Part shown: positions 1 to 64,000 of the stretch, piece after piece
Numbering within the stretch: position 1 is the first letter of the stretch
Layout: every line of letters starts with the position of its first letter
Source of the DNA: a bacterium
GTDB taxonomy: Bacteria > Electryoneota > Electryoneia > Electryoneales > Electryoneaceae
Assembly (NCBI GenBank): GCA_028278125.1
Contig: JANQEY010000121.1
Location: 14,709 to 78,708, forward strand
Direction of reading: 5' to 3'
Length of the DNA stretch: 64,000 nucleotides
Translations under genes and position numbers: made by a program
The notes under the pieces: model-generated
Told to the model about the DNA's origin: nothing
The model's input: the letters and a program-made list of their open reading frames with translations, nothing else
Database searches by the model: none

Positions 1-1115
1 GCCAGGAGAAAGCTGCAAATGTTCTCAAGAGAGCTATTCAATCCCAACGGTCTGCACACGCCTACCTGTTCCTGGGAATAAATGGAGTCGGTAAAGAAGC
101 GGCAGCGCTTGGATTTGCCAGGGCTCTGCTTTGTGAAAACCTGGAAACAGGAATCTCAAATATTCCATGCGAAAAATGCGGATCCTGTGAAAAATCTAAA
201 AGATTGACACATCCGAATCTCAAAATTGTTTTTCCCCTGCCGAAACCGAAAGAACGCAGTGAAGAGAGTAGCGGGGATGAATATACTGTTGCGCAACAGA
301 GGAAGATTGAGGAAACGCTGTCTAAAAAGGCTGATGATCATCATTACCCGCTGGTGATTGATGGAGGGAAAGAGATCCTGGTTGATCATATAAGATCGTT
401 GAGGCATGAATTCAGCCTGACCTCATTCAGCGGAAAATACCGGATAGTCCTCGTAAGCCAGGCTGATAGACTAAGGTTACAGGCAGCCAATGCATTTCTA
501 AAATTACTTGAAGAACCACCTCCCGGTGTAGTATTCATACTCACGTCTTCACGTGAAGCAAGGATTTTACCTACCATTAAATCTCGATGCCAGATGTTAA
601 GGTTTTCACCTCTTCAACGGGATGTAATTGCTGATGAGTTGTGTGAAAGGCATAATATTCAACAAGATCAGGCAAAAACAGCAGCCAGGCTAGCAGGTGG
701 TTCATGGAACAGGGCAAGAGAATGGTCAGAGGGTGATCCTGTTAAAGAACTTGAAAATACTGTAAATTTATTCAGGATGCTGGCGAAGGGTGATCCGGGT
801 GAGATTGATATCGAAGTTGACAAGATCTCAAGCCCAACGGATGATTTTTTAATAAAATTGAACTTGATGGCGCAATGGTTGCGTGATGTTCAAAAATACA
901 GTTATTCTCCAACCAGCTATTCTGAACTAGGCGAAGACCCGGCGCTGCTTAAATTTTCGGAATTCTGCCGGGGAAGAAGTTTTGCCGAAGCACTGGATGT
1001 TATCGAGAACGCCCGGCTGGATGTTGAACGGCAGGTGCAACCGGCACTGGTAGCGTTCAGTTTATTTACAAGGTTGGAAAAGATTTTATTCGACAGTAGT
1101 ACAATTACGTCATAA
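1..1115 (+). CDS. holB: DNA polymerase III delta' subunit (HolB), 5'-truncated by window edge
   Basis: The open frame enters from the left edge (first full codon at base 3) and stops at 1113-1115, so the true start lies outside the window. The visible N-terminal part has an AAA+ Walker A-like segment (GINGVGKEA) and a zinc-module-like run of cysteines (CEKCGSC) near bases 168-192. It is followed by the sensor-like motif LLEEPPPGVVFILTSS and SRCQMLRF, typical of delta'/gamma clamp-loader subunits. In the family this protein is part of the clamp loader that places the sliding clamp on DNA. It is followed after 48 bases by a PSP1 gene and metG, a neighbourhood seen in many bacteria. Identification is by motif and context; I am confident of clamp-loader type and fairly sure of delta' rather than gamma/tau. 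Confidence 0.88.
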   Translation, partial: QEKAANVLKRAIQSQRSAHAYLFLGINGVGKEAAALGFARALLCENLETGISNIPCEKCGSCEKSKRLTHPNLKIVFPLPKPKERSEESSGDEYTVAQQRKIEETLSKKADDHHYPLVIDGGKEILVDHIRSLRHEFSLTSFSGKYRIVLVSQADRLRLQAANAFLKLLEEPPPGVVFILTSSREARILPTIKSRCQMLRFSPLQRDVIADELCERHNIQQDQAKTAARLAGGSWNRAREWSEGDPVKELENTVNLFRMLAKGDPGEIDIEVDKISSPTDDFLIKLNLMAQWLRDVQKYSYSPTSYSELGEDPALLKFSEFCRGRSFAEALDVIENARLDVERQVQPALVAFSLFTRLEKILFDSSTITS

Positions 1116-1163
1116 TATAGGGATTAGTGCAAATAGCACATACATCCCGAAGGAGATAGATCA

Positions 1164-2570
1164 ATGTCGCTCTTGGAAGTTGAATTCAAGGGGCGACGCA
1201 AGGGAATATTTTCGAACCCTCAGGAATTCCCCTTACGTCTTACTGAAAATGTTGTAGTGAAGGCAGACAGGGGTGAAGATATGGGTAAGGTGAGCCTGCT
1301 TGACACCGAATGGGTTGAGAGGTTCGCGGAATTGGAAGAATTAGAACAATTTGAACCAATCTTGCGTCGTGCAAACGATTCTGATATACAGAAACACCTT
1401 GATAATAAAAAGCTTGAAAAAGAAGCTAGAAGTATATTTATAGACCTGGTTCGGAAACACGAACTGGTCATGAAACTTGTTGATGCTGAATACCAGCTTG
1501 ACCATAGAAAACTAACTTTCTATTTCACGGCAGAAGGACGTGTTGATTTTCGAGCCCTGGTAAAAGATCTTGCGCACGAATTCAGAACACGCATCGATTT
1601 AAGGCAGATAGGTGCGCGCGATGAGTCAAAAAAGCTTGGTGGGATCGGTATCTGCGGAAGAGAACTTTGCTGTGCCACATGGATAAGGGAATTCCAACCG
1701 GTTACTACCAGCATGGTTAAGGAACAGCACCTGCTGCTGAATCCCCAGAAAAACACTGGATTGTGCGGACGATTGAGATGCTGCCTCAGGTATGAAATAG
1801 ACCATTACAGGATTGTCAATCAACTCTTCCCCAAGGTTGAAACAAAAGTTACGGGTCCCCGGGGATCAGGTGTAGTTGAAAAAATAGATATCTGTTCTCA
1901 ATCATGCGGCATTTTATGGGAGGATGACACCCGGTTCAGCTTTACACAGGAGCAGTTGAAACTGTTTTCCGATTGGAAACCTGAACAATCTGAACAAACT
2001 ACGTTGTTGACTTTCCATAAAGATCCCACAATCGAAGAAGAAAAGACCGGGAAGCTTGTGGCAACAGCGGATTATATGCAGGTTGAAGCTGAAAAAAAAT
2101 CTAAACCCGCTGAGAATGGGAAGAGGGGAAAATCTAAACCTGAAGCGAAAACGGATAAAAAACCGTTCAAAAAGCCGAACAATAAGCAGCAACGGGATAA
2201 AAAAGCACCGCCACCACCGGTTGTGCTGGTTGAAGCAGTTCCATTGACACGTTCAGATGAGAATGAACCTGATATGGATCTCCCACACAGGTCGCAAAGC
2301 AAACCGAAGCAATCCAGTGAAGAACGAACAGCCGGATCGGGGCAAAAAAGGCGTTCATCGGGGCAGAAAAGACATCACGGCGGGATGAAAAAAGGAAAAA
2401 AACCATTTAGAAAATCTGATAAAGGTTCAAGTGATAGATCCCAGGGTGCAAAAGGGAAACCGTCAACACCTAAAACTCAAAGCTCTTCCGGAAGACCATC
2501 TCAACCAAGGTCAGACCAATCGTCAGGGGAGAGGAAATCGATCCAGAGAGGTCGTAAAAGAAAACGTTAG
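1164..2570 (+). CDS. PSP1 domain protein (RicT/YaaT-like) with long basic tail
   Basis: 468 residues. The PSP1 core covers about residues 85-250 and shows the family's cysteine pattern: GICGRELCC at 162-170 and CGRLRCC at 201-207, so Cys164, 169, 170, 201, 206 and 207. In Bacillus the homologue YaaT/RicT forms the iron-sulfur RicAFT complex that acts in RNA maturation and development; that role is family knowledge and is not shown here. The start is set by a good ribosome site (GAAGGAGATAG) upstream of 1164. Residues about 310-468 are odd: a low-complexity tail rich in Lys, Arg, Ser, Gln and Gly, likely disordered and able to bind nucleic acid. Typical family members end near 270-300 residues. 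It sits between holB and metG, 8 bases before the latter. Confidence 0.9.
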   Translation: MSLLEVEFKGRRKGIFSNPQEFPLRLTENVVVKADRGEDMGKVSLLDTEWVERFAELEELEQFEPILRRANDSDIQKHLDNKKLEKEARSIFIDLVRKHELVMKLVDAEYQLDHRKLTFYFTAEGRVDFRALVKDLAHEFRTRIDLRQIGARDESKKLGGIGICGRELCCATWIREFQPVTTSMVKEQHLLLNPQKNTGLCGRLRCCLRYEIDHYRIVNQLFPKVETKVTGPRGSGVVEKIDICSQSCGILWEDDTRFSFTQEQLKLFSDWKPEQSEQTTLLTFHKDPTIEEEKTGKLVATADYMQVEAEKKSKPAENGKRGKSKPEAKTDKKPFKKPNNKQQRDKKAPPPPVVLVEAVPLTRSDENEPDMDLPHRSQSKPKQSSEERTAGSGQKRRSSGQKRHHGGMKKGKKPFRKSDKGSSDRSQGAKGKPSTPKTQSSSGRPSQPRSDQSSGERKSIQRGRKRKR

Positions 2571-2578
2571 AAAAAACA

Positions 2579-4489
2579 ATGGCCAAAAAATTCTACTTAA
2601 CAACTCCGCTGTACTACGTAAACGATGAACCGCACGTAGGTCATGCTTACACGACCGTTTTAGCTGAAGTGATCACCGGCTTTCATCGCCTGTTCGGGGA
2701 AGATGTCCATTTTCTTACCGGAACCGATGAACATGGCCAGAAGGTCGCAGACGCCGCCGCTAAACTGGGCAAGACACCACAGGAACACTGCGACATTACA
2801 TCACAACGATTCTCCAGTATCTGGGATCAGCTTGACATAAAGTATGATGACTTCATCAGGACGACTGAGCCTCGTCATAAGAAGATTGTAAATGAGATCC
2901 TGACAAAAATATATGAACAGGGGGATATCTACCAGCAGGAATATGAAGGCTGGTATTCGGTTTCGGAAGAACGGTTTTTTACAGAAAAAGACCTGGTTGA
3001 CGGTAAGGATCCCATAAGCGGACGTCCGGTTACCAAAATTAAAGAGATGAACTATTTCTTCAAAATGTCGAAATACCAGGACTGGCTGATTGATCACTAT
3101 GAGAAAAACCCTGATGCAGTTCTCCCACATTTCCGACTGAATGAGGTACTCGGATTTCTTAAACAACCCCTGGGTGATCTCTGTATCAGCAGGCCGAAAA
3201 GCCGTTTAAGCTGGGGAATCCCGATCCCATGGGATGAAGATTATGTAACCTATGTCTGGTTTGACGCGCTATTGAATTATTATACAGCGACTGTTTCACC
3301 ACCAGAGGGTAAAAAACCTGAATGGCCTGCGGATTATCACCTGATTGGAAAAGATATTCTCACAACACACGCTGTCTACTGGCCGATTATGCTCCATGCC
3401 GCCGGGCTGGAACCGCCAAGACATATCCTGGCTCATGGCTGGTGGCTGGCGAAAAACAATGAGAAAATGTCAAAAACCGCCGGGAATGTCGTAAAGCCGC
3501 TTGACCTTTCTACCAGGTATGGCTCGGAAGCATTCAGGTATGTTTTGATGCGAGAAATGGTGGTCGGACAGGACGCTACATTGAGCGAAGAAAGCTTTGT
3601 TAAGAGGGTAAATTCCGACCTGGCAAATGACCTGGGGAACCTGGTCAACCGTCTGACAAAATTGGTAACTCAGAACTTTGAAGGTGTCATTCCTGAATAT
3701 GAACTTGAGGATGAGAACGAAGTATTTGAGCAGGCGGGAAGAACAGCCTATGAAGTTCGCAAAAAAATAGAAGACCTGCATATTCATTCAGCCATCGAGG
3801 AGATACTGCAGTTTGTCCGGGCGATAAACAGGTATGTAGCAGTCAATGAACCGTGGAAAGCAGTTAAAACTGATAAAGAATCCGCAGGTTCTGTGTTGGC
3901 AATTGCTATCGAAGGTGTACGGATAGCATCTGTGCTGCTCAGCCCAATAATGCCGAATAAAACTGCTGAACTGTTAGTGCGGATTGGTATCAACGGAAAT
4001 GATGGATACAAGTGGGATGACGTTACCTGGCACAAAGACGATGCTTCACGAAAAGTGATTCACGGTGACGCGATTTTCCCCCGGATCGACGCAAAAAAAC
4101 TGGCGAAAAGTATGGAAAAGCAAAAGCCTGAAAAGAAAAGAGTTGAGGCTGAAAAAACAGGTGATGAATTTGTGGACTTCAACGACTTTAAAAAAATCCA
4201 GTTGAAAACCGCGAAAGTCCTCGAAGCGGAAAGGGTTCCGGATACTGATAAACTGATGGTTCTCCAGATTGAGGTCGGTGACGAGAAACGCCAGATTATT
4301 GCAGGTATCGCTCAACATTACAGCGTAGAGGAAATAGTCGGAAAAACCATTATAATTGTAGCAAACCTGAAACCGGCAAAAATCAGGGGAGTAGAGAGCA
4401 ATGGAATGCTTCTTGCCGTCCATGATGATGATAAACTAAGACTTATTACGGCTGACAGTGAAGTAAAATCAGGTCTGAGATTATCGTAG
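2579..4489 (+). CDS. metG: methionyl-tRNA synthetase with C-terminal tRNA-binding domain
   Basis: 636 residues. Class I synthetase charging tRNA-Met in the cytoplasm. The ATP-binding signature is HVGH at residues 19-22 and the second is KMSKT at 296-300. The C-terminal ~100 residues (from about 530, FNDFKKIQLKTAKV onward) form the EMAP/Arc1-type tRNA-binding domain that dimerises many bacterial MetRS. The connective segment that normally holds zinc-binding Cys pairs (about residues 123-160, GWYSVSEERFF) has no cysteines, so this is a zinc-less form. Start ATG at 2579 follows the PSP1 gene by 8 bases; no strong ribosome site is visible. A hairpin terminator follows the stop. Confidence 0.97.
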   Translation: MAKKFYLTTPLYYVNDEPHVGHAYTTVLAEVITGFHRLFGEDVHFLTGTDEHGQKVADAAAKLGKTPQEHCDITSQRFSSIWDQLDIKYDDFIRTTEPRHKKIVNEILTKIYEQGDIYQQEYEGWYSVSEERFFTEKDLVDGKDPISGRPVTKIKEMNYFFKMSKYQDWLIDHYEKNPDAVLPHFRLNEVLGFLKQPLGDLCISRPKSRLSWGIPIPWDEDYVTYVWFDALLNYYTATVSPPEGKKPEWPADYHLIGKDILTTHAVYWPIMLHAAGLEPPRHILAHGWWLAKNNEKMSKTAGNVVKPLDLSTRYGSEAFRYVLMREMVVGQDATLSEESFVKRVNSDLANDLGNLVNRLTKLVTQNFEGVIPEYELEDENEVFEQAGRTAYEVRKKIEDLHIHSAIEEILQFVRAINRYVAVNEPWKAVKTDKESAGSVLAIAIEGVRIASVLLSPIMPNKTAELLVRIGINGNDGYKWDDVTWHKDDASRKVIHGDAIFPRIDAKKLAKSMEKQKPEKKRVEAEKTGDEFVDFNDFKKIQLKTAKVLEAERVPDTDKLMVLQIEVGDEKRQIIAGIAQHYSVEEIVGKTIIIVANLKPAKIRGVESNGMLLAVHDDDKLRLITADSEVKSGLRLS

Positions 4490-4511
4490 AAATGCAAATA
4501 TAATTGGATAT

Positions 4512-4538
4512 GGGAGCGGAACTCGGTGTTTTGTTCCC
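4512..4538 (+). terminator. probable intrinsic terminator after metG
   Basis: An 11-pair stem (4512-4522 with 4528-4538, three G-U pairs) closes a TCGGT loop and is followed by AATATTTT. It lies 22 bases after the metG stop and before the 4540-4735 spacer, in which I see no gene. The T tract is imperfect. Confidence 0.5.
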
Positions 4539-4735
4539 AATATTTTGTCAATAATTCACGTAAGCTATTTATATATAAAATATTATATGCCAAATTGCTT
4601 ATAATGAGTCATTTGCGGATTATTCTGATTTCCTTTATATTCCTCATCTTACTATTTACCTCGGTATAATTGTATCCTGAAATCGTGTTCAGGCATTAAT
4701 TATCCGGGTTTTAAAACCTCAGCCAGGAACAAAAT

Positions 4736-5509
4736 ATGCTGGCATCCTTGGACAGCAGGGCAAAGTTTATCGCCGCCGTCGCGATTATAATCACCGTATT
4801 ACTGTTACCTGTCGGTTTGTTTCTCTGGATCGCCACTGCCCTGATTGTCGCCGGAATAATACTGTCAAAATCCAGTTTATTAAGAATCACGGGTCCGATA
4901 TTGCTGCTTGGCTGGATGTTCGTGCTGACAATACTGATCCATGGATTTACAACTCCCGGACACATTGTCTGGAAGGTGCCGTTTACCGGTGGTGGAGATT
5001 CAACGGGATTGATCTTAACCCGTGAAGGCCTGGAAAAAGGCGGTATCCTGTCGTTACGAATCTCGCTGGCGACTATTACGGCCGGACTTGTTGCTTTGAC
5101 AACACCCTTATCGCAGGTCTTGAGAGCATTTGAATATTTCGGTAAACCACTCAGCCTGGTTGGAATAAAAATCGGTTCACTGGTGATGATGATAACACTT
5201 GCCTTACGATTTATCCCTACCCTTTATGACGAAAGCAAAATGCTGAAAAAATCACTGATGGCAAGAGGTTGGTTTACCGGGAAGGGATTTACCAGGAGAA
5301 TTACCTACTGGATCCCCCTGCTGGTACCGTTGATTGCCAACGGGATGAGAAGGAGCGATGTTTTAGCTGAAACGCTTGTTGTCCGGGGGTATGATCCTAA
5401 CGTCCAACGATCATCGATGTATGAGTATAGTTTCAGGACAGGTGATTACATTGCAGTTACCGTCTCAATAATACCGGGAATGTTATGGATACTATTCGCT
5501 ATCGCCTGA
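4736..5509 (+). CDS. energy-coupling factor transporter transmembrane protein (EcfT/CbiQ family)
   Basis: 257 residues with about five to six hydrophobic segments. The cytoplasmic loop carries the two EcfT signature motifs: ARGW (about residue 178) and VRGYD (about residue 218), which in this family grip the ATPase subunits. Role by family: scaffold of an ECF vitamin or metal importer, linking two EcfA ATPases to a substrate-binding S protein. No ATPase or S gene is adjacent, and the 246 bases upstream are non-coding. The gene overlaps truA by 25 bases. In Firmicutes ecfA-ecfA'-ecfT-truA is a common order, so this looks like that cluster without its ATPases. ATG at 4736 has only a weak upstream AGGAAC. 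Confidence 0.85.
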   Translation: MLASLDSRAKFIAAVAIIITVLLLPVGLFLWIATALIVAGIILSKSSLLRITGPILLLGWMFVLTILIHGFTTPGHIVWKVPFTGGGDSTGLILTREGLEKGGILSLRISLATITAGLVALTTPLSQVLRAFEYFGKPLSLVGIKIGSLVMMITLALRFIPTLYDESKMLKKSLMARGWFTGKGFTRRITYWIPLLVPLIANGMRRSDVLAETLVVRGYDPNVQRSSMYEYSFRTGDYIAVTVSIIPGMLWILFAIA

Positions 5510-6273
5510 ACCTGGCTTATGATGGTGGTGCCTACAAGGGATGGCAGGTGCAACCTGATGTAGTTACAATCCAGGGTAAACTACAGGAAGTTCTCTCGAA
5601 ACTTCACAACGGCCAGGACATCAAACTTATAGCGGCGGGACGTACCGATACAGGTGTTCATGCTATCGGGCAGGTTGCTCACTTTGACGCGCCACCGACC
5701 AGGGATGCGGTTGAGATCCGTAACGCTATAAATGCACTGGTTGGAGATGATATCCGTGTCTGGAGAGTACGGCAGGTTCCGGATGATTTTCATGCCCGGT
5801 TCAGTGCCAGGGAACGAATTTACGGTTACAGGATTCTGCTGAATCGTGACGTTTTCCGGAGACATTACGGGTGGCGACCATCCTTTCAGTTCGATCCTGA
5901 GAGAGTATCAAATCTTTCTGAACACTTGCTGGGGAAACATAATTTTCGTTCGTTCTCAACTAAACCTGATCCTGACGATGATCCAGTATGCAATGTTCGT
6001 CGCATCAGGCTGGTCCGTTCAGCAGGGGGATGGTTATTCCTTATCGCGGCTGATAGGTTTTTGAGAAGAATGGTCAGGACAATTGTCGGTACTTTGCTCG
6101 AAGCCGCCGCCGGTAGATTCAAAGAAGATGAGCTTATCAAGATGCTGGAAACTGAGGGTGAAAGAACCGGGACTCCTGCACCGGCAAATGGTTTGGCATT
6201 ACTGCATGTTAAATACGAAATAGATGACGAAGAAGATAATCCCAACTTATCACTTTGGGGAGATGTTCCATGA
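5485..6273 (+). CDS. truA: tRNA pseudouridine(38-40) synthase
   Basis: 262 residues, normal length. Makes pseudouridine at positions 38-40 of tRNA anticodon arms. The catalytic motif is GRTDTGVHA at residues 52-60 with Asp55. The N-terminal [12 protein letters not shown] and C-terminal [11 protein letters not shown] segments are also typical of TruA. The start lies inside ecfT, with GGGAATGTT just upstream. It ends in an ATGA overlap with the transaldolase-like gene. Confidence 0.97.
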
Positions 6274-6914
6274 AATTGTTTATTGATACTGCTGATATTA
6301 ACGAAATTAAAGAAGCAGCTGATCTTGGTGTACTTGATGGTGTTACTACAAATCCATCACTTGTAGCAAAAACAGGAAAACCTTTCAGGCAGGTTCTCGA
6401 TGAGATCCTGGCTGTTGTCGATGGTCCGGTTTCAGCGGAAGTTGTAGCGACTGATTTCCAGGGAATGATTGATGAAGCAGAAGAGCTCGCGGCTATCCAT
6501 AGCAATATCGTGATAAAAGTTCCGTTAACTTTAGAAGGTTTAAAGGTTACCAAAGCGTTATCGTCAAAAGGGATAAAAGTCAACCAGACATTGTGTTTTT
6601 CACCCATGCAGGCCCTGTTATCCGCAAAGGCTGGGGCTACATATATCAGTCCATTTGTAGGTCGTCTCGATGACATCAGCTTTGATGGTATGGAGCTTAT
6701 CCGTCAGATTGTTGAGATATATGATAATTACGATTTTGATACGGAAGTCCTGGTAGCTTCGGTACGGAATCCGGTGCACCTTGTTGAGTCCGCTATGATG
6801 GGCGCTGATGTTGCCACGGTTCCGCTGAAAGTAATCATGCAGCTGTTAAAACATCCGTTAACGGATATTGGCCTGGAAAAATTCCTGGCTGACTGGGAGA
6901 AGGTACCCAAGTAA
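6270..6914 (+). CDS. transaldolase-like protein (fructose-6-phosphate aldolase/TalC type)
   Basis: 214 residues from the ATG at 6270, which overlaps the truA stop (ATGA) and has GGGGAGATG upstream. A longer in-frame start at 6255 is possible but less likely. Short single-domain class I aldolase fold: MKLFIDTA start, DGVTTNPSL, and the Schiff-base lysine Lys83 in VIKVP. Further family segments are [27 protein letters not shown] and the C-terminal ADIATVPLKV-like stretch. Family members either transfer dihydroxyacetone in the pentose phosphate pathway or cleave fructose-6-phosphate; sequence alone does not separate these. It ends in a TAATG overlap with the htrA-type gene. Confidence 0.93.
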
Positions 6915-8188
6915 TGAAGCAGGTTGCCGGTTGGTTTATAATAGGTCTCATAATTGGTGTTGTAGCCATGGGACTGGTGTTTTTTGGCGCATTTATCGAG
7001 CGTCAGAACGCCGATCAACCATCCAGTATGTCTGTCTCCGAAAATCTGACTGATTCATCGTCTACAGGTACAGGATCAGACTCTATCCGGCAAAGACAGT
7101 TGGAAAGCTCGGAATATGCTGATACACGTGAAGTAATAGATAATCTTAACAACAATTTGCAGCTGGGGCGTTCTAACGCCATAACAATGGCGATTGATAA
7201 AGCATCACCGGCTGTGGTTGGAATTACAGTTATCAAGGTGCAGTACCAGACATATTCACCATGGTTTTCAGATCCACGTTTGAACCAGTTTTTTGGACTT
7301 CAGCCGAGGAGGATTCCGGAGAAAGTTCAAAATCTGGGATCGGGTTTTATCATATCTGATGATGGGTATATCATCACTAATGAGCATGTTGTTCATGGCG
7401 CCGCTGAGGTTGTTGTGACAATGACAACCGGTGACCAATACGAAGCCGAGTACATTGGAAAAGATTATGATTGCGATCTGGCGTTATTGAAGATTGAAGA
7501 AGAGAATTTACCATACCTGGCAATATCACCCGAAGATCATATTTATGTGGGAGAATGGGCTATTGCCATTGGTAATCCTTATGGTCTGTTCCAGATAAAC
7601 GATAAACCCTCGGTTTCTGTTGGTGTAATTTCCGCTGTCGGCAGGGACTGGGAGCGTAAAGAAGACGGACGGTTGTACAGGGGTATGATCCAGACCGACG
7701 CTGCCATTAATCCCGGTAATTCCGGGGGACCATTGTTGAATGTGCTTGGAGAAGTGATCGGGGTTAACACCTTTATTTATTCACCGGGGCAGAGGACAGG
7801 TTCTGTTGGTATTGGTTTCGCGATTCCGGCAAAAAAGCTGCGAATGGCTGTTGAACAGTTAAAATTGCGCGAAGGCTGGGAAAGTGATTTCTGGACTGGT
7901 CTTGAAGTCCAGAATCTCGATTACTGGATATCGCAAAGCCTTGGATTTCGAGGGACAGAAGGTGTAATCATTACGAACGTCGATCCGGGCAGTCCAGCGG
8001 AAAAAGCCGGAATCATGACTACGGATATTCTTTTTGAGATCGAGGGGACTCGGATGAGTAACCTGAGCGTTGCCAGGGATTATTTCGATAACCATGATTT
8101 CAGGGTTGGTGATGAACTTGAGATGCGCATTTTCAGGAATGGTAAAGAACAGAAAATAATTCTTCGTTTGGAGGCACGGCCGAAGTGA
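6914..8188 (+). CDS. HtrA/DegS-type serine protease with one PDZ domain
   Basis: 424 residues. An N-terminal hydrophobic segment (residues 5-27) is likely an uncleaved anchor. A Ser/Thr-rich linker leads to a trypsin-like domain with the triad His158 (TNEHVV), Asp188 (DCDLALLKI) and Ser270 (NPGNSGGPL). A single PDZ domain follows (about 325-420). This architecture matches DegS/HtrA-type periplasmic proteases that sense or remove misfolded envelope proteins; the DegP type has two PDZ domains. Start ATG overlaps the previous stop by one base (TAATG); the end overlaps purB (GTGA). Confidence 0.95.
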   Translation: MKQVAGWFIIGLIIGVVAMGLVFFGAFIERQNADQPSSMSVSENLTDSSSTGTGSDSIRQRQLESSEYADTREVIDNLNNNLQLGRSNAITMAIDKASPAVVGITVIKVQYQTYSPWFSDPRLNQFFGLQPRRIPEKVQNLGSGFIISDDGYIITNEHVVHGAAEVVVTMTTGDQYEAEYIGKDYDCDLALLKIEEENLPYLAISPEDHIYVGEWAIAIGNPYGLFQINDKPSVSVGVISAVGRDWERKEDGRLYRGMIQTDAAINPGNSGGPLLNVLGEVIGVNTFIYSPGQRTGSVGIGFAIPAKKLRMAVEQLKLREGWESDFWTGLEVQNLDYWISQSLGFRGTEGVIITNVDPGSPAEKAGIMTTDILFEIEGTRMSNLSVARDYFDNHDFRVGDELEMRIFRNGKEQKIILRLEARPK

Positions 8189-9477
8189 TTGACAGGTACA
8201 CAAGACAGGAAATTGGTTCCATCTGGTCTGAACAAAATAAGTTTGAATGCTGGTTGAAAGTTGAACTGGCTGTTTGCGAAGCGTGGACCAGGCGCGATAA
8301 GATTCCTCAAGAATCAATGAAAACTATCCGGGATAAAGCCAATTTCAAAATCGAGCGTATCCTCGAGATTGAAGAGGTAACCCGGCATGATGTTATAGCT
8401 TTCCTGACCAATGTTGCTGAATATGTCGGCCCGGATTCAAGGTATATCCATCTTGGGATGACTTCGTCCGATGTTCTCGATTCTGCACTGGCGCTTCAAC
8501 TTTACCAGGCCGGGAAAATACTTGTTAAAGGTTGTGAAAAGCTGGAAAAATCACTGGCTGAGAAGGCTGTTGAGTATAAGAATATCCCGGCGGTTGGAAG
8601 AACACACGGTATTCATGCTGAACCTGTTGTATTCGGTTTGAGATTCGCCAGGTTCCGTGACCAGCTTGTGAGGGCAACAAAAAGGCTCAAAGAATCCTGG
8701 CAAGCTGTTTCGGTTGGGAAATTATCAGGCGCAGTCGGATGTTACGTCCATCTAGATCCCGAGATGGAAAAGGAAGTGATGGACGATCTTGGTCTTGGCG
8801 TAGCACCGATTACATCGCAGGTAGTATCAAGAGACCGCCACGCCGACTTCCTGGCGGCTATAGCGCTGGTTGGTGCAGTCCTCGAGAGTATCGCTCTGGA
8901 AATCCGTCACCTGCAGAGAACAGAAGTAGGGGAGGCACGTGAAGGTTTTGCCAAGGGGCAAAAGGGTTCATCGGCGATGCCACATAAACGTAATCCGATC
9001 GACTCTGAAAAGATCTGCGGAATGGCGCGTTTGCTTCGCGGAAACATGCACGCTGGCTACGAAAACGTTGCACTCTGGCATGAGCGGGACATTTCGCATT
9101 CGTCGGTTGAACGTGTTATCTTACCGGACAGCACGATTGCCCTTGATTACCTCCTGCACTTGACTGACAAAGTGGTTCGAAATCTTTATATTGAGCCGGC
9201 GCAAATTGAGAAGAACCTGAATATCACCGCAGGCGCGATTGTTTCAGAAGGTCTGCTACTGGCGATGGTTGAAAACGGGAAAACCCGTGAGGATTCATAT
9301 GCTATCATCCAACGCGTTGCGCATGGAGCTATGGAACAGGGGATACATTTCCTCGATGCAGCACTATCGGAAGAAGATCTCGTTGACATTCTTGGTGAAG
9401 AGAAGATAAAAGAAGTATTTGATATGAATCACGCCTTGAGAAATGTTGATTTTATATATAGACGGAATGATTTATAG
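8185..9477 (+). CDS. purB: adenylosuccinate lyase
   Basis: 430 residues. Cleaves SAICAR and adenylosuccinate, releasing fumarate, in purine synthesis. The fumarase/aspartase superfamily signature GSSAMPHKRNP is at residues 261-271; the general acid-base region RTHGIHAEP includes His141. GTG start overlaps the htrA stop, with TTTGGAGG about 10 bases upstream as ribosome site. It is followed 38 bases later by purC, the enzyme just before it in the pathway. Confidence 0.97.
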   Translation: MIDRYTRQEIGSIWSEQNKFECWLKVELAVCEAWTRRDKIPQESMKTIRDKANFKIERILEIEEVTRHDVIAFLTNVAEYVGPDSRYIHLGMTSSDVLDSALALQLYQAGKILVKGCEKLEKSLAEKAVEYKNIPAVGRTHGIHAEPVVFGLRFARFRDQLVRATKRLKESWQAVSVGKLSGAVGCYVHLDPEMEKEVMDDLGLGVAPITSQVVSRDRHADFLAAIALVGAVLESIALEIRHLQRTEVGEAREGFAKGQKGSSAMPHKRNPIDSEKICGMARLLRGNMHAGYENVALWHERDISHSSVERVILPDSTIALDYLLHLTDKVVRNLYIEPAQIEKNLNITAGAIVSEGLLLAMVENGKTREDSYAIIQRVAHGAMEQGIHFLDAALSEEDLVDILGEEKIKEVFDMNHALRNVDFIYRRNDL

Positions 9478-9515
9478 AACCAGTCTCGAATACTAATGAT
9501 TGAGGAGATATAGGT

Positions 9516-10226
9516 ATGGAGAAAAAGGATCTGTTGTATGAAGGTAAGGCAAAGATCCTTTACCTGACGGAAGACACTGACTTGCTGGTACAGGTATTCA
9601 AGGATGAACTGACAGCGTTTAATGGTACCAAAAAAGGTAAGTTTGACGGTAAAGGTGAGATTTGTAATTCTATCTCTACCCACCTGTTCGAATACCTGGA
9701 GAACTACCACGTTCCAACCCACTTTTCGAAGAAAATCAGTGGGACTGAGATGCTGGTAAAGCGTTTGGAGATGCTGCCGATCGAGGTTGTAGTCCGAAAT
9801 ATAGCTACAGCCAACCTGTCAAAAACCTACAATATCGAAGAAGGTCAGGCACTGGAATACCCGATAATCGAGTATTTCCTCAAGGACGACAAGCTTGGTG
9901 ATCCCATGATCAATGAACACCACGCTTACGCGATGGGATATGCCACTCCAGAAGAGATGAGAATGATTGCCAGGGTAGTATCCAAGGTTAACGCGATCTT
10001 TAAATCTTTCTTCGACAGGCGTGGATTGATCCTGGTCGACTTTAAGCTTGAATTCGGGAAAATGGGACGAAGCCTGCTGATAGGAGATGAAATTACACCG
10101 GATACCTGCCGTATCTGGGATAAAAAGACCAATAAAAAAATGGATAAAGACCGTTTCCGCTACGACATGGGTGGCGTCGACAAGGTATACAAGGAACTAC
10201 TTGACAGAATTGTTTCAGTGGGTTAG
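9516..10226 (+). CDS. purC: phosphoribosylaminoimidazole-succinocarboxamide synthase
   Basis: 236 residues, the usual size of the bacterial single-domain enzyme. Joins aspartate to CAIR using ATP in purine synthesis. Family segments seen: LLYEGKAKILY at the N-terminus, FNGTKKGKFDGKG, EVVVRNIATANL, DFKLEFGK and GDEITPDTCRIWD. A strong ribosome site (GAGGAGATATAGG) precedes ATG at 9516. It directly follows purB and lies 2 bases before psd. Confidence 0.97.
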   Translation: MEKKDLLYEGKAKILYLTEDTDLLVQVFKDELTAFNGTKKGKFDGKGEICNSISTHLFEYLENYHVPTHFSKKISGTEMLVKRLEMLPIEVVVRNIATANLSKTYNIEEGQALEYPIIEYFLKDDKLGDPMINEHHAYAMGYATPEEMRMIARVVSKVNAIFKSFFDRRGLILVDFKLEFGKMGRSLLIGDEITPDTCRIWDKKTNKKMDKDRFRYDMGGVDKVYKELLDRIVSVG

Positions 10227-10228
10227 AC

Positions 10229-10888
10229 GTGTTTGCACCTGAAGGTTTACCCTTCATACTGCCGGCATTACTACTGCTAGTAGTATTGCTGGCACTTGCA
10301 TTGTTTAGAAAACATTTCAGCTGGTTTATATTATCGGGGCTATTACTGCTCTTTAACCTCGCGTTTTTATACTTTTTTCGTGATCCCGATATCACCATTC
10401 CTGATCCAGGCGCAATTGTTTCCCCGGTAAATGGGCGAATAATTGACATTTCTGAAACAGATAATGGTTCAACGAAGATAAACATCTATTTAACTTTACT
10501 TGATATTCACGCGATCAGGGCTCCTTTATCTTCCAGTGTTATATCAGTGGAAAAACATCCTGGGAAATTTCACCCTGCTTATGATCCGAGGGCGGGAAAC
10601 GAAAATGAGTATATCGAGGTTGTTTTCTTGAAAGATTCCTCCCGGGTAATAACAAAACTATTCTCAGGATATTTTACCCGTAGAATTGTCTGTAACGCGA
10701 AACAGGGAGATTCACTTTCCGCCGGTGATAGGATAGGATTTATCAGGTTTGGATCAAGGGCTGAAATTGTATTTCCACCGGGGTTTGAATGCCTGGTGAA
10801 CACAGGAGACCGGTTAACCGGCGGAGAAACCATTTTAGGATTATTCGAAGAACCATCGTTGTCACAAGCTGTATTGCAGGAGTTTTAA
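10229..10888 (+). CDS. psd: phosphatidylserine decarboxylase family protein (short form)
   Basis: 219 residues with a GTG start at 10229. Two N-terminal hydrophobic segments precede a short-type Psd domain: YFFRDP, a PVNGRI segment, LTLLDIHAIRAP, FTRRIVC and the processing motif RFGSRAEI. In this family the Gly-Ser bond of the GSR motif is self-cleaved to make the pyruvoyl group. It makes phosphatidylethanolamine from phosphatidylserine at the membrane. The next gene, pssA, makes its substrate, and the two overlap (TAATG), so they form a phospholipid pair inside a purine operon. Confidence 0.93.
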   Translation: MFAPEGLPFILPALLLLVVLLALALFRKHFSWFILSGLLLLFNLAFLYFFRDPDITIPDPGAIVSPVNGRIIDISETDNGSTKINIYLTLLDIHAIRAPLSSSVISVEKHPGKFHPAYDPRAGNENEYIEVVFLKDSSRVITKLFSGYFTRRIVCNAKQGDSLSAGDRIGFIRFGSRAEIVFPPGFECLVNTGDRLTGGETILGLFEEPSLSQAVLQEF

Positions 10889-11586
10889 TGCATTTAGCAC
10901 CATTAATAGTTACGGCAATCAATGCCGGGTGCGGGATAGCCGCTATTGTCCTGGCTGTCCAGGGAAATATGTATGCGCCTGTCTGGTTATTATTGCTGGC
11001 TGCATTTTTTGATGCTGTCGACGGCTGGGTGGCAAGGAAGCTGAAAGTAGACGGCACGAGTGGTGCGAATGCCGACACGATTGCTGACCTTGTATCATTT
11101 GGAGCTGCCCCGGCAGTCATTGTTGCAGTAGCCTGTGATAATATCTGGGGAATAACAGTTGGAATCTTCTACGGTATTATGATAGTCGTCAGGCTGATCA
11201 GGTACCGTTTGAAACCTGAGCCGAGAGGAATTTTTCTTGGACTACCTTCACCTGTAACAGCGTTACCGGTTGCTGCTGTTGCGCAAAAAGCATTGCAGCT
11301 AGGTGGGATGAGCGGTTTGGTGATCGCTACGGCAGCACTAATGGGAACGCTGGCTATCCTGCCGGTGAGATATCCAGCCTGGCACCATGCCTCGATGAGA
11401 CGTTTACCCATTGCTGGCCGAATGTTGTTTTTCTTCAGTGGTGTGATTGCCTTATTTTTCTGGCTGGAAGAAGCTGCAGTGATTTACCATTTGATTTATA
11501 TCCTTATAGGTCCGTTTGTTTTGATACATTATCACCATCACCTCCTGGTGACTGCAGATAAACGAGAGAGGAAACGATATAAATGA
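10888..11586 (+). CDS. pssA: CDP-diacylglycerol--serine O-phosphatidyltransferase
   Basis: 232 residues from ATG 10888. A longer in-frame start at 10789 lies inside psd, but 10888 has GCAGGAG upstream and the coupled TAATG arrangement. The complete CDP-alcohol phosphotransferase motif is visible: DAVDGWVAR at 42-50, Gly59, Asp63 and Asp67. The rest is strongly hydrophobic, with about six to seven membrane segments. It makes phosphatidylserine from CDP-diacylglycerol and serine. Neighbouring psd supports the serine-type assignment over other members of the superfamily. It ends with an ATGA overlap with purS. Confidence 0.93.
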   Translation: MHLAPLIVTAINAGCGIAAIVLAVQGNMYAPVWLLLLAAFFDAVDGWVARKLKVDGTSGANADTIADLVSFGAAPAVIVAVACDNIWGITVGIFYGIMIVVRLIRYRLKPEPRGIFLGLPSPVTALPVAAVAQKALQLGGMSGLVIATAALMGTLAILPVRYPAWHHASMRRLPIAGRMLFFFSGVIALFFWLEEAAVIYHLIYILIGPFVLIHYHHHLLVTADKRERKRYK

Positions 11587-11837
11587 TCGTCATAGTCGAA
11601 GTAATGCCTAAGCCCGGAATCCTTGATCCGCAGGGTAAAGCTGTCTGCCACGCTCTGCACCAGATGCAGTTCCCGGAAGTGGAAGCGGTGAAAGTCGGGA
11701 AAATTATCAGGCTGGAACTGGAAGAAAACGACAAGGACAAAGCATTCAAACGGGCTGATGAGATGGCGCAGAAGCTACTCTACAATCACAACGTTGAAAG
11801 TTATAAAATTGTTATGCCCGAAGGAGAGAACAAGTGA
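11583..11837 (+). CDS. purS: phosphoribosylformylglycinamidine synthase, PurS subunit
   Basis: 84 residues, the normal PurS size. Small subunit of the three-part FGAM synthase (PurL-PurQ-PurS) that uses glutamine nitrogen in purine synthesis. The opening [19 protein letters not shown] is characteristic. Start ATG overlaps the pssA stop; the end overlaps purQ (GTGA). The third partner purL is not in this window. Confidence 0.95.
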
Positions 11838-12529
11838 AATGGGGCGTAATAGTATTTCCCGGTTCTAACTGTGATTATGACGGTTACGATGCACTGGGAC
11901 GTTTGCTGGGACAGGATGTACGCTATATCTGGCATAACGAAAAATCGTTTAACTCCCTCGATGCCGTTCTTCTGCCCGGTGGATTCTCATATGGTGATTA
12001 CCTTAGGGCTGGCGCAATCGCCAGGTTCAGCCCGGTGATGGAAGAGTTGATTGAGTTTTCCAATAATGGTGGAACTGTTGTGGGTGTTTGTAATGGTTTC
12101 CAGGTTTTGACGGAAGCTGGTTTGCTACCCGGTGCGCTGATACGAAATAAAAATATCAGGTTTATCTGCGAAGACCTGCCACTTCGTGTGGAAAATCCAG
12201 ACAGTAGATTTACCAATCAATGCAATGAAGGTGATGTCCTCCATATACCAGTCGCACATAACGAAGGGAATTATACCCTTCTTGAAGATGAACTGGAAAA
12301 GATAGAAGCCAATAACCAGGTGGTTTTCCGTTACTGTTCAGAAGATGGGGAAGTAAACGACGAGAACAATCCGAACGGTTCTAGCAACAACATTGCAGGA
12401 ATCATCAATAAAAATGGGAATGTCCTGGGAATGATGCCACATCCTGAACGCAGGTGTGATCCGATCCTGGGAAGCACTGATGGTCGGAAGATATTTGAAA
12501 GTATTATTCACTGGGCTGAGCGTGGATGA
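11834..12529 (+). CDS. purQ: phosphoribosylformylglycinamidine synthase, PurQ glutaminase subunit
   Basis: 231 residues, GTG start at 11834 with AAGGAGAGAACA upstream. Class I glutamine amidotransferase that supplies ammonia to PurL. The nucleophile is Cys86 in GVCNGFQ; the histidine-glutamate part of the triad is in MMPHPERR near residue 202. N-terminal FPGSNCDYD is typical of PurQ. It is coupled by overlaps to purS before and tatC after. Confidence 0.96.
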
Positions 12530-13323
12530 CAAAACGATCCTCACAGGAGATGACTTTTCTCGATCACCTTGACGAACTTCGCAAAGTTCTGATCCGATCA
12601 CTGATCGGCATTCTAATCGGGGTTATCGCCTGCTACTTCGTTTCCCATTACCTACAGGAACTTTTACTTACCGCGATTAAAAAATATGAAGGGGTGCAGT
12701 TGGCGCTGCTGGCGCCAACTGAAGGTTTTATTGTACGCCTGAAAATCTCTCTCGTCGCAGGGATATTTTTAACATTTCCCTGGGTTCTCTACCAGGTCTG
12801 GTTGTTTGTAGCTCCGGGACTATTCAAAAATGAACGTCGGATGGTTCTACCGGTGATCTTCTTTTCAACATTGTGTTTCCTCACAGGTGCCGTGTTCGCA
12901 TGGTATGTGCTACCCTGGGCGACAAAATTCTTCCTCAGCTTTTCAACACAGACCGTAGAGAACTGGTGGTCACTGGCAAAATACCTCGACTTTATTCTCA
13001 GGATGTTCCTGGCGTTTGGCGTTGTTTTTGAACTGCCGATAATGGTCTACTTCCTGGCAAGGTTCGGGGTGGTCACGCCGGTATTCTTGAGGAAATACCG
13101 CCGCCACGCATATGTGCTGGTGTTAATCGCCGCCTCAATCATCACACCGCCTGATATTTTTACCCAGGTTGTCCTGGCACTGCCGATGGTCATCTTATAC
13201 GAAGGAAGTATCGGACTGGCGGTCATCGCCAGGAAAAAATGGTTGAAGAATGATCCGCTGAGAAACAGGGAAGAGGAGACAGGGAAAGAAGAATCACCAT
13301 CACAGGCGATGGAGGGCGGATAA
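12526..13323 (+). CDS. tatC: Sec-independent protein translocase TatC
   Basis: 265 residues with six predicted membrane spans. Core receptor of the twin-arginine translocase, which exports folded proteins across the inner membrane. Family features: [11 protein letters not shown] near the N-terminus, PFEGF-like [11 protein letters not shown], and the [14 protein letters not shown] segment with its conserved Glu. The last ~25 residues are a charged cytoplasmic tail. ATGA overlap with purQ; TAATG overlap with the TatA-type gene. Confidence 0.96.
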
Positions 13324-13673
13324 TGTTCGGCGGTGGTGAAATACTGATCATATTTGTCCTTATTCTCCTTCTTTTCGGGGGAAAAGAGCTACCCAAAGCA
13401 GCGAGAACTTTCGGGAAATGGATGTCTGTCCTCCGGCGTTCAATGAACGAAGTACGCCAGGAATTTAACAGGATTGCTATCGAGGAAGAGCTGAAAGAAT
13501 CCAAAGACCAGCTCAATGAGATCAAACAGGAAATTGGTAGAGTCAGTAGCGAAGTTGAGAAAGATTTTAAAGACTTGGGTTATAAGGTTAAAGGTGAAGA
13601 AAAGGATATTCCGGAAGAAAAATCTCAAACGACTGAAAACAATAACACTAAGAACAAAGCGAATGATGATTGA
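13323..13673 (+). CDS. tatA: TatA/TatB-type twin-arginine translocase subunit
   Basis: 116 residues: one N-terminal membrane span (about 5-20), then LLLFGGKELPKAARTFGKW, the FGxxxLP hinge and amphipathic helix of TatA/B, then a long charged coiled-coil-prone tail. It pairs with tatC to form the pore-lining or recruiting subunit. The length and acidic/basic tail resemble TatB, but the lone copy beside tatC could serve both roles, so the exact paralogue is not settled. Last gene of the operon begun at ecfT. Confidence 0.9.
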   Translation: MFGGGEILIIFVLILLLFGGKELPKAARTFGKWMSVLRRSMNEVRQEFNRIAIEEELKESKDQLNEIKQEIGRVSSEVEKDFKDLGYKVKGEEKDIPEEKSQTTENNNTKNKANDD

Positions 13674-14159
13674 TATTATTTGATCGTTAGGCTGACCGCT
13701 TGCCCTGATAACTGAAATCAAGTACCTTTCTACATCCCCGTACCGTTGAATCTGTTTTGTGATTAGAAACAGAATCAGAAGTGCGGGATTTCTATTCTAA
13801 TAATGTTCGATCCCGGTTTAGAAATTCCAATAATGAAATGTCTGCCAATGGTGTCGTCCCCGACTTGATCGGGGATCCAGTGACTTTGTTGTTTTTAAGA
13901 TGATTCAAATTATCCCGACATTTTTGTATCGCTTAAAACGATCATATGTCTATGGAAAATCAATTAATGTAAGTAGTGCATTATACTACTTAAGCTAACA
14001 GTGAGCTTTTAGAGTCTGTTAACATAGAACTGATTTCTTAACGGCGCTGGATCTCCGATCAAGTCAGGGACGACACTGGCGGATTCATTTTTTAAGGATC
14101 CAATTGAATAGACAGGTTCAGAAATATTGATTAAAACTGGATATTATTAGGGGACAGTC
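13674..14159. other. non-coding spacer between tatA and the T9SS protein gene
   Basis: 486 bases without a credible gene on either strand. It holds the pair of inverted palindromic repeats described separately (13852-14075). The segment before 14160 contains GGGGACAGTC as ribosome site for the next gene. I see no clear terminator after tatA. Confidence 0.6.
13852..14075. repeat. inverted pair of REP-like palindromic repeats (REPIN-like)
   Basis: Two 29-base arms, 13852-13880 and 14047-14075, are inverted copies of each other with only two mismatches. Each arm starts TGTCGTCCC and ends GATCCAG, and is itself a palindrome: the left arm contains CCCCGA-CTTGA-TCGGGG. The 166 bases between them are AT-rich and show no gene. 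Paired inverted REP units of this kind are known as REPINs or BIMEs and are moved by RAYT transposases in other bacteria; no such transposase lies in this window. Confidence 0.7.
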
Positions 14160-16406
14160 ATGAAAACTAAAAAATATCTCCTGCCGATTATCCTGTGTAT
14201 GATGCTATTATGCATTGCCAGAATTGAAGCTCAATTCAGCCATTTCAGTGAATACATGTATGTGTCGCATGCTGAGGTGACACGCTTTGACGAAATAATC
14301 TGGTGGTGGGATGCTGATACTTTTGAGGGAAGGTTTCACACCAACGGATCGATTCCAGTACGTGATGGCGCGGAATTGATTGGCACCTTCTATACTGGTG
14401 ATGGACCACCTTTCCAACAGATCGGAATTACAGGTGACATATACTATTACTGGCCACAAATAGTTTTCCCTGATGAACTGAACGATTTACGTGAAGCCGC
14501 TGAAGAGCAGGGGAACTTTTTTGCAAACGAAGAGAGTCTTTACCAGTTCCGTTGCCAGGCTGATGAAACTGGATGGATAGTTCGCAACTGGCTCGAGGGT
14601 GTCCCATGGGACAGTACTATCGTAATCGATTCTGTTAATATTCCCTATGGTGATGAGGTCGCGATATTTGTTGATGGGGGACTGCAATTATTCGGTGAAA
14701 ATGTTTCAGGTCAAACTACCATTGGTGCGTCGGGAAACATCTTCCTGATGGATAATATCCTCTATTCTGAGTTAGAGCCCGGTGATGTTGAAGAAGAGAT
14801 TAACTGGGACGATGTGGAATCGAGTCTGGGAATCGCGTCTGAGAAGGATATAAGAATTGCGAATACCTGGCCAAACGGTAGAGGGAATGGGGCTGTTGAA
14901 GCTGAACCGGGAGATCATAGCCGCCAGCATATAGTAATTACAGCATCCTTACTGGCACTTGAAGAAAATTTCACTTTTGAGAATCAAAACGATGTATGGG
15001 ATACTTATATCTGGTGTACGGGAGATCATGTTGGTGAAACAGATGAACGCGGTACCATATTCTTTAGAGGTTCTTTGGCAAATTATCGCAGGGGATATGT
15101 ACATCGAAGTAATTGTGGGGGTACTGGCTATGCTAAAAACTACCTCTACGATCCGCGTCTTGAAGATAATCCGATTCCACATTTCCCTGAAATTGACTGG
15201 TATGGAACTCCACTGTTCGGTGATCACACCTGGTCAGATACTTCGATAACACTCTCATGGGAAAACCTGCCGGTTCATGTCGCAGGAGGGAGTTTAACAC
15301 TTGGTCCAAATTTGGATATCGAAGTAAACCAGGAGGATCCTCCTTTTATTTGGTATATAATTTACTATCTGTCATACGCAGACTTCCGAATTGATGCTGA
15401 ACAAGATTATCCTGTGTCCCTTTCTCTTGAAAATTTCCCGGATGGTTATAGTGTGGCTTTTGTTCATGAGCTTGAACTTGGTGATTATTCAGGTATTGCA
15501 GCCGATTCACTATGGAGTGGATTAAATATTACCGGGAACGAATTTAATGTTGTCGTTGACGGATTTATGCAAGATTGCTCATTTACAGGAGATGAATTTA
15601 TTATCTATCCGGCACGAAACAGTTCGAGAATTTCAATAGAAAATTGTGTCCTGGATGTTGACAGTATCATTTGTAGTGATGATGGTATCAATTCTAACTG
15701 GAATTCCATCAATCGTACTGTGGTAAATGGAAAACTATGCTCGAGATTCGATGAATTAGACCGTCTGTCATTTGGACCAGGTCTTGGGAAAGTCTTAGAG
15801 AATCTTCGTCCAGATGCTCAAATCAGGAATTCATTCTTTATGGATCCGATAACACTTTTGGTTTCTGGTAGTCCGATATCTGTTGACTACTGTGGGTATG
15901 GGGAACGAGGTAATGAAACAGTATTTGGTGACAGCGTACAAGTGGGTGAACATATCCTGGTGGAAGTAGATCCCCTGTTTGTTGACTGGGAGAACGGGGA
16001 TTTTCGTCTGATGCCGGACAGTCCCCTGATCGACGCCGGTGATCCGGATAGTGATCCTGATCCGGACGGAACTGTTGCGGATATCGGTGCTTTCTATTTC
16101 GATCAATTGGACGTGGAAGAGTTTTCAGAAAGAATTATTCCCTCCGATTATAGTATCTCACCCGTCTTCCCGAATCCTTTTAACGGTGTGACAAACATAA
16201 ATATTGAACTTCCTATAGAATCAAACGTCAGGTTCGAGGTTTTTAATCTGTTGGGACAAAATGTATCGAGGGGTGTTAAACAGGAACTATCAGCCGGTTT
16301 AAACAAGCTGAGTATTAATCTTGCTGGATTCCCTGCAGGAATTTATTTCGTTAAGGTTTCGACAGGAGATTTTGTAAGAATACAGAAAGCAGTTCTATTG
16401 AAATAG
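14160..16406 (+). CDS. secreted protein with type IX secretion (Por) C-terminal sorting domain
   Basis: 748 residues. Signal peptide at residues 1-24 (MKTKKYLLPIILC... ending IEA-Q). The body is acidic and aromatic-rich with a segment DTFEGRFHTNGSIPV near residue 55, which resembles the 'HTNG' region of surface proteins of the DUF4900 type, and a later beta-helix-like part with NxF/ISIENCVL repeats and a SPLIDAGDPDSDPDPDGT segment often seen before the sorting domain. The last ~80 residues (from FPNPFNGVTNI) are a clear T9SS type A sorting domain, ending RIQKAVLLK. Such proteins are exported by Sec, then cross the outer membrane by the Por system. Its substrate or ligand is unknown. GGGGACAGTC precedes the ATG. 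Confidence 0.9.
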   Translation: MKTKKYLLPIILCMMLLCIARIEAQFSHFSEYMYVSHAEVTRFDEIIWWWDADTFEGRFHTNGSIPVRDGAELIGTFYTGDGPPFQQIGITGDIYYYWPQIVFPDELNDLREAAEEQGNFFANEESLYQFRCQADETGWIVRNWLEGVPWDSTIVIDSVNIPYGDEVAIFVDGGLQLFGENVSGQTTIGASGNIFLMDNILYSELEPGDVEEEINWDDVESSLGIASEKDIRIANTWPNGRGNGAVEAEPGDHSRQHIVITASLLALEENFTFENQNDVWDTYIWCTGDHVGETDERGTIFFRGSLANYRRGYVHRSNCGGTGYAKNYLYDPRLEDNPIPHFPEIDWYGTPLFGDHTWSDTSITLSWENLPVHVAGGSLTLGPNLDIEVNQEDPPFIWYIIYYLSYADFRIDAEQDYPVSLSLENFPDGYSVAFVHELELGDYSGIAADSLWSGLNITGNEFNVVVDGFMQDCSFTGDEFIIYPARNSSRISIENCVLDVDSIICSDDGINSNWNSINRTVVNGKLCSRFDELDRLSFGPGLGKVLENLRPDAQIRNSFFMDPITLLVSGSPISVDYCGYGERGNETVFGDSVQVGEHILVEVDPLFVDWENGDFRLMPDSPLIDAGDPDSDPDPDGTVADIGAFYFDQLDVEEFSERIIPSDYSISPVFPNPFNGVTNINIELPIESNVRFEVFNLLGQNVSRGVKQELSAGLNKLSINLAGFPAGIYFVKVSTGDFVRIQKAVLLK

Positions 16407-16438
16407 GCGTTTTTTTTAGGGAAAATTTGATTACATAT

Positions 16439-16627
16439 CTAAATTTTTAGTGAAGCCGGTCTTTTACTATTGTCCTGCTCAAAGTTAGAAGACTGGTTCG
16501 ATTCCAACCTGATCCGTTTTCCCGGAACCAGCAGCCTCCGGTAGAATGAGGTGGGGGAGGGAGTTCCTCGACGTTTTGAAATATTCTCTTCCAAGTCTGT
16601 ATTTGATGATATAAATCTTTCGCTCAT
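16439..16627 (-). CDS. possible small hypothetical protein
   Basis: A 62-residue frame beginning 21 bases after the stop of the leftward gene at 16649, with AAGGATAATATC before its ATG at 16627, an acceptable ribosome site. The product is polar and basic (Ser, Arg, Asn rich) with no membrane segment and no family I recognise. The ribosome site and position in the operon favour a real gene; the short length and lack of any homologue I can name argue against it. Confidence 0.3.
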   Translation of the reverse strand: MSERFISSNTDLEENISKRRGTPSPTSFYRRLLVPGKRIRLESNQSSNFEQDNSKRPASLKI

Positions 16628-16648
16628 GATATTATCCTTACCAGTATA

Positions 16649-17578
16649 TTATTCCACCTGTTCCTGGTTTTCCCCAGTTTCTTCAGACTGTTCGTCACCC
16701 TGATTTTCCGTGCCATCAACTTCGACACCTGCTTCCTGGATTTCGATATCTTGTCCTGATGATTCATCCTGCTGATCTTCAGTTCCAGGTTCCGGTTTTA
16801 TTTCATCAACTTCTTCTACCTGTGTTTCTTCTAAACTTTCTTCAATTGTTGAAACTTCATCTTCTCTAATTGTGGGGAATACCGGCTCGGTTACTTCATA
16901 GGTAACCTTACCTTTTTCCATGGCTACTTCAGTTTTTCCCTGCTGTTTCCTGATTTTTTTACTGACTTTTTTCGCCTGCCTGGCGGCGTAACGTTCTTCA
17001 CGGTCTTTCTGTTTTGCCTGTTTTTTCAGGTCACGGTCGAGGTCATTAACGAGGTCAACGAAAATTGGAGTGATCGAGTCAAAAAAGTGAGCTCCACCTT
17101 TAAGCTTATAAATCCTGTTGACACTCCAGATAATCTGTCCGGAATACGGCTCGGTGAGACGTACCCTGAGCCCAAGTTTTGCCGGTGTTCCACCTCCGAG
17201 CATTCCCCCGGCTTCACCGATAGCCCAGCGATAGATTTCGATCGTTGCGATTGCGTTTACCCGTGCGCTGTCGAGGACAACCTGCCGTCCCTTGACACTC
17301 AGGGCTTTCTCCAGGCTGAGGCGGTTGTCCTTGAGGTATTGTTCAAAACGTGCCAAGTCGAGAACATCATACTTACGCACCAGCTCTGTGGCGTATAGAG
17401 CCGATACTGTCCTTGCTTCGACACCCTTTAACTTGGTCGAGATTTTGGTGGGGAGTACAACAATGCGGAGAGGTTCCCTTGGATCGAATTCACTTCCTAT
17501 CCGGACGTGGGTTTTCCAACCCAGTGATATAAATGCAAATAATACAATAACTAAAATCAGTAGAGAACGTTTATACAT
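16649..17578 (-). CDS. envelope protein with CsgG/LpoB-like region and acidic C-terminal tail
   Basis: 309 residues from the ATG at 17578; in-frame ATGs at 17608 and 17623 also exist. I prefer 17578 because it puts a short MYKR n-region before a hydrophobic segment (LLILVIVLFAFISLGW), a normal signal sequence or anchor. The central part (EPLRIVVLPTKISTKL... SALYATELVRKYDVLDLARFEQYL... ARVNAIATIEIYRW) has the layout of CsgG/LpoB-type domains: a 'low-molecular-weight' alpha/beta domain with a YDVLDLARFEQYL-like 'fsvvdR' helix. After a Lys/Arg-rich coiled stretch (about 185-220), the last ~90 residues are nearly all Glu, Gln, Asp, Val and Thr, likely disordered. Function unknown; the CsgG-like assignment is a pattern judgement. 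Confidence 0.7.
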   Translation of the reverse strand: MYKRSLLILVIVLFAFISLGWKTHVRIGSEFDPREPLRIVVLPTKISTKLKGVEARTVSALYATELVRKYDVLDLARFEQYLKDNRLSLEKALSVKGRQVVLDSARVNAIATIEIYRWAIGEAGGMLGGGTPAKLGLRVRLTEPYSGQIIWSVNRIYKLKGGAHFFDSITPIFVDLVNDLDRDLKKQAKQKDREERYAARQAKKVSKKIRKQQGKTEVAMEKGKVTYEVTEPVFPTIREDEVSTIEESLEETQVEEVDEIKPEPGTEDQQDESSGQDIEIQEAGVEVDGTENQGDEQSEETGENQEQVE

Positions 17579-17729
17579 AAATCGCTCATATTTATATCTA
17601 TTATTCATTATCTCTATCGGCATTCCTGAAGAAAACTTGAGCTTTTGGTTGAACTTTGTACCAACAAAGGAAAGTGGTTAAGTGACGCAGGTTTTCAGGT
17701 TATCGTTGGATTATGGATAGGAAAGATAA

Positions 17730-18464
17730 TCAACCGCGTTCAATTAATACTGCATGGTCATCGACAACTTCTACTATCCAGTAATTATTGATCTCGGGAT
17801 ATACCGTATCGTCCAGGATACGGAAAGTAAAAGTATATTTATCTTCCTCGATAGTAAGTTCGATTGAGTCAGTTGACGAAGGTGGAATTCTGAATTGAAT
17901 AACTGGAGATGCCCCTGAAATACATGAAATATCTTCAAAAAGATCACTTAACGGGTATGTGTTATACAAATTTTGAAACCAGAAATAGTAATTAAATGGA
18001 TACATTTCCATCGGACCGGCAGATGAGATCGGATATGTATCCAGAAGATCATCAAGCGAAGTGTTGTAAGATACTAAAGCTAATGTGTCAAATTGCGCAA
18101 TTGTCTCATCATCAAGGTGAACTACTATCATATCGAGAACCAATCCAGACGACATGACAAACGTATCCAAAGCGGTATCAACAGTTCGGGCAATAATCAT
18201 GCGGTACTCAATATGACCGGCGAGAACTGTATCAATATTTATGTGAACGTTTGCTGTGTCACGTGCAACTGCAAGCCTTAAAGCATCCAGGCTTGGTTCG
18301 CTCCAGTAGCCGGTTCCACTTGTGTCAGGGCTGGTGGAAAAAACCCGGCTTCTTTCCCTCTCGCATGAATTCATCAATACAGGGAGAGAAATCAGCAAAA
18401 AAACCAGGAAGAAGAAGTATATCCTGGAGGAAAAAGCTTTAGTTGATAACCGAAAGTTTTTCAT
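17730..18464 (-). CDS. hypothetical lipoprotein-like protein
   Basis: 244 residues from ATG 18464 (GGGTGAG upstream); a GTG three codons earlier is possible. An N-terminal basic and hydrophobic stretch ends in VLMNSC, a loose lipobox, so a lipid-anchored envelope protein is likely. The rest is rich in Thr, Asp, Tyr and Ile with alternating hydrophobic residues (all-beta character) and the duplicated look of DTVLAGHIEYRMIIARTVDTALDTF and later strands. No family recognised. It lies between the CsgG-like gene and a ClpX-like gene, all leftward, with clear gaps, so co-transcription is uncertain. Confidence 0.7.
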   Translation of the reverse strand: MKNFRLSTKAFSSRIYFFFLVFLLISLPVLMNSCERERSRVFSTSPDTSGTGYWSEPSLDALRLAVARDTANVHINIDTVLAGHIEYRMIIARTVDTALDTFVMSSGLVLDMIVVHLDDETIAQFDTLALVSYNTSLDDLLDTYPISSAGPMEMYPFNYYFWFQNLYNTYPLSDLFEDISCISGASPVIQFRIPPSSTDSIELTIEEDKYTFTFRILDDTVYPEINNYWIVEVVDDHAVLIERG

Positions 18465-18547
18465 AATTCTCACCCGGTAGAATATGAGAATATGATAGAC
18501 TGAGAATGTTTATAAGAATATAGGTTTTTGTCAGGAAAATTAAAATA

Positions 18548-20083
18548 CTACTGATCATCCTTGTAAGATTCTTTAATCATGCTCTCGAGGTATTCTTTCG
18601 GTTTTTCAAGCAGCTTGACGGTTACCTGCAACGAATCCCGTTTTAAGAGATTTAAGCCATGTTCATAACTTTCAAGCTTTTCACGTAGAATGTCCGAGGT
18701 TGTTTTATTCTCTTCAGCGTGTTCCTGCAGCCATTTTTTCGCCGCGCTCGAAACAACAAGCTCGATACCTGTTGATTCTTTGAACTCTGTGATAAAATGC
18801 TCCAGCGAGAGTGAACTGACGAGTTCAGTACATGTCTTGGCAGGATTATCAACTTTGTCGACTGTCAGATGGAGTTTCCTGATAAATGTTGACGGTAGTT
18901 TCTTTTCGAAAGGAATCAGAGCTCTTTCAACAACCCTTGTCAGACCTCGTGCGCCTGTTTTTTCATTGTATGCCTGGGTGGCAAGCTTCTTCAATGCGTC
19001 ATCACTGAAAGTCAGGTCAATTCCATACGAAGCGAAATCGCGAATTTTGCCCTGTATTACAGCATTGTATTCGTTGGTCAATACTTCATAAAGCCCATCG
19101 ACATCGAGCTCATTCAAATGCGCGATCACCGGCAATCGTCCGATAAATTCCGATTCAAAACCGTATTCGATCAGGTCCTGGGTTGTTACGCGGGATATTT
19201 TTTCGTCCTGGGTCAAGCTCTCATATTCTTCGTCACTCTTAAAACCTATAGGTTGGCGGTTTAAACGTTTTTCAATGATTTTATCAAGGTTATTAAATGC
19301 ACCTGATACAATAAATAGAATATTGCGGGTGTTTACCTTTTTTCGGGGAGCTTTGCCACTACGTTGTGTTTCGATAACAGCTTCCATCTGGCTGGCGAGG
19401 TCATGGGGCACACGCAGGTCAACATCAGTCTCTTCCATAAGTTTGAGCAGGTTGCGCTGGACACCGGTCCGGCTGACATCCGGCCCCACAAATCCCTGGC
19501 TGGCTGCGATTTTATCAATCTCGTCAATGTAAATGATTCCATTTTCCGCGAGGCTGATATTCCCCTTGGCGATCTTTACAAGATCACGTACCAGGTCTTC
19601 AACGTCTCCCCCAACATAACCTGTTTCGCTAAACTTTGTCGCGTCACCCTTGACAAAGGGAACACCGAGATGATCAGCAATGAGTTTGATGATATAGGTT
19701 TTACCGACACCTGTTGGGCCAATCATCAGGATATTGGGTTTAATATGACCTGGAATCCGGGCTAGATCTTTTCCATTTTCTTTCTCCCACTGGAGACGAC
19801 GGAAATGGGTCGCAACTTTTGTCGCCAGAATTTCGACAGCTTTATCCTGTTTAACTACAAACTGTTTCAGGAAACTCTCCAACTGTTCCGGTGTCTGGTC
19901 AAACTGGATTTCTGCTTCTTCATCCTGTGGATTAACCGTTGTTTCCTTGTTACCTAAAGAATCAACCTCTGCCATAACGGCATCAGAACCATATTTCTCT
20001 CTCAAGAATTCCTGAAGGTCCTTTTGTAACTGGTCAGGTGTAGGATGTTGTGTCGTACCTTTTTCTGATTTATTTGCGGTCAT
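18548..20083 (-). CDS. ClpX-like AAA+ unfoldase without N-terminal zinc domain
   Basis: 511 residues from ATG 20083, chosen because AACAGGAAGACATCAAA precedes it; an upstream ATG at 20182 adds 33 residues without a ribosome site. ClpX/HslU-type AAA+ core: Walker A GPTGVGKT (122-129), pore loop GYVG (155-158), Walker B IIYIDEID (183-190), sensor 2 TGARG (376-380). An IGF tripeptide at 279-281 sits where ClpX carries its ClpP-docking loop, which suggests a partner peptidase. The four-cysteine zinc domain of true ClpX is absent; instead there is an acidic 75-residue N-terminus. The C-terminal ~110 residues (from about 400) go beyond ClpX and are not recognised. Probable cytoplasmic protein-unfolding ATPase, substrate unknown. 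Confidence 0.85.
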   Translation of the reverse strand: MTANKSEKGTTQHPTPDQLQKDLQEFLREKYGSDAVMAEVDSLGNKETTVNPQDEEAEIQFDQTPEQLESFLKQFVVKQDKAVEILATKVATHFRRLQWEKENGKDLARIPGHIKPNILMIGPTGVGKTYIIKLIADHLGVPFVKGDATKFSETGYVGGDVEDLVRDLVKIAKGNISLAENGIIYIDEIDKIAASQGFVGPDVSRTGVQRNLLKLMEETDVDLRVPHDLASQMEAVIETQRSGKAPRKKVNTRNILFIVSGAFNNLDKIIEKRLNRQPIGFKSDEEYESLTQDEKISRVTTQDLIEYGFESEFIGRLPVIAHLNELDVDGLYEVLTNEYNAVIQGKIRDFASYGIDLTFSDDALKKLATQAYNEKTGARGLTRVVERALIPFEKKLPSTFIRKLHLTVDKVDNPAKTCTELVSSLSLEHFITEFKESTGIELVVSSAAKKWLQEHAEENKTTSDILREKLESYEHGLNLLKRDSLQVTVKLLEKPKEYLESMIKESYKDDQ

Positions 20084-20199
20084 TTTGATGTCTTCCTGTT
20101 CGAATTTAAACAGCTGATCTAAAAGGAATAAATAAGCGTGTACTTTAATATACGCACTCTTTTTACTGAACAATGGCTGCATTGTTTCTAAATAAGCTC

Positions 20200-20231
20200 T
20201 TGACGAGTATAAGCACTGACCCGTACCTTTT
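20200..20231 (+). promoter_or_regulatory. candidate promoter for the kdsC-lpt-rpoN operon
   Basis: TTGACG at 20200-20205 and TACCTTTT at 20224-20231 give TTG-N21-TAnnTTTt, close to the Bacteroidetes-type promoter pattern. It lies 33 bases before the kdsC start in the gap between divergent genes. Spacing is one base longer than at the mraZ promoter. Pattern match only. Confidence 0.35.
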
Positions 20232-20264
20232 TATAGCAAAAAACAGGCCAAACAGGAGAATACA

Positions 20265-20825
20265 TTGGTTAGCAATCTTAACGGTGGACTATTGGAAGAA
20301 CGATTAGCGGCTATCGAACTGGTGATATTTGACGTGGACGGTGTTCTTACCGATGGGCTTGCGTACTATGATAAAGATGGAATGGCTTTTAAAAGTTTTT
20401 CAATGCGTGACGGTTTCGGTTTTGTGATGGCAAAATTCGCGGGAATTGAACTCGGTTGTTTGACAGGAAATGTAGCAGAAATGGTAAAAAGAAGGCTGGA
20501 AGCATTTGGGATTGAACGGATTAAAGGAGGTCATTTCCGCAAGCTTCCCTTTTACGAGGAGATTATTGAAGAGACTGGAATTTCTGAAGATAAAGTAATC
20601 TATATTGGTGATGACCTGTTTGATCTTCCCGTGTTAAACCGGGTGGGACTTTCCGTTGCACCGGCCGATGCGCACAAGGATGTACTTAAGCAGGTTGATG
20701 CCATTACTGAAACAATCGGGGGAAAAGGTGTAGTACGTGAGGTTGTTGAGGCTGTTGTCCAGGCTAAGGGTAAATGGGAGATGGTACTGGATAATATTGA
20801 GAAAGATGAACGGGGCGGCAGGTAA
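20265..20825 (+). CDS. kdsC: 3-deoxy-D-manno-octulosonate 8-phosphate phosphatase (KdsC-type HAD hydrolase)
   Basis: 186 residues, TTG start at 20265 with AACAGGAGAATACA upstream, a strong ribosome site that decides the start. C0-type HAD phosphatase: FDVDGVLTDG with Asp23 and Asp25, the LTGN motif, a lysine in GIERIKGG, and IGDDLFDLPVL. Removes phosphate from KDO-8-phosphate on the way to lipid A-KDO. It leads an operon with lptC, lptA-like, lptB and rpoN, which fits an LPS role. Confidence 0.93.
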   Translation: MVSNLNGGLLEERLAAIELVIFDVDGVLTDGLAYYDKDGMAFKSFSMRDGFGFVMAKFAGIELGCLTGNVAEMVKRRLEAFGIERIKGGHFRKLPFYEEIIEETGISEDKVIYIGDDLFDLPVLNRVGLSVAPADAHKDVLKQVDAITETIGGKGVVREVVEAVVQAKGKWEMVLDNIEKDERGGR

Positions 20826-20839
20826 ATATTGGACGAAAA

Positions 20840-21427
20840 ATGCTTAATCCTGGCAAAATCAGGTTAGCTAAGATTTTAACTCTGCTTTTCATAATTGCGT
20901 TGTTTACTGGTTGTGCCGACTTGGCAGATGATGTCGAACTGGCAGGTCGTGAAGTCCGCGATTCAATGCCCTCACAGGAATTTGATAATGCCCTGGTAGT
21001 CCATACAAATAAGGGAGATACATCTTTCACGTTGGTTGCGCCTACTATATATCGTTACGATAAAACTGATTACGCTAAACTGGATGGTGGAATAAATGTC
21101 AAGTTTTACCGAGACGGTGTGGTAAGCAGTACTTTGACAGCAAAACAGGGAGAAGTCATCCGTGGTGGAAAAGAACTTAAGGCTATTGGGAATGTTGTGG
21201 TTAAGACTGATAGCGGGATGACGATATATACTCCTGTAATGACATGGACAGAAAGGGATCATAAAATTCGTTCAGATACAACCGTTACCCTCATTTCGGA
21301 ACAGGATACTTTGTACGGAACAGGATTGATAGCAACAGACGACCTCAAGGAACGTACACTGCTTGAACCAAGTGGAGTAACCAGGAGGAAAGCACCACCG
21401 GAAGATGCTGATTCGGAATCCAATTAA
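20840..21427 (+). CDS. lptC: LPS export ABC transporter periplasmic protein LptC-like
   Basis: 195 residues. A hydrophobic N-terminus ends in LFTGCADL, a lipobox with Cys, so it may be a lipoprotein where E. coli LptC is a single-span protein. The domain from about 45 to 185 is LptC/OstA-like: GDTSFTLVAPTIYRYDKTDYAKLDGGINVKFY..., then a run of beta strands (GEVIRGGKELKAIGNVVV). LptC passes LPS from LptBFG to LptA. Placed between kdsC and the LptA-like gene. Identification rests on strand pattern and context. Confidence 0.85.
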   Translation: MLNPGKIRLAKILTLLFIIALFTGCADLADDVELAGREVRDSMPSQEFDNALVVHTNKGDTSFTLVAPTIYRYDKTDYAKLDGGINVKFYRDGVVSSTLTAKQGEVIRGGKELKAIGNVVVKTDSGMTIYTPVMTWTERDHKIRSDTTVTLISEQDTLYGTGLIATDDLKERTLLEPSGVTRRKAPPEDADSESN

Positions 21428-21476
21428 TCTGAAGTAAATGAAATGAGCGATAGTCCCAATTTAACTGAATAGATAA

Positions 21477-22685
21477 ATGCGAAGATTTTCCATCATAATA
21501 ATAGCATTGATAATCACTGGTTTCCTCAGTGTTTCAGCCCAGGAAGGCGGACGTCAGATTCGCAGGCACAAGGTTAATAGAGAAATACCTGTACCTCCGA
21601 AGGTAGAACGTACCAGGAGTGACGATTATGGTATATATGATGGATGGGGACGAGATACTGGTGGTGCGGTCAGACTTATTCGTGCTAAAGAATTAAGACA
21701 GATCAAAGACAAAAGGGGCGAACTTACGATCCTGGACTGGGATGTAAAGATAATTCAGGATTCTCTGTCTATCTGGTGTGACCTTGGCAGGTACTGGCGG
21801 AGTATCGGCAGGCTGGAAATGAACGGCAACGTGATAATGATCGATCCCCAACGCAGCCTGGACGCTGACAGGGTCATTTACTATGAGAAAAGGAAGGAAA
21901 CCGAAGCCATTGGGAACGTAAATGTTCTTCGTGACTCCGTGTTTTTATCCAGCCAGCGAGGGGAATACCACGAGAATTTTGAGCTAGCCCGTGTCAGTGG
22001 AGATATGTTTATCCATGACCTCCGGCGTGATATTGTGCTAACCGGAGACAATGGTGTGTACGAAGCGCAGAGTGAAAAGGCTAATGTTCCTGTGAACCCG
22101 GTCCTGGTTCAACTTGACAGCACTGGTGAAGAGAAAGCACGAATAATCGGACGGGAGATGCGTTATGATGGAATCGTCGGATTAGCTGAGGCTATAGATG
22201 ATGTGTATCTTGTCTGGGGTGAAGTGGAAGGAAAATGCAATCACCTCTATTTCTACCCCGATGATTCGAAAGCTTTAATGCTGGGCGATCCGCAGGTTTG
22301 GCAGAACAGGGATGAAGTGATCGGTGATTCTATCTGGATCTATCTTCTTGAAGAATCCCTGGATTCCGTTGAAGTGTTTAAAAATGCTGTAGCCTTTACA
22401 GTTTCAGACAGCAGCGAGAATTCTCCTCGAAATAAAATGACCGGCCAGCGTATCGTGATGGATTTTGACGATGGCGAGGTAGTAAGGATGCAGAGCCAGA
22501 CTCAAACGGTGGCAACCTATCATCTGTTCGAGGAAGGTGAAGATAAAGGTTCAAACCGTGTGAGTGGAGATGAGATTACCTTGATCTTTAAAGATGGCGA
22601 GCTGGACCAGATCCTGGTTAACGGTGGGACAGAAGGAACATTTTATCCACCACATTTAGCAAAAAAAATCAGGCAACAAGAATAA
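21477..22685 (+). CDS. lptA: LptA/OstA-like LPS transport protein, extended
   Basis: 402 residues with a signal peptide (1-21, ending VSA-Q). OstA-type beta-jellyroll repeats are visible from about 70 to 380: [56 protein letters not shown] and similar. E. coli LptA is 185 residues, so this has roughly twice the length and may span more of the periplasm or act as part of an LptA-LptD bridge. It lies between lptC and lptB. The start has no strong ribosome site. Confidence 0.83.
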
Positions 22686-22692
22686 GTTAATT

Positions 22693-23496
22693 ATGAGCGA
22701 CGAACTGATCGAAAAAACTGAGACGGAAGAACATCAGGTTGAGAGCGGCGGAACACACACCGTAAATCCCGCGAAACTGCAGGGAATTGACCTGGTGAAA
22801 ATCTACGGGAAACGTACGGTTGTTAATCGGGTTACCATAGACGTATCCCAGAATGAAATTGTGGGTTTACTCGGACCAAATGGTGCTGGAAAGACAACGA
22901 CATTTTATATGATTGTTGGGATGGTCCGGCCGAACGAAGGCAAAGTACTCCTCAATCAGAAGGACATAACCGGCAAGAAGATGTTCCAGCGTGCCCGGTT
23001 CGGAATTTCGTATCTGCCACAGGAAGCGTCAATCTTCAGGAAGCTTACAGTAGAACAGAACCTGCTGGCTATCTTGGAGACGATGCCGATTAATAGAAGC
23101 CAGCGAAAAGAAAAATGTGAGAAGCTGCTGGAGGAGCTCTCGATCACACATATCAGGAAGAGTAAGGCTTATAATCTCTCAGGTGGGGAGCGCAGGCGGA
23201 CGGAAATTGCACGCTGCCTCGTTACAGATCCCAAGTTTATTCTATTCGACGAACCTTTTGCCGGGATTGATCCCATCGCTGTTAACGATATTCAGCAGAT
23301 TGTAAAAGGTTTAAAGAAGAGAGGAATCGGAGTCCTGATTACAGATCATAATGTTCATGAGACTTTGGAAATCACGGATCGTGCTTATCTTCTATTTGAA
23401 GGCAAAATATTGAAATCGGGTACAAGTGAATTCCTGGCAACCGATCCGGAAGCAAGAAAATTATACCTGGGTGAATCGTTCAGCTTAAACCGTTAG
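22693..23496 (+). CDS. lptB: LPS export ABC transporter ATP-binding protein
   Basis: 267 residues. ABC ATPase with Walker [10 protein letters not shown], signature [15 protein letters not shown] and Walker [14 protein letters not shown]. The surrounding motifs ([48 protein letters not shown]) are those of LptB. It powers LPS extraction with LptF and LptG, which are not in this window. A 27-residue N-terminal extension rich in Glu and Thr precedes the usual start of the domain. Confidence 0.97.
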
Positions 23497-23511
23497 GGAG
23501 CGGATAGCTAA

Positions 23512-24960
23512 ATGTTACTACGGCAGGAAATAAGACTTCGTCAAGAACAGATACTGCAGCCACAGCAAATCCTGCGTTCGGAACTGATCCAGCTTCCGCA
23601 ACTGTTGCTCGAGGCAAGATTTCAGCAGGAATTTGAGCAGAATCCATTGCTGGAAGAGATGGAAGAACTTGAGCAGGAAACTGAAGACAGGGAAGAGAAC
23701 CGTCTTGAGAGTGCGGCTGTTGAAGAGGCTAAGAAAGAAACGGAAGAAGCTGAATCCCATGAAGCTGAAAAGGAAGAGAGCGAAATAGACTGGGATACGT
23801 ATTTCGAAAAGCAGGAAGAGAGCCATTACGAATACCGCAGTAACAAAGCGATAACGGAACCTGTTGAAATTCCCCAGGCTGACACCGAAACACTTTCAGA
23901 TCTTCTTCTCGACCAACTACGACTTGATCGTTACACTGATAAAGAACTGGAAATTGGTGAGTTTATCATCGGCAGCCTGGATTCAAGGGGTTACCTTGAT
24001 GGAACAGTAGAGTTTATTGCGGAATTTCTGCATGTTGAAATTGATGATGTTGAGAGAGTTCTCGGTAAAATCCAGCATTATGATCCACCGGGGATTGCAG
24101 CCCGTGACCTGAGAGAATGCCTGCTGATCCAGCTGGAAGTTATGGGTGAACTCGATAACATTCCCTACAAAATTATACGAGATCACTACAATGATTTTGT
24201 TAATCGCAGGTTTGAAGCTGTTGCCAGTGGTCTCGGTATCACTCTCCAGGATGTACAGGAATCTTTTGATGTAATCGGAAGGTTAAATCCCCGTCCGGGT
24301 GAGGGGATTATCAATGAAAAGCTGAATTATGTCATCCCGGATCTTGTCGTTGAAGAGATCGGCGGTGAACTGATTGTCACGTTGAACGATGGGAACATCC
24401 CCAGTTTTTATATCAATGAAGACCTGAAAAAATTAATCCTCTCCAAAAAAGACAGTGATAAAAAAGCACGCGAGTTCGCAATCCAGAAAGCTGAAAGCGC
24501 CCGCTGGTTTGTTAACGCGATTCTGCAGAGACGTACGACCATGGTACGTACCATGCGTGCGATTGTAGAACGCCAGATCCAATGGTTTACATCAGGAAAA
24601 GAATCACACCTGAAACCGATGATCCTCAATGATATCGCTGAAATGATTAACATGGATATTTCAACCATCAGTAGGGTGACCCGTGACAAATATGTCCAGA
24701 CACCGCACGGTGTTTACGAGTTGAAATATTTCTTTAATGACAGGATGGCTACATCAGACGGCGATGAGGTAGCCACGAGGACAATCAAAGCGAAACTTAA
24801 AGAGATTATTGACGAAGAAAATAAAGCGAAACCACTATCCGACCAGCAGATTGCGGATAGACTCAAGCAGGAAGGTTTCCCCATTGCACGCAGGACGGTG
24901 CAGAAATACAGGGAACAACTGAATATTCCTGTTAAACGTTTAAGAAGAATGGTTACGTGA
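23512..24960 (+). CDS. rpoN: RNA polymerase sigma-54 factor
   Basis: 482 residues. N-terminal Gln/Leu-rich activator region (RQEQILQPQQILRSELIQLPQLLLE...), a very acidic linker (about 45-105), core-binding region (LDSRGYLDGT, YDPPGIAARDLRECLL), then the DNA-binding region with the RpoN box ARRTVQKYREQL at about residues 462-473. Directs transcription from -24/-12 promoters with enhancer-binding ATPases. Its position after lptB is conserved in many diderm bacteria. A terminator follows. Confidence 0.97.
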   Translation: MLLRQEIRLRQEQILQPQQILRSELIQLPQLLLEARFQQEFEQNPLLEEMEELEQETEDREENRLESAAVEEAKKETEEAESHEAEKEESEIDWDTYFEKQEESHYEYRSNKAITEPVEIPQADTETLSDLLLDQLRLDRYTDKELEIGEFIIGSLDSRGYLDGTVEFIAEFLHVEIDDVERVLGKIQHYDPPGIAARDLRECLLIQLEVMGELDNIPYKIIRDHYNDFVNRRFEAVASGLGITLQDVQESFDVIGRLNPRPGEGIINEKLNYVIPDLVVEEIGGELIVTLNDGNIPSFYINEDLKKLILSKKDSDKKAREFAIQKAESARWFVNAILQRRTTMVRTMRAIVERQIQWFTSGKESHLKPMILNDIAEMINMDISTISRVTRDKYVQTPHGVYELKYFFNDRMATSDGDEVATRTIKAKLKEIIDEENKAKPLSDQQIADRLKQEGFPIARRTVQKYREQLNIPVKRLRRMVT

Positions 24961-24992
24961 AAATAAGGTTACGTAAGAATTGATAAATTTGG

Positions 24993-25018
24993 TAACCCGG
25001 TTCAAAAAAGCCGGGTTA
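24993..25018 (+). terminator. hairpin terminator after rpoN
   Basis: Eight-pair stem TAACCCGG / CCGGGTTA with a 10-base loop (TTCAAAAAAG), 33 bases past the rpoN stop. The following T run is weak (TTCT). Confidence 0.55.
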
Positions 25019-25046
25019 TTCTGCATATAAATGGGATTTGATTAAG

Positions 25047-25682
25047 ATGTTCCTGCCCCTGATACACCGTAGTGACCGTTTAAAAGCACTTGTCGTCGGT
25101 GCCGGCAACGTTGCCCGCAGAAAGGTTGCTGACCTGGTTGATGCTGGAGTTGAGACAGAAATTATTGCCAGGCAATGTAGCAACGATGATCTACGAGAAT
25201 TCATAAACCGGGAAAATATTCCGTTCCATGAAAGGGATTACCGGGAGGGAGATGTCCAGGGCTTTGACCTTGTTATTGTTGCAACCAATGATAAAGAGCT
25301 GAATGCATTAATCAGTAAAGAAGCAAGGAAACGGGGAGTACCCGTCAACGTTGTCGATCAACCGGATTTTTGTTCCGTCTACTTTTCGGCGGTAGTTCGC
25401 AGAGATCCCTTGATTTTATCTGTTTCTACCGGTGGTGCAGCACCATTTTTCGCCCGTGATATTAAAAAAGAGCTCGCTAAATGGATAGATGACAACAAAT
25501 GGGATATAAGAGCAAAATGGGCAGAAAAAATCAGGAGATTTGCACTTGATAATATTCCGGTGCCAGGACACCGGGAAGCTTTTTTCAGAAAGTTTATGCA
25601 GCTTTCAAGTGAAGAATTAGAGCAGTGGGACTTTGAGAATCCACCTGTAGGACTTTGGAAAAGCTGGATAAATAATGGATAA
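25047..25682 (+). CDS. precorrin-2 dehydrogenase / sirohydrochlorin ferrochelatase (CysG N-terminal type)
   Basis: 211 residues from ATG 25047; a TTG at 25038 is possible but too close to the GGGA ribosome site. NAD-binding motif VVGAGNVARRK near residue 20, DLVIVATND and the Asp-rich region NVVDQPDFCSVYF are typical of the Met8/CysG N-terminal domain. Oxidises precorrin-2 to sirohydrochlorin and may insert iron. First of three coupled tetrapyrrole genes; it overlaps hemC by 8 bases. Confidence 0.92.
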   Translation: MFLPLIHRSDRLKALVVGAGNVARRKVADLVDAGVETEIIARQCSNDDLREFINRENIPFHERDYREGDVQGFDLVIVATNDKELNALISKEARKRGVPVNVVDQPDFCSVYFSAVVRRDPLILSVSTGGAAPFFARDIKKELAKWIDDNKWDIRAKWAEKIRRFALDNIPVPGHREAFFRKFMQLSSEELEQWDFENPPVGLWKSWINNG

Positions 25683-26610
25683 GATCAGGATTGGCACTCG
25701 TGGAAGCAAACTGGCGCTTTGGCAGGCAAATGCAGTTAAAAAGCTTGTAAAAAAAGCGTTTCCTGATATAGAGATTGAGATAATCAAGATAAAATCGACC
25801 GGGGATAAGGATAGATCTACTCCCCTCGCAGGAATGGGAAACGCCGGAGTCTTCGTAAAAGAGCTCGAAGAGGAGCTGTTAGAAAAGAATATCGACTTGG
25901 CTATCCATTCTGCCAAGGATATGCCCAGCAGTGTACCGGAAGGACTGGTAGTCTTTAATACCCTGAAACGGGAACAAATCGAGGATGTCCTTGTAAGTAG
26001 TTCCGGAAAATTGCTCGATAAGCTGCGGCCAGGAGCGGTTATAGGAACTTCAAGTCCCAGGCGAAAAGCACAATTGCTGAATTTCAGAAACGATTTGAAG
26101 GTTAAGCCTATCCGCGGGAACGTTGAAACAAGAATCAAAAAAGTAAAAGATGGTAAATATGACTCTACAATTCTAGCCAGGGCAGGTCTGATTCGTCTTG
26201 GATTGGAAAGTGAAATTACCGAGATTCTTGATTCAGATCATTTTCTACCTGCACCGGGGCAGGGAATCATCGCGGTAGAAAACAGGGTGGAAGATTATTT
26301 AATGATGCGCTGGATGCATACCTGGTGCGATCAAATATCCCAGGTAGAACTGTTTGCTGAACGTTCATTTATGAAAACACTCCAGTCAGGTTGTAATGCG
26401 GCGGTGGCTGGAATAGCAAAGTATGATCCCAATAATAAACATATTCGAATGACAGGCAGGGTTTATTCACTTGATGGTTCTAAAATGATTGAATCATCTT
26501 CTACCGGCAGTACAGAAGAAGGAACAGTTGCAGATATCGGTAAGAAGGTCGCAGAGGAACTGTTGGAGAATGGTGCTAGGGAACTGCTGGATGAAATTCC
26601 GGCTGATTGA
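25675..26610 (+). CDS. hemC: hydroxymethylbilane synthase (porphobilinogen deaminase)
   Basis: 311 residues. Polymerises four porphobilinogens. Seen: IGTRGSKLALWQA at the N-terminus, HSAKDMPS (residues 78-85), SSPRR (126-130), and the dipyrromethane cofactor cysteine Cys240 in LQSGCNAAVAG. ATG lies inside the previous gene and the end overlaps the next, so the three form one operon. hemA and hemB, often adjacent, are absent. Confidence 0.97.
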   Translation: MDKIRIGTRGSKLALWQANAVKKLVKKAFPDIEIEIIKIKSTGDKDRSTPLAGMGNAGVFVKELEEELLEKNIDLAIHSAKDMPSSVPEGLVVFNTLKREQIEDVLVSSSGKLLDKLRPGAVIGTSSPRRKAQLLNFRNDLKVKPIRGNVETRIKKVKDGKYDSTILARAGLIRLGLESEITEILDSDHFLPAPGQGIIAVENRVEDYLMMRWMHTWCDQISQVELFAERSFMKTLQSGCNAAVAGIAKYDPNNKHIRMTGRVYSLDGSKMIESSSTGSTEEGTVADIGKKVAEELLENGARELLDEIPAD

Positions 26611-26621
26611 GGATAAAAAAT

Positions 26622-28154
26622 TTGAGTAACGAAAAAGGAAAAGTATACCTGGTTGGTGCCGGACCTGGTGATCCGGGATTGATTACAAAAAAGGGGTATG
26701 ATACCCTGAGAAAAGTTGATGTTGTCTGCTATGATGCCCTGGTTGACCCAACCATTGTTGCGACAATACCGGATTCAATAGAAAAGCTCTATGTTGGCAA
26801 ACGCGCGGGACGTCATTCCAAACCACAGGACGAGATAGAAACGCTACTGGTTGAACTTGCCTTCTCAGGGAAAAATGTTGCGCGGTTAAAAGGTGGTGAT
26901 CCTTTTATCTTCGGCAGGGGAGGGGAAGAAGCCATTGCCCTTAAAAAAGCGGGCATATCCTTTGAAGTAATCCCGGGGGTAACAGCCGCAACAGCTGCTA
27001 CAGCTTATGCGGGAATACCTGCCACACATCGTGGACTTGCCACATGGACTTTGTTATTTACTGCTCATGAAGCCGATGGGAAAAACCAGGAAGCATTGTT
27101 GCACTACGATAAACTTGCTTCGTTGGGCGATGGCACCCTGATCGGGTATATGGGAATCAGGCAACTTCCCAACCTTGTTAACCAGCTGGTTGAAGGTGGT
27201 CTTGATCCTCAGACACCAGCCGCAATAATTGAACGTGGTTCTACACCTGCCCAGAGAGTTGTCCGTGATAAACTGGAAAAACTGCCTGAATCCGTTAAAA
27301 ATGCCGGGGTTAAACCGCCGGGATTAATAGTAATCGGCAAAACTACCGACCTGTCAGGTAAGTTGGATTGGTACAATAAAGGAGTGCTTGCTGGAAAAAG
27401 AATCCTGGTAACACGTCCATCATCACAAGCCGATCCAATGTATGAACGGCTTGGACAACTGGGAGCGTCAGTTATCCCGGCGCCATCAATCAAAATAAAT
27501 GAATCCTTCGATCAGGATGGTTGGGATCATTTCAGGAAACAAAATAATGAGGGTGGCTGGATAGTATTCACCAGCGAAAACGGTGTTAACTATTTCGTTA
27601 AGCAGTTATTTGATGAGGGAATGGATTGGCGTGCGTTGGGTACTCTTAAAATCGCTGTAATAGGCGCAGGTACTGAGAGGGCAATGTTCGAGGTTGGTCT
27701 AAAAGCTGATTTTAAACCGTCGGTATTTACGGTCAAACAACTGGCTGCAGAACTGACTCCAAAACTGGAAGCTGGAGAAATAGTTTTCAGGATACGCGGC
27801 AACCTTGCTGATAATACACTTGAAGATGCTGCAACTGATGACGGGGCGAAAGTCTACCCAATTGAAGTCTACAATACAGTTACCGCTGACCTGGATGATG
27901 GAGTTCGAACCTGGGTGGAAGAAGCACCTGTTGATGTTATTACCTTTACCAGCGGATCAACTGTCACCTCGTTCGTGGAGCAATGGGGAAAAGATAAGTC
28001 GCTGGAAATTGCTGAAAATGCCGCCGTTGTTTCTATCGGTCCCTCAACATCAAGGCTTGCTGAAAGTGAAGGATTCAAAGTTTCGATTGAGGCGAAACCT
28101 CACAGTGTTGAAGGCATAATTGATGCCATTCTGAAGTGGTCAGAATCGAGATGA
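26622..28154 (+). CDS. fused uroporphyrinogen-III C-methyltransferase and uroporphyrinogen-III synthase (CobA-HemD)
   Basis: 510 residues from TTG 26622, preferred because GAGGAT lies 8 bases upstream; a TTG overlapping the hemC stop at 26607 lacks such a site. Residues 1-250 are SUMT: VYLVGAGPGDPGL, VGKRAGRHSKPQ, LKGGDPFIFGRGGEE, GVTAATAATAYAGIP. Residues about 255-510 are HemD-like (RILVTRPSSQADPMYERL, FTSENGVNYF, DVITFTSGSTVTSF). The protein closes the ring and methylates it, giving precorrin-2 for the dehydrogenase encoded two genes upstream, so the set leads to siroheme. Such fusions are known in several phyla. Confidence 0.94.
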   Translation: MSNEKGKVYLVGAGPGDPGLITKKGYDTLRKVDVVCYDALVDPTIVATIPDSIEKLYVGKRAGRHSKPQDEIETLLVELAFSGKNVARLKGGDPFIFGRGGEEAIALKKAGISFEVIPGVTAATAATAYAGIPATHRGLATWTLLFTAHEADGKNQEALLHYDKLASLGDGTLIGYMGIRQLPNLVNQLVEGGLDPQTPAAIIERGSTPAQRVVRDKLEKLPESVKNAGVKPPGLIVIGKTTDLSGKLDWYNKGVLAGKRILVTRPSSQADPMYERLGQLGASVIPAPSIKINESFDQDGWDHFRKQNNEGGWIVFTSENGVNYFVKQLFDEGMDWRALGTLKIAVIGAGTERAMFEVGLKADFKPSVFTVKQLAAELTPKLEAGEIVFRIRGNLADNTLEDAATDDGAKVYPIEVYNTVTADLDDGVRTWVEEAPVDVITFTSGSTVTSFVEQWGKDKSLEIAENAAVVSIGPSTSRLAESEGFKVSIEAKPHSVEGIIDAILKWSESR

Positions 28155-28440
28155 TTCAGATATAAAATGGCAGATTTCAGGTAATAATTTACTCAACTTA
28201 TGTAGCGGATAGAGAAAATAATGGCGTGGAATTAAGATAGATAAGAGAAACGAGGAGAGTGAATTAGTTCTCATTAGCGCAGGGGGTTGTGTGGCGAACG
28301 TACACATTCATAATAATTTGTTAGATCATATAAATTGAAAGGTAAGTATTTATTCTATCAGTATTTATTTCCGAGAGAAGTAAATAAGAGATCGTCGCGA
28401 CTCTAGATATAGAGACACTAAATCACCTGAGGAGTTAAAC
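28155..28440. other. AT-rich non-coding stretch at island start
   Basis: 286 bases after hemD with no supported gene. Composition turns sharply AT-rich here. A perfect 9-base inverted repeat, GAGTTAAAC at 28432-28440 and GTTTAACTC at 28458-28466, spans the stop of the leftward small gene and could terminate it, though it lacks a following T run. No terminator is visible directly after hemD, and I found no tRNA or attachment site. Confidence 0.5.
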
Positions 28441-28755
28441 TCATATAAAAAAACTACGTTTAACTCTATGTTTTAACATCTCATATTTTTGCCGCCGCAT
28501 CGCTTCTTCGTGTGAAATAAATCTTCCAGTTTTCAGACAACGGTTTTTTCTTGACGCATTATTTTTGACAATAGATTCATCTTTTCGGTTGGCGTCTTTA
28601 CTCGAAAAAAATCTATCGGTTTTAATACATCGGTCGTTGTTCGAAGTCGAATTTTCACTGTTAGATTTTTGTTTTTGGTTTAAAAGGTAATTTAGCACAA
28701 CCCCGAAGCAAGCGGCGACGATACTTACAAAAAGGGGATGAGCAAGTAAATCCAT
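28441..28755 (-). CDS. small membrane-anchored protein with duplicated Cys-Lys-Thr-x-Arg-Phe motif
   Basis: 104 residues. A single N-terminal hydrophobic segment (about 7-25) would anchor it; the rest is basic and polar. Two related segments occur: DRCIKTDRFFSSKDANRK at 41-58 and NRCLKTGRFISHEEAMRR at 71-88. Each has Arg-Cys-x-Lys-Thr-x-Arg-Phe followed by an Ala-rich basic helix. A clear ribosome site (GGAGATGTAA) precedes ATG 28755, so the gene is likely real. No family recognised. It is transcribed away from the next island gene. Confidence 0.6.
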   Translation of the reverse strand: MDLLAHPLFVSIVAACFGVVLNYLLNQKQKSNSENSTSNNDRCIKTDRFFSSKDANRKDESIVKNNASRKNRCLKTGRFISHEEAMRRQKYEMLKHRVKRSFFI

Positions 28756-28876
28756 TTACATCTCCGATAAAGCTGTTATGAACTTTTTTACGCAGCCATT
28801 GTAATCCCCTTTCTATTTATTGACGCCATTTATAAGTTAATAAATTAAAACTAGTAACTCAAGTTTTATCATTAAA

Positions 28877-28893
28877 ATGTAGTGAAACTACAT
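28877..28893. promoter_or_regulatory. perfect inverted repeat between divergent island genes (possible operator)
   Basis: ATGTAGT-GAA-ACTACAT, a 7-3-7 perfect palindrome in the 277-base gap between two divergently transcribed genes. It could be a regulator-binding site. No repeat copy was seen elsewhere in the window. Confidence 0.3.
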
Positions 28894-28945
28894 AGTGTAT
28901 ACGGAGAGCAAATAATATTAAAAAATGAATTACATTTTTTAAGAA

Positions 28946-28973
28946 TTGATTTAACTTCTCTTTCTTGTATATT
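28946..28973 (+). promoter_or_regulatory. candidate promoter for the rightward island genes
   Basis: TTGATT at 28946-28951 and TATATT at 28968-28973 with a 16-base spacer, about 60 bases before the start at 29033. Resembles a housekeeping sigma promoter rather than the TAnnTTTG type. The region is AT-rich, which raises the chance of a false match. Confidence 0.35.
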
Positions 28974-29032
28974 ACAATTAACATTCATTTCTATCGATAT
29001 TTTCCTTCGTTTTACCAAAGGAGGATTTTGTC

Positions 29033-29776
29033 ATGCCGAATAATCCATTTTCAAAACTTCTGTCAGGTCTTGGTAGTTTTTTCGCATTTATAATCAAGGG
29101 AATTCTCTTTCTTGCTTTTCTGTGGGGGGAATTTGGTGGATTATATCACTCATTTAGATATCATAATGATGTTGTAATTGCATTTCTCGTCCCCCCAATT
29201 GCATGGTATAGATCAATTGAGTTTTTCTGGTGTAAAGAGAGACGAGCCAATGATATATATATTAGTCAACCTGAATTATCCACAGACGAATACTCGGAGA
29301 TGAGCTTAATCTTCAATAAAGCGTTCGAAGATTCATTAACTGATGAAGATATATCCAGACTTAAACAACTGTATTCTGATTTTGAACACAGGACGGGAGA
29401 AGCTTTCGATGAGAAAGATGTTTACACTTATGAAACAATGATGGAAGCGAAAGTATTGTATGAAAGAGAAGTGGGCAGATGTATTTTAAGCTCAATAGAC
29501 AGTGAACAACCGTTTTATTCCGATGACTATAAGAAACTTAAAAAACTTTTAAAGCAATATGGTTATGTTCATCCCGAAAAACTTAAGAGAGATCATGAAA
29601 AAATCAAATCGGCCGGATTTAGAACTCCTTGGACTGATGAATTGGGGATGTCATACTATCCTCCATCGAGAGAAGAAGCCTTAGAGGGTTTACGCGATAT
29701 AGACATTCTAGAAATCAATAATAAGAAAATAGTAGCTATGATGTTTGAAATAATTAAAGAACGTGAAAAACAATAA
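29033..29776 (+). CDS. hypothetical protein with N-terminal membrane segments
   Basis: 247 residues; a strong AAAGGAGGATTTTGTC ribosome site fixes ATG 29033. One or two hydrophobic segments (about 11-35 and 45-60) are followed by a cytoplasmic part rich in Glu, Asp, Lys and Tyr, mostly helical in look (KLKKLLKQYGYVHPEKLKRDHEKIK). No family recognised. AT-rich codon use contrasts with the flanking housekeeping genes, which suggests horizontal acquisition. It begins an apparent three-gene rightward run. Confidence 0.7.
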   Translation: MPNNPFSKLLSGLGSFFAFIIKGILFLAFLWGEFGGLYHSFRYHNDVVIAFLVPPIAWYRSIEFFWCKERRANDIYISQPELSTDEYSEMSLIFNKAFEDSLTDEDISRLKQLYSDFEHRTGEAFDEKDVYTYETMMEAKVLYEREVGRCILSSIDSEQPFYSDDYKKLKKLLKQYGYVHPEKLKRDHEKIKSAGFRTPWTDELGMSYYPPSREEALEGLRDIDILEINNKKIVAMMFEIIKEREKQ

Positions 29777-29835
29777 TATTTCATAAGGGTTAATGGATTT
29801 TTCAGTTGGACGTTATCGGAATTCTTGGAGGATTC

Positions 29836-30660
29836 GTGAATTTGTCAAAATATGAGCCAAAATGGACTGAAGTTAATAAAACGCCATGTCCTAAAGGATC
29901 GTTTGACTGTCCACATTGTGGCACGAGGTTACCAGCTGAGTTTAAACATGCAAAGCTTTCTCATACCTATCTCGACTCAGCAGTCATGCGAACTTTTGGA
30001 GGTCATCTAAGAGGAGGTGTTCTTGATAATGCTAACCTAAAACTATTTTCATGTCCTTCATGCAATCATCCTACATTCCATGTTGAAATTGTAAGAAAAG
30101 TGGGCAGGGCAAAAAAGACCATCATTGATGGCTATTTATATCCTATTCACAATGAAATAATGGGTATTTTAGGTGATGTTCCAGTAAATTATCGAGAATT
30201 ATTTGAAGAAGCAGCTAACACCTTGCAAACGAGCGCTCGTGCTTGCGTTGCATTAAGTCGTGTTTTACTTGAGAATATTCTGATAAATGAAGGTTATCCT
30301 AAGAGAGAGAAAAACAAGAAGCTAAAAAAGGATGGACGAATTGATCTATATAATAGAGTTCTAGATTTCACTGAGGATTTAGATATTCCGCTAAGACTAA
30401 GGAGTCGAGTAGATATTGTCAGGACTGAGGCAAATATTTTCCTTCATGAGAGCGATGTTCCCGCAGGTTTTATAGGTGAAGAGGGGAAGAAGGAAGCAGT
30501 TGGTTGTCTGGCAATCATCAAAGATATTTTGAATTACTTTTATATAGAAAAAGCAGAATGCGATGCGGAGGAAGAGGCTGTCAAATCGAAGATTAGAGAA
30601 GCCGGTGGCAATTTGGTTGAGCCAGAAGAAGGGAAGGATTCAGAAGAAGAATCTAAATAA
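29836..30660 (+). CDS. DUF4145-like protein with paired CxxC motifs
   Basis: 274 residues from GTG 29836, selected because TTGGAGG lies just upstream; a TTG at 29806 would add 10 residues. Two zinc-ribbon-type pairs, CPHC (about residue 25) and CPSC (about 67), are followed by a helical domain with the DUF4145 pattern: ELFEEAANTLQTSARACVALSRVLLENILINEG, then RVDIVRTEANIFLHES, matching the usual 'R..GN..aH' site. DUF4145 proteins occur often beside restriction and other defence genes but have no settled biochemical role. The tail is acidic. AT-rich codon use. Confidence 0.75.
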   Translation: MNLSKYEPKWTEVNKTPCPKGSFDCPHCGTRLPAEFKHAKLSHTYLDSAVMRTFGGHLRGGVLDNANLKLFSCPSCNHPTFHVEIVRKVGRAKKTIIDGYLYPIHNEIMGILGDVPVNYRELFEEAANTLQTSARACVALSRVLLENILINEGYPKREKNKKLKKDGRIDLYNRVLDFTEDLDIPLRLRSRVDIVRTEANIFLHESDVPAGFIGEEGKKEAVGCLAIIKDILNYFYIEKAECDAEEEAVKSKIREAGGNLVEPEEGKDSEEESK

Positions 30661-30929
30661 TATACTTCCTCAGCTATTAAAACAGAGAGTCGAGTTCAAT
30701 ATGATGTTCAAATGATTATGCATTAAAGATGCTTAAAATTTAGTGATGATTAAAATTAGGTCGAATTGGAAGCCCAGAGCTGAAGTGAAGCCGGTTTTTG
30801 AGTCCTTTCCAAAAATACATTCTCATTAAGCTGTTTAGTTGTTATGTATTTGATATATGGGATAAATATTGGAGAAATTCAAGTTGTCTATTATATTCTG
30901 CGAAAATCAATATACGCAGGAGTGTTGTC

Positions 30930-31166
30930 ATGCAGCTTTTTGACCAGATTAGTTTAATTGGGATCATTCTAACTTTAATCGGAACCATACTCACATTATT
31001 AATACTAGTTTTTAGTGGTGGAAAATGGATAGGAAGGACTGATCAGATGTTACACATGTTAAATGATAAAATGCAGCAATTAAATGAGAATATTGATCAG
31101 AATAATAAAATAATAAAACTTCATATTAAGAAATTAAATGACAGAATTGATAATTTAGGAGGCTAA
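30930..31166 (+). CDS. small membrane protein with coiled-coil tail
   Basis: 78 residues. ATG 30930 has CGCAGGAGTGTTGTC upstream; a longer in-frame start at 30798 lacks such a site and would add an unlikely N-terminus. One long hydrophobic span (about 7-32), then a Lys/Asn/Gln/Asp-rich heptad-like tail (MLNDKMQQLNENIDQNNKIIK). Could oligomerise at the membrane. No family recognised. It ends 150 bases before the shared terminator at 31318. Confidence 0.6.
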   Translation: MQLFDQISLIGIILTLIGTILTLLILVFSGGKWIGRTDQMLHMLNDKMQQLNENIDQNNKIIKLHIKKLNDRIDNLGG

Positions 31167-31317
31167 TTCAATAAGATCGAACAGGAGTGTCTGGAGAGAG
31201 CATATTCCCAGCAAGATTTCAAGAAGTTTTTAGTATTGGTATTTATCTCGATATGTTTCGGTTTTCAGAGGTTCTGAGAGTATTTCGAGAGATTGATTAA
31301 AGTGTTACTTAATAAGA

Positions 31318-31346
31318 GAAACCAGCCTGTAAGTAAGGCTGGTTTC
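31318..31346. terminator. bidirectional terminator between convergent genes
   Basis: Perfect 11-pair stem GAAACCAGCCT / AGGCTGGTTTC with a 7-base loop, flanked by TTCTGTT on the + side and TCTTATT on the - side. It lies between the rightward island and the leftward transporter genes and can end both. Confidence 0.75.
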
Positions 31347-31376
31347 TTCTGTTATATCGCTTATGCTAAAGTATTG

Positions 31377-33083
31377 CTAAAAGTGTGCTTTCTGAATCGG
31401 TTCATGCTTTCTTGAGAAATAATCTTCCTTTGCAACTTGTACTTTTTTGCCTAGGAAGAGTAATGCAATCAGGTTGGGGAACGCCATCAGCGACAGTGCT
31501 ATATCACCAAATCCCCAGGCCGCTTCGAGGGCTAGATTCGCCCCGATAAAGATCACTATTACATAAATTATCCTGTAGATTTTTACACCCTGCCTGCCGA
31601 ACAGGTAAACAGTCGCACGGTCACCGTAATAGCTCCATGAAATGGCTGTTGAGATTGCGAAGAGAAATACTCCAAGGCTGACCATCCAGCTGCCCCATTT
31701 TCCTCCCAGGCCTGTTTCGAAAGCCTGGGCTGTTAACAGGGAACCGTTCCGCATCCCCTTACCCTCAATCCTTAAATCGGGATAAGGATCTGAATAGAGG
31801 TTTGACGTTATAATCTCGCCCGTCGAATCTCGAGAAACCGGGTATACTTCAATTAGACCTTCATCGTTAACTTTTAGTCGTCCCTCTTTGATAACGAATA
31901 AACTGTCATCCTCCATGTAATTAAACCGTGGTTCCTGGAGGAAGCTGTCATTATAAATAAGTTTTATCCCAAGGGCTTTGCCCTCAACTATCGGTCTTGT
32001 ACCTGTGAAGAGGTCTTCTTCATCAACTTCGCCACCGGGATTCAATTTTGTCATACCAACCACGACCATGGCATCCGAAGGTTCAATGACTGTTGGATAT
32101 GGTGTTTTCCAAGCTCCGCTGGTGATAATTGTTAATCCTGTCAGGGTGCAGATCAACAGCGTGTCGATAAAAGGACCAACCATTGCCACTGTACCCTCGC
32201 GGACAGGTTCTTCAGTTTTTGCAGCGGCGTGAGCGATTGGCGCTGATCCCTGCCCCGATTCATTCGAGAACAATCCACGTTTCACACCCCAAAGAAGAGC
32301 CATAAAGAATGTCGCCCCGGCAAATCCGCCAACACCGGCTCGGAAACTGAACGCTGAAGTGAAGATCAGGTTAAACGCTTTCGGAACTTCAGATGCATGT
32401 GTACCAATTACAACCAGGGCACTGACTATATAAACAACAGCCATAAACGGAACTAACCGACTGGCTACAACACCAATTCGTTTAATCCCGCCAATGATTA
32501 CCATGCCAACAAGCAGTGCCATTGTCAGGCCGGTGATCCATTTCGGTATGCTGAAATCAGCATAAAAACTGTCGCTGACGGTAAAAGCCTGTACCATGTT
32601 GCCCTGGCCAAAGCTGGAGACCGCTGCGCAAAACGCAAAAATAACAGCCAAAGGCTTCCATGATTTTCCCAATCCCATTTCGATGTAATACATCGGGCCG
32701 CCGGACGCGCTTCCGTCCTTATGAATTTTACGGTGGAACATCGCCAGGGTAGCTTCACTGAATTTTGTCGCCATTCCAACAAATGCAGTTACCCACATCC
32801 AGAACAGTGCACCCGGGCCCCCGAAGTGAATAGCCGTAGCAACACCGGCGATATTGCCGATACCAATAGTCGCCGACAATGCCGCTGAAAGTGCCTGGAG
32901 ATGGTTAATGTCGCCCGTATCGTTCGGGTCGTCATAAATTCCCGCGATTACCCGCCAACTGTGACCAAACTGGATCATTTGTACTAACTTCAAGCGGATT
33001 GTCAGGTACAGACCTGTTCCAATCAGCGGAATAATCAACAAGGTGCCTAATAACCCTGATGTAGTATCAATAAAATTCTGCAT
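31377..33083 (-). CDS. AGCS family sodium:alanine/glycine symporter with long external insertion
   Basis: 568 residues from ATG 33083 (a GTG two codons earlier is possible; no good ribosome site is visible for either). Family motifs: ALSAALSATIGIGNIAGVATAIHFGGPGALFWMW, SGGPMYYIE, GLFSNESGQGSAPIAHAAA and FAISTAISWSYYGDRA. Imports alanine or glycine with sodium. Usual members are about 450-490 residues; here about 100 extra polar residues (roughly 335-445, acidic with repeated strands) lie between the membrane spans around TSGAWKTPYP and FETGLGGKWG, probably facing the periplasm. Second gene after the NSS transporter, 32 bases apart, so probably under the same leader. Confidence 0.93.
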   Translation of the reverse strand: MQNFIDTTSGLLGTLLIIPLIGTGLYLTIRLKLVQMIQFGHSWRVIAGIYDDPNDTGDINHLQALSAALSATIGIGNIAGVATAIHFGGPGALFWMWVTAFVGMATKFSEATLAMFHRKIHKDGSASGGPMYYIEMGLGKSWKPLAVIFAFCAAVSSFGQGNMVQAFTVSDSFYADFSIPKWITGLTMALLVGMVIIGGIKRIGVVASRLVPFMAVVYIVSALVVIGTHASEVPKAFNLIFTSAFSFRAGVGGFAGATFFMALLWGVKRGLFSNESGQGSAPIAHAAAKTEEPVREGTVAMVGPFIDTLLICTLTGLTIITSGAWKTPYPTVIEPSDAMVVVGMTKLNPGGEVDEEDLFTGTRPIVEGKALGIKLIYNDSFLQEPRFNYMEDDSLFVIKEGRLKVNDEGLIEVYPVSRDSTGEIITSNLYSDPYPDLRIEGKGMRNGSLLTAQAFETGLGGKWGSWMVSLGVFLFAISTAISWSYYGDRATVYLFGRQGVKIYRIIYVIVIFIGANLALEAAWGFGDIALSLMAFPNLIALLFLGKKVQVAKEDYFSRKHEPIQKAHF

Positions 33084-33115
33084 GTTCACACACGTGTTTG
33101 TTGGTTCGAAAAATA

Positions 33116-34591
33116 TTATTCAACCGGTTCTACAAGCTCGTCGGTGGAGCCAGTTTGCTCTTCAGTTTCCGAAGGAGTTGAAATCTCTTCACTATCCTGT
33201 TGCGTGTCGCCGGTATGTGGATTTTCAGCTGATTTTTTTGGCAGCAGGTTAGTAACAAGGATCACGGCCACCGCGATAGGAGCAAGTATTCTCGCCATCC
33301 ATATCCAGATATTAAAAAACTGCAGGTTGGGATTACCATCCTTGATTTCCTTTGCAATCCTCGCTCTTCCCCAGACCCAACCGGCAAAAATCGCGATAAA
33401 TATCCCACCAACAGGGAGGAGGATATTTGCCGTCAGGTAATCGGCGAGGGCAAAGAAACCCTTTCCGAAGATGGTGAAATCCTTCCATACACCAAAGCTC
33501 AGTGCTGACGGCACACCAAGTACAAAAGCTATGACTGCCATTATCACCGTTGATCGTGATCGTGTCCATCGTAGCTCGTCGGTAGCGAAACTTACCATCA
33601 CTTCCAGCAGGCTGATGGCGGATGTTAATGCAGCAATGCTCAGGAGAATAAAGAATAAAACGGCGAGAAGATTTCCAAACGGAAGCTGACCGAAAACCAT
33701 CGGGAGGACTTTAAAAGTTAATCCTTCTCCGCCTTCAGGGGCAAAACCCATGGCAAAAACAGCCGGGAAAATTGCGATACCGGAAAAGACTGCAATTCCC
33801 ATGTCTAAACCCGCAACTGTTCCCGCACTCGAAAAGAGATTTGTCTTACGATCCAGGTAGGAACCATAGGTGATCATTACGCCCATTCCCAGGCTGAGGC
33901 TGTAGAATGCCTGTCCCATCGCCATCAGGATAGTTTCAAAGTTCAACTTGCCAAAATCAGGTTTGAATAAAAACGCCAAGCCTTCACCACTACCCGGGAG
34001 GGTTAAGGAACGAACTATCAGGAGGATAAGAAGTACAAAAAGCGTAGGCATGAGGATTTTTGACCATCGTTCGATACCGCTCTTTACACCTTGGCTGACA
34101 ACAACAATACAGAGCAGCATAAAAACAAAATGGTAAATTACTACCTGTCCGCTGGAACTGACAAAATTCTCAAAAGCGGTTCCCGCGTCTGCTGCCGTGG
34201 CAAAACTTGCTGTTACACCCGAGATGGATTTTACAAGGTATGCCAGAGTCCAACCGGCTACAATTGAATAATAGGATAGTATTATTATTCCAGTAATTAA
34301 CCCTATTAATCCGATTATCCACCAGGCTGAGTTGGGCATTATCGCCTTAAATGCGCCAACAGGATTACGACCGCTGCCGCGTCCTATGGAAAGTTCCGCA
34401 CCCATGATAGGAATACCAATGAGTATTACACATGCCACGTAAATTATTAAAAAAGCGAATCCACCGTTCTCACCAAGCACATAGGGGAACCTCCAGATAT
34501 TTCCCAATCCGATAGCGCTCCCTGCCGCGGCAAGAACAAAACCCAGCTTGCTCCCCCAGGTCTCACGCTGATTTCCACCTGTCGGCTGCAT
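33116..34591 (-). CDS. NSS/SNF family sodium-dependent amino-acid transporter
   Basis: 491 residues with about 11-12 membrane spans. The first span has the signature GFVLAAAGSAIGLGNIWRFPY with the unwound sodium/substrate site, followed by GGFAFLIIYVACVILIGIPIM. LeuT-fold symporter for amino acids; the exact substrate is not readable. The C-terminal ~45 residues are a Glu/Thr/Ser-rich tail. Start ATG 34591 has GGAGAGGG six bases upstream, the same sequence that can be paired off by the leader described below. Confidence 0.93.
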   Translation of the reverse strand: MQPTGGNQRETWGSKLGFVLAAAGSAIGLGNIWRFPYVLGENGGFAFLIIYVACVILIGIPIMGAELSIGRGSGRNPVGAFKAIMPNSAWWIIGLIGLITGIIILSYYSIVAGWTLAYLVKSISGVTASFATAADAGTAFENFVSSSGQVVIYHFVFMLLCIVVVSQGVKSGIERWSKILMPTLFVLLILLIVRSLTLPGSGEGLAFLFKPDFGKLNFETILMAMGQAFYSLSLGMGVMITYGSYLDRKTNLFSSAGTVAGLDMGIAVFSGIAIFPAVFAMGFAPEGGEGLTFKVLPMVFGQLPFGNLLAVLFFILLSIAALTSAISLLEVMVSFATDELRWTRSRSTVIMAVIAFVLGVPSALSFGVWKDFTIFGKGFFALADYLTANILLPVGGIFIAIFAGWVWGRARIAKEIKDGNPNLQFFNIWIWMARILAPIAVAVILVTNLLPKKSAENPHTGDTQQDSEEISTPSETEEQTGSTDELVEPVE

Positions 34592-34593
34592 CT

Positions 34594-34815
34594 AAATCCC
34601 TCTCCGGTTCATGTCGATTGAAGTTCCGCATAAGGTAGAATCAAGCAAAGCATATCGCAACTGAGACATGATTCGTTTGGAAAAAAGCGTCACTTGAACA
34701 GTGACGCCTAACCAGAGATTGCGAGAGGATTTAGAGCAACTTCTCATCATTTCGCCAGACACATGGTGGATCAAAATCCCATAAAACTCTCTAAATCCGC
34801 TTGGGGAGAGGGATT
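34594..34815 (-). promoter_or_regulatory. structured mRNA leader with terminator and ribosome-site sequestration (riboswitch candidate)
   Basis: Read on the minus strand before the NSS gene. (a) AATCCCTCTCC (34815-34805) is perfectly complementary to GGAGAGGGATT (34605-34595), the ribosome binding site. (b) GGATTTAGAG (34798-34789) pairs perfectly with CTCTAAATCC (34736-34727), closing a 52-base loop, a layout like an aptamer P1 helix. (c) An intrinsic terminator follows at 34707-34681. I could not match it to a known class: glycine riboswitches often precede such transporters, but their ACACCGAAGG and CTCTCAGG cores are missing. A short mobile element with 11-base terminal inverted repeats is an alternative reading. 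Confidence 0.6.
34681..34707 (-). terminator. intrinsic terminator inside the NSS transporter leader
   Basis: Minus-strand stem GCGTCACT / AGTGACGC (8 perfect pairs, 5-base loop) directly followed by six T's. It lies about 90 bases upstream of the NSS start with no gene in front of it, so it must act as an attenuator of the leader or end a short RNA. Confidence 0.8.
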
Positions 34816-34979
34816 CTGCGTAAAAAACGAAAGCTTGAAGTAAATCTTTAAGGTTGGAGTTTCAGGCTCTAGGAAATTAAACACTCAGACACTATCATCG
34901 CATATGTATTCTTATATATAACAATCATTAATAATCATATATTGAACATTTGTTTTTTAGAGTTTAGAGAGTTTTCTCA

Positions 34980-35010
34980 TTGACATAGGGACTAGAGGTT
35001 TATATCTTTG
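34980..35010 (+). promoter_or_regulatory. Bacteroidetes-type promoter of the dcw cluster
   Basis: TTGACA at 34980-34985 and TATCTTTG at 35003-35010 give TTG-N20-TAnnTTTG, an exact fit to the -33/-7 pattern known for Bacteroidetes sigma factors. It lies just before the MraZ boxes and about 85 bases before mraZ. Confidence 0.6.
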
Positions 35011-35017
35011 TGGAGCA

Positions 35018-35057
35018 AAAGGGTTTTAAAAGGGCGTTAAAAGGGTTTTGAAGTGGG
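35018..35057 (+). promoter_or_regulatory. MraZ operator: four direct repeats at 11-base spacing
   Basis: AAAGGG begins at 35018, 35029 and 35040, and a fourth copy AAGTGGG at 35051, each 11 bases after the last. MraZ proteins bind arrays of short G-rich direct repeats (such as GTGGG or AAAGTG) at about one helical turn, upstream of their own operon. Position between the promoter and mraZ fits autorepression. Confidence 0.75.
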
Positions 35058-35093
35058 TTAGAAACCCTTAAATCACCAGCAAGGGAAACTACC

Positions 35094-35582
35094 GTGAGCC
35101 ATTGCCTGTTCTTCGGGACTCATCACAATAAACTTGATGAGAAATCGAGAATTGTCATGCCTGCAGCATACAGGCGTGAGAATCCTCGTGAAGTCCTCGA
35201 AGGTGAATTCTGGCTCACCCCTCACGATTCCGGTTACCTCATGGTTCGCCCCAGTTTTGTCTTTGAAAATCTTGTTCAGTCGATCAAGAACAAGATGGAT
35301 GAAAATCCGCAAAAGGTCAACCTGTTCATCAGGTATTTATATACCAATTCTGTAAAGATCAAGCTTGATTCGCAGAACCGAATTGTCCTTTCCCAGAAAA
35401 TCCGTGAAAAGCTGAAATTCCAGGATCCGAAACCCAGGGAAGATGTAGTCCTCGTGGGATCGGGTGATTATTTCGAAATCTGGCCGGGTGAAAAGTTTGA
35501 GAGTGAAGAAGAGTCTCTGACGAAACTTTCCGGCATGATGGATGAATGGGGGGCAAGCGTGAGCATCGAGACGAACAAGTGA
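35094..35582 (+). CDS. mraZ: transcriptional regulator MraZ
   Basis: 162 residues, GTG start at 35094 with AAGGGAAACTACC upstream. Two AbrB-like MraZ repeats: FFGTHHNKLDEKSRIVMPAAYR near residue 5-26 and the second around SVKIKLDSQNRIVLSQKIRE at about 84-103. It forms ring-shaped multimers and represses the dcw operon in other bacteria. The last 20 residues are an acidic tail. First gene of the cluster, with the direct repeats above as its likely target; ends in a TGATG overlap with rsmH. Confidence 0.95.
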   Translation: MSHCLFFGTHHNKLDEKSRIVMPAAYRRENPREVLEGEFWLTPHDSGYLMVRPSFVFENLVQSIKNKMDENPQKVNLFIRYLYTNSVKIKLDSQNRIVLSQKIREKLKFQDPKPREDVVLVGSGDYFEIWPGEKFESEEESLTKLSGMMDEWGASVSIETNK

Positions 35583-36532
35583 TGCCCGGTGTAAACCGGG
35601 AAGGATCTGAATACGGTACTCACGTGCCGGTTATGCTGGAAACTGTAATCGATCTGCTCTTTGTAACTCCGGGAGGTACATATCTGGACGCAACTGCCGG
35701 CGGTGGTGGTCATTCAGCCGCATTGCTTGAGCGTCTTGATGATAAAGGCAGGGTAATAGCACTGGACAGAGATTTTGACGCGATTAACGCGTTAAAAGAA
35801 CGATTTTCCAAAGAACCTCGCATTCAAATCATACATACTGATTTTGGCAAACTTGGACAAAATGAACACGTTTTAAAGGCAGGGCCGCTTTCTGGTGTTC
35901 TTTTCGATTTTGGAGTCTCGAGTCATATGCTGGATGCGGTTCCCGAAAGAGGATTTTCACATCGGGAGGCCGGGAAATTGGATATGAGAATGGACAGGAG
36001 CCAGGTTTTAACAGCGCATATCGTGCTGAACCAGTATGACCGTACAAAGCTGACAAGAATTATCAGGGAGTACGGGGAAGAAAAACGTGCGGCAAAAGTG
36101 GCGCAGGCAATTATTGATGCACGTCCTATCGAAAATACCGGGGAATTATCCGACGTAATCAGAAATGTTGTACCACTTGTTGATGAAATCAAAACTGTCA
36201 CCAGGGTATTCCAGGCAGTGAGAATTGAAGTCAACAGGGAGTTGGAATCAATCGGGCTGGCGCTGCCCGAAGCAACAAAAAAGTTAAAAAAGGGGGGAAG
36301 GCTTGTGGCCATGTCTTACCACAGCCTTGAAGACCGCCTGGTTAAAAAACACATAGCTGAAAAATCCAAAGATTGTCTTTGTCCAACCCATCAGCCGGTA
36401 TGCACATGTGGCGGGGAAAACGCAGAGTTAAAGCCTGTCCACAAAAAAGTAATCAAAGCTGGAGAAGATGAGATAAAGGATAATCCAAGGGCACGGAGCG
36501 TCAGGATCAGGGCGGCAGAAAAGATCAAGTAG
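35582..36532 (+). CDS. rsmH: 16S rRNA (cytosine(1402)-N4)-methyltransferase
   Basis: 316 residues from ATG 35582, which overlaps the mraZ stop; an in-frame ATG at 35546 is inside mraZ and less likely. Family segments: HVPVMLETVIDLL, the SAM-binding YLDATAGGGGHSAALLERL, FDFGVSSHMLD and GGRLVAMSYHSLEDRLVK. Methylates C1402 in the ribosomal P site. Conserved second gene of dcw clusters. Confidence 0.97.
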   Translation: MPGVNREGSEYGTHVPVMLETVIDLLFVTPGGTYLDATAGGGGHSAALLERLDDKGRVIALDRDFDAINALKERFSKEPRIQIIHTDFGKLGQNEHVLKAGPLSGVLFDFGVSSHMLDAVPERGFSHREAGKLDMRMDRSQVLTAHIVLNQYDRTKLTRIIREYGEEKRAAKVAQAIIDARPIENTGELSDVIRNVVPLVDEIKTVTRVFQAVRIEVNRELESIGLALPEATKKLKKGGRLVAMSYHSLEDRLVKKHIAEKSKDCLCPTHQPVCTCGGENAELKPVHKKVIKAGEDEIKDNPRARSVRIRAAEKIK

Positions 36533-36567
36533 CACGATTTAATCTGATTCACATAATCGAGAAAAAA

Positions 36568-36981
36568 GTGCTGGAAACCAAGCAACGAATTTCACCTGTT
36601 AAATCAAATAAAGCGGCAGGTATTGCCTCGCTTGTTGGAATATTCATACTCCTGCTTGCCAGTGTCTATATCAAGGTTCTGCAGGTTCGTTATGGCCAGG
36701 AAATCCAGAATTTTCGCACAGAAGTTTCACTGTATCGTAATGAAGTCCGTGACCTGAGATGTAAAAAATCAAAATTAACTGCTTTCACAAGTATAGATAA
36801 AAAAGCAAAAGAGATGGGAATGATTTTCCCGAACCAGATTCATGAAGATTTAGTGGTTTTTGTTCCAGAGGGGCGTGTGCCTGCTTCGTGTTCATCTGAC
36901 GGAAAAACGCTTGATTCAAAAATGAATACGACAAAACAGGGTAAAATTCAGATCGCCCAGAGGAAAGAGTATAGACCATGA
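36568..36981 (+). CDS. ftsL: cell division protein FtsL-like
   Basis: 137 residues, GTG start at 36568. One membrane span (about 18-38, ASLVGIFILLLASVYIKVL) followed by a short coiled coil (YGQEIQNFRTEVSLYRNEVRDL) and a conserved 'KAKEMGMIFPNQ' stretch like the family's 'A..LGM..P'. FtsL links the FtsQB and FtsWI parts of the divisome. It lies between rsmH and ftsI, the invariant ftsL position, and overlaps ftsI by ATGA. The 45-residue polar tail is unusual but harmless. Confidence 0.85.
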   Translation: MLETKQRISPVKSNKAAGIASLVGIFILLLASVYIKVLQVRYGQEIQNFRTEVSLYRNEVRDLRCKKSKLTAFTSIDKKAKEMGMIFPNQIHEDLVVFVPEGRVPASCSSDGKTLDSKMNTTKQGKIQIAQRKEYRP

Positions 36982-39125
36982 ACCGTGAACAACGTTGGAA
37001 GAGACGCCCGGAGGTTTCGCTGCCGATATCGAGATCGAGGGTTTTTGCCGTCTTTTCCAGCTTTGTCATCCTTTCGGTATTTATAATTTTCCGTCTTGTC
37101 GAAGTCCAACTGGTTCGTCACAACGAATTTTCCACACGAGCAGATAGACAATACAAAAACCGGCATACAATCGATCCCAACCGTGGCAGGATCCTGGACA
37201 GGCGAGGGAATGACCTGGTTATAAATATCGCCAACCTCTATTCAATTGGTGTTAAAACTTCAAAGATCAAAAACCGGAATGAACTCGAACGCGAGTTGTC
37301 CGTAATCCTCGGAATTCCACGAAAAGAAATCAGGCAAAAACTATCCAGCAGCAAAGCTTTCACCTGGATTGTCAGGAAAGCAGATTTTAATGTCGCAAAA
37401 CAGGTCAGGGCATTGAGGGACCAGTCCATTGTCCTGCAAAAAGAGACCAAACGTGAATATCCATATGAGAAGGTAGGTGGCCAGGTTATCGGTTTTGTCA
37501 ATACTGACAACGAAGGTCAGGGTGGGATCGAATTGACATATGATCGCATCCTCAAGGGAGAACCTGGCTGGGAAATATTACAGCAATATGGAAAAAATCG
37601 ACAGATAGTTGATGAATCCTATCCATGTAATCCAGCTATTGATGGCGGCACTATAGTTCTTTCAATAGACATAAACGCTCAAGCTATCGCGGAAGAAGAA
37701 CTTGAAAAAGCGGTTAAAATTAGTGACGCGATAGGTGGAAGTATTGTAGTGACACGTCCCTCGACCGGTGAAATACTGGCAATAGCATCAGTCCCCGGTT
37801 TCGATCCAAACGACATAACCAAATCACAAATGATTAACAGGCAGAACCAGGCAGTTACTTCTGTTTATGAACCGGGATCGACATTTAAAGTGGTACCGTT
37901 TACAGGATTATTCGAAGAAGGACTACTCAGCATAGATGAATTGATTGACTGCGAGAAGGGTCGTTACCAGGTAGCGGACAGGGTAATCCGTGATACCCAT
38001 GAGAATGATATATTGACCGCCCGCCAGGTATTAACCAAGAGCTCGAACATCGGAACAGTAAAACTGGTGGAACGTCTCAATCCCCACCAGTTTTATACAC
38101 TTATCAGGGATTTTGGGTTTGACCAGTATACTGGAGTACCCCTCAATGGTGAAACAAAAGGACTCTTATCAGAACCGTCTAAATGGTCTGGTGTTTCACA
38201 GGCAAACCTGGCAATTGGACATGGTATAGGAGTTACGTCATTACAGACAGCAATGGCTTTTGGAGCGATAGCCAATGGCGGATTTTTAATGAAGCCAATG
38301 CTGGTTCTCTCAACTAAAACTCCCGAAGGTCAAACCGAACTGATAGAGCCGGAAATGGTTCGTCGAGTGATGCGTCCTTCAACTGCCCGAGCGATGCGTC
38401 TTCTTCTTGGTGATGCTGTCGCAACAGGGACCGGTACCCTGGCGTCCATTGATAATATTAACGTTTCAGGTAAAACAGGTACTGCCCAGAAGGTAGATCA
38501 TGAGAACCATTCCTATTACCAGGACAGGTTTGTCAGCTCATTCGTAGGATTTTTACCGACTGAACAGCCCGAGCTTTTGTGCCTGGTTGTAATTGATGAT
38601 CCGCAGGGAGATTATTACGGTGGTCTCGTAGCCGCCCCTGTATTCAGGAGAGTTATGGAACGGCTACTGGTTACGCTACCCCCCCAAGATTACTTGTTTG
38701 TCCAGGAAGATCAGGAATACGAATACGAGTATCCTGAAAACGCTTGTGTGGTCCCGTCCCTTGTTACACTGCCAAAAGTACAGGTTGCATCGATTCTTGA
38801 AAAATTGAATCTGGTTCCAGTTTGGACAGGCGAGGGTGAGATGGTTATCAGCCAGGGAACTCCACCAGGAACCAAAGTGATGTTTGGTTCGGGACTGGAG
38901 CTTGTACTTGGTGAATATACAACACATTCAGGGAAGGTAATTGTCCCTGATCTGGCGGGGATGGATTTACGTGAAGCAATTGCCATGCTTTCCGGTCTCG
39001 GTTTGTCAGTTAAGATCAACGGTGTAGGCAAGGTTAGTTCACAGGCTCCTGAGGCAGGATCATCTCTTAAGGTAGGTCAGACATGTACAATTTTCGCCGA
39101 AGCCGGTGTCAGGAGGGCTTCATGA
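36978..39125 (+). CDS. ftsI: division transpeptidase PBP3/FtsI with two PASTA domains
   Basis: 715 residues. Cytoplasmic basic N-terminus, one membrane span (about 22-42), a dimerisation domain, then the transpeptidase domain with SxxK at 301-304 (STFK), SSN at 355-357 and KTG at 499-501. Residues about 588-650 and 653-713 are two PASTA domains (VPSLVTLPKVQVASIL..., VPDLAGMDLREAIAML...). Class B PBPs with PASTA are known in Gram-positives and several FCB/Spirochaete-like groups. Cross-links septal peptidoglycan with FtsW. Overlaps ftsL and murE. Confidence 0.96.
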   Translation: MNREQRWKRRPEVSLPISRSRVFAVFSSFVILSVFIIFRLVEVQLVRHNEFSTRADRQYKNRHTIDPNRGRILDRRGNDLVINIANLYSIGVKTSKIKNRNELERELSVILGIPRKEIRQKLSSSKAFTWIVRKADFNVAKQVRALRDQSIVLQKETKREYPYEKVGGQVIGFVNTDNEGQGGIELTYDRILKGEPGWEILQQYGKNRQIVDESYPCNPAIDGGTIVLSIDINAQAIAEEELEKAVKISDAIGGSIVVTRPSTGEILAIASVPGFDPNDITKSQMINRQNQAVTSVYEPGSTFKVVPFTGLFEEGLLSIDELIDCEKGRYQVADRVIRDTHENDILTARQVLTKSSNIGTVKLVERLNPHQFYTLIRDFGFDQYTGVPLNGETKGLLSEPSKWSGVSQANLAIGHGIGVTSLQTAMAFGAIANGGFLMKPMLVLSTKTPEGQTELIEPEMVRRVMRPSTARAMRLLLGDAVATGTGTLASIDNINVSGKTGTAQKVDHENHSYYQDRFVSSFVGFLPTEQPELLCLVVIDDPQGDYYGGLVAAPVFRRVMERLLVTLPPQDYLFVQEDQEYEYEYPENACVVPSLVTLPKVQVASILEKLNLVPVWTGEGEMVISQGTPPGTKVMFGSGLELVLGEYTTHSGKVIVPDLAGMDLREAIAMLSGLGLSVKINGVGKVSSQAPEAGSSLKVGQTCTIFAEAGVRRAS

Positions 39126-40570
39126 AGATTGAACAACTGGCTGCCAGTATTCCCGGCGCAAAAGTTAGAGGTGATGGTTCCACCGAGATAAAATCAATTC
39201 AATATGACAGTCGAGCTGTAAAATCCGGAGATCTTTTCTGCGCAATTAAAGGCGAAAAGTTTGATGGCAATGAATATATCGATAATGCTGTCCGTTCAGG
39301 TGCCGCTGGTGTTTTAACATCCAGCAGAGAACTATCAATCCAGGTTCCGGTTATAAATGTCCCGAATGACAGGGAAGGGATGGCGCTGGCAGCGCATTCG
39401 ATCTACAATAATCCCACTTCACGATTGGAAGTTCTTGGTATTACAGGTACAAATGGGAAAACCACCAGCCTGATCCAACTCCAGAGTATCCTTAAGTATG
39501 CAGGTTATAAAACCGGCCGTATAGGCACCCTCGGCTGGGAAATTGATGGTTTCGAGGAAGAGAACGAAAGGACTACACCAGAAGCCATCGATATCCTGGA
39601 TATAATCGCGGGAATGGAAGACCGGGATGCATCGCATGTCGTTATGGAAGTTACTTCGATCGCGACAATCATGCATCGTGTCTCCGGATTCGATTTTAGG
39701 GGTGGGTTGTTCCTGAACCTGACTCAAGATCACCTCGACCTACACGGATCCATGGAAGAGTATTTCAAAGCAAAAAAATTATTCTTTGAGATGCTTCCGG
39801 AAAACACACCCGGTGCTGTGAATGGTGATGATCCTTATGGACCCAGGATGCTTGAAAATGTTAATTGCAAACCGGTTGTTTTTTCGTTTAATAGCGATTC
39901 TGATGTCCGGGGCGAGACAATTGAGAACTCATCCAGTGGCTTAAAAATCAATATCACCGGGATATTCGGTGAATTTACTGTTGAATCGCCTCTTATCGGT
40001 GGATTTAACGCTGAAAATATCCTGGGCGTAATTGCTCTTGCGTTGGCTTATGGTATTGACAGCGAAACTATCGTAAAAGGACTTGCCAACGCACCACAGG
40101 TCCGTGGTCGGATGGAAAAAATCGTACTGCCGAACGGCGCTAATGCCGTAGTCGATTATGCACACGCACCCGGTGCGATTGATAAAGCACTGGAAGCCCT
40201 TAAGCCAATAACGGGTGGTCGGCTGATCATTGTATTTGGAGCAGGTGGCGATCGTGATACAACCAAACGTGCTTTGATGGGCGAAATCGCCTCCAGAATG
40301 GCTGACAGCGTGATAATAACCAGCGACAACCCACGTACTGAGAATCCTGAAAAAATCATTGAGAACATTAAGAACGGTGTTGTTGGCAATAATGTATCCA
40401 CAGATACTGACCGGGCATCTGCAATAAGAAAAGCCATTACCGGTTCTGGTAAAGGAGATACTGTATTAATCGCAGGGAAAGGTCATGAGACCTACCAGGA
40501 AATTAACGGGATAAAACATCATTTTGATGATCGTGAAGAAGTTTTAAAAATCAGGGAAGAAATGTCATGA
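39122..40570 (+). CDS. murE: UDP-N-acetylmuramoyl-L-alanyl-D-glutamate--2,6-diaminopimelate ligase
   Basis: 482 residues from ATG 39122 (ATGA overlap with ftsI); an upstream in-frame ATG at 39083 is inside ftsI. Mur ligase P-loop GITGTNGKTT at about 106-115 and the DNPR motif (SDNPRTENP, near residue 402) that selects meso-diaminopimelate over lysine. Adds the third residue of the peptidoglycan stem peptide. Ends in an ATGA overlap with murF. Confidence 0.97.
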   Translation: MKIEQLAASIPGAKVRGDGSTEIKSIQYDSRAVKSGDLFCAIKGEKFDGNEYIDNAVRSGAAGVLTSSRELSIQVPVINVPNDREGMALAAHSIYNNPTSRLEVLGITGTNGKTTSLIQLQSILKYAGYKTGRIGTLGWEIDGFEEENERTTPEAIDILDIIAGMEDRDASHVVMEVTSIATIMHRVSGFDFRGGLFLNLTQDHLDLHGSMEEYFKAKKLFFEMLPENTPGAVNGDDPYGPRMLENVNCKPVVFSFNSDSDVRGETIENSSSGLKINITGIFGEFTVESPLIGGFNAENILGVIALALAYGIDSETIVKGLANAPQVRGRMEKIVLPNGANAVVDYAHAPGAIDKALEALKPITGGRLIIVFGAGGDRDTTKRALMGEIASRMADSVIITSDNPRTENPEKIIENIKNGVVGNNVSTDTDRASAIRKAITGSGKGDTVLIAGKGHETYQEINGIKHHFDDREEVLKIREEMS

Positions 40571-41976
40571 TCATCACTGAAAATACAGCTGTTGAGGCTG
40601 GGATTGAAATTATAGGTGCTTGGGACGAGAATTTACCACCGGTAACGATGGATTCCCGTTCCGTTGAAAGTGGGGATCTTTTCTGGGCTCTTGCAGGTGG
40701 TGCAAGAGACGGGCATGAATTTATCCCGCAAGCAGTTGAAAATGGTGCAGGAATTATTGCTGCTGAAAAAGCCTGGGTAGAATCATGGGGTGAGAAATTT
40801 TCCGACGTGACAATGTTTGTCATGGAAGATACCATGGCTGGCCTTCAAAGTTTTGCGAACGAAGTTCGGAAAACTGTCGGAGCAAAGGTGATTGGTATAA
40901 CAGGTTCAAGGGGAAAAACAACAACACGTGAGATGGTGACCAAAGCCCTTTCGTCATATGGGAAAGTAGCGCAAAATCCGGGTAATTATAACAATCATAT
41001 CGGTGTACCCCTGACACTTCTCAACATAGCTGGCGATGAAGATTTCCTGGTGATCGAGATGGGTGCGAACCATATCGGTGAGATTGAACTGTTGTGCCAC
41101 ATTGCTCAGCCTGACATGGGATTGATAATAAATATTGCTGAAGCGCACCTCGAAGGATTTGGTGGAATCGAAGGTGTACAAAAAGCTAAGGGTGAACTGT
41201 TTGAGTACCTGAAAGAGACAGGGCTGGCCATTGTTAACCTTGATGATTTCAGGGTAGTGGAAGCTTCGGTAAACAATATTGACAAATCAGGATTTACCCT
41301 TGGGGAATGGCCGGAAAACTGGCGACATGCACTCTATGCGGGTAGCGTGGTTGCCACTGACGACTGGTCACGTCCGACTCTTGCTGTGGAGGGGATGACT
41401 GTCAGGTTGAATCTGCCCGGAAAACACTTCGCTTCAGGCGCGATGGCGGCATACGCTGTAGCTATTGAATCCGGGGCGGAACCGGACTTGGCACTAAAAG
41501 CTATCGCTGAAACTGAGCCTATGAAGGGCAGAGGAAATATTATCGAATTGGCGCGAGATGTCCAGGTCCTGGATGAGACATATAACGCCAGCATTCCCTC
41601 AATTGAATCTTCCCTTGAAACACTCGCCAATCGTCCGGGAGCAAAAGTCGCAATCCTGGGGGATTGCCTTGAGCTTGGTGAATACTCTGAAGACGAACAT
41701 AAACGCCTCGGAAGGTCATTGTTATTAAACGACATGGATTATATCTACCTTGTTGGTGAAAACATGCGTTGGACAGCCGAGGAAGCAGAACTGGCAGGAA
41801 TCAGCAATGTTCAATGGGTGGATTTAAAAGATACAGAAACTGTACTGGAAAACTTCCTGGATAACATCGAGGATGGGACCAGTGTTCTTGTTAAAGGATC
41901 GCGTTCCATGAAGATGGAACACCTTGTAGGCATCATAGAAGATTCCCTGGGGAAAAAATCGGGAGTAGAGGGATGA
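40567..41976 (+). CDS. murF: UDP-N-acetylmuramoyl-tripeptide--D-alanyl-D-alanine ligase
   Basis: 469 residues. Mur ligase with P-loop GITGSRGKTTTREM (an Arg where Asn is more usual), QNPGNYNNHIGVPLTLL, and DETYNASIPSIESSLE. Adds D-Ala-D-Ala to the stem tripeptide, giving the complete UDP-pentapeptide. In most clusters mraY follows; here murD starts immediately with an ATGA overlap, so no gene has been lost to sequencing gaps at this junction. Confidence 0.96.
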   Translation: MIITENTAVEAGIEIIGAWDENLPPVTMDSRSVESGDLFWALAGGARDGHEFIPQAVENGAGIIAAEKAWVESWGEKFSDVTMFVMEDTMAGLQSFANEVRKTVGAKVIGITGSRGKTTTREMVTKALSSYGKVAQNPGNYNNHIGVPLTLLNIAGDEDFLVIEMGANHIGEIELLCHIAQPDMGLIINIAEAHLEGFGGIEGVQKAKGELFEYLKETGLAIVNLDDFRVVEASVNNIDKSGFTLGEWPENWRHALYAGSVVATDDWSRPTLAVEGMTVRLNLPGKHFASGAMAAYAVAIESGAEPDLALKAIAETEPMKGRGNIIELARDVQVLDETYNASIPSIESSLETLANRPGAKVAILGDCLELGEYSEDEHKRLGRSLLLNDMDYIYLVGENMRWTAEEAELAGISNVQWVDLKDTETVLENFLDNIEDGTSVLVKGSRSMKMEHLVGIIEDSLGKKSGVEG

Positions 41977-43343
41977 ATACAGTATACCTTCCCGAATCTT
42001 TGAAAGGCTTACATGCCTGGATACTTGGACTGGCAAGAAGTGGTATCGCAGCCGCCAGGTTGTTAAATGAGAACGGGATGCGTGTCTTTGTAACGGAAAT
42101 CAGGCACGAATCGGAAGTAAAGGAGGATGCAGACTTCCTTCGATCCCTGGGAATTGAAGTCCAATCAGGCGGACACCGGTTTGATAACCTTGAAATCCCG
42201 GAATTCGCCGTTCTCAGTCCTGGGATACCTTTGGATGCACCGGCTGTTCGATATCTTCGTGACAAAGGTTGCAAACTCTATTCGGAAATTGAGGTAGCTT
42301 CATGGTTCCATAATGGGATCATAGTCTCGGTTACCGGATCCAATGGGAAAACGACCGTTACTACCTGGATTGCGCATCTGTTGAGAGGCGCGGGATATGA
42401 TGCTCTCGCCGCTGGAAATATTGGCTATCCATTCTGTGACCTTGTCCGTAACCGTCCCAAAACCTCTATTGCAGTTGTCGAAACTAGTAGCTATCAACTT
42501 GAGACGATAAAATCCTTCCATCCGAAAATAGCGGTTATCACAAATATCTCACCGGATCACCTGGAACGTCACAAGACAATGGAAGAGTACACCCGGATCA
42601 AAGCAAGAATCTGGGAGAACCAGTCGGAAAATGACCTGGTGATTATCCCGGTTGATGATGAATCAATTGATAATGTAAAACAAAGTATTCCCGGAAATAT
42701 TGAACTGTTCAGCACTGAAAAGTGCCCTGAGGGAGGGGCAGGAATCCATGACAATATGCTGGTATTCGTAAATCCTGGAGAGAATCTTCAACTGGTAAGC
42801 AAAGATGAGATTCCTGTCCCTGGCCGCCACAATACGGCTAATGCGCTGGCGACAGCGCTGGTCGCTCGTAAACTGGAAGTCAGCATAGTTGATATTCGTG
42901 AAGGCATGCGAAGTTTCCCCGGTTTGCCCCATCGATTGGAAATTGTTGGAGAAAATGGAAGGACCTGGGTAAACGACAGTAAAGCGACAAATGTGGAAAG
43001 TTTGAGAGTGGCACTTGAAGCAGTTCAAAAACCGGTTTGGCTAATCGCAGGTGGTCGCGATAAAGGTGATTCGTACTCACCGATTGAAAAGCTGGTTAGA
43101 GAAAAAGTAGATCGTCTCCTGCTGATAGGAGAAGGTGCTGAGAGATTGGAAAGAGAACTCGGAGATGTGGCAAGCTCCGTTGTCCTTGAAACACTGGAAA
43201 ATGCAGTGAATATGGCTAATCGTGAAGCAGAGGAGGGTACAACCGTTCTCTTGTCACCCGGATGTGCAAGTTTTGATCAGTTCAAAAACTTTGAAGACAG
43301 GGGTGATTATTTCCGCAAACTGGTTGGGGAGGTAATCAGGTGA
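41973..43343 (+). CDS. murD: UDP-N-acetylmuramoylalanine--D-glutamate ligase
   Basis: 456 residues. N-terminal UDP-binding GLARSGIAAARLLNENG, P-loop VTGSNGKTTVTTW, SPDHLERHKTMEEY and the C-terminal WVNDSKATNVES and GGRDKGDSY segments are typical of MurD. Adds D-glutamate to UDP-MurNAc-L-Ala. Overlaps murF (ATGA) and ftsW (GTGA). Confidence 0.97.
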   Translation: MNTVYLPESLKGLHAWILGLARSGIAAARLLNENGMRVFVTEIRHESEVKEDADFLRSLGIEVQSGGHRFDNLEIPEFAVLSPGIPLDAPAVRYLRDKGCKLYSEIEVASWFHNGIIVSVTGSNGKTTVTTWIAHLLRGAGYDALAAGNIGYPFCDLVRNRPKTSIAVVETSSYQLETIKSFHPKIAVITNISPDHLERHKTMEEYTRIKARIWENQSENDLVIIPVDDESIDNVKQSIPGNIELFSTEKCPEGGAGIHDNMLVFVNPGENLQLVSKDEIPVPGRHNTANALATALVARKLEVSIVDIREGMRSFPGLPHRLEIVGENGRTWVNDSKATNVESLRVALEAVQKPVWLIAGGRDKGDSYSPIEKLVREKVDRLLLIGEGAERLERELGDVASSVVLETLENAVNMANREAEEGTTVLLSPGCASFDQFKNFEDRGDYFRKLVGEVIR

Positions 43344-44500
43344 GACCACTCGTGCCAATTGGACCACCTCGTAAAAACCAGGGAGTTGATTTTATCCTGC
43401 TTACGGTAATTCTGCTGCTCACGATTATCGGACTGGTAATAGTTTATTCGGCGAGCAGTGAAAGATCGATGGCGGATTATGGAAATCCACACAAGATGTT
43501 CCTGACTCAATTTTTCAGGGCTATTGTCGGGCTTGGCATCCTCGCATTTATGATGTATATGCCCTATCACATCTGGCGGAAGTTTGCAATCCCGGCGATC
43601 CTGATTTCTGCACTTTGCCTTGTCCTGATTTTCCTCAGCAACCTTGGCGTTGAAAGCCATGGTGCCCGTCGCTGGATCAATGCCGGACCAATAAACTTCC
43701 AGCCCTCGGAAGTGGCAAAGTTCTCAATTGTTCTATTCCTGGCATCGTGGGCAAGGACTCATGTAAACAGCATATTTAATTTCCGTGAAGGAATTTTTAT
43801 TCCGTTAAGCATTGCTTTTATTCTCGTTGCGATCATTGCCATGCAGCCAGATTTCTCAACCGCTGCAATGATAGCAGCGATTGCCATAATAATGGTATTC
43901 ATATCCGGTTCTCGACTAACACATCTCGCCGCTGTCTTCGGCCCACTGATGTTGATAGCCTCAATTTTCGTCTGGATTTCACCTTATCGCAGAGCAAGAC
44001 TTCTGAGTTATTTCAGTTTGGGAATAGACCTTGATAAAACAGAATACCAGGTTTTGCAATCATGGATTGGCTTCGGACGGGGTGGTTTGACGGGTGTTGG
44101 TACGGGTGAGAGCAGGCAGAAACTATTCTTCCTCCCCGATGGTCATACAGACTTTATTTACAGTGTGATAGGTGAAGAATGGGGATTTATCGGTACACTG
44201 ATTGTGCTGTTACTATTCCTGGTGCTAATCTGGCGTGGACTAAGGATTGGTTTCCGTTGTCCTGATCCGTTTGGTGGACGGCTGGCTATTGGATTTACGT
44301 TCGCAATCGGCCTATATGCACTTGTTAACATGGCCATCGCCGTTGGTGTTCTACCAACTACAGGCTTGCCGCTTCCATTTATCAGTTATGGCGGGACATC
44401 CCTGATTCTGACATACGCTGTCAGCGGGGTGATTCTGAATATCTCGCATTATGGTACTCCGGGTAAACAAATGAGAACAGGAGGTGTTGAAACCTTATGA
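43340..44500 (+). CDS. ftsW: peptidoglycan polymerase FtsW (SEDS family)
   Basis: 386 residues, GTG start overlapping the murD stop. About ten membrane spans. SEDS motifs: VYSASSERS in span 1, HGARRWINAGPINFQPSEVAKF, MQPDFSTAAM, and the C-terminal PTTGLPLPFISYGGTSLI. Polymerises lipid II at the septum together with FtsI. In most clusters murG follows; here murC starts by an ATGA overlap. Confidence 0.97.
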   Translation: MRPLVPIGPPRKNQGVDFILLTVILLLTIIGLVIVYSASSERSMADYGNPHKMFLTQFFRAIVGLGILAFMMYMPYHIWRKFAIPAILISALCLVLIFLSNLGVESHGARRWINAGPINFQPSEVAKFSIVLFLASWARTHVNSIFNFREGIFIPLSIAFILVAIIAMQPDFSTAAMIAAIAIIMVFISGSRLTHLAAVFGPLMLIASIFVWISPYRRARLLSYFSLGIDLDKTEYQVLQSWIGFGRGGLTGVGTGESRQKLFFLPDGHTDFIYSVIGEEWGFIGTLIVLLLFLVLIWRGLRIGFRCPDPFGGRLAIGFTFAIGLYALVNMAIAVGVLPTTGLPLPFISYGGTSLILTYAVSGVILNISHYGTPGKQMRTGGVETL

Positions 44501-45885
44501 AGTACCTCCTGAAAAAAATCCAGAGGATTCATTTTGTCGGGATCGGCGGAATTGGAATGAGTGGAATCGCCGAGTTGCTGGCGAAGCAGGGAATAGCAAT
44601 ATCCGGGAGTGATCTGACAAAATCTCCAATAACCGACCATCTTGAAGGATGTGGATGCAAAATCTGGCAGGGGCACGACACATCGCATGTAGAAGGTGCA
44701 AACGCTGTGGTCTACAGTAGTGCCGTTGATACAGATAATCCAGAACTACTTGAAGCCCGTGAGAAGGGAATACCTGTTATCCGCCGTGCTGAGATGCTTG
44801 GTGAACTGATGCGTTTAAAAACCGGTGTCGCCATTGCGGGTACACATGGAAAAACCACCACAACCTCAATGGTTGGTCATATTCTGACAGAGTCCGGACT
44901 GGATCCAACTGTTATTGTTGGTGGCGTATTAAGAGGACTTGGGACAAACGCGCGTCTTGGCGAAAGTGATCTTCTTATCGCTGAAGCTGATGAATATGAC
45001 CGTAGTTTCCTCAATCTTACACCAACCATTGCACTTATCACAAATCTTGAAGCAGAACACCTGGATACTTACGGCAGTTTTGAGAACCTACGCGATGCAT
45101 TTCTCAATTTTGCCAACTCAGCACCATTTTATGGGACTGCCGTAATTAACAGCGACGATCCCAACCTGGTGGATATCCTGCCTGAAATATCCCGCCCGGT
45201 TGTCACATATGGATTTAATCCCCATGCTGATTTTCATGGCGAAGATATAAAACTAGGAGAAATCAGTAGCTGCACGCTCTTTTACAAAGATGAGAAACTT
45301 GGTGAAATCAGTATTCCCATCGCCGGACGACACAATCTCAGCAACGCTATCGGTAGTGTTGCGATTGCCAGGGAATTTGATTTGTCGTTCGAACAAATCC
45401 AGGCAGCGTTAAAGACGTTTGAGGGTGTAAAAAGGCGTTTTGAGTTCCGTGGTGAAGTTGATGATATAGTTGTTTATGATGACTACGCTCATCACCCGAC
45501 TGAAGTGGAAATGACCCTCAAGGCAGCGAGACTTCTCAGCAACAGGCGTTTAATAGCAGTGTTCCAGCCACACCTCTATTCGAGGACGCAAACCTTCTAT
45601 TCCGAATTCGCGAAAGCACTGATGAATTCTGACATGCTGATCATAACCGGGATATTTCCATCCCGGGAAGAACCGATCGAGGGTGTCACAAGCGAATTGA
45701 TCGTTGATCGAATAAAGGAGTACGGGCACAAAGATGTTTATCACATACCTGAACGGAAAATGGTGGCAGATCATTTGGCACAAGTAGTAAAAAGCAGTGA
45801 TATGGTGCTGTGTCTTGGGGCAGGGGATATAAACAAAACATCTGATGAGTTGTTGACAATATTAAACCTGGAGGATGTCAGGTGA
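44497..45885 (+). CDS. murC: UDP-N-acetylmuramate--L-alanine ligase
   Basis: 462 residues. N-terminal HFVGIGGIGMSGIAELL, P-loop GTHGKTTTTSM, EADEYDRSFLNL, DDYAHHPTEV and FQPHLYSRT segments define MurC. First stem-peptide ligase, adding L-alanine. Overlaps ftsW (ATGA) and murB (GTGA), so the region normally holding murG is closed. Confidence 0.97.
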   Translation: MKYLLKKIQRIHFVGIGGIGMSGIAELLAKQGIAISGSDLTKSPITDHLEGCGCKIWQGHDTSHVEGANAVVYSSAVDTDNPELLEAREKGIPVIRRAEMLGELMRLKTGVAIAGTHGKTTTTSMVGHILTESGLDPTVIVGGVLRGLGTNARLGESDLLIAEADEYDRSFLNLTPTIALITNLEAEHLDTYGSFENLRDAFLNFANSAPFYGTAVINSDDPNLVDILPEISRPVVTYGFNPHADFHGEDIKLGEISSCTLFYKDEKLGEISIPIAGRHNLSNAIGSVAIAREFDLSFEQIQAALKTFEGVKRRFEFRGEVDDIVVYDDYAHHPTEVEMTLKAARLLSNRRLIAVFQPHLYSRTQTFYSEFAKALMNSDMLIITGIFPSREEPIEGVTSELIVDRIKEYGHKDVYHIPERKMVADHLAQVVKSSDMVLCLGAGDINKTSDELLTILNLEDVR

Positions 45886-46802
45886 TGGATCTGCAGCTAA
45901 TAAAGGATAGGCTGAACGACATCACCGGGGCGAGTGTCAGAGAAGATGTTGTCCTCGCACCATACACTTCCTACAAGATTGGTGGCCCATCTGATCTGTT
46001 TGTTGAACCCGGATCTTCTGAAGCCGTTGGTGCTGCCTTAAGAACAATCGCGGAAGAAGATGTTCCCCTGTTTGTTCTCGGTGGCGGCTGCAACCTGTTG
46101 ATCTCAGACAGCGGCTGGCGTGGCGTAACTCTATGCCTCGGAGACAATCTCACGGGATGGACATTAAAGGACACTGATGTAGAAGCAAAAGCGGGCACTG
46201 TGTTGCTCGATTTTATACACGCCATGAACCGGAACGGTCTTGGCGGAATGGAAAACATGGCAGGGATCCCAGGCAGAATTGGGGGTGCCTTGCGGATGAA
46301 CGCGGGAGCATTTGGACAAGAGATTAAGGAAACAGCTGTTGAGGTGGAGGGATTTTCGCTGAATGGTCAACCGTTTCGTCTGAATGCTGAGTCGATTGGA
46401 TTTGATTATCGCAAGGCACCAGGTCTGGATGATAAGGTAATTACAAATGCGAAGTTCAGGTTCACTGAAGATGAACCGGAAATACTTAAAAAAAAAACAG
46501 AAGAGACATTGCAGAAAAGAGACGAAAAACAGCCGCTTGAATATCCGTCCTGCGGCAGTGTGTTTAAACGTCCGCCGGGGCAATATGCCGGTGAGTTGAT
46601 TGAAAGAGCTGGACTGAAAGGGACACGTATTGGTGGAGCGATGGTCAGCGAGAAGCATGCGGGATTTATTGTTAATGAAAACAATGCTTCGGCGGATGAT
46701 GTTTATCAAATGATAAATATGATCAAAAGTAAAATATATGATTTGTTTAATGTTGAACTGGAATGTGAAGTAAAAATGGTAGGTGATTTTGGTGAAGTTT
46801 AG
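45882..46802 (+). CDS. murB: UDP-N-acetylenolpyruvoylglucosamine reductase
   Basis: 306 residues; GTG 45882 directly before an ATG, with CTGGAGGATGTCAG upstream favouring the GTG. FAD-binding YTSYKIGGPSDLFVEP and LGGGCNLLISD, AGIPGRIGGALRMNAGAFG, and the catalytic serine segment YPSCGSVFKRPPG. Reduces the enolpyruvyl group to make UDP-MurNAc. Followed by ftsQ with an 11-base overlap. Confidence 0.96.
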   Translation: MMDLQLIKDRLNDITGASVREDVVLAPYTSYKIGGPSDLFVEPGSSEAVGAALRTIAEEDVPLFVLGGGCNLLISDSGWRGVTLCLGDNLTGWTLKDTDVEAKAGTVLLDFIHAMNRNGLGGMENMAGIPGRIGGALRMNAGAFGQEIKETAVEVEGFSLNGQPFRLNAESIGFDYRKAPGLDDKVITNAKFRFTEDEPEILKKKTEETLQKRDEKQPLEYPSCGSVFKRPPGQYAGELIERAGLKGTRIGGAMVSEKHAGFIVNENNASADDVYQMINMIKSKIYDLFNVELECEVKMVGDFGEV

Positions 46803-47847
46803 ACGAACAAGTATGGCGCGGAAAATCCGTAACCCGGAAAAAACGAGATCTTCCAGGACAAGGAAAGCGCCAAGAGCAAAGAAAAAAATCGGCAGGAAAA
46901 TCCTTGCAGGACTGGTCCTCTCATGCCTTGTGTTCTTTTCAGTTCGTCACTCTGATTTCCTGCTGCAAAAAGTTGGAATAAAAAAACCGGGTAGTCCTGG
47001 TCTGGAACTGGTAACAGGTGAAGAAGCTTCCGATCAAAAAAACAGTGGTGAAGTTAAAATCAAAGATACACGGGATAAAAATTCAGAATCAGGAGAAATC
47101 GCAGAACAAGATACAGCTGAGATTGCTGATGACAGTAAAAACATTATCTCATGGTTAAGTCTGAAACCATTATTAAACAAAGTGTTTATAGTTGAAAACA
47201 TAAAGCTCAAGGGTGTTTACAGTATCGCCAGGGACAGCCTTTCCAAAAATCTTGAGAGACTGATTGATGAGCCGTTGCTGGATTTGGATTTACCGGTTTT
47301 AGCTGAACAGTTGGAAAAACACCCGAGGATTAAAGAAGTCTCCTTACGCCGTCAATTACCGAAGACGCTGGTAGTAAAAGTGAACGAAAGACGAGAAGTA
47401 GCCCAGGTTATTGTTGGAAACAAACCTCTTGGGATTGACAGGGATGGCGTAATCCTCTCAAAACCGCAACCAGGTTGGCCTGTGGATGTAGCCGTTATAA
47501 CCGGATACAAAAAAAGATTTGGAATAGGTGAGCAGATATCAAATACACCAGTCAAGGATGCGCTGAAGTGGATTCGTGCAGCTGAAAAATATCCCCTGGT
47601 ATCGAGATGGATTACTGAGCTTGAAGTTCAGGATCCCGGGTTAACCTGGATCAGCGGAGCTGATGGGATGCTGGTGAAGCCGGGTAAACATAACATCGAA
47701 GCCCAGGTGGCGACAATAAACGCTTACCTGGTTAAAAAACAGACTGAAAAGACGGAGCCGGGAATAATCGACCTGACTTTTCCCGGTTACCTGATCCTTT
47801 GCGAAAATCGAGAGAAAGATGAAAATACAACAGCTACTGATGCCTGA
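46792..47847 (+). CDS. ftsQ: cell division protein FtsQ
   Basis: 351 residues from GTG 46792, chosen because TAGGTG lies 6 bases upstream; ATG 46813 and earlier GTG 46783 are alternatives. A very basic cytoplasmic N-terminus (Lys/Arg/Ser rich, ~35 residues), one membrane span (about 38-56), a polar acidic linker of ~80 residues, then a POTRA domain (FIVENIKLKGVYSIARDSL...) and FtsQ beta domain (RRQLPKTLVVKVNERREVAQV). The linker is longer than in E. coli FtsQ. Position between murB and ftsA supports the call. Confidence 0.92.
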   Translation: MKFRRTSMARKIRNPEKTRSSRTRKAPRAKKKIGRKILAGLVLSCLVFFSVRHSDFLLQKVGIKKPGSPGLELVTGEEASDQKNSGEVKIKDTRDKNSESGEIAEQDTAEIADDSKNIISWLSLKPLLNKVFIVENIKLKGVYSIARDSLSKNLERLIDEPLLDLDLPVLAEQLEKHPRIKEVSLRRQLPKTLVVKVNERREVAQVIVGNKPLGIDRDGVILSKPQPGWPVDVAVITGYKKRFGIGEQISNTPVKDALKWIRAAEKYPLVSRWITELEVQDPGLTWISGADGMLVKPGKHNIEAQVATINAYLVKKQTEKTEPGIIDLTFPGYLILCENREKDENTTATDA

Positions 47848-47868
47848 TAACCAGCGAGGGAGGGTATA

Positions 47869-49119
47869 ATGCACGCCCGGGAAATGATAGTCGGACTGGA
47901 TCTTGGAACTACCAAGGTATCTACCATTATCGCCGAGGTCGATGAGCAGGGTGCGGCAAATATCGTTGGTGTTGGTTTCTGCGAAGCCCAGGGGATGCAG
48001 AGAGGCGTTGTAATCAACGTCGATAAGACCATCCAGGCTATTGAGCGCAGTATCGAAGAAGCTGAAAGAATGGCCGGTGTGCAGGTTAGTTCGGTTTACG
48101 CCGGTATTGCCGGTGACCATATCCGTTCGATTAACAGCAAGGGTGTTATTGCCGTTACGAGAACATCACGGGATCGTACCGGTGTTATCACCAAGAAGGA
48201 TGTGGACAGGGTAATTGAAGCAGCCAAGGCGATGTACCTGCCCATGGACAGGGAGGTACTCCATGTCCTGCCACGTGAATTTACTGTTGATGATCAGCCG
48301 AATATACCCGATCCGGTTGGAATGACAGGAGTACGTCTCGAAGCGGATGTTCACATCATTACAGGGGCGGTGGCCAGCGCTCAAAATGTTTTCAGGTGTG
48401 TTAAACAGGCTGGTATATCTGTCCGTGACCTTGTGCTTGAACCGCTCGCTTCCAGCTATTCAGTCTTAACTGACGATGAGAAGGAATTTGGTGTTGGGTT
48501 ACTCGATATAGGTGGTGGGACAACCGACATCGCGGTTTTTGAACGGGGTTCGATCAGGCATACATCAGTGATTGGTCTTGGCGGAGAAAATGTAACCCGT
48601 GATATGGCAGTTGGACTAAGAACACCGTTTGAGAACGCTGAAAAAATCAAGATGGAGCATGGCAATTGTTTTGTTGACAGTGCGGAACCGAATGAAGAGG
48701 TGGAAATCCCGGGAATCGGGGGACGTTCTCCAAGAACAGTTTCAGCCGAAACTGTCAGCGAAATAATCCAGCCGAGGATGGAAGAGATATTCGAGCTGGC
48801 AGCGGCGCAAATGCGTAAAGCCGGTGCGTGGGACGCGATTATCACCGGTGGAATAGTTCTCACAGGCGGTGGAGCTCAACTCGACGGTGCTGTGGAACTG
48901 GCTGAAAGTGTATTCCAGCTGCCGGTAAAACTTGGTACTCCCACCGGGCTCGGGGGATTGATGCAGCATGCCAACAGTCCAGTTCACGCAACTGGTGTTG
49001 GGCTTGTTTTATACGGATTGGACCAGGTTGGAAGTCCTGATCCGTTCAGGGGTGACGATACTAAAATTTTCCAGAAAATATTTGGGAGGATGAGGGAATG
49101 GTTCGAAGACTTTTTCTAG
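47869..49119 (+). CDS. ftsA: cell division protein FtsA
   Basis: 416 residues, ribosome site GCGAGGGAGGGTATA. Actin-like ATPase: phosphate 1 loop GLDLGTTKVSTIIAE, SHS2 domain region RGVVINVDKTIQAIERSI, phosphate 2 GLLDIGGGTTDIAVF, and ITGGIVLTGGGAQL. The C-terminus ends in an amphipathic helix (GRMREWFEDFF) that tethers FtsZ to the membrane. The last 22 bases overlap the long ftsZ start. Confidence 0.97.
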   Translation: MHAREMIVGLDLGTTKVSTIIAEVDEQGAANIVGVGFCEAQGMQRGVVINVDKTIQAIERSIEEAERMAGVQVSSVYAGIAGDHIRSINSKGVIAVTRTSRDRTGVITKKDVDRVIEAAKAMYLPMDREVLHVLPREFTVDDQPNIPDPVGMTGVRLEADVHIITGAVASAQNVFRCVKQAGISVRDLVLEPLASSYSVLTDDEKEFGVGLLDIGGGTTDIAVFERGSIRHTSVIGLGGENVTRDMAVGLRTPFENAEKIKMEHGNCFVDSAEPNEEVEIPGIGGRSPRTVSAETVSEIIQPRMEEIFELAAAQMRKAGAWDAIITGGIVLTGGGAQLDGAVELAESVFQLPVKLGTPTGLGGLMQHANSPVHATGVGLVLYGLDQVGSPDPFRGDDTKIFQKIFGRMREWFEDFF

Positions 49120-51146
49120 AAGGCGAAGACGGATCCGAACGGTCGGCCGGACGCATTGGCCCCGAACCGATCCCGGTTGATCCGGAAAAGAACCAGGATA
49201 TCAATTCGGACTCGAACGAAACAGAAGAATCCAGCGAACTCACTGTGCGCGAGATTGTTCTCGGTGACACTTCGGAAACAATTGATAATGCCATCATGAC
49301 CGAAGAGATCTCCGAAGAGGAAACGACGGAAGCTGAAGAAACGATCAAATCAACTATTGAGGCCGAGTTCGAAAATCCCGGTGAAGAAGAGATGTCCATT
49401 TCCGTGACTGTCAAAACGGAAGAGGTCGATGAACTGATGCCAGAACCGGATAAAACCAGGAAGCAGAGCGATCCTGACGAGACTATCAGCATTCCTGTTG
49501 GTGAGGAGGAGGAAAATCCTAAGGCGACAGCCAAACAGGCAAAAGTCGAGGACGGAGATAAAGATCCGGTTGAATCCCTGTATTCCGCCTTGGATGAGCT
49601 TGAAAAAGCAGTCGATATCAATCCTTCCGCGGATGACAGGAATAACAAATTCCTGGAAATCGAATTTGGAAGCGAAAGCGAAGCGGAAGAACCGGAAGCT
49701 GAAAAAGCACCCGTTGATGCATCACTCGACGAAGAGACTGAAGAAGACACAAAAGAAAACAATAACATAGACAACACGGCTACTGAAGTTGAAGACACAG
49801 CAGCCGATGGAGGTCGTTCCATGAGTCTTGATACGCTTGGAGGAAACTTGAGATTCGGCTTCGAGGAGGAGGATCAGCGTGCAAGGATGAAGGTAATCGG
49901 TGTTGGCGGGGCAGGTTCCAATGCCGTGGACAACATGATCAAAAGCGCGCTGGATGGTGTTGAGTTTATTAATGTGAATACCGATGTGCAGGCTCTTGAT
50001 TGCAGCATGCCTGGACGCAAAATCCAGATCGGTAAATCCCTGACAAAGGGACTTGGTGCGGGCGCCAATCCTGAAATCGGACGTGCATCGGCGGAAGAGG
50101 ATATCAACGAATTACGTGATATGCTCGAAGGCGCCGACATGGTCTTCATTACTGCCGGGATGGGCGGCGGAACAGGTACTGGGGCAGCACCTGTTATCGC
50201 GCAACTGGCACGTGAACGTGATATCCTGACAGTAGGTATTGTCAGCCGACCGTTTACGTTTGAAGGACCAAAACGTCTGCAGCGTGCTGAAGCGGGGATC
50301 ACTGAAATGCGTGCTTCGGTTGATTCACTCATCGTTATCCCAAATGACCTTATCCTGAAGATCTGTGATGATGACATTTCGGTTACTTCAGCCTTCCGTA
50401 AAGCCGATGAAGTGTTGTACCAGGGTACAAAAGGTATCAGCGATATCATTAATACCCGTGGTTTTGTTAACCTTGATTTCGCAGACGCAAAGGCGGTTAT
50501 GTCATGTTCCGGTGACGCGATTATGGGACTTGGACAGGCATCAGGTGAGAACAGGGCGGTTGAGGCTGCCGACGCGGCCATCACCAGCCCGTTGCTGGAT
50601 AACCTGAGCATCGAAGGTGCCAAGGGAATCCTGATTAATATTACCGGTAACTCCGATATGGGTATGCTGGAGGTCAACCGTGCCGTTGAACTGATCACCA
50701 GCCGTGCAGGTGAAGAAGCGGATGTCTACTTCGGTATTGTCCATGACGATTCCATCGGTGACATGATCAATGTAACAGTTATCGCCACCGGGTTTAACAG
50801 TGTTGAACCGAAGATTAAACCGATTAAATCCGTTGAGAAGACTAGAACACGTTCAGGTGACGTTCGGGTAACTACCAGGACTACCCCCGTCCAAAGCCAT
50901 GACGCGAACGGAAACGGGAACGCAAACGGCAATGGAAATGCCAATGGCAACGGACCTGCAAATGGCAATGGCCCGTCGAACGGTGACATGGACGATAAGG
51001 GAACAATGACCTTCGAACGTGTTGAAGCGGAATACGATCCATACGAGTCGGATTCCTTACCCGATCCAGACCTGATGGACGAACTTGACGCAAACGATTT
51101 AGAGATGCCCACCTTCCTGAGAAAGAGGAAGTTCAGGAAGGGATAA
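49098..51146 (+). CDS. ftsZ: cell division protein FtsZ with long acidic N-terminal extension and internal start
   Basis: 682 residues from ATG 49098 (GGGAGG 8 bases upstream). Residues 1-263 are an extension rich in Glu, Asp, Ser and Thr, with a helical patch DPVESLYSALDELEKAV near 156-172. The tubulin-like GTPase core begins at MKVIGVGGAGSNAV (264 on), with the tubulin signature GGGTGTG at 356-362. The C-terminus has an Asn-Gly repeat linker and the conserved end peptide EMPTFLRKRKF that binds FtsA. A second ribosome site, GGAGG at 49809-49813, lies 7 bases before an in-frame ATG at 49821, so a 441-residue FtsZ of ordinary form could also be made. Usual FtsZ is 350-450 residues. It polymerises into the division ring. 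Confidence 0.96.
   Translation: MVRRLFLEGEDGSERSAGRIGPEPIPVDPEKNQDINSDSNETEESSELTVREIVLGDTSETIDNAIMTEEISEEETTEAEETIKSTIEAEFENPGEEEMSISVTVKTEEVDELMPEPDKTRKQSDPDETISIPVGEEEENPKATAKQAKVEDGDKDPVESLYSALDELEKAVDINPSADDRNNKFLEIEFGSESEAEEPEAEKAPVDASLDEETEEDTKENNNIDNTATEVEDTAADGGRSMSLDTLGGNLRFGFEEEDQRARMKVIGVGGAGSNAVDNMIKSALDGVEFINVNTDVQALDCSMPGRKIQIGKSLTKGLGAGANPEIGRASAEEDINELRDMLEGADMVFITAGMGGGTGTGAAPVIAQLARERDILTVGIVSRPFTFEGPKRLQRAEAGITEMRASVDSLIVIPNDLILKICDDDISVTSAFRKADEVLYQGTKGISDIINTRGFVNLDFADAKAVMSCSGDAIMGLGQASGENRAVEAADAAITSPLLDNLSIEGAKGILINITGNSDMGMLEVNRAVELITSRAGEEADVYFGIVHDDSIGDMINVTVIATGFNSVEPKIKPIKSVEKTRTRSGDVRVTTRTTPVQSHDANGNGNANGNGNANGNGPANGNGPSNGDMDDKGTMTFERVEAEYDPYESDSLPDPDLMDELDANDLEMPTFLRKRKFRKG
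49809..49823 (+). promoter_or_regulatory. internal ribosome binding site and start codon within ftsZ
   Basis: GGAGG at 49809-49813, spacer TCGTTCC, ATG at 49821, in frame with the long ftsZ. The product would start MSLDTLGGNLRFGF, about 22 residues before the GTPase core, as in ordinary FtsZ. Spacing and sequence are as good as at the upstream start. Confidence 0.55.
50895..50990 (+). repeat. Asn-Gly codon repeat in the FtsZ linker
   Basis: Tandem short repeats of AAC/AAT-GGN-AAN-GCN codons encode HDANGNGNANGNGNANGNGP and on. It forms the flexible linker between the GTPase core and the C-terminal FtsA-binding peptide. Copy number may vary between strains. Confidence 0.75.
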
Positions 51147-51184
51147 TAATACTACACCCAATAAGAAACTAGTCTCCCAAGCGG

Positions 51185-51208
51185 CAAACCCGGCGAAAGC
51201 CGGGTTTG
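51185..51208 (+). terminator. terminator of the dcw cluster after ftsZ
   Basis: Stem CAAACCCGGC / GCCGGGTTTG (10 pairs) with a GAAA tetraloop, then TTGTTTAT, 38 bases past the ftsZ stop. Confidence 0.8.
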
Positions 51209-51250
51209 TTGTTTATAGAAAGTTGTTGTATTTGTCTACCGATCGGGTGG

Positions 51251-51303
51251 CCCGACTTGACTTATATCCTCCGTAGCTTTAGCGAAGGGGGACGTAAGTC
51301 GGG
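51251..51303. repeat. imperfect palindromic repeat element
   Basis: CCCGACTT (51251-51258) pairs with AAGTCGGG (51296-51303); inside, ATCCTCC (51266-51272) pairs with GGGGGAC around 51287-51293, with a CGTAGCTTTAGCGAA centre. Its start, CCCGACTTGA, is shared with the REP-like arms at 13861. It lies just after the dcw terminator, at the edge of an AT-rich island. Confidence 0.5.
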
Positions 51304-51443
51304 TTTCTTAATCCTTTAAACAAAACTACGAAGTCTGATAATAGCAAGCTAATTAAAGATTTTAAGCTATGGAAAAGCGTAACAAGTTATGCAATAGATA
51401 GCGATATGGATTATAGAATCCCTTTTGATCTTGTTTTCTATAA

Positions 51444-53498
51444 TCATGGAGCAGGAATACCAAGTATTTCATATATTAGTGATGGGAAAACTATCGAATG
51501 ATAGCCAATAAATGAAACGTTTATTTTTGCTATAATTGTAAATCCAATAAATACTATTACAACCCATCCCAGATAGTGAGAAATTCTATCGGTTATACTG
51601 CACAGGAACCATCGTTTTCTAGATCTTGAAAAATCAAATAGAACTGCTTTTAATTGATTAACATTTAATAACGTATAAAACTTAAGGAGATGATATAGCG
51701 TGTATACTGAAGATGCGACACTGAGGTTTAATTTCATCGCGGGTATTTTTAGACCGATTAGATAAGGTAATAGATTAATTATAGCAAGAATAAACAATAT
51801 TACACCACTTGGACCTGTGTACTTTTCTTTTAATCGCTCAGGCGTTGATAGATCTTTTAGAAAAAATAGTTTCGTCGGAAATAAGCGAGATAGAATTTTA
51901 GTGTTTATACTATCATATGCTTCAATGCGCCCAAAATTTTCAATTGTAGATGTTACAAGAGAATTTAGTATAGTCTCGCCAGAAGGTTCTTTCAATGATC
52001 TAAGCAGTCTACTTCTGAAATAGTTGGAGCGAAATCTAATTATATCATTTTTTGGAAGATCTTCAATAATATTACATAAATAGAGATAGTCTAATTGCTG
52101 GTTAAGCTGGATTTCATCAATATTTATACCTAATCCTAAACGAATATCATTCAAAAGGTCTTGTCGTTTGTACAAATCTTTTGAACTTAGCAAAAACATA
52201 ACAAGCCTCGATAATGGTTCACGAATTCCATCAAAATCTCGCCTAAAAAACTCCTCTGAAAATGATCTTTTGTTCTCTAGTTTTTCCATGTAAAGTCTAT
52301 CAATGTGCAGATCATTCCATTTATTCGAATCTTCAACGATTTCGCTACATATTTTTTGAATACGATTAGGTAACCCACTGGAAATATCATATATTATATC
52401 AACAATATCTTGCTTATTAGTAATTAGTACTCCTAACTCATGTAAGGGATCGCAAATTAGACCTTCTGCGTCTTCTTTCGATAGTTCACTAAGTTTTATT
52501 AATTTCATTCTTCCTGACAATGGAAATATAGAAGATATGGCAGCTGCAAAGAGGCGGTCATAACCACATAACACTAATCGTAAGTTTGTTTTATCAACAA
52601 GTGACACTAATTTTGTTAATATCTCCCAATCGTTTTCTTCATCTTTCTTTATGAAACGATCTACTTCATCTAAAATTATTGTAGAATTTTTATATTTATG
52701 TTCTGTAAGATTTGAAAATATTTCATATTCGCTCATCTCCTTAATTCTTTTAGGAAAACCTACTCTTCTAATTCGACCACGTACCATATCTGAAGATTCA
52801 AAACCCAATTCATTCAGAATCAAATGCCAAAGATTCTTAGTTTCAGTCAATTCCCGAACGTCTACAAAACATGTCCTGTAAAAGTATCTCTGTTTTGTAT
52901 ATAATTGCATTTCAGGTTGTTTCTTCAACATCCTAAGGGCATATTTTGCTAATGAAGTTTTTCCTATTCTACGAGGACCAACGATGACATGATTTATGTC
53001 TCTATTAATTATAGATTCAATCTCAACTTTTCTTCCAAAAAACATCGTATGTTCTGAATATTTGGTAGTCTGATAAGGATTAAGTCTTTCTATTCCAAAA
53101 TTTTCAAATATTAGCTTTCTAAAACTATCAATATCAATGTTTTTAATTAGATTATAAAATGAATCGAATGATTTTATTATCCATCCATTCAAATTAATAG
53201 AATCGATTTTCGTTTGTGGAAGTAATAATATCCCAGCACTATATCGATCTTGTTTAAAATTAGCTGGAAGGTTATAAAATAATATTTCATTGTTATTATT
53301 TATATTATTAATAGAATTTTCCTCGGTAACGATAATAAGTGGAATATCATTGATCAAACGACGGAATATTTCTACTAAATTCAAGCTATAATACCAGATT
53401 TCAGATTTTAGATTATTAACATATTCGGTTTCCACGTCTAGTTTCTTAAAATCTTTGCACAGAAGTTCAATTTTCTTCAAAGTGATCTTTGACTTCAT
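51444..53498 (-). CDS. membrane-anchored P-loop NTPase (STAND/AAA-like), function unknown
   Basis: 684 residues from ATG 53498, with AAGGAAGCTAAG upstream; a TTG seven codons earlier is possible. Residues 1-150 are unrecognised. The NTPase begins FFGRKVEIESII, with Walker A GPRRIGKTS at 174-182 and Walker B TIILDEVD at 273-280, then LRLVLCGYDRLF and a GLPNRIQKICSEI helix typical of STAND/ORC-like ATPases. A winged-helix-like part follows (to about 480). The last ~130 residues hold three to four hydrophobic spans, so it is probably an inner-membrane protein. Very AT-rich codons unlike its neighbours suggest transfer. Such single-gene or two-gene STAND modules are often defence-related, but nothing here proves it. 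Confidence 0.75.
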   Translation of the reverse strand: MKSKITLKKIELLCKDFKKLDVETEYVNNLKSEIWYYSLNLVEIFRRLINDIPLIIVTEENSINNINNNNEILFYNLPANFKQDRYSAGILLLPQTKIDSINLNGWIIKSFDSFYNLIKNIDIDSFRKLIFENFGIERLNPYQTTKYSEHTMFFGRKVEIESIINRDINHVIVGPRRIGKTSLAKYALRMLKKQPEMQLYTKQRYFYRTCFVDVRELTETKNLWHLILNELGFESSDMVRGRIRRVGFPKRIKEMSEYEIFSNLTEHKYKNSTIILDEVDRFIKKDEENDWEILTKLVSLVDKTNLRLVLCGYDRLFAAAISSIFPLSGRMKLIKLSELSKEDAEGLICDPLHELGVLITNKQDIVDIIYDISSGLPNRIQKICSEIVEDSNKWNDLHIDRLYMEKLENKRSFSEEFFRRDFDGIREPLSRLVMFLLSSKDLYKRQDLLNDIRLGLGINIDEIQLNQQLDYLYLCNIIEDLPKNDIIRFRSNYFRSRLLRSLKEPSGETILNSLVTSTIENFGRIEAYDSINTKILSRLFPTKLFFLKDLSTPERLKEKYTGPSGVILFILAIINLLPYLIGLKIPAMKLNLSVASSVYTLYHLLKFYTLLNVNQLKAVLFDFSRSRKRWFLCSITDRISHYLGWVVIVFIGFTIIAKINVSFIGYHSIVFPSLIYEILGIPAP

Positions 53499-53704
53499 CT
53501 TAGCTTCCTTGAAGTTCAATCAAAACATAATAGTTATAAGATATCGATAATCATTATTTATTGACTAATTATAGAAGCTTAATTCATCAAAGTCATTGGA
53601 CGTCTCAGATTATATCATCGAATTATTATCTGCTGTTAAATTCTAAATAATTATGCTTTTACCAATCCTGATAGTGTTTGAGAATGAATATAATATTAGA
53701 GTGA

Positions 53705-53920
53705 TTATTTAATAGTGATCTCCAATTGATCCATAAACGGTTTCTTTTTCCTTAGATCTATCCAAAAAGAATTTTGTAACGTATTCCTAACATACAATTT
53801 ATTCATAAAAAAGCTTGTAGTATTGTTTACAACAAAAATCAAATAGAAATGATCTTGGGTGAAATGAGAGAGTTCTTCTGGTACAGAAGGATCAAATTTT
53901 TCTTCGCGCACAGAATTCAT
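53705..53920 (-). CDS. short hypothetical frame or gene remnant
   Basis: 71 residues with no ribosome site before ATG 53920. The product ends FYLIFVVNNTTSFFMNKLYVRNTLQNSFWIDLRKKK, which looks like the C-terminal beta part of a larger domain, so it may be a decayed remnant. AT-rich, within the island. No family recognised. Confidence 0.25.
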   Translation of the reverse strand: MNSVREEKFDPSVPEELSHFTQDHFYLIFVVNNTTSFFMNKLYVRNTLQNSFWIDLRKKKPFMDQLEITIK

Positions 53921-54164
53921 CAGAAAGATGTTAAAAAGATACTAACAGTTCGAGAATCGATAAAAATCTTCATATAATCATCTTCAACTATTTTCGGCAA
54001 ATAGTAATGTACATGCTGTTCATCCCATTTATCAAGTTTATTTCGCTAACGTCCTTAAAATTTAAGGAAGCTGCAAATAAATATTTACTTTGGTAGCCTG
54101 CTGTTGGAAGTAGATGAATTTTATTTGTAATTTTCATCTAGCTTCAATGGTATAGGAGGAGGAT

Positions 54165-54788
54165 ATGAGCGAACTTATCTACTATGGACCTGATCCGTTA
54201 CCTGTATATGAATCAAAACAGGCATTTAGAATTGAGATATACCGGCAGCTTCTGACGGCAACTACTGATAGTATGAAACAAAGACTCCAGATGTTGATAC
54301 TTTTAATCACATTAAATGGAGCAGGATTCGTCACAGCTTTTGTTGAATCCGAAAGTGGTTGGGTAATGTTAATGATTGCGTTAGGTTTATTGTTTATTAA
54401 TTCCGTATGTTGGAAGTATCTGGTAAAAATAAATTATAGAATCATTTCTAATGAAATAAGGTCTAAAAATCTCCATCAACAAATGTTTGAAGAAGATCCC
54501 ATCCATGATCTAGGCGAAAAAGAGATTGATATAGAAATTCAAGAACGATATGGTATTAAAAAGCCTAAAGACACTACAATCGAGTTAATAGGCTTTATTA
54601 AATATTTGTTTACTTGGATTTGGATTTTAGTTTTAGCTTTTGGATTATACTCTGCGATTAAGTCATATATCGAAGTTAAAATAGATCCACCAGCTGAGAA
54701 ATCTCAATCCATTGAAAAGTTACAAAAACAACAACCTAAACACATTTATGTAATATTGAAAGAAACTGGTAATAATGTAGTTATTTAA
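54165..54788 (+). CDS. hypothetical multi-span membrane protein
   Basis: 207 residues; a strong ribosome site (TAGGAGGAGGAT) precedes ATG 54165. Two close hydrophobic spans (about 44-63 and 67-85), a cytoplasmic stretch with HDLGEKEIDIEIQERYGIKKP, a third span (about 143-166) and a polar tail. The layout of an N-terminal polar segment, a span pair and a helical cytoplasmic part is like SLATT or RipA-type membrane proteins found with nucleotide-sensing defence systems, but this is only a resemblance. AT-rich; same island as the NTPase. Confidence 0.65.
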   Translation: MSELIYYGPDPLPVYESKQAFRIEIYRQLLTATTDSMKQRLQMLILLITLNGAGFVTAFVESESGWVMLMIALGLLFINSVCWKYLVKINYRIISNEIRSKNLHQQMFEEDPIHDLGEKEIDIEIQERYGIKKPKDTTIELIGFIKYLFTWIWILVLAFGLYSAIKSYIEVKIDPPAEKSQSIEKLQKQQPKHIYVILKETGNNVVI

Positions 54789-54846
54789 TTATTCGCATGT
54801 ACCCGTGTTTGCTTGCTGACACTGTGTATTTGTTTTGCATCTTTTT

Positions 54847-54912
54847 CCCTGACCGAAGGCGGTCAGGGCTACATCTTTATTCCCCGGATTCGCAAAAGCC
54901 GCGCAATCCGGG
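54847..54912. repeat. two adjacent REP-like palindromes, possible bidirectional terminator
   Basis: First hairpin CCCTGACCG-AAGG-CGGTCAGGG (54847-54868). Second: CCCGGATTCGC (54883-54893) with GCG-C-AATCCGGG (54901-54912). Each is followed by CTAC, so they share a GGGCTAC end. The second ends one base before the mutS stop (54913-54915, minus strand). They may end both mutS and the rightward membrane gene. Confidence 0.6.
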
Positions 54913-57540
54913 CTACTCTTTTGTCCCAAACTTTTCCTTCCATTCAGCGAGGACACGGATGGCTTCCAGGGGGGTCATGTTGTCGAGGTCGAGCTCGGCA
55001 AGTTTATCACGGACGGCTCGTTCTTCGACGGTAAAAAGGGTCATCTGGAGGGGATCTTCACGGGGGGGAGGGATGTTTCTTGCGCCCGAATCCTTTGCCA
55101 GGCGCGGGATATTCTCCTCGGTAAATTCCGAAGCTTCGAGAACTGCCAGCACTTCACGGGCGCGTTCGATTACAGGATTCGGCAATCCCGCTAGCTGCGC
55201 TACATGGATACCGTAACTGGCGCCACTTTTTCCCGGGACAACTTTCCGCAGGAATACAACCTTTTCACCCCATTCCTTTACCTCGACGTGGAAATTCTTC
55301 AGCCTCTGCAGGGTTGTTTCCAGTTCTGTCAGTTCGTGGTAATGGGTGGCGAAAAGTGTTTTCGGTTTAAGACCGCCAGGAAAATCATGCATGTACTCAA
55401 CAATCGCCCAGGCGAGGGATAGACCGTCAAAAGTAGATGTACCACGTCCGATCTCATCGAGAAGAACAAGGCTTTTATTGGTAGCGTTATGCAGGATATT
55501 AGCAGCTTCGTGCATTTCAACAAGGAATGTCGATTCACCTGCAGCAAGGTTGTCCGACGCCCCAACACGAGTGAATATCCGATCCGTAACAGGAATCTCA
55601 GCCTTTTCTGCGGGAACAAAAAGGCCGGTCTGTGCCATCAACACAATCAACCCAACCTGCCGGAGGTAGGTGCTTTTACCGCCCATGTTTGGCCCGGTGA
55701 CAAGGTAGATCTGGTTGTTTTTACCGTCCATGTCGAGGTCGTTGGGGACAAAAGTCTCACCAACAGGTAGCAGTTTTTCAATTACCGGGTGACGTGACCG
55801 GACGAGTACGATCCTGCCGTCTTTTCTTATCTCCGGACGGACATATTTATTCGATACCCCGAGTTCCGCGGCTGCTGAGTAAACATCAAGGTCAGCGAGG
55901 ATTTGAGCGTTGGACTGTACCTGGTCGGTAAAGTCGAGGATACGCAGACGAATCTCCTCGAAAAGTTCACGTTCCAGCTCGAGCATTTCCCCTTCGGCGT
56001 TGACAATCTTTTCTTCCCATTCCTTGAGTTCAGGTGTGATAAATCGTTCGGCATTGACCAGCGTCTGCTTACGGATATAATAGTCCGGCACCTTGTCGAG
56101 GTTGGGTTTTGACACCTCTATGTAATAACCAAACACCTTGTTGTACTTGATCGAGAGGCTGGAAATACCTGTAGATTTCCGTTCTTCCTCCTGCCGTGAA
56201 AGGATATAATCCTTACCACCTCGTGCGATACCACGGACATCATCCAACCGTCGATTATACCCGTCACGTACAGCGCCACCATGGAGCAATGTTGCTGGAG
56301 GCTCATCGACCAGGGCTTGCCCCAGGAACTTCACCAGGTCCTTGACGGGATTCAACTTTTTCGCGGCTTGTTTCAGCGATCTGGCTTGAATCTCACTGAG
56401 AAGCTTTTTGAATGTGGGGATTTTGTCCAGTGTATCCCTAAGGACTCCCATGTCACGAGGTGTTCCACGCATGGCTGCAAGACGCGCCAGCAGTCTTTCA
56501 AGGTCACCAAGCTGTCTCAGTTCTTTCCTGATAGATTTACGAGTATGATTCTCCTTAAACAGGTTTTCGATGGCGTCAAGACGGTTGTTTATCGCCTTGA
56601 TATCAACAAGTGGACGTAGCAGGTTCTGGACAAAACGCCGTCTGCCAAAGGTTGTTATCGTAAAATCAATGTGATTGAGAAGTGTGCTGCTTTTATCGGC
56701 GCCCCAGACCGGTTCAAAGATCTCCAGGTTACGTCGTGTGGCGCTGTCGATTACCAGGAACTTATCATGAGGAAGTCTTGACAGGCTGCGAATATGATGC
56801 GGATCGGTTCGGAGGTTCTCTTTAATATAATGGAGTATGGCTCCAGCGGCCTGGTAGGCAGGTACATCATCCTCGAGCCCAAATCCTTTCAATCCCTCCA
56901 CTTTAAAATGAGATGTGATTGTGTCGTGGGCAAAAGTCGGTTCGAATATCCAGGAAGGAATCTGTGTTCTCATTGTTCCCGTTGGAATCAGATCGGAAAG
57001 GTCATCACGCTGGTCTTCCGGGAAAATAACCTCCGCGGGATTGAGAAGGTCAAGAATATCGCGGATATCAGTAGATGACAATGACGTTGCGGTAAATTCT
57101 CCAGTAGTGGCATCGCAAACGGAAATACCATATCTGCCGACAGTGGAATTAACAAGTCCAACGAGGTATTGATTTTGACCTGTCGACGCATCATCGCTGA
57201 GGCTGGTACCGGCTGTGACAATCTGGACAATATCCCGTTTAACCAGTCCCTTGGCTTTCTTGGGATCCTCGACCTGCTCGACTACAACCACGCGAACCCC
57301 GGCACGGGTCATCTTTGCGAGATTTGATTCCAACTTGTGATGTGGAAATCCGGCCAGGGGAACATCCGCTGTCTCTCCCTTGCCATGAGCTCTCCGGGTG
57401 AGGGTAAGGCCAAGTACCTGGTGTCCCTTGACGGCGTCATCGAGGAACATCTCGAAAAAATCTCCCATACGGAAAAAAATGACACATTCCGGGTGTTGCT
57501 GCTTGATCCGGTTAAACTGCTGCATCATGGGAGTTGCCAC
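54913..57540 (-). CDS. mutS: DNA mismatch repair protein MutS
   Basis: 875 residues from GTG 57540, chosen because AGAGGATATT precedes it and it gives the usual MATPMMQQ-type N-terminus; an upstream start at 57582 adds 14 residues. Mismatch-recognition motif GDFFEMF with Phe28 and Glu30. ATPase: Walker A GPNMGGKST, DEIGRGTSTFDG and ATHYHEL. Connector, core and clamp regions are full length. It binds mismatched bases and recruits MutL. Stands alone, leftward. Confidence 0.97.
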   Translation of the reverse strand: MATPMMQQFNRIKQQHPECVIFFRMGDFFEMFLDDAVKGHQVLGLTLTRRAHGKGETADVPLAGFPHHKLESNLAKMTRAGVRVVVVEQVEDPKKAKGLVKRDIVQIVTAGTSLSDDASTGQNQYLVGLVNSTVGRYGISVCDATTGEFTATSLSSTDIRDILDLLNPAEVIFPEDQRDDLSDLIPTGTMRTQIPSWIFEPTFAHDTITSHFKVEGLKGFGLEDDVPAYQAAGAILHYIKENLRTDPHHIRSLSRLPHDKFLVIDSATRRNLEIFEPVWGADKSSTLLNHIDFTITTFGRRRFVQNLLRPLVDIKAINNRLDAIENLFKENHTRKSIRKELRQLGDLERLLARLAAMRGTPRDMGVLRDTLDKIPTFKKLLSEIQARSLKQAAKKLNPVKDLVKFLGQALVDEPPATLLHGGAVRDGYNRRLDDVRGIARGGKDYILSRQEEERKSTGISSLSIKYNKVFGYYIEVSKPNLDKVPDYYIRKQTLVNAERFITPELKEWEEKIVNAEGEMLELERELFEEIRLRILDFTDQVQSNAQILADLDVYSAAAELGVSNKYVRPEIRKDGRIVLVRSRHPVIEKLLPVGETFVPNDLDMDGKNNQIYLVTGPNMGGKSTYLRQVGLIVLMAQTGLFVPAEKAEIPVTDRIFTRVGASDNLAAGESTFLVEMHEAANILHNATNKSLVLLDEIGRGTSTFDGLSLAWAIVEYMHDFPGGLKPKTLFATHYHELTELETTLQRLKNFHVEVKEWGEKVVFLRKVVPGKSGASYGIHVAQLAGLPNPVIERAREVLAVLEASEFTEENIPRLAKDSGARNIPPPREDPLQMTLFTVEERAVRDKLAELDLDNMTPLEAIRVLAEWKEKFGTKE

Positions 57541-58086
57541 AATATCCTCTATAATTAGTACCGTGTTTAGAGTTCCCACCAATATAAGAGTTGCATGATC
57601 TTACATGAACGCCAGGTGGAACTCGGAGAATGAGAGGCAAAATTTCGAAAGAAAATCCCCAAAATCAAGTCGTTCTCATCGAAACTTCATAAAAAACTTG
57701 GATTATTGATGCAGAAACTGAGAAATCGTGATATTCGGCAGTGGAAAATCGAGCTTGACTCTGGCTGAGAAGTGGAATATTTTACAATTCCTTGTGCATG
57801 TTGGCACAAAGTCGCTCTTAATGTTCTGTTTTTTAAATTATCAATTAAAATCGTTTTAAATAACTTAATCCAATTCCCGGTGAAATCCGGGTAAAAAACC
57901 TGCTAAACCAATTTAGCAGGTTCCCGAATTATATCTGTTCGATTTCTGACTGCAAATAGTTTTAATATTTCCAAATCGTACGGGGATTTACCCTTGCTGA
58001 AACTCCACGGGTGAAGCGCAAAAATCCACCCGTGATGTTGCCTGGTAAGATAGAATTATCCCATAAAAAACGAAACGGAGGGAACC
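57541..58086. other. intergenic region between divergent mutS and citrate synthase genes
   Basis: 546 bases with no supported protein gene. It holds the minus-oriented terminator at 57893-57922, a CCCGG-TGAAAT-CCGGG hairpin at 57876-57891, and CACGGGTG (58006-58013) paired with CACCCGTG (58027-58034) before the citrate synthase gene. The left part, nearest mutS, shows no strong promoter pattern. Confidence 0.55.
57893..57922 (-). terminator. intrinsic terminator with no gene in front of it
   Basis: On the minus strand AACCTGCTAAA-TTGG-TTTAGCAGGTT (11 perfect pairs) is followed by a T run (57898-57893). The nearest leftward gene, mutS, starts 350 bases downstream, and no leftward gene lies upstream. 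It therefore ends a short RNA or attenuates a long mutS leader. Confidence 0.65.
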
Positions 58087-59382
58087 ATGTCCATGCTGTT
58101 AAACAAACTTCAGGAGATAATCCCGAAGTGGCGTGAGGAACGCGCCCAAATGATCAAAGAACACGGATCCGTTGAACTATCCGGCTGCACAGTCGCGCAG
58201 GCTTATGGAGGTATGCGTGGCGTAAAGGGAATGATTTGTGAAACATCCCTGGTGGAACCGGACAAAGGTCTGATTATCCAGGGTTATCCACTGCTGGATA
58301 TTATGGAATTATGGCCTGAAGAAACATTCTACCTTCTGCTCACCGGTGAAATTCCTGACGAGGCAACAAAGAAAGACTTAATGGCAGAATACGACAAACG
58401 TGCCTACGTACCTGAATATGTCTGGGATGTTCTTTACGCCATGCCGGAAGATTCTCACCCGATGTGCATGCTCGATACGGCCATTCTTTGCATGGAAAAA
58501 GAAAGCGCATTTCGTGAATGGTACGATAAGGGCATGACAAAGGATCAGTACTGGATCCCAATGCTTGAAGATTCACTTCAGATCCTGGCGAAACTGCCAG
58601 GTATCGCCGCCGGTGTTTACCGCATTCGTTATAAAAAAGGCGATCTTATTCCCTGGACACCCGGACTCGACTGGGGTGCAAACTACGCCAACATGCTGGG
58701 ACTTAAAGATCCTCAGGGCACATTCGCTAAACTGATGCGTCTCTACCTGCATTTCCACTGCGACCATGAAGGTGGAAACGTCAGCGCGAATACATGCCAC
58801 ACAGTCGGCTCGGCTCTGTCCGATGCCTACTACGCCGTCTCTGCAGGTCTCAATGGTCTTGCAGGACCGCTTCACGGTCTTGCCAACCAGGAATGCCTGA
58901 ATTGGGTTCTCGAGACAATGGACAAGTTCGGTGGCGTACCGACAGAAGAGGAAATCCGTGACTACGGTTTCGAAACTCTTCGTGCCGGTAAAGTTATCCC
59001 GGGTTACGGTCACGCTGTTCTTCGTGTAACTGACCCACGTTTCACCGGATTTAACATGTTCGGTAAGGAATACATTGCCGACGATCCGGTATTCCAGACT
59101 GTGGACAGGGTATTTACAGTGATCCCGAAGGTACTCGAAGAGTTCTCAGAAGAACGTGTAAAAGCAGGTAAGAACCCCATCGCCAACTTCTGGCCGAATG
59201 TTGACGCAGGATCAGGCGCACTGCTTTACCACTATGGTTTGACAGAATTCAGCTACTACACAGTTCTCTTCAGCGTTTCCCGTACCATGGGAATGCTGAG
59301 CCAGTTGATCTGGAACCGTGCTGTAGGTACAGCACTGACACGTCCAAAATCAGTCGGTGCGAAGTATATCAAATCGCTGTAA
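58087..59382 (+). CDS. gltA: citrate synthase, eukaryote-like type
   Basis: 431 residues; ribosome site ACGGAGGGAACC. Condenses oxaloacetate and acetyl-CoA. Catalytic residues His263 (GPLHGLANQE), His309 (PGYGHAVLR) and Asp373 (NVDAGSGALLYHYG). The sequence around these, NYYTVLF-like YYTVLFSVSRTMGMLSQLIWNRA and RPKS near the end, follows the mitochondrial form rather than the hexameric bacterial GltA. Such forms occur in some FCB bacteria. A strong terminator follows. Confidence 0.96.
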   Translation: MSMLLNKLQEIIPKWREERAQMIKEHGSVELSGCTVAQAYGGMRGVKGMICETSLVEPDKGLIIQGYPLLDIMELWPEETFYLLLTGEIPDEATKKDLMAEYDKRAYVPEYVWDVLYAMPEDSHPMCMLDTAILCMEKESAFREWYDKGMTKDQYWIPMLEDSLQILAKLPGIAAGVYRIRYKKGDLIPWTPGLDWGANYANMLGLKDPQGTFAKLMRLYLHFHCDHEGGNVSANTCHTVGSALSDAYYAVSAGLNGLAGPLHGLANQECLNWVLETMDKFGGVPTEEEIRDYGFETLRAGKVIPGYGHAVLRVTDPRFTGFNMFGKEYIADDPVFQTVDRVFTVIPKVLEEFSEERVKAGKNPIANFWPNVDAGSGALLYHYGLTEFSYYTVLFSVSRTMGMLSQLIWNRAVGTALTRPKSVGAKYIKSL

Positions 59383-59408
59383 GAATATCGACGATTACTG
59401 ATAATCTA

Positions 59409-59437
59409 AAGCCCGGGCAGGTCTGTCCGGGCTTTTT
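59409..59437 (+). terminator. terminator after citrate synthase
   Basis: GCCCGGGC / GTCCGGGC stem (extended by AA/TT) with an AGGTCT loop and CTTTTTATA after it, 27 bases past the stop. It separates the convergent methyltransferase gene. Confidence 0.8.
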
Positions 59438-59457
59438 ATATCTAAAGATTAATGATT

Positions 59458-60138
59458 CTAAGCCACAAGAATTTTAAAAAATACCGATGATCCGTCAATT
59501 TCATTAATTTCCAAAGAATCAATTCTATCGATTCCAGAAACTAGTGATCTGAATTGATCAGGTGAGATAGTTGTTGCCTTAAAGCCATCTTTGCAGATTA
59601 TCGTTCCATTTCCTGTTTTATCATAATCAATATCGCCAATCAATCCCGCGTCAGATTGTGTTTCGAACCATTGCAGACGATCATCCCAGAATTTCGCTGA
59701 ATAAGTTGAGAAAAGTACTTTCCCGCCTGGTCTAGTTACCCTGATTGTTTCCTGTACTAGAGTTTTCTGTTCAACATGAAAAGCCGAGATTCCGTTCTGA
59801 AGTACTAGTGTGAGGTTAAAAGATCCAGAAGGGAAACCGAGTGTCTTAGCGTCCATCAGGGCCAAAAAGCAGTTTGATATTCCCTTGAGATTTTGTTTTC
59901 CATACTGAAGGTTGGCGATTGAATTATCTATACCAAAAAGGTATTTAGAATTGCAGTGAAGCTCTTTTAGAATCCTGCCATAACCGCAACCCAGTTCCAG
60001 AACTGAATCTCCGGATGAAATGTGTGTTTGAGTGTATAGAATTTCTTCCAGGAGATATTGTTTAATTCTTTCATTGGCCAGTTTATAGCATTGTTCGAGG
60101 CGTTTCGCGGATAAAGATTCGGCATAATATTTATTCAT
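59458..60138 (-). CDS. class I SAM-dependent methyltransferase
   Basis: 226 residues. SAM-binding motif I VLELGCGYGRIL near residue 53, acidic residue of motif II in FGIDNS, and the later LTLVLQNGISAF and RPGGKVLFSTYSA segments. The substrate is unknown. ATG 60138 has GCAGG upstream. It is 57 bases after the histidine-kinase-like gene on the same strand. Confidence 0.85.
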   Translation of the reverse strand: MNKYYAESLSAKRLEQCYKLANERIKQYLLEEILYTQTHISSGDSVLELGCGYGRILKELHCNSKYLFGIDNSIANLQYGKQNLKGISNCFLALMDAKTLGFPSGSFNLTLVLQNGISAFHVEQKTLVQETIRVTRPGGKVLFSTYSAKFWDDRLQWFETQSDAGLIGDIDYDKTGNGTIICKDGFKATTISPDQFRSLVSGIDRIDSLEINEIDGSSVFFKILVA

Positions 60139-60195
60139 CGAAACCTGCCCACTGTTGAAAAATTATAATTATAGGTAAGGCTGAATAAAGGAGGG

Positions 60196-61656
60196 TTATG
60201 CCTCTGGTTTGTCATCAATATTTTTATTCACCTCCGGTAACTCGGATTCATCTTTATCATCTGCTTCATCATGAATATCAATAATCTTCAACCCGGATGC
60301 ATAATCAACATCTTTAACGTTCTGCAACTTCATGAATTTTTCTACCAGTTGGTGCATCCTGGTTACCTGCTCAGGAATCTTTTTTAGAAACTCTTTTTTA
60401 TTCTCTTCATCAATGTTTTCCATCGATAGGATGTCTGCTGCACCCTTCAGAATGGATAATGGATTATTAAATTCATGCGCGATGGTGAATGCGAGCTGGT
60501 TTGCAGTGTGTAACTTTTGAGTCCTGGATCTTTCTTCTTCAACCTTTTTTCGTTCACTGATATCACGAACAAAAAGACAACCTGAGGTGCCATCCGTATC
60601 ATTTATCAGAACACTGTTTAACTCTGCCGGGAATTCATACTTTTCATTCGTTATTCCGACAGTCTCAACTGGTATATTTCCAGTTATAAACGGGTCAATC
60701 ACGCCAGTATTCAAATCCTCTTTGCACAGGTCCGGGAATAGTTTTGCTAAATCCACACCCTCGATATCTTCAGAATTATAATCGAATAACTCGCATGCGT
60801 TTGTGTTAGCTTGTTTAATCTTGCCGTTCATGTCAGCAAGAATTATTGCATCACGGGATACTTCAATAATATTTCTTTCGCGTTCTTCGTTCATCCTGAG
60901 AACGTTTTCTACATTCTTCAGTTCTGTTATATCAATGGTATAAAGGGTTACATAATCAGGGGGAACGTGTGAGTAAGTATTTATCAGGTAAACAGTAATA
61001 CCTGAGGTGGGACTGGTATATTTTATCTCTCTCCGGATAACCTCGCCGGAATTCCAACACTCTGCCAAATCTTCAGTTATTGTTTCCATTGCAGGGTAGA
61101 GTTCATCCGGCAATTTCCCGACAAGTTTTTCAACACGTCCCTGTGTAACTTCGTGTGCGCTATTATTAAATGAATCAAGTATAAAGTTATCATCTTCGAA
61201 TTTAAAAATGAATGCCGGCAGTGGTAACTCCTGGAACTGTGTCATCCATCTTGAATCGCTGATATTTAAATCATCAACCAAAAGTGCGTAATCTTTTCTG
61301 GTTGATTTAAGTTCTTCCAGTTGCTTTTCCATCCGAATGAACAGGTCCCTGATATATCCCGTGAGAAAACCAAGAATAATGGCCCCTGCATGATACATCC
61401 AGAAGTAAGTTCCCATTACTGTAAAATTAATTTCAATGCCGGATATTTTCAGGAGTAACAGGTTAAGTGGTAATGATGCAATACCGGCAATCAAGCCAGC
61501 CCAACGTCCAAGTATCAAAGCCCAGCCAACAACGCCAATAATAGAAAATGCACAGGTGGATCGAGAGAGAAAACTTGAAAATGACGGAAATGTGGCGGCA
61601 TATAGAATAGTTACCAGTATAACAATTAAAAGATTTACTGAAAACTTACGTCGCAT
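60196..61656 (-). CDS. PAS histidine-kinase-like membrane protein lacking the ATPase domain
   Basis: 486 residues. Four to five N-terminal spans (1-105), a coiled linker, a PAS-like domain (about 140-250), a second PAS domain (about 258-370, RDAIILADMNGKIKQANTNACELFDY), then a HisKA dimerisation helix pair with phospho-acceptor His394 in TIAHEFNNPL. The protein stops about 40 residues after HisKA, with an acidic tail (DDKDESELPEV). No N, G1 or G2 boxes of the HATPase domain exist in it or in the frame after it. It could be phosphorylated by another kinase or act as a sensor scaffold. ATG 61656 has GGAAAAGTC upstream. Confidence 0.88.
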   Translation of the reverse strand: MRRKFSVNLLIVILVTILYAATFPSFSSFLSRSTCAFSIIGVVGWALILGRWAGLIAGIASLPLNLLLLKISGIEINFTVMGTYFWMYHAGAIILGFLTGYIRDLFIRMEKQLEELKSTRKDYALLVDDLNISDSRWMTQFQELPLPAFIFKFEDDNFILDSFNNSAHEVTQGRVEKLVGKLPDELYPAMETITEDLAECWNSGEVIRREIKYTSPTSGITVYLINTYSHVPPDYVTLYTIDITELKNVENVLRMNEERERNIIEVSRDAIILADMNGKIKQANTNACELFDYNSEDIEGVDLAKLFPDLCKEDLNTGVIDPFITGNIPVETVGITNEKYEFPAELNSVLINDTDGTSGCLFVRDISERKKVEEERSRTQKLHTANQLAFTIAHEFNNPLSILKGAADILSMENIDEENKKEFLKKIPEQVTRMHQLVEKFMKLQNVKDVDYASGLKIIDIHDEADDKDESELPEVNKNIDDKPEA

Positions 61657-61750
61657 GACTTTTCCATGAAATAACGTAACTCAACCAGCAACAATAACTA
61701 TAGATTCAAAGGTTTCAAATTTGCTGCTTATCAATATCAATGACGACTAT

Positions 61751-62884
61751 CTAAGAAGGTAATTCTTTATTTAATGAGCCGGATTTCTGATTAACTTCGC
61801 TGGTCAGTTTTTCATTTGCCAGATGCACTGTCTGTGTCGGGAACGCGAATTCGAGTCCCGAATTCTGAACTTCCGCCATAATTTCAAGAAGTAATTCCTG
61901 CCGTGCCTGGAGGTATTCTGACCAGCTAGTGGTAATAGTAAAACAATATATAAAAATATCCAAGCTGTAAGGACCGAATTCGTGAAAATTCACAAGGAAA
62001 AAGTCCTGGCTGATTTTCTTGTCATGACGTAATATCTCTCGGATTTTTTCGACCGCCTGGTTAAGTTGTTCAGGGGAAGTGCTGTAGGTTAAACCGATAG
62101 TCATCTTGATACGGCGCTTTTTCATCCGTGACCAGTTGTTGATGGGAGTGGTTGTAAGCTGAGAATTGGGAAGAGTTATCAGGCTGTTGGCAAAAGTCCT
62201 GATCCTGGTAACTCTCAGGCCTACCTCTTCGACCGTACCCTCAATTTCACCCATCTCTATCCAGTCGCCGACGTGGAAGGGACGATCGATAAATATCACC
62301 AGGCTGCCGAACAGGTTTGCCAGGGTGTCACGAGAGGCAAACGCGAGCGCCATTCCGCCAATCCCCAGGCCGGCGAGAAGAGAACTTACCGAATAACCCA
62401 GGTCCTGTAATATTATCACGCCACCGATCACGAAAAAGAATACTTTAGCGGTATTTCGGCCTATGGGAATAAGTTGGTCATCCAGGGGTGTTTCCGTTTC
62501 CTTCGCTCGTTCCAGCAGAACTACAGAGAGACCGTCTGTCAGACGGACACTTAACCAGATTGCCAGCATAATGGAAAACGCTTTAAGCAGGGCTGATACA
62601 AATCTGTCTACATCTACAGGTTCTTCAGGCAGGGGAAGAATACTTATCGCCAGCCAGACTCCGGCGAGAATAGCGGCTTGTCCTACCGGTTTATGGATCG
62701 CCTCAAGGATCACATCATCAAACTGGTGGCTGGTGCGTTTTGCCAGCTTGATGCCCCTGCTGATGCTGGTGAGAATAATCAATCTGAGAACAAATCCTCC
62801 CAGGATAAGGAGAAAAGCAAAAATATATTGTTCGACAGATATTCCGAAAAAAGTTTGCTGAGCTATATCCAACAGGTTTTCCAT
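61751..62884 (-). CDS. MscS family mechanosensitive channel
   Basis: 377 residues from ATG 62884 with ACGGGAGTTCCCTG upstream; a TTG at 62929 is possible. Four to five membrane spans, with the pore helix region LLAGLGIGGMALAFASRDTLANLFGSLVIFIDRPFHVGDWIEM, the MscS signature. The C-terminal cytoplasmic domain has IPNS-like LPNSQLTTTPINNWS. Opens under membrane tension to release osmolytes. The C-terminal 20 residues are a Ser/Lys/Asn-rich tail. It lies leftward before the kinase-like gene. Confidence 0.94.
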   Translation of the reverse strand: MENLLDIAQQTFFGISVEQYIFAFLLILGGFVLRLIILTSISRGIKLAKRTSHQFDDVILEAIHKPVGQAAILAGVWLAISILPLPEEPVDVDRFVSALLKAFSIMLAIWLSVRLTDGLSVVLLERAKETETPLDDQLIPIGRNTAKVFFFVIGGVIILQDLGYSVSSLLAGLGIGGMALAFASRDTLANLFGSLVIFIDRPFHVGDWIEMGEIEGTVEEVGLRVTRIRTFANSLITLPNSQLTTTPINNWSRMKKRRIKMTIGLTYSTSPEQLNQAVEKIREILRHDKKISQDFFLVNFHEFGPYSLDIFIYCFTITTSWSEYLQARQELLLEIMAEVQNSGLEFAFPTQTVHLANEKLTSEVNQKSGSLNKELPS

Positions 62885-63346
62885 CAGGGAACTCCCGTAC
62901 AAAAATATTGAAAACATCATTTGATGCAAGGTTACAAAGTAGCTGAAGTGTTATGCAAGCCCGGATACATTTTCGTGGTTACATTTATCTCCCCTGTTCA
63001 AGATTAATGCCCGATAATATCCCAGGTAAACTGGAAACCAGGAGACTTGTTTTCCAGCTCACGACAGCTAATATTTCTCCTGCAGATATAAGAATAAAGC
63101 GGGATATTAATCGATCCTGATAAATTCCTGATTATCTATAACATAATTGATGACGAAGAAAATTTCTTGATGAATATGAAAATTTTCTTTTCAGGGTATT
63201 GAAATTCACGTTTTTAAATTGTTATTTTGCAAAATTATAATCAGAGAATTTTACGAATTTGAATCAACTGAATCAGTAAAATCCAAAATCAATAAGAAGT
63301 TTTAGTTTAGTTTTCCTCTTAAAACAACCGGGGAGAGGAATTAGTT
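62885..63346. other. non-coding spacer before the beta-helix protein gene
   Basis: 462 bases between divergent genes, AT-rich toward the right, with no gene supported on either strand. CCGGGGAGAGGAATTAGTT gives the ribosome site of the next gene. TTTTGCAAAA (around 63225) is a short palindrome of unknown meaning. No clear promoter pattern. Confidence 0.5.
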
Positions 63347-64000
63347 ATGAATCGTCTAAAATCACTATCGATAGTTGTTCTTTTATTTCTTTTCTGCACT
63401 GTTTCCATTTCGTATGGTGCCACTGTTATAAAGGACGGTGCATATATCTATCCGTCCAATTGGACTGCCGAGGGAAGTCCGTATATCATCATGGGTGAAG
63501 CCACGGTTGGTCCGGATATCACGCTGGAAATTCATCCGGGAACGGTTATAAAGGCGGGCGATTCCCCACACCTGAAAAAAATCAGGGTGCAGGGACAGAT
63601 TAACGCTATTGGTACCCCGGAAGAGATGATCACTTTTATATCCCCGGAAGATGGTGGTGTGCTCAGCGGGATTATCTTCGAAGCACGAGAACTTGAAGGA
63701 AAATCTGTTTTCAGGTACTGTAACCTGACTGGGCTGGGAGTATTTGGATTCCATACTACCGGTCAAACTGTTGAAATTGAGTATTGCAGGATAGATTCTT
63801 CAAAATCACTTAACACATTTAACCTCGGAAGAGATGCGAAGGTAAAAATTTCGAACTGTCTCTTTATGGATGGCAGTATCCACTGCCAGGCGGGAAGCCT
63901 GCTGGAGTTCAGGCAAAACCTGGCAATCGCAAAATTTACCGGTATTGAATTGAGAGACCAGTCAAAGGCTGTTATCCGTAACAACACCATTGTTGTTGCC
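63347..64000 (+). CDS. secreted right-handed beta-helix protein, 3'-truncated by window edge
   Basis: At least 218 residues, open to the right edge. ATG 63347 follows CCGGGGAGAGGAA. Signal peptide 1-24 (LSIVVLLFLFCTVSISYG-A). The body has the parallel beta-helix pattern: GPDITLEIHPGTVIKAG, IRVQGQINAIGTPEEMITFISP, then repeats of short strands with Asn/Cys turns (VFRYCNLTGLGVFGF, IEYCRIDSSKS, ISNCLFMDGS, VIRNNTIVVA). This 'pectate-lyase-like' repeat is common in FCB surface proteins, often with a T9SS tail beyond; that end is not visible here. Confidence 0.85.
   Translation, partial: MNRLKSLSIVVLLFLFCTVSISYGATVIKDGAYIYPSNWTAEGSPYIIMGEATVGPDITLEIHPGTVIKAGDSPHLKKIRVQGQINAIGTPEEMITFISPEDGGVLSGIIFEARELEGKSVFRYCNLTGLGVFGFHTTGQTVEIEYCRIDSSKSLNTFNLGRDAKVKISNCLFMDGSIHCQAGSLLEFRQNLAIAKFTGIELRDQSKAVIRNNTIVVA

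What the first reader, a model, noticed from the sequence alone, without database searches (positions are those of the whole stretch)
49098..51146. FtsZ with a ~263-residue acidic extension before the GTPase core
The ftsZ frame runs without a stop from an ATG with a good ribosome site inside ftsA through 723 bases of Glu/Asp/Ser/Thr-rich coding sequence before the tubulin core. Usual FtsZ has 10-30 residues there. A charged N-terminal tail on the ring polymer could space filaments or bind a partner.
Basis: partly seen in the sequence, partly recalled or inferred. Interest (0 to 1): 0.78.

Follow-up and report, generated by a model that had tools for sequence, protein, structure and literature searches.

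The report
FtsZ with nested long acidic start
In one poorly known bacterial phylum the cell-division protein FtsZ carries a long, floppy, negatively charged front end, and its gene seems built to make two versions of the protein, one with and one without that tail.

Summary
The ftsZ frame is open from 49098, inside the end of ftsA, to 51146 (682 aa), with 241 acidic residues before the usual FtsZ start. It is not an artefact: 13 further FtsZ from relatives (Electryoneota, judged by FtsA) have the same plan, with 70-309 residues. These 14, plus one relative annotated without it, form one clade (100/100); the other 176 FtsZ held have at most 39 residues there. The tail is acidic in all 14, predicted disordered, and evolves much faster than the core. 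Its MVRRxFL tip is explained by the ftsA overlap.

All 14 have a Met at the canonical place; at 49821 it has the longest Shine-Dalgarno match (GGAGGT) of 31 in-frame starts, and in all 14 the residues before it could encode a 5-nt one. I conclude that the extension is real (about 0.93) and that the gene probably makes two nested subunits, FtsZ-L and canonical FtsZ-S (about 0.6). A charged-spacer role is inferred, with one possible docking motif. DNA of relatives and proteomics were not available.

The parts
47869..49119 (+). ftsA; its last codons (EWFEDFF, stop) overlap the long ftsZ start
   Evidence: TIGR01174 452 bits
49084..49089 (+). Shine-Dalgarno-like GGGAGG for the long start, 8 nt before ATG 49098
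49098..49119 (+). 22-nt ftsA/ftsZ overlap; encodes the FtsA C-terminal tail in one frame and MVRRLFL in the other
   Evidence: overlap possible by codon choice in 7 of 7 FtsA/FtsZ pairs (window and six matched by equal contig length)
49098..49820 (+). acidic disordered N-terminal extension of FtsZ-L, residues 1-241
   Evidence: pLDDT below 50 except residues 53 and about 157-172
49242..49259 (+). recurrent short motif TVREIV, residues 49-54
   Evidence: pattern in 7 of 14 extensions, 4 of 8 lineages; window tests mixed
49566..49607 (+). weakly predicted helix inside the extension, residues 157-170 (pLDDT of block 161-170: 64)
49809..49814 (+). internal Shine-Dalgarno GGAGGT, 6 nt before ATG 49821
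   Evidence: longest match among the 31 in-frame start codons of the ORF
49821..51146 (+). canonical FtsZ (FtsZ-S, 441 aa) nested in the same frame
   Evidence: Met kept in 14 of 14 long members; relative P0002 is annotated from this Met, also 441 aa
49887..50369 (+). tubulin/FtsZ GTPase domain
   Evidence: Pfam PF00091; GGGTGTG at residue 356, NLDFAD at 458 (motif meaning recalled)
50511..50795 (+). FtsZ C-terminal core domain
   Evidence: Pfam PF12327
50802..51062 (+). C-terminal linker, Asn/Gly-rich in part, close to neutral
   Evidence: pLDDT below 50; composition
51099..51131 (+). C-terminal peptide LEMPTFLRKRK, like the usual FtsA-binding peptide (function recalled)
   Evidence: sequence

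Best explanation
One ftsZ gene with two nested in-frame starts. Shown by the window's sequence: a long ORF starting in the ftsA overlap (FtsZ-L, 682 aa) and, in the same frame, a canonical FtsZ (FtsZ-S, 441 aa) with its own strong ribosome site. Supported at protein level in the clade: the long plan, the internal Met, and residues that allow a ribosome site and the ftsA overlap. Inferred: ribosomes finishing ftsA make FtsZ-L at a level coupled to ftsA, while the internal site makes FtsZ-S independently, so tailed subunits are probably the minor form. Inferred: the two copolymerise through the same GTPase core, and the acidic disordered tails form a charged brush along the filament, opposing bundling and close approach of negatively charged surfaces, with a short motif in the tail as a possible docking site. 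The tail comes on top of a C-terminal linker and peptide of the usual kind.
For: Extension in 14 FtsZ that, with P0002, form one 100/100 clade of a 35-row tree; the other 176 FtsZ held (P0002 included) have at most 39 residues before the core. Frame kept despite fast divergence: core 99% and extension 78% identical for P0007/P0008; 92% and 68% for P0009/P0010. Acidic in all 14, NCPR -0.07 to -0.25. Predicted disorder. Internal Met 8-11 residues before the LR/YR motif in 13 of 14, 17 in P0003, which has a second Met 8 before; Met is 1.7% of extension residues. A 5-nt SD piece can be encoded before it in 14 of 14, against 27% of 2627 extension positions and 17 of 44 other extension Met; a 6-nt piece in 8 of 14, against 9% and 6 of 44. 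Ala/Ser/Gly follows it in 11 of 14, background 26%. In the window the internal start has a 6-nt SD at 6 nt and the long start a 5-nt one at 8 nt. Motif TV[RA]EI[IV] in 7 of 14; the best 6-residue windows lie at this site, above 300 of 300 shuffles in two sets of representatives.
Against: No DNA of any relative was obtained, so SDs and ftsA overlaps outside the window are inferred from amino acids. The members are related, so the counts are not independent. E-rich sequence easily encodes SD-like DNA: other extension Met reach 17 of 44. Two further in-frame starts of the window ORF also have 5-nt matches (ATG 49437 at 10 nt, TTG 49848 at 4 nt), and only 9 of 25 other window gene starts that I listed have 5 nt or more, so SD strength is a loose guide here. 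The motif is absent from half of the extensions; a BLOSUM-based search found nothing beyond chance (0.55 and 0.62 of shuffles as good); at 8 residues one set of representatives put another window first, at 0.08. No peptide or ribosome data. Acidic stretches of 60 residues or more also occur in 2 others of the 47 window genes I listed, so part of this may be a habit of the lineage. Brush and copolymer steps are untested.
Confidence: 0.55

Rival explanations
1. Only FtsZ-L is made. The gene gained an upstream start once, and the internal Met is a relic of the old start or an accident.
For: The long frame is open in all 14 long members and its start has a usable SD in the window. Of the 14 relatives in the clade, 13 are predicted long and 1 (P0002) short.
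Against: The Met is kept in 14 of 14 while the residues around it drift, with SD-compatible residues before it and a start-like second residue in 11 of 14. A relic should decay like the rest of the extension.
Confidence: 0.22
2. The upstream frame mainly works during translation: ribosomes from ftsA run through it to open or feed the internal ftsZ start, and the peptide itself matters little.
For: The extension aligns beyond shuffles in only 5 of 91 pairs, all close relatives, and overlaps ftsA in the window and possibly in the matched relatives.
Against: Coupling needs no in-frame fusion; a stop near 49821 would do. Charge is negative in all 14. In P0007/P0008 the first 102 residues are 98% identical while residues 205-255 are 40%, which points to protein-level constraint, though the other three pairs show weaker or different patterns. 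The RNA around 49821 is not unusually folded (z 1.17).
Confidence: 0.12
3. The extension is not made; translation starts only at 49821, as in other FtsZ.
For: 49821 has the longest SD match and P0002 is annotated from the equivalent Met.
Against: Untranslated spacer would hardly stay open in frame for 70-309 codons in 14 fast-diverging genes (lengths). In the window, shuffles carry 9 stops on average and 0 of 2000 are open.
Confidence: 0.04
4. FtsZ-L is a membrane-tethered form: the basic, hydrophobic MVRRxFL tip binds lipid and the acidic chain is a long tether.
For: Basic-hydrophobic tip in all 14 (MVRR, MVRG or MVQG). N-terminal amphipathic helices tether FtsZ elsewhere (OdinFtsZ1, PMC12583498 abstract and passages) or are proposed to (Atribacterota, PMC7736352 passages).
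Against: The tip is fully accounted for by FtsA's C-terminal residues read in the other frame, so its conservation is no evidence for a role. It has seven residues and no predicted helix.
Confidence: 0.1

Closest known systems
FtsZ N-terminal peptide of heterocyst-forming cyanobacteria (Anabaena; PMC6175996, abstract and passages seen)
   Same: A lineage-specific N-terminal region before the core (about 60 residues) that affects polymer form: without residues 2-51, thick bundles of straight filaments and no interaction with SepF. The authors suggest that it may keep a distance for lateral contacts, and they found 20 presumable start misannotations that excluded it in 97 genomes.
   Different: There it is short and conserved in sequence within the clade. 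Here it is 70-309 residues, acidic, predicted disordered, hardly conserved in sequence, overlaps ftsA and has an internal canonical start.
Second FtsZ with an N-terminal extension in Atribacterota RT761 (PMC7736352, abstract and passages seen)
   Same: A cell with both a conventional FtsZ and one with an N-terminal extension.
   Different: There two genes, the extended one away from ftsA with a predicted amphipathic helix. Here one gene beside ftsA with nested starts and an acidic disordered tail.
FtsZ C-terminal linker (PMC9939409, passages seen; role in lateral contacts recalled)
   Same: Disordered, joins the core to a short conserved peptide.
   Different: Here a second, more acidic disordered arm is on the N-terminal side, and the C-terminal linkers run from -0.14 to +0.02 net charge per residue.
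SctQ/YscQ of the type III secretion C-ring (PMC4295842, abstract and passages seen)
   Same: Full-length and short forms of a structural protein from one gene through an internal start; the short form is needed for assembly.
   Different: Unrelated protein; there the short form is a C-terminal fragment, here it is a complete FtsZ.

Membership tests
FtsZ (TIGR00065) | score above the curated equivalog cut-off | tested here: met
   402.9 bits against 295.2
FtsZ (TIGR00065) | GTP-binding and T7-loop motifs intact (motifs recalled) | tested here: met
   GGGTGTG at residue 356, NLDFAD at 458
FtsZ (TIGR00065) | C-terminal peptide and place after ftsA in the dcw cluster | tested here: met
   LEMPTFLRKRK near the end; ftsA directly upstream; dcw genes before it
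FtsZ (TIGR00065) | GTP-dependent polymerisation, Z-ring | not testable with these tools
   needs protein
Short N-terminal segment of ordinary FtsZ | about 10-40 residues before the core | tested here: not met
   265 residues here; 14 of 190 FtsZ held exceed 60 and the other 176 have at most 39. The nested FtsZ-S would meet it.
Atribacterota-type FtsZ with N-terminal extension | N-terminal amphipathic helix | tested here: inconclusive
   residues 1-50 modelled without helix, pLDDT 32-39; no helical-wheel or membrane test was done
Atribacterota-type FtsZ with N-terminal extension | second, separate ftsZ gene in the genome | not testable with these tools
   no whole genome held for the window
Dual-start genes (internal initiation) | two in-frame starts, each with a ribosome site, both kept in relatives | tested here: inconclusive
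   present in the window's DNA; in relatives only at protein level
Dual-start genes (internal initiation) | both proteins detected | not testable with these tools
   needs proteomics or ribosome profiling

The most novel reading that the evidence does not exclude
A single ftsZ gene builds a two-component Z-ring: canonical FtsZ-S from an internal start, plus a minor FtsZ-L whose level is tied to ftsA by overlap. FtsZ-L carries a charged brush and a basic-hydrophobic tip that is literally the end of FtsA's C-terminal (membrane-targeting, recalled) sequence read in the next frame, giving tailed subunits their own tether or partner site.
Probability: 0.15. Interest if true: 0.85.

Novelty: new variant of a known kind. 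Interest (0 to 1): 0.6.

Why it matters
FtsZ is among the most conserved bacterial proteins, and most work on its disordered parts concerns the C-terminal side (recalled). A clade whose 14 observed long genes keep both an acidic N-terminal arm and the ordinary start gives a natural test of what a charged arm on the other side does, and of whether a cell can tune its Z-ring by mixing two subunits from one gene. It also shows an easy route to a new N-terminus: initiation inside the overlapping end of ftsA. It may explain why an annotation such as P0002 begins at the internal Met.

Tried and rejected
A. Genome neighbours: no genome is held for the window. The one genome-contig scan returned 26 loci labelled as other groups; upstream of the ftsZ match the longest open stretch is 52 codons, with one locus (L007) cut off by its contig end. 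A search of 60 genomes related to L017, with 16 ftsZ regions fetched and read, gave four with more than 200 open codons upstream, but these overlap ftsA in another frame and are not extensions; one listed with a 919-codon frame had 7 codons upstream when read. They show that an open frame alone proves little. A viral-contig scan confirmed none of 60 candidate stretches.

B. MVRRxFL as a conserved functional tip: rejected as evidence, because FtsA's C-terminus read one base on gives it.

C. Conserved blocks in the extension: 5 of 91 pairs align beyond shuffles, all close relatives; reduced-alphabet words gave at most one pattern in 4 lineages, where shuffles gave 0.1 on average; BLOSUM windows nothing. 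Only the composition-weighted windows pick the TV[RA]EI[IV] site (0 of 300 shuffles as good, twice, at 6 residues; at 8 residues one set gave 0 of 300 at this site, the other put a different window first at 0.08). A second word, [LYF][RQ]F, is in 7 of 14 (shuffles 0.3 on average, maximum 2) but was chosen after looking. A third idea, a Y-centred helix, was in 2 of 14: dropped.

D. Promoter between 48700 and 51300: 0 sigma-70-like sites (2.6 expected). RNA structure at either start: nothing unusual.

E. Tree: I chose 38 of the 190 FtsZ; P0071, P0083 and P0129 fell out because my core pattern missed them.

F. Unresolved: FtsA gives 28 relatives above a gap from 568 to 536 bits, but only 14 other FtsZ of the clade were listed. 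The FtsZ search took only proteins of 0.55-1.75 times the query length (375-1193 aa); longer, broken or cluster-hidden FtsZ cannot be excluded.
Full report
OBSERVATION. The frame 49098-51146 (+) reads 682 residues without a stop. Residues 257-578 are FtsZ by TIGR00065, well above its cut-off; ftsA ends at 49119, 22 nt into the frame. The first 241 residues match no Pfam or NCBIfam family at E<=1. They hold 32% Asp+Glu, 16% Ser+Thr, net charge -55. Dinucleotide shuffles of 49120-49820 average 9.0 stops per frame and 0 of 2000 are open; synonymous codon choice resembles that of ftsA. The opposite strand is open too (49061-49822), but the frame open there scores -0.022 in codon choice; the in-phase antisense frame scores as the sense frame does, with 2 stops. 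No whole genome is held for the window; it has no tRNA and no Rfam match at gathering scores.

RELATIVES. A protein search with the full ORF scored the 7999 candidates sharing most words and listed 120; a second with an alignment of 13 long forms did likewise. Thirteen further FtsZ (P0003-P0015) share the plan: a start reading MV[RQ][RG]xxL, an acidic chain, a Met, an LR or YR motif, the core. One more, P0002, is annotated from that Met and is 95% identical to the long P0006 from there on; its upstream DNA was not seen. In the second search these 14 relatives score 741 bits or more and the next protein 549. Of the 190 FtsZ held (window included), 14 have more than 60 residues before the core and the other 176, P0002 among them, at most 39. 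This speaks for the nearest FtsZ only; long N-terminal regions are known elsewhere (below). In a tree of 35 cores (38 chosen by me, three lost to my pattern) the 14 and P0002 form one clade at 100/100. Lineage: the window's FtsA is 72% identical to that of Candidatus Electryonea clarkiae and 58% to KSB1. I infer phylum Electryoneota (AABM5-125-24; PMC10439189, abstract and passages seen, no occurrence of FtsZ in its main text). Of 26 loci from other groups none showed a comparable extension, one being cut off.

NATURE OF THE EXTENSION. Lengths run from 70 to 309 residues (for P0003 and P0015 one search used a later Met, corrected). NCPR is -0.07 to -0.25 in the 14, while the C-terminal linkers run from -0.14 to +0.02. 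It diverges far faster than the core (78 against 99%, 68 against 92%, 41 against 83% in three close pairs) and aligns beyond shuffles in only 5 of 91 pairs. Constraint is uneven in one pair: in P0007/P0008 the first 102 residues are 98% identical, residues 205-255 40%; three other pairs show weaker or different patterns. AlphaFold2 on 16 sequences puts nearly all of it under pLDDT 50 and the core at 72-97 by blocks of ten. The word TV[RA]EI[IV] occurs in 7 of 14, in 4 of 8 lineages (0.003 sequences on average in shuffles; pattern chosen after looking). A window search weighted for composition finds this site first at 6 residues, above 300 of 300 shuffles in two sets of representatives; at 8 residues one set found it (0 of 300) and the other put another window first (0.08); a plain BLOSUM search found nothing (0.55 and 0.62). 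I treat it as a lead.

THE TIP. The MV...L start looked like a conserved tip, but FtsA ends in [E/A/G]WFxxFF-stop in the relatives paired here, and reading those codons one base on gives exactly such residues. In 7 of 7 FtsA/FtsZ pairs (the window and six relatives matched by equal contig length) one DNA can encode both ends. So the ftsA overlap is probably shared by the clade, and the tip's conservation is no evidence for a role.

THE INTERNAL START. All 14 keep a Met 8-11 residues before the LR/YR motif (17 in P0003, which has another at 8), although Met is 1.7% of extension residues and the neighbouring residues drift. In the window this ATG (49821) has GGAGGT at 6 nt, the longest match among 31 in-frame start codons; the long start has GGAGG at 8 nt; ATG 49437 and TTG 49848 also have 5 nt. 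Of 25 other gene starts in the window that I listed, 9 have 5 nt or more. In relatives, for which I have no DNA, the residues before the Met could encode a 5-nt SD piece in 14 of 14 (window included), against 27% of 2627 extension positions, 22% of 5699 core positions and 17 of 44 other extension Met; a 6-nt piece in 8 of 14, against 9% of extension positions and 6 of 44. Ala, Ser or Gly follows the Met in 11 of 14, background 26%. The sequences are related, so these odds must not be multiplied naively. No promoter-like site lies in 48700-51300 and neither start is unusually folded.

MECHANISM. I therefore favour one gene with two products: FtsZ-L from the ftsA overlap and canonical FtsZ-S from the internal start, sharing the core (GGGTGTG, NLDFAD) and so able to copolymerise. 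That FtsZ-L is the minor, ftsA-coupled form is inference. Which face the tail occupies is also inference; a review states that membrane deformation depends on whether FtsZ is attached by its N- or C-terminal end (PMC9111741, passages seen). A charged brush that limits bundling fits the disorder and charge and has a parallel in Anabaena, where removing residues 2-51 gives thick bundles (PMC6175996, abstract and passages). Acidic stretches of 60 residues or more occur in 3 of 47 window genes that I listed (ftsZ, rpoN and an unknown gene), so FtsZ may share a lineage habit.

KNOWN AND NEW. N-terminal regions of FtsZ up to about 200 residues are acknowledged in print (PMC6175996), and Atribacterota have a second ftsZ gene with an extension (PMC7736352). 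Full-text searches on FtsZ with 'N-terminal extension' (85 papers, 25 listed), 'alternative start codon' and 'isoforms' (2), 'intrinsically disordered' and 'N-terminal tail' (9), internal-start terms (63, 25 listed) and 'long N-terminal' (19, 15 listed), and on Electryoneota (2), showed no nested-start FtsZ and no Electryoneota FtsZ in what I saw, mostly listings; only open-licence papers are held. I rate it a new variant of a known kind.

LIMITS. No DNA from relatives, no proteomics. Twenty-eight FtsA relatives stand above the gap, but only fourteen other FtsZ of the clade were seen; the length filter (375-1193 aa) and clustering may hide the rest, so 'all members of the phylum' is not claimed.

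Noticed in passing
window 44478-44511: The strong ribosome site of murC (AGGAGGTG, start 44497) folds with murC's own coding start into an 11-pair hairpin (z -3.1); murC overlaps the end of ftsW by 4 nt, so murC translation may depend on ribosomes arriving from ftsW.
   Followed up: no
window 35546-51146: The dcw cluster runs rsmH, ftsI-type PBP, murE, murF, murD, ftsW, murC, murB, ftsQ-type, ftsA, ftsZ; mraY and murG, usually between murF/murD and ftsW/murC (recalled), have no room at those places.
   Followed up: partly
window 23512-24960: RpoN (sigma-54, TIGR02395) carries a 109-residue acidic stretch from residue 20, the second longest among the 47 window genes I listed.
   Followed up: no
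window 18548-20182 (-): A ClpX/HslU-like ATPase of 544 aa: best match ClpX at 304.8 bits, under the cut-offs of both ClpX models (359, 370.75) and of HslU (362.45); match covers residues 81-447 only.
   Followed up: no
window 49061-49822 (-): A 253-codon open frame antisense to the extension, Ser-rich; codon choice not gene-like (-0.022). Probably a shadow of the acidic sense codons.
   Followed up: partly
extensions of P0005-P0010 and P0014 (proteins, no locus): A short [LYF][RQ]F word resembling the LRF of the canonical FtsZ N-terminus recurs inside 7 of 14 extensions (shuffles 0.3 on average); could be a repeated copy of the segment next to the core.
   Followed up: partly
window 14160-16406: Protein ending in a PNPFN...VFNLLGQ stretch, as in C-terminal sorting domains of FCB-group bacteria (recalled, not tested).
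   Followed up: no
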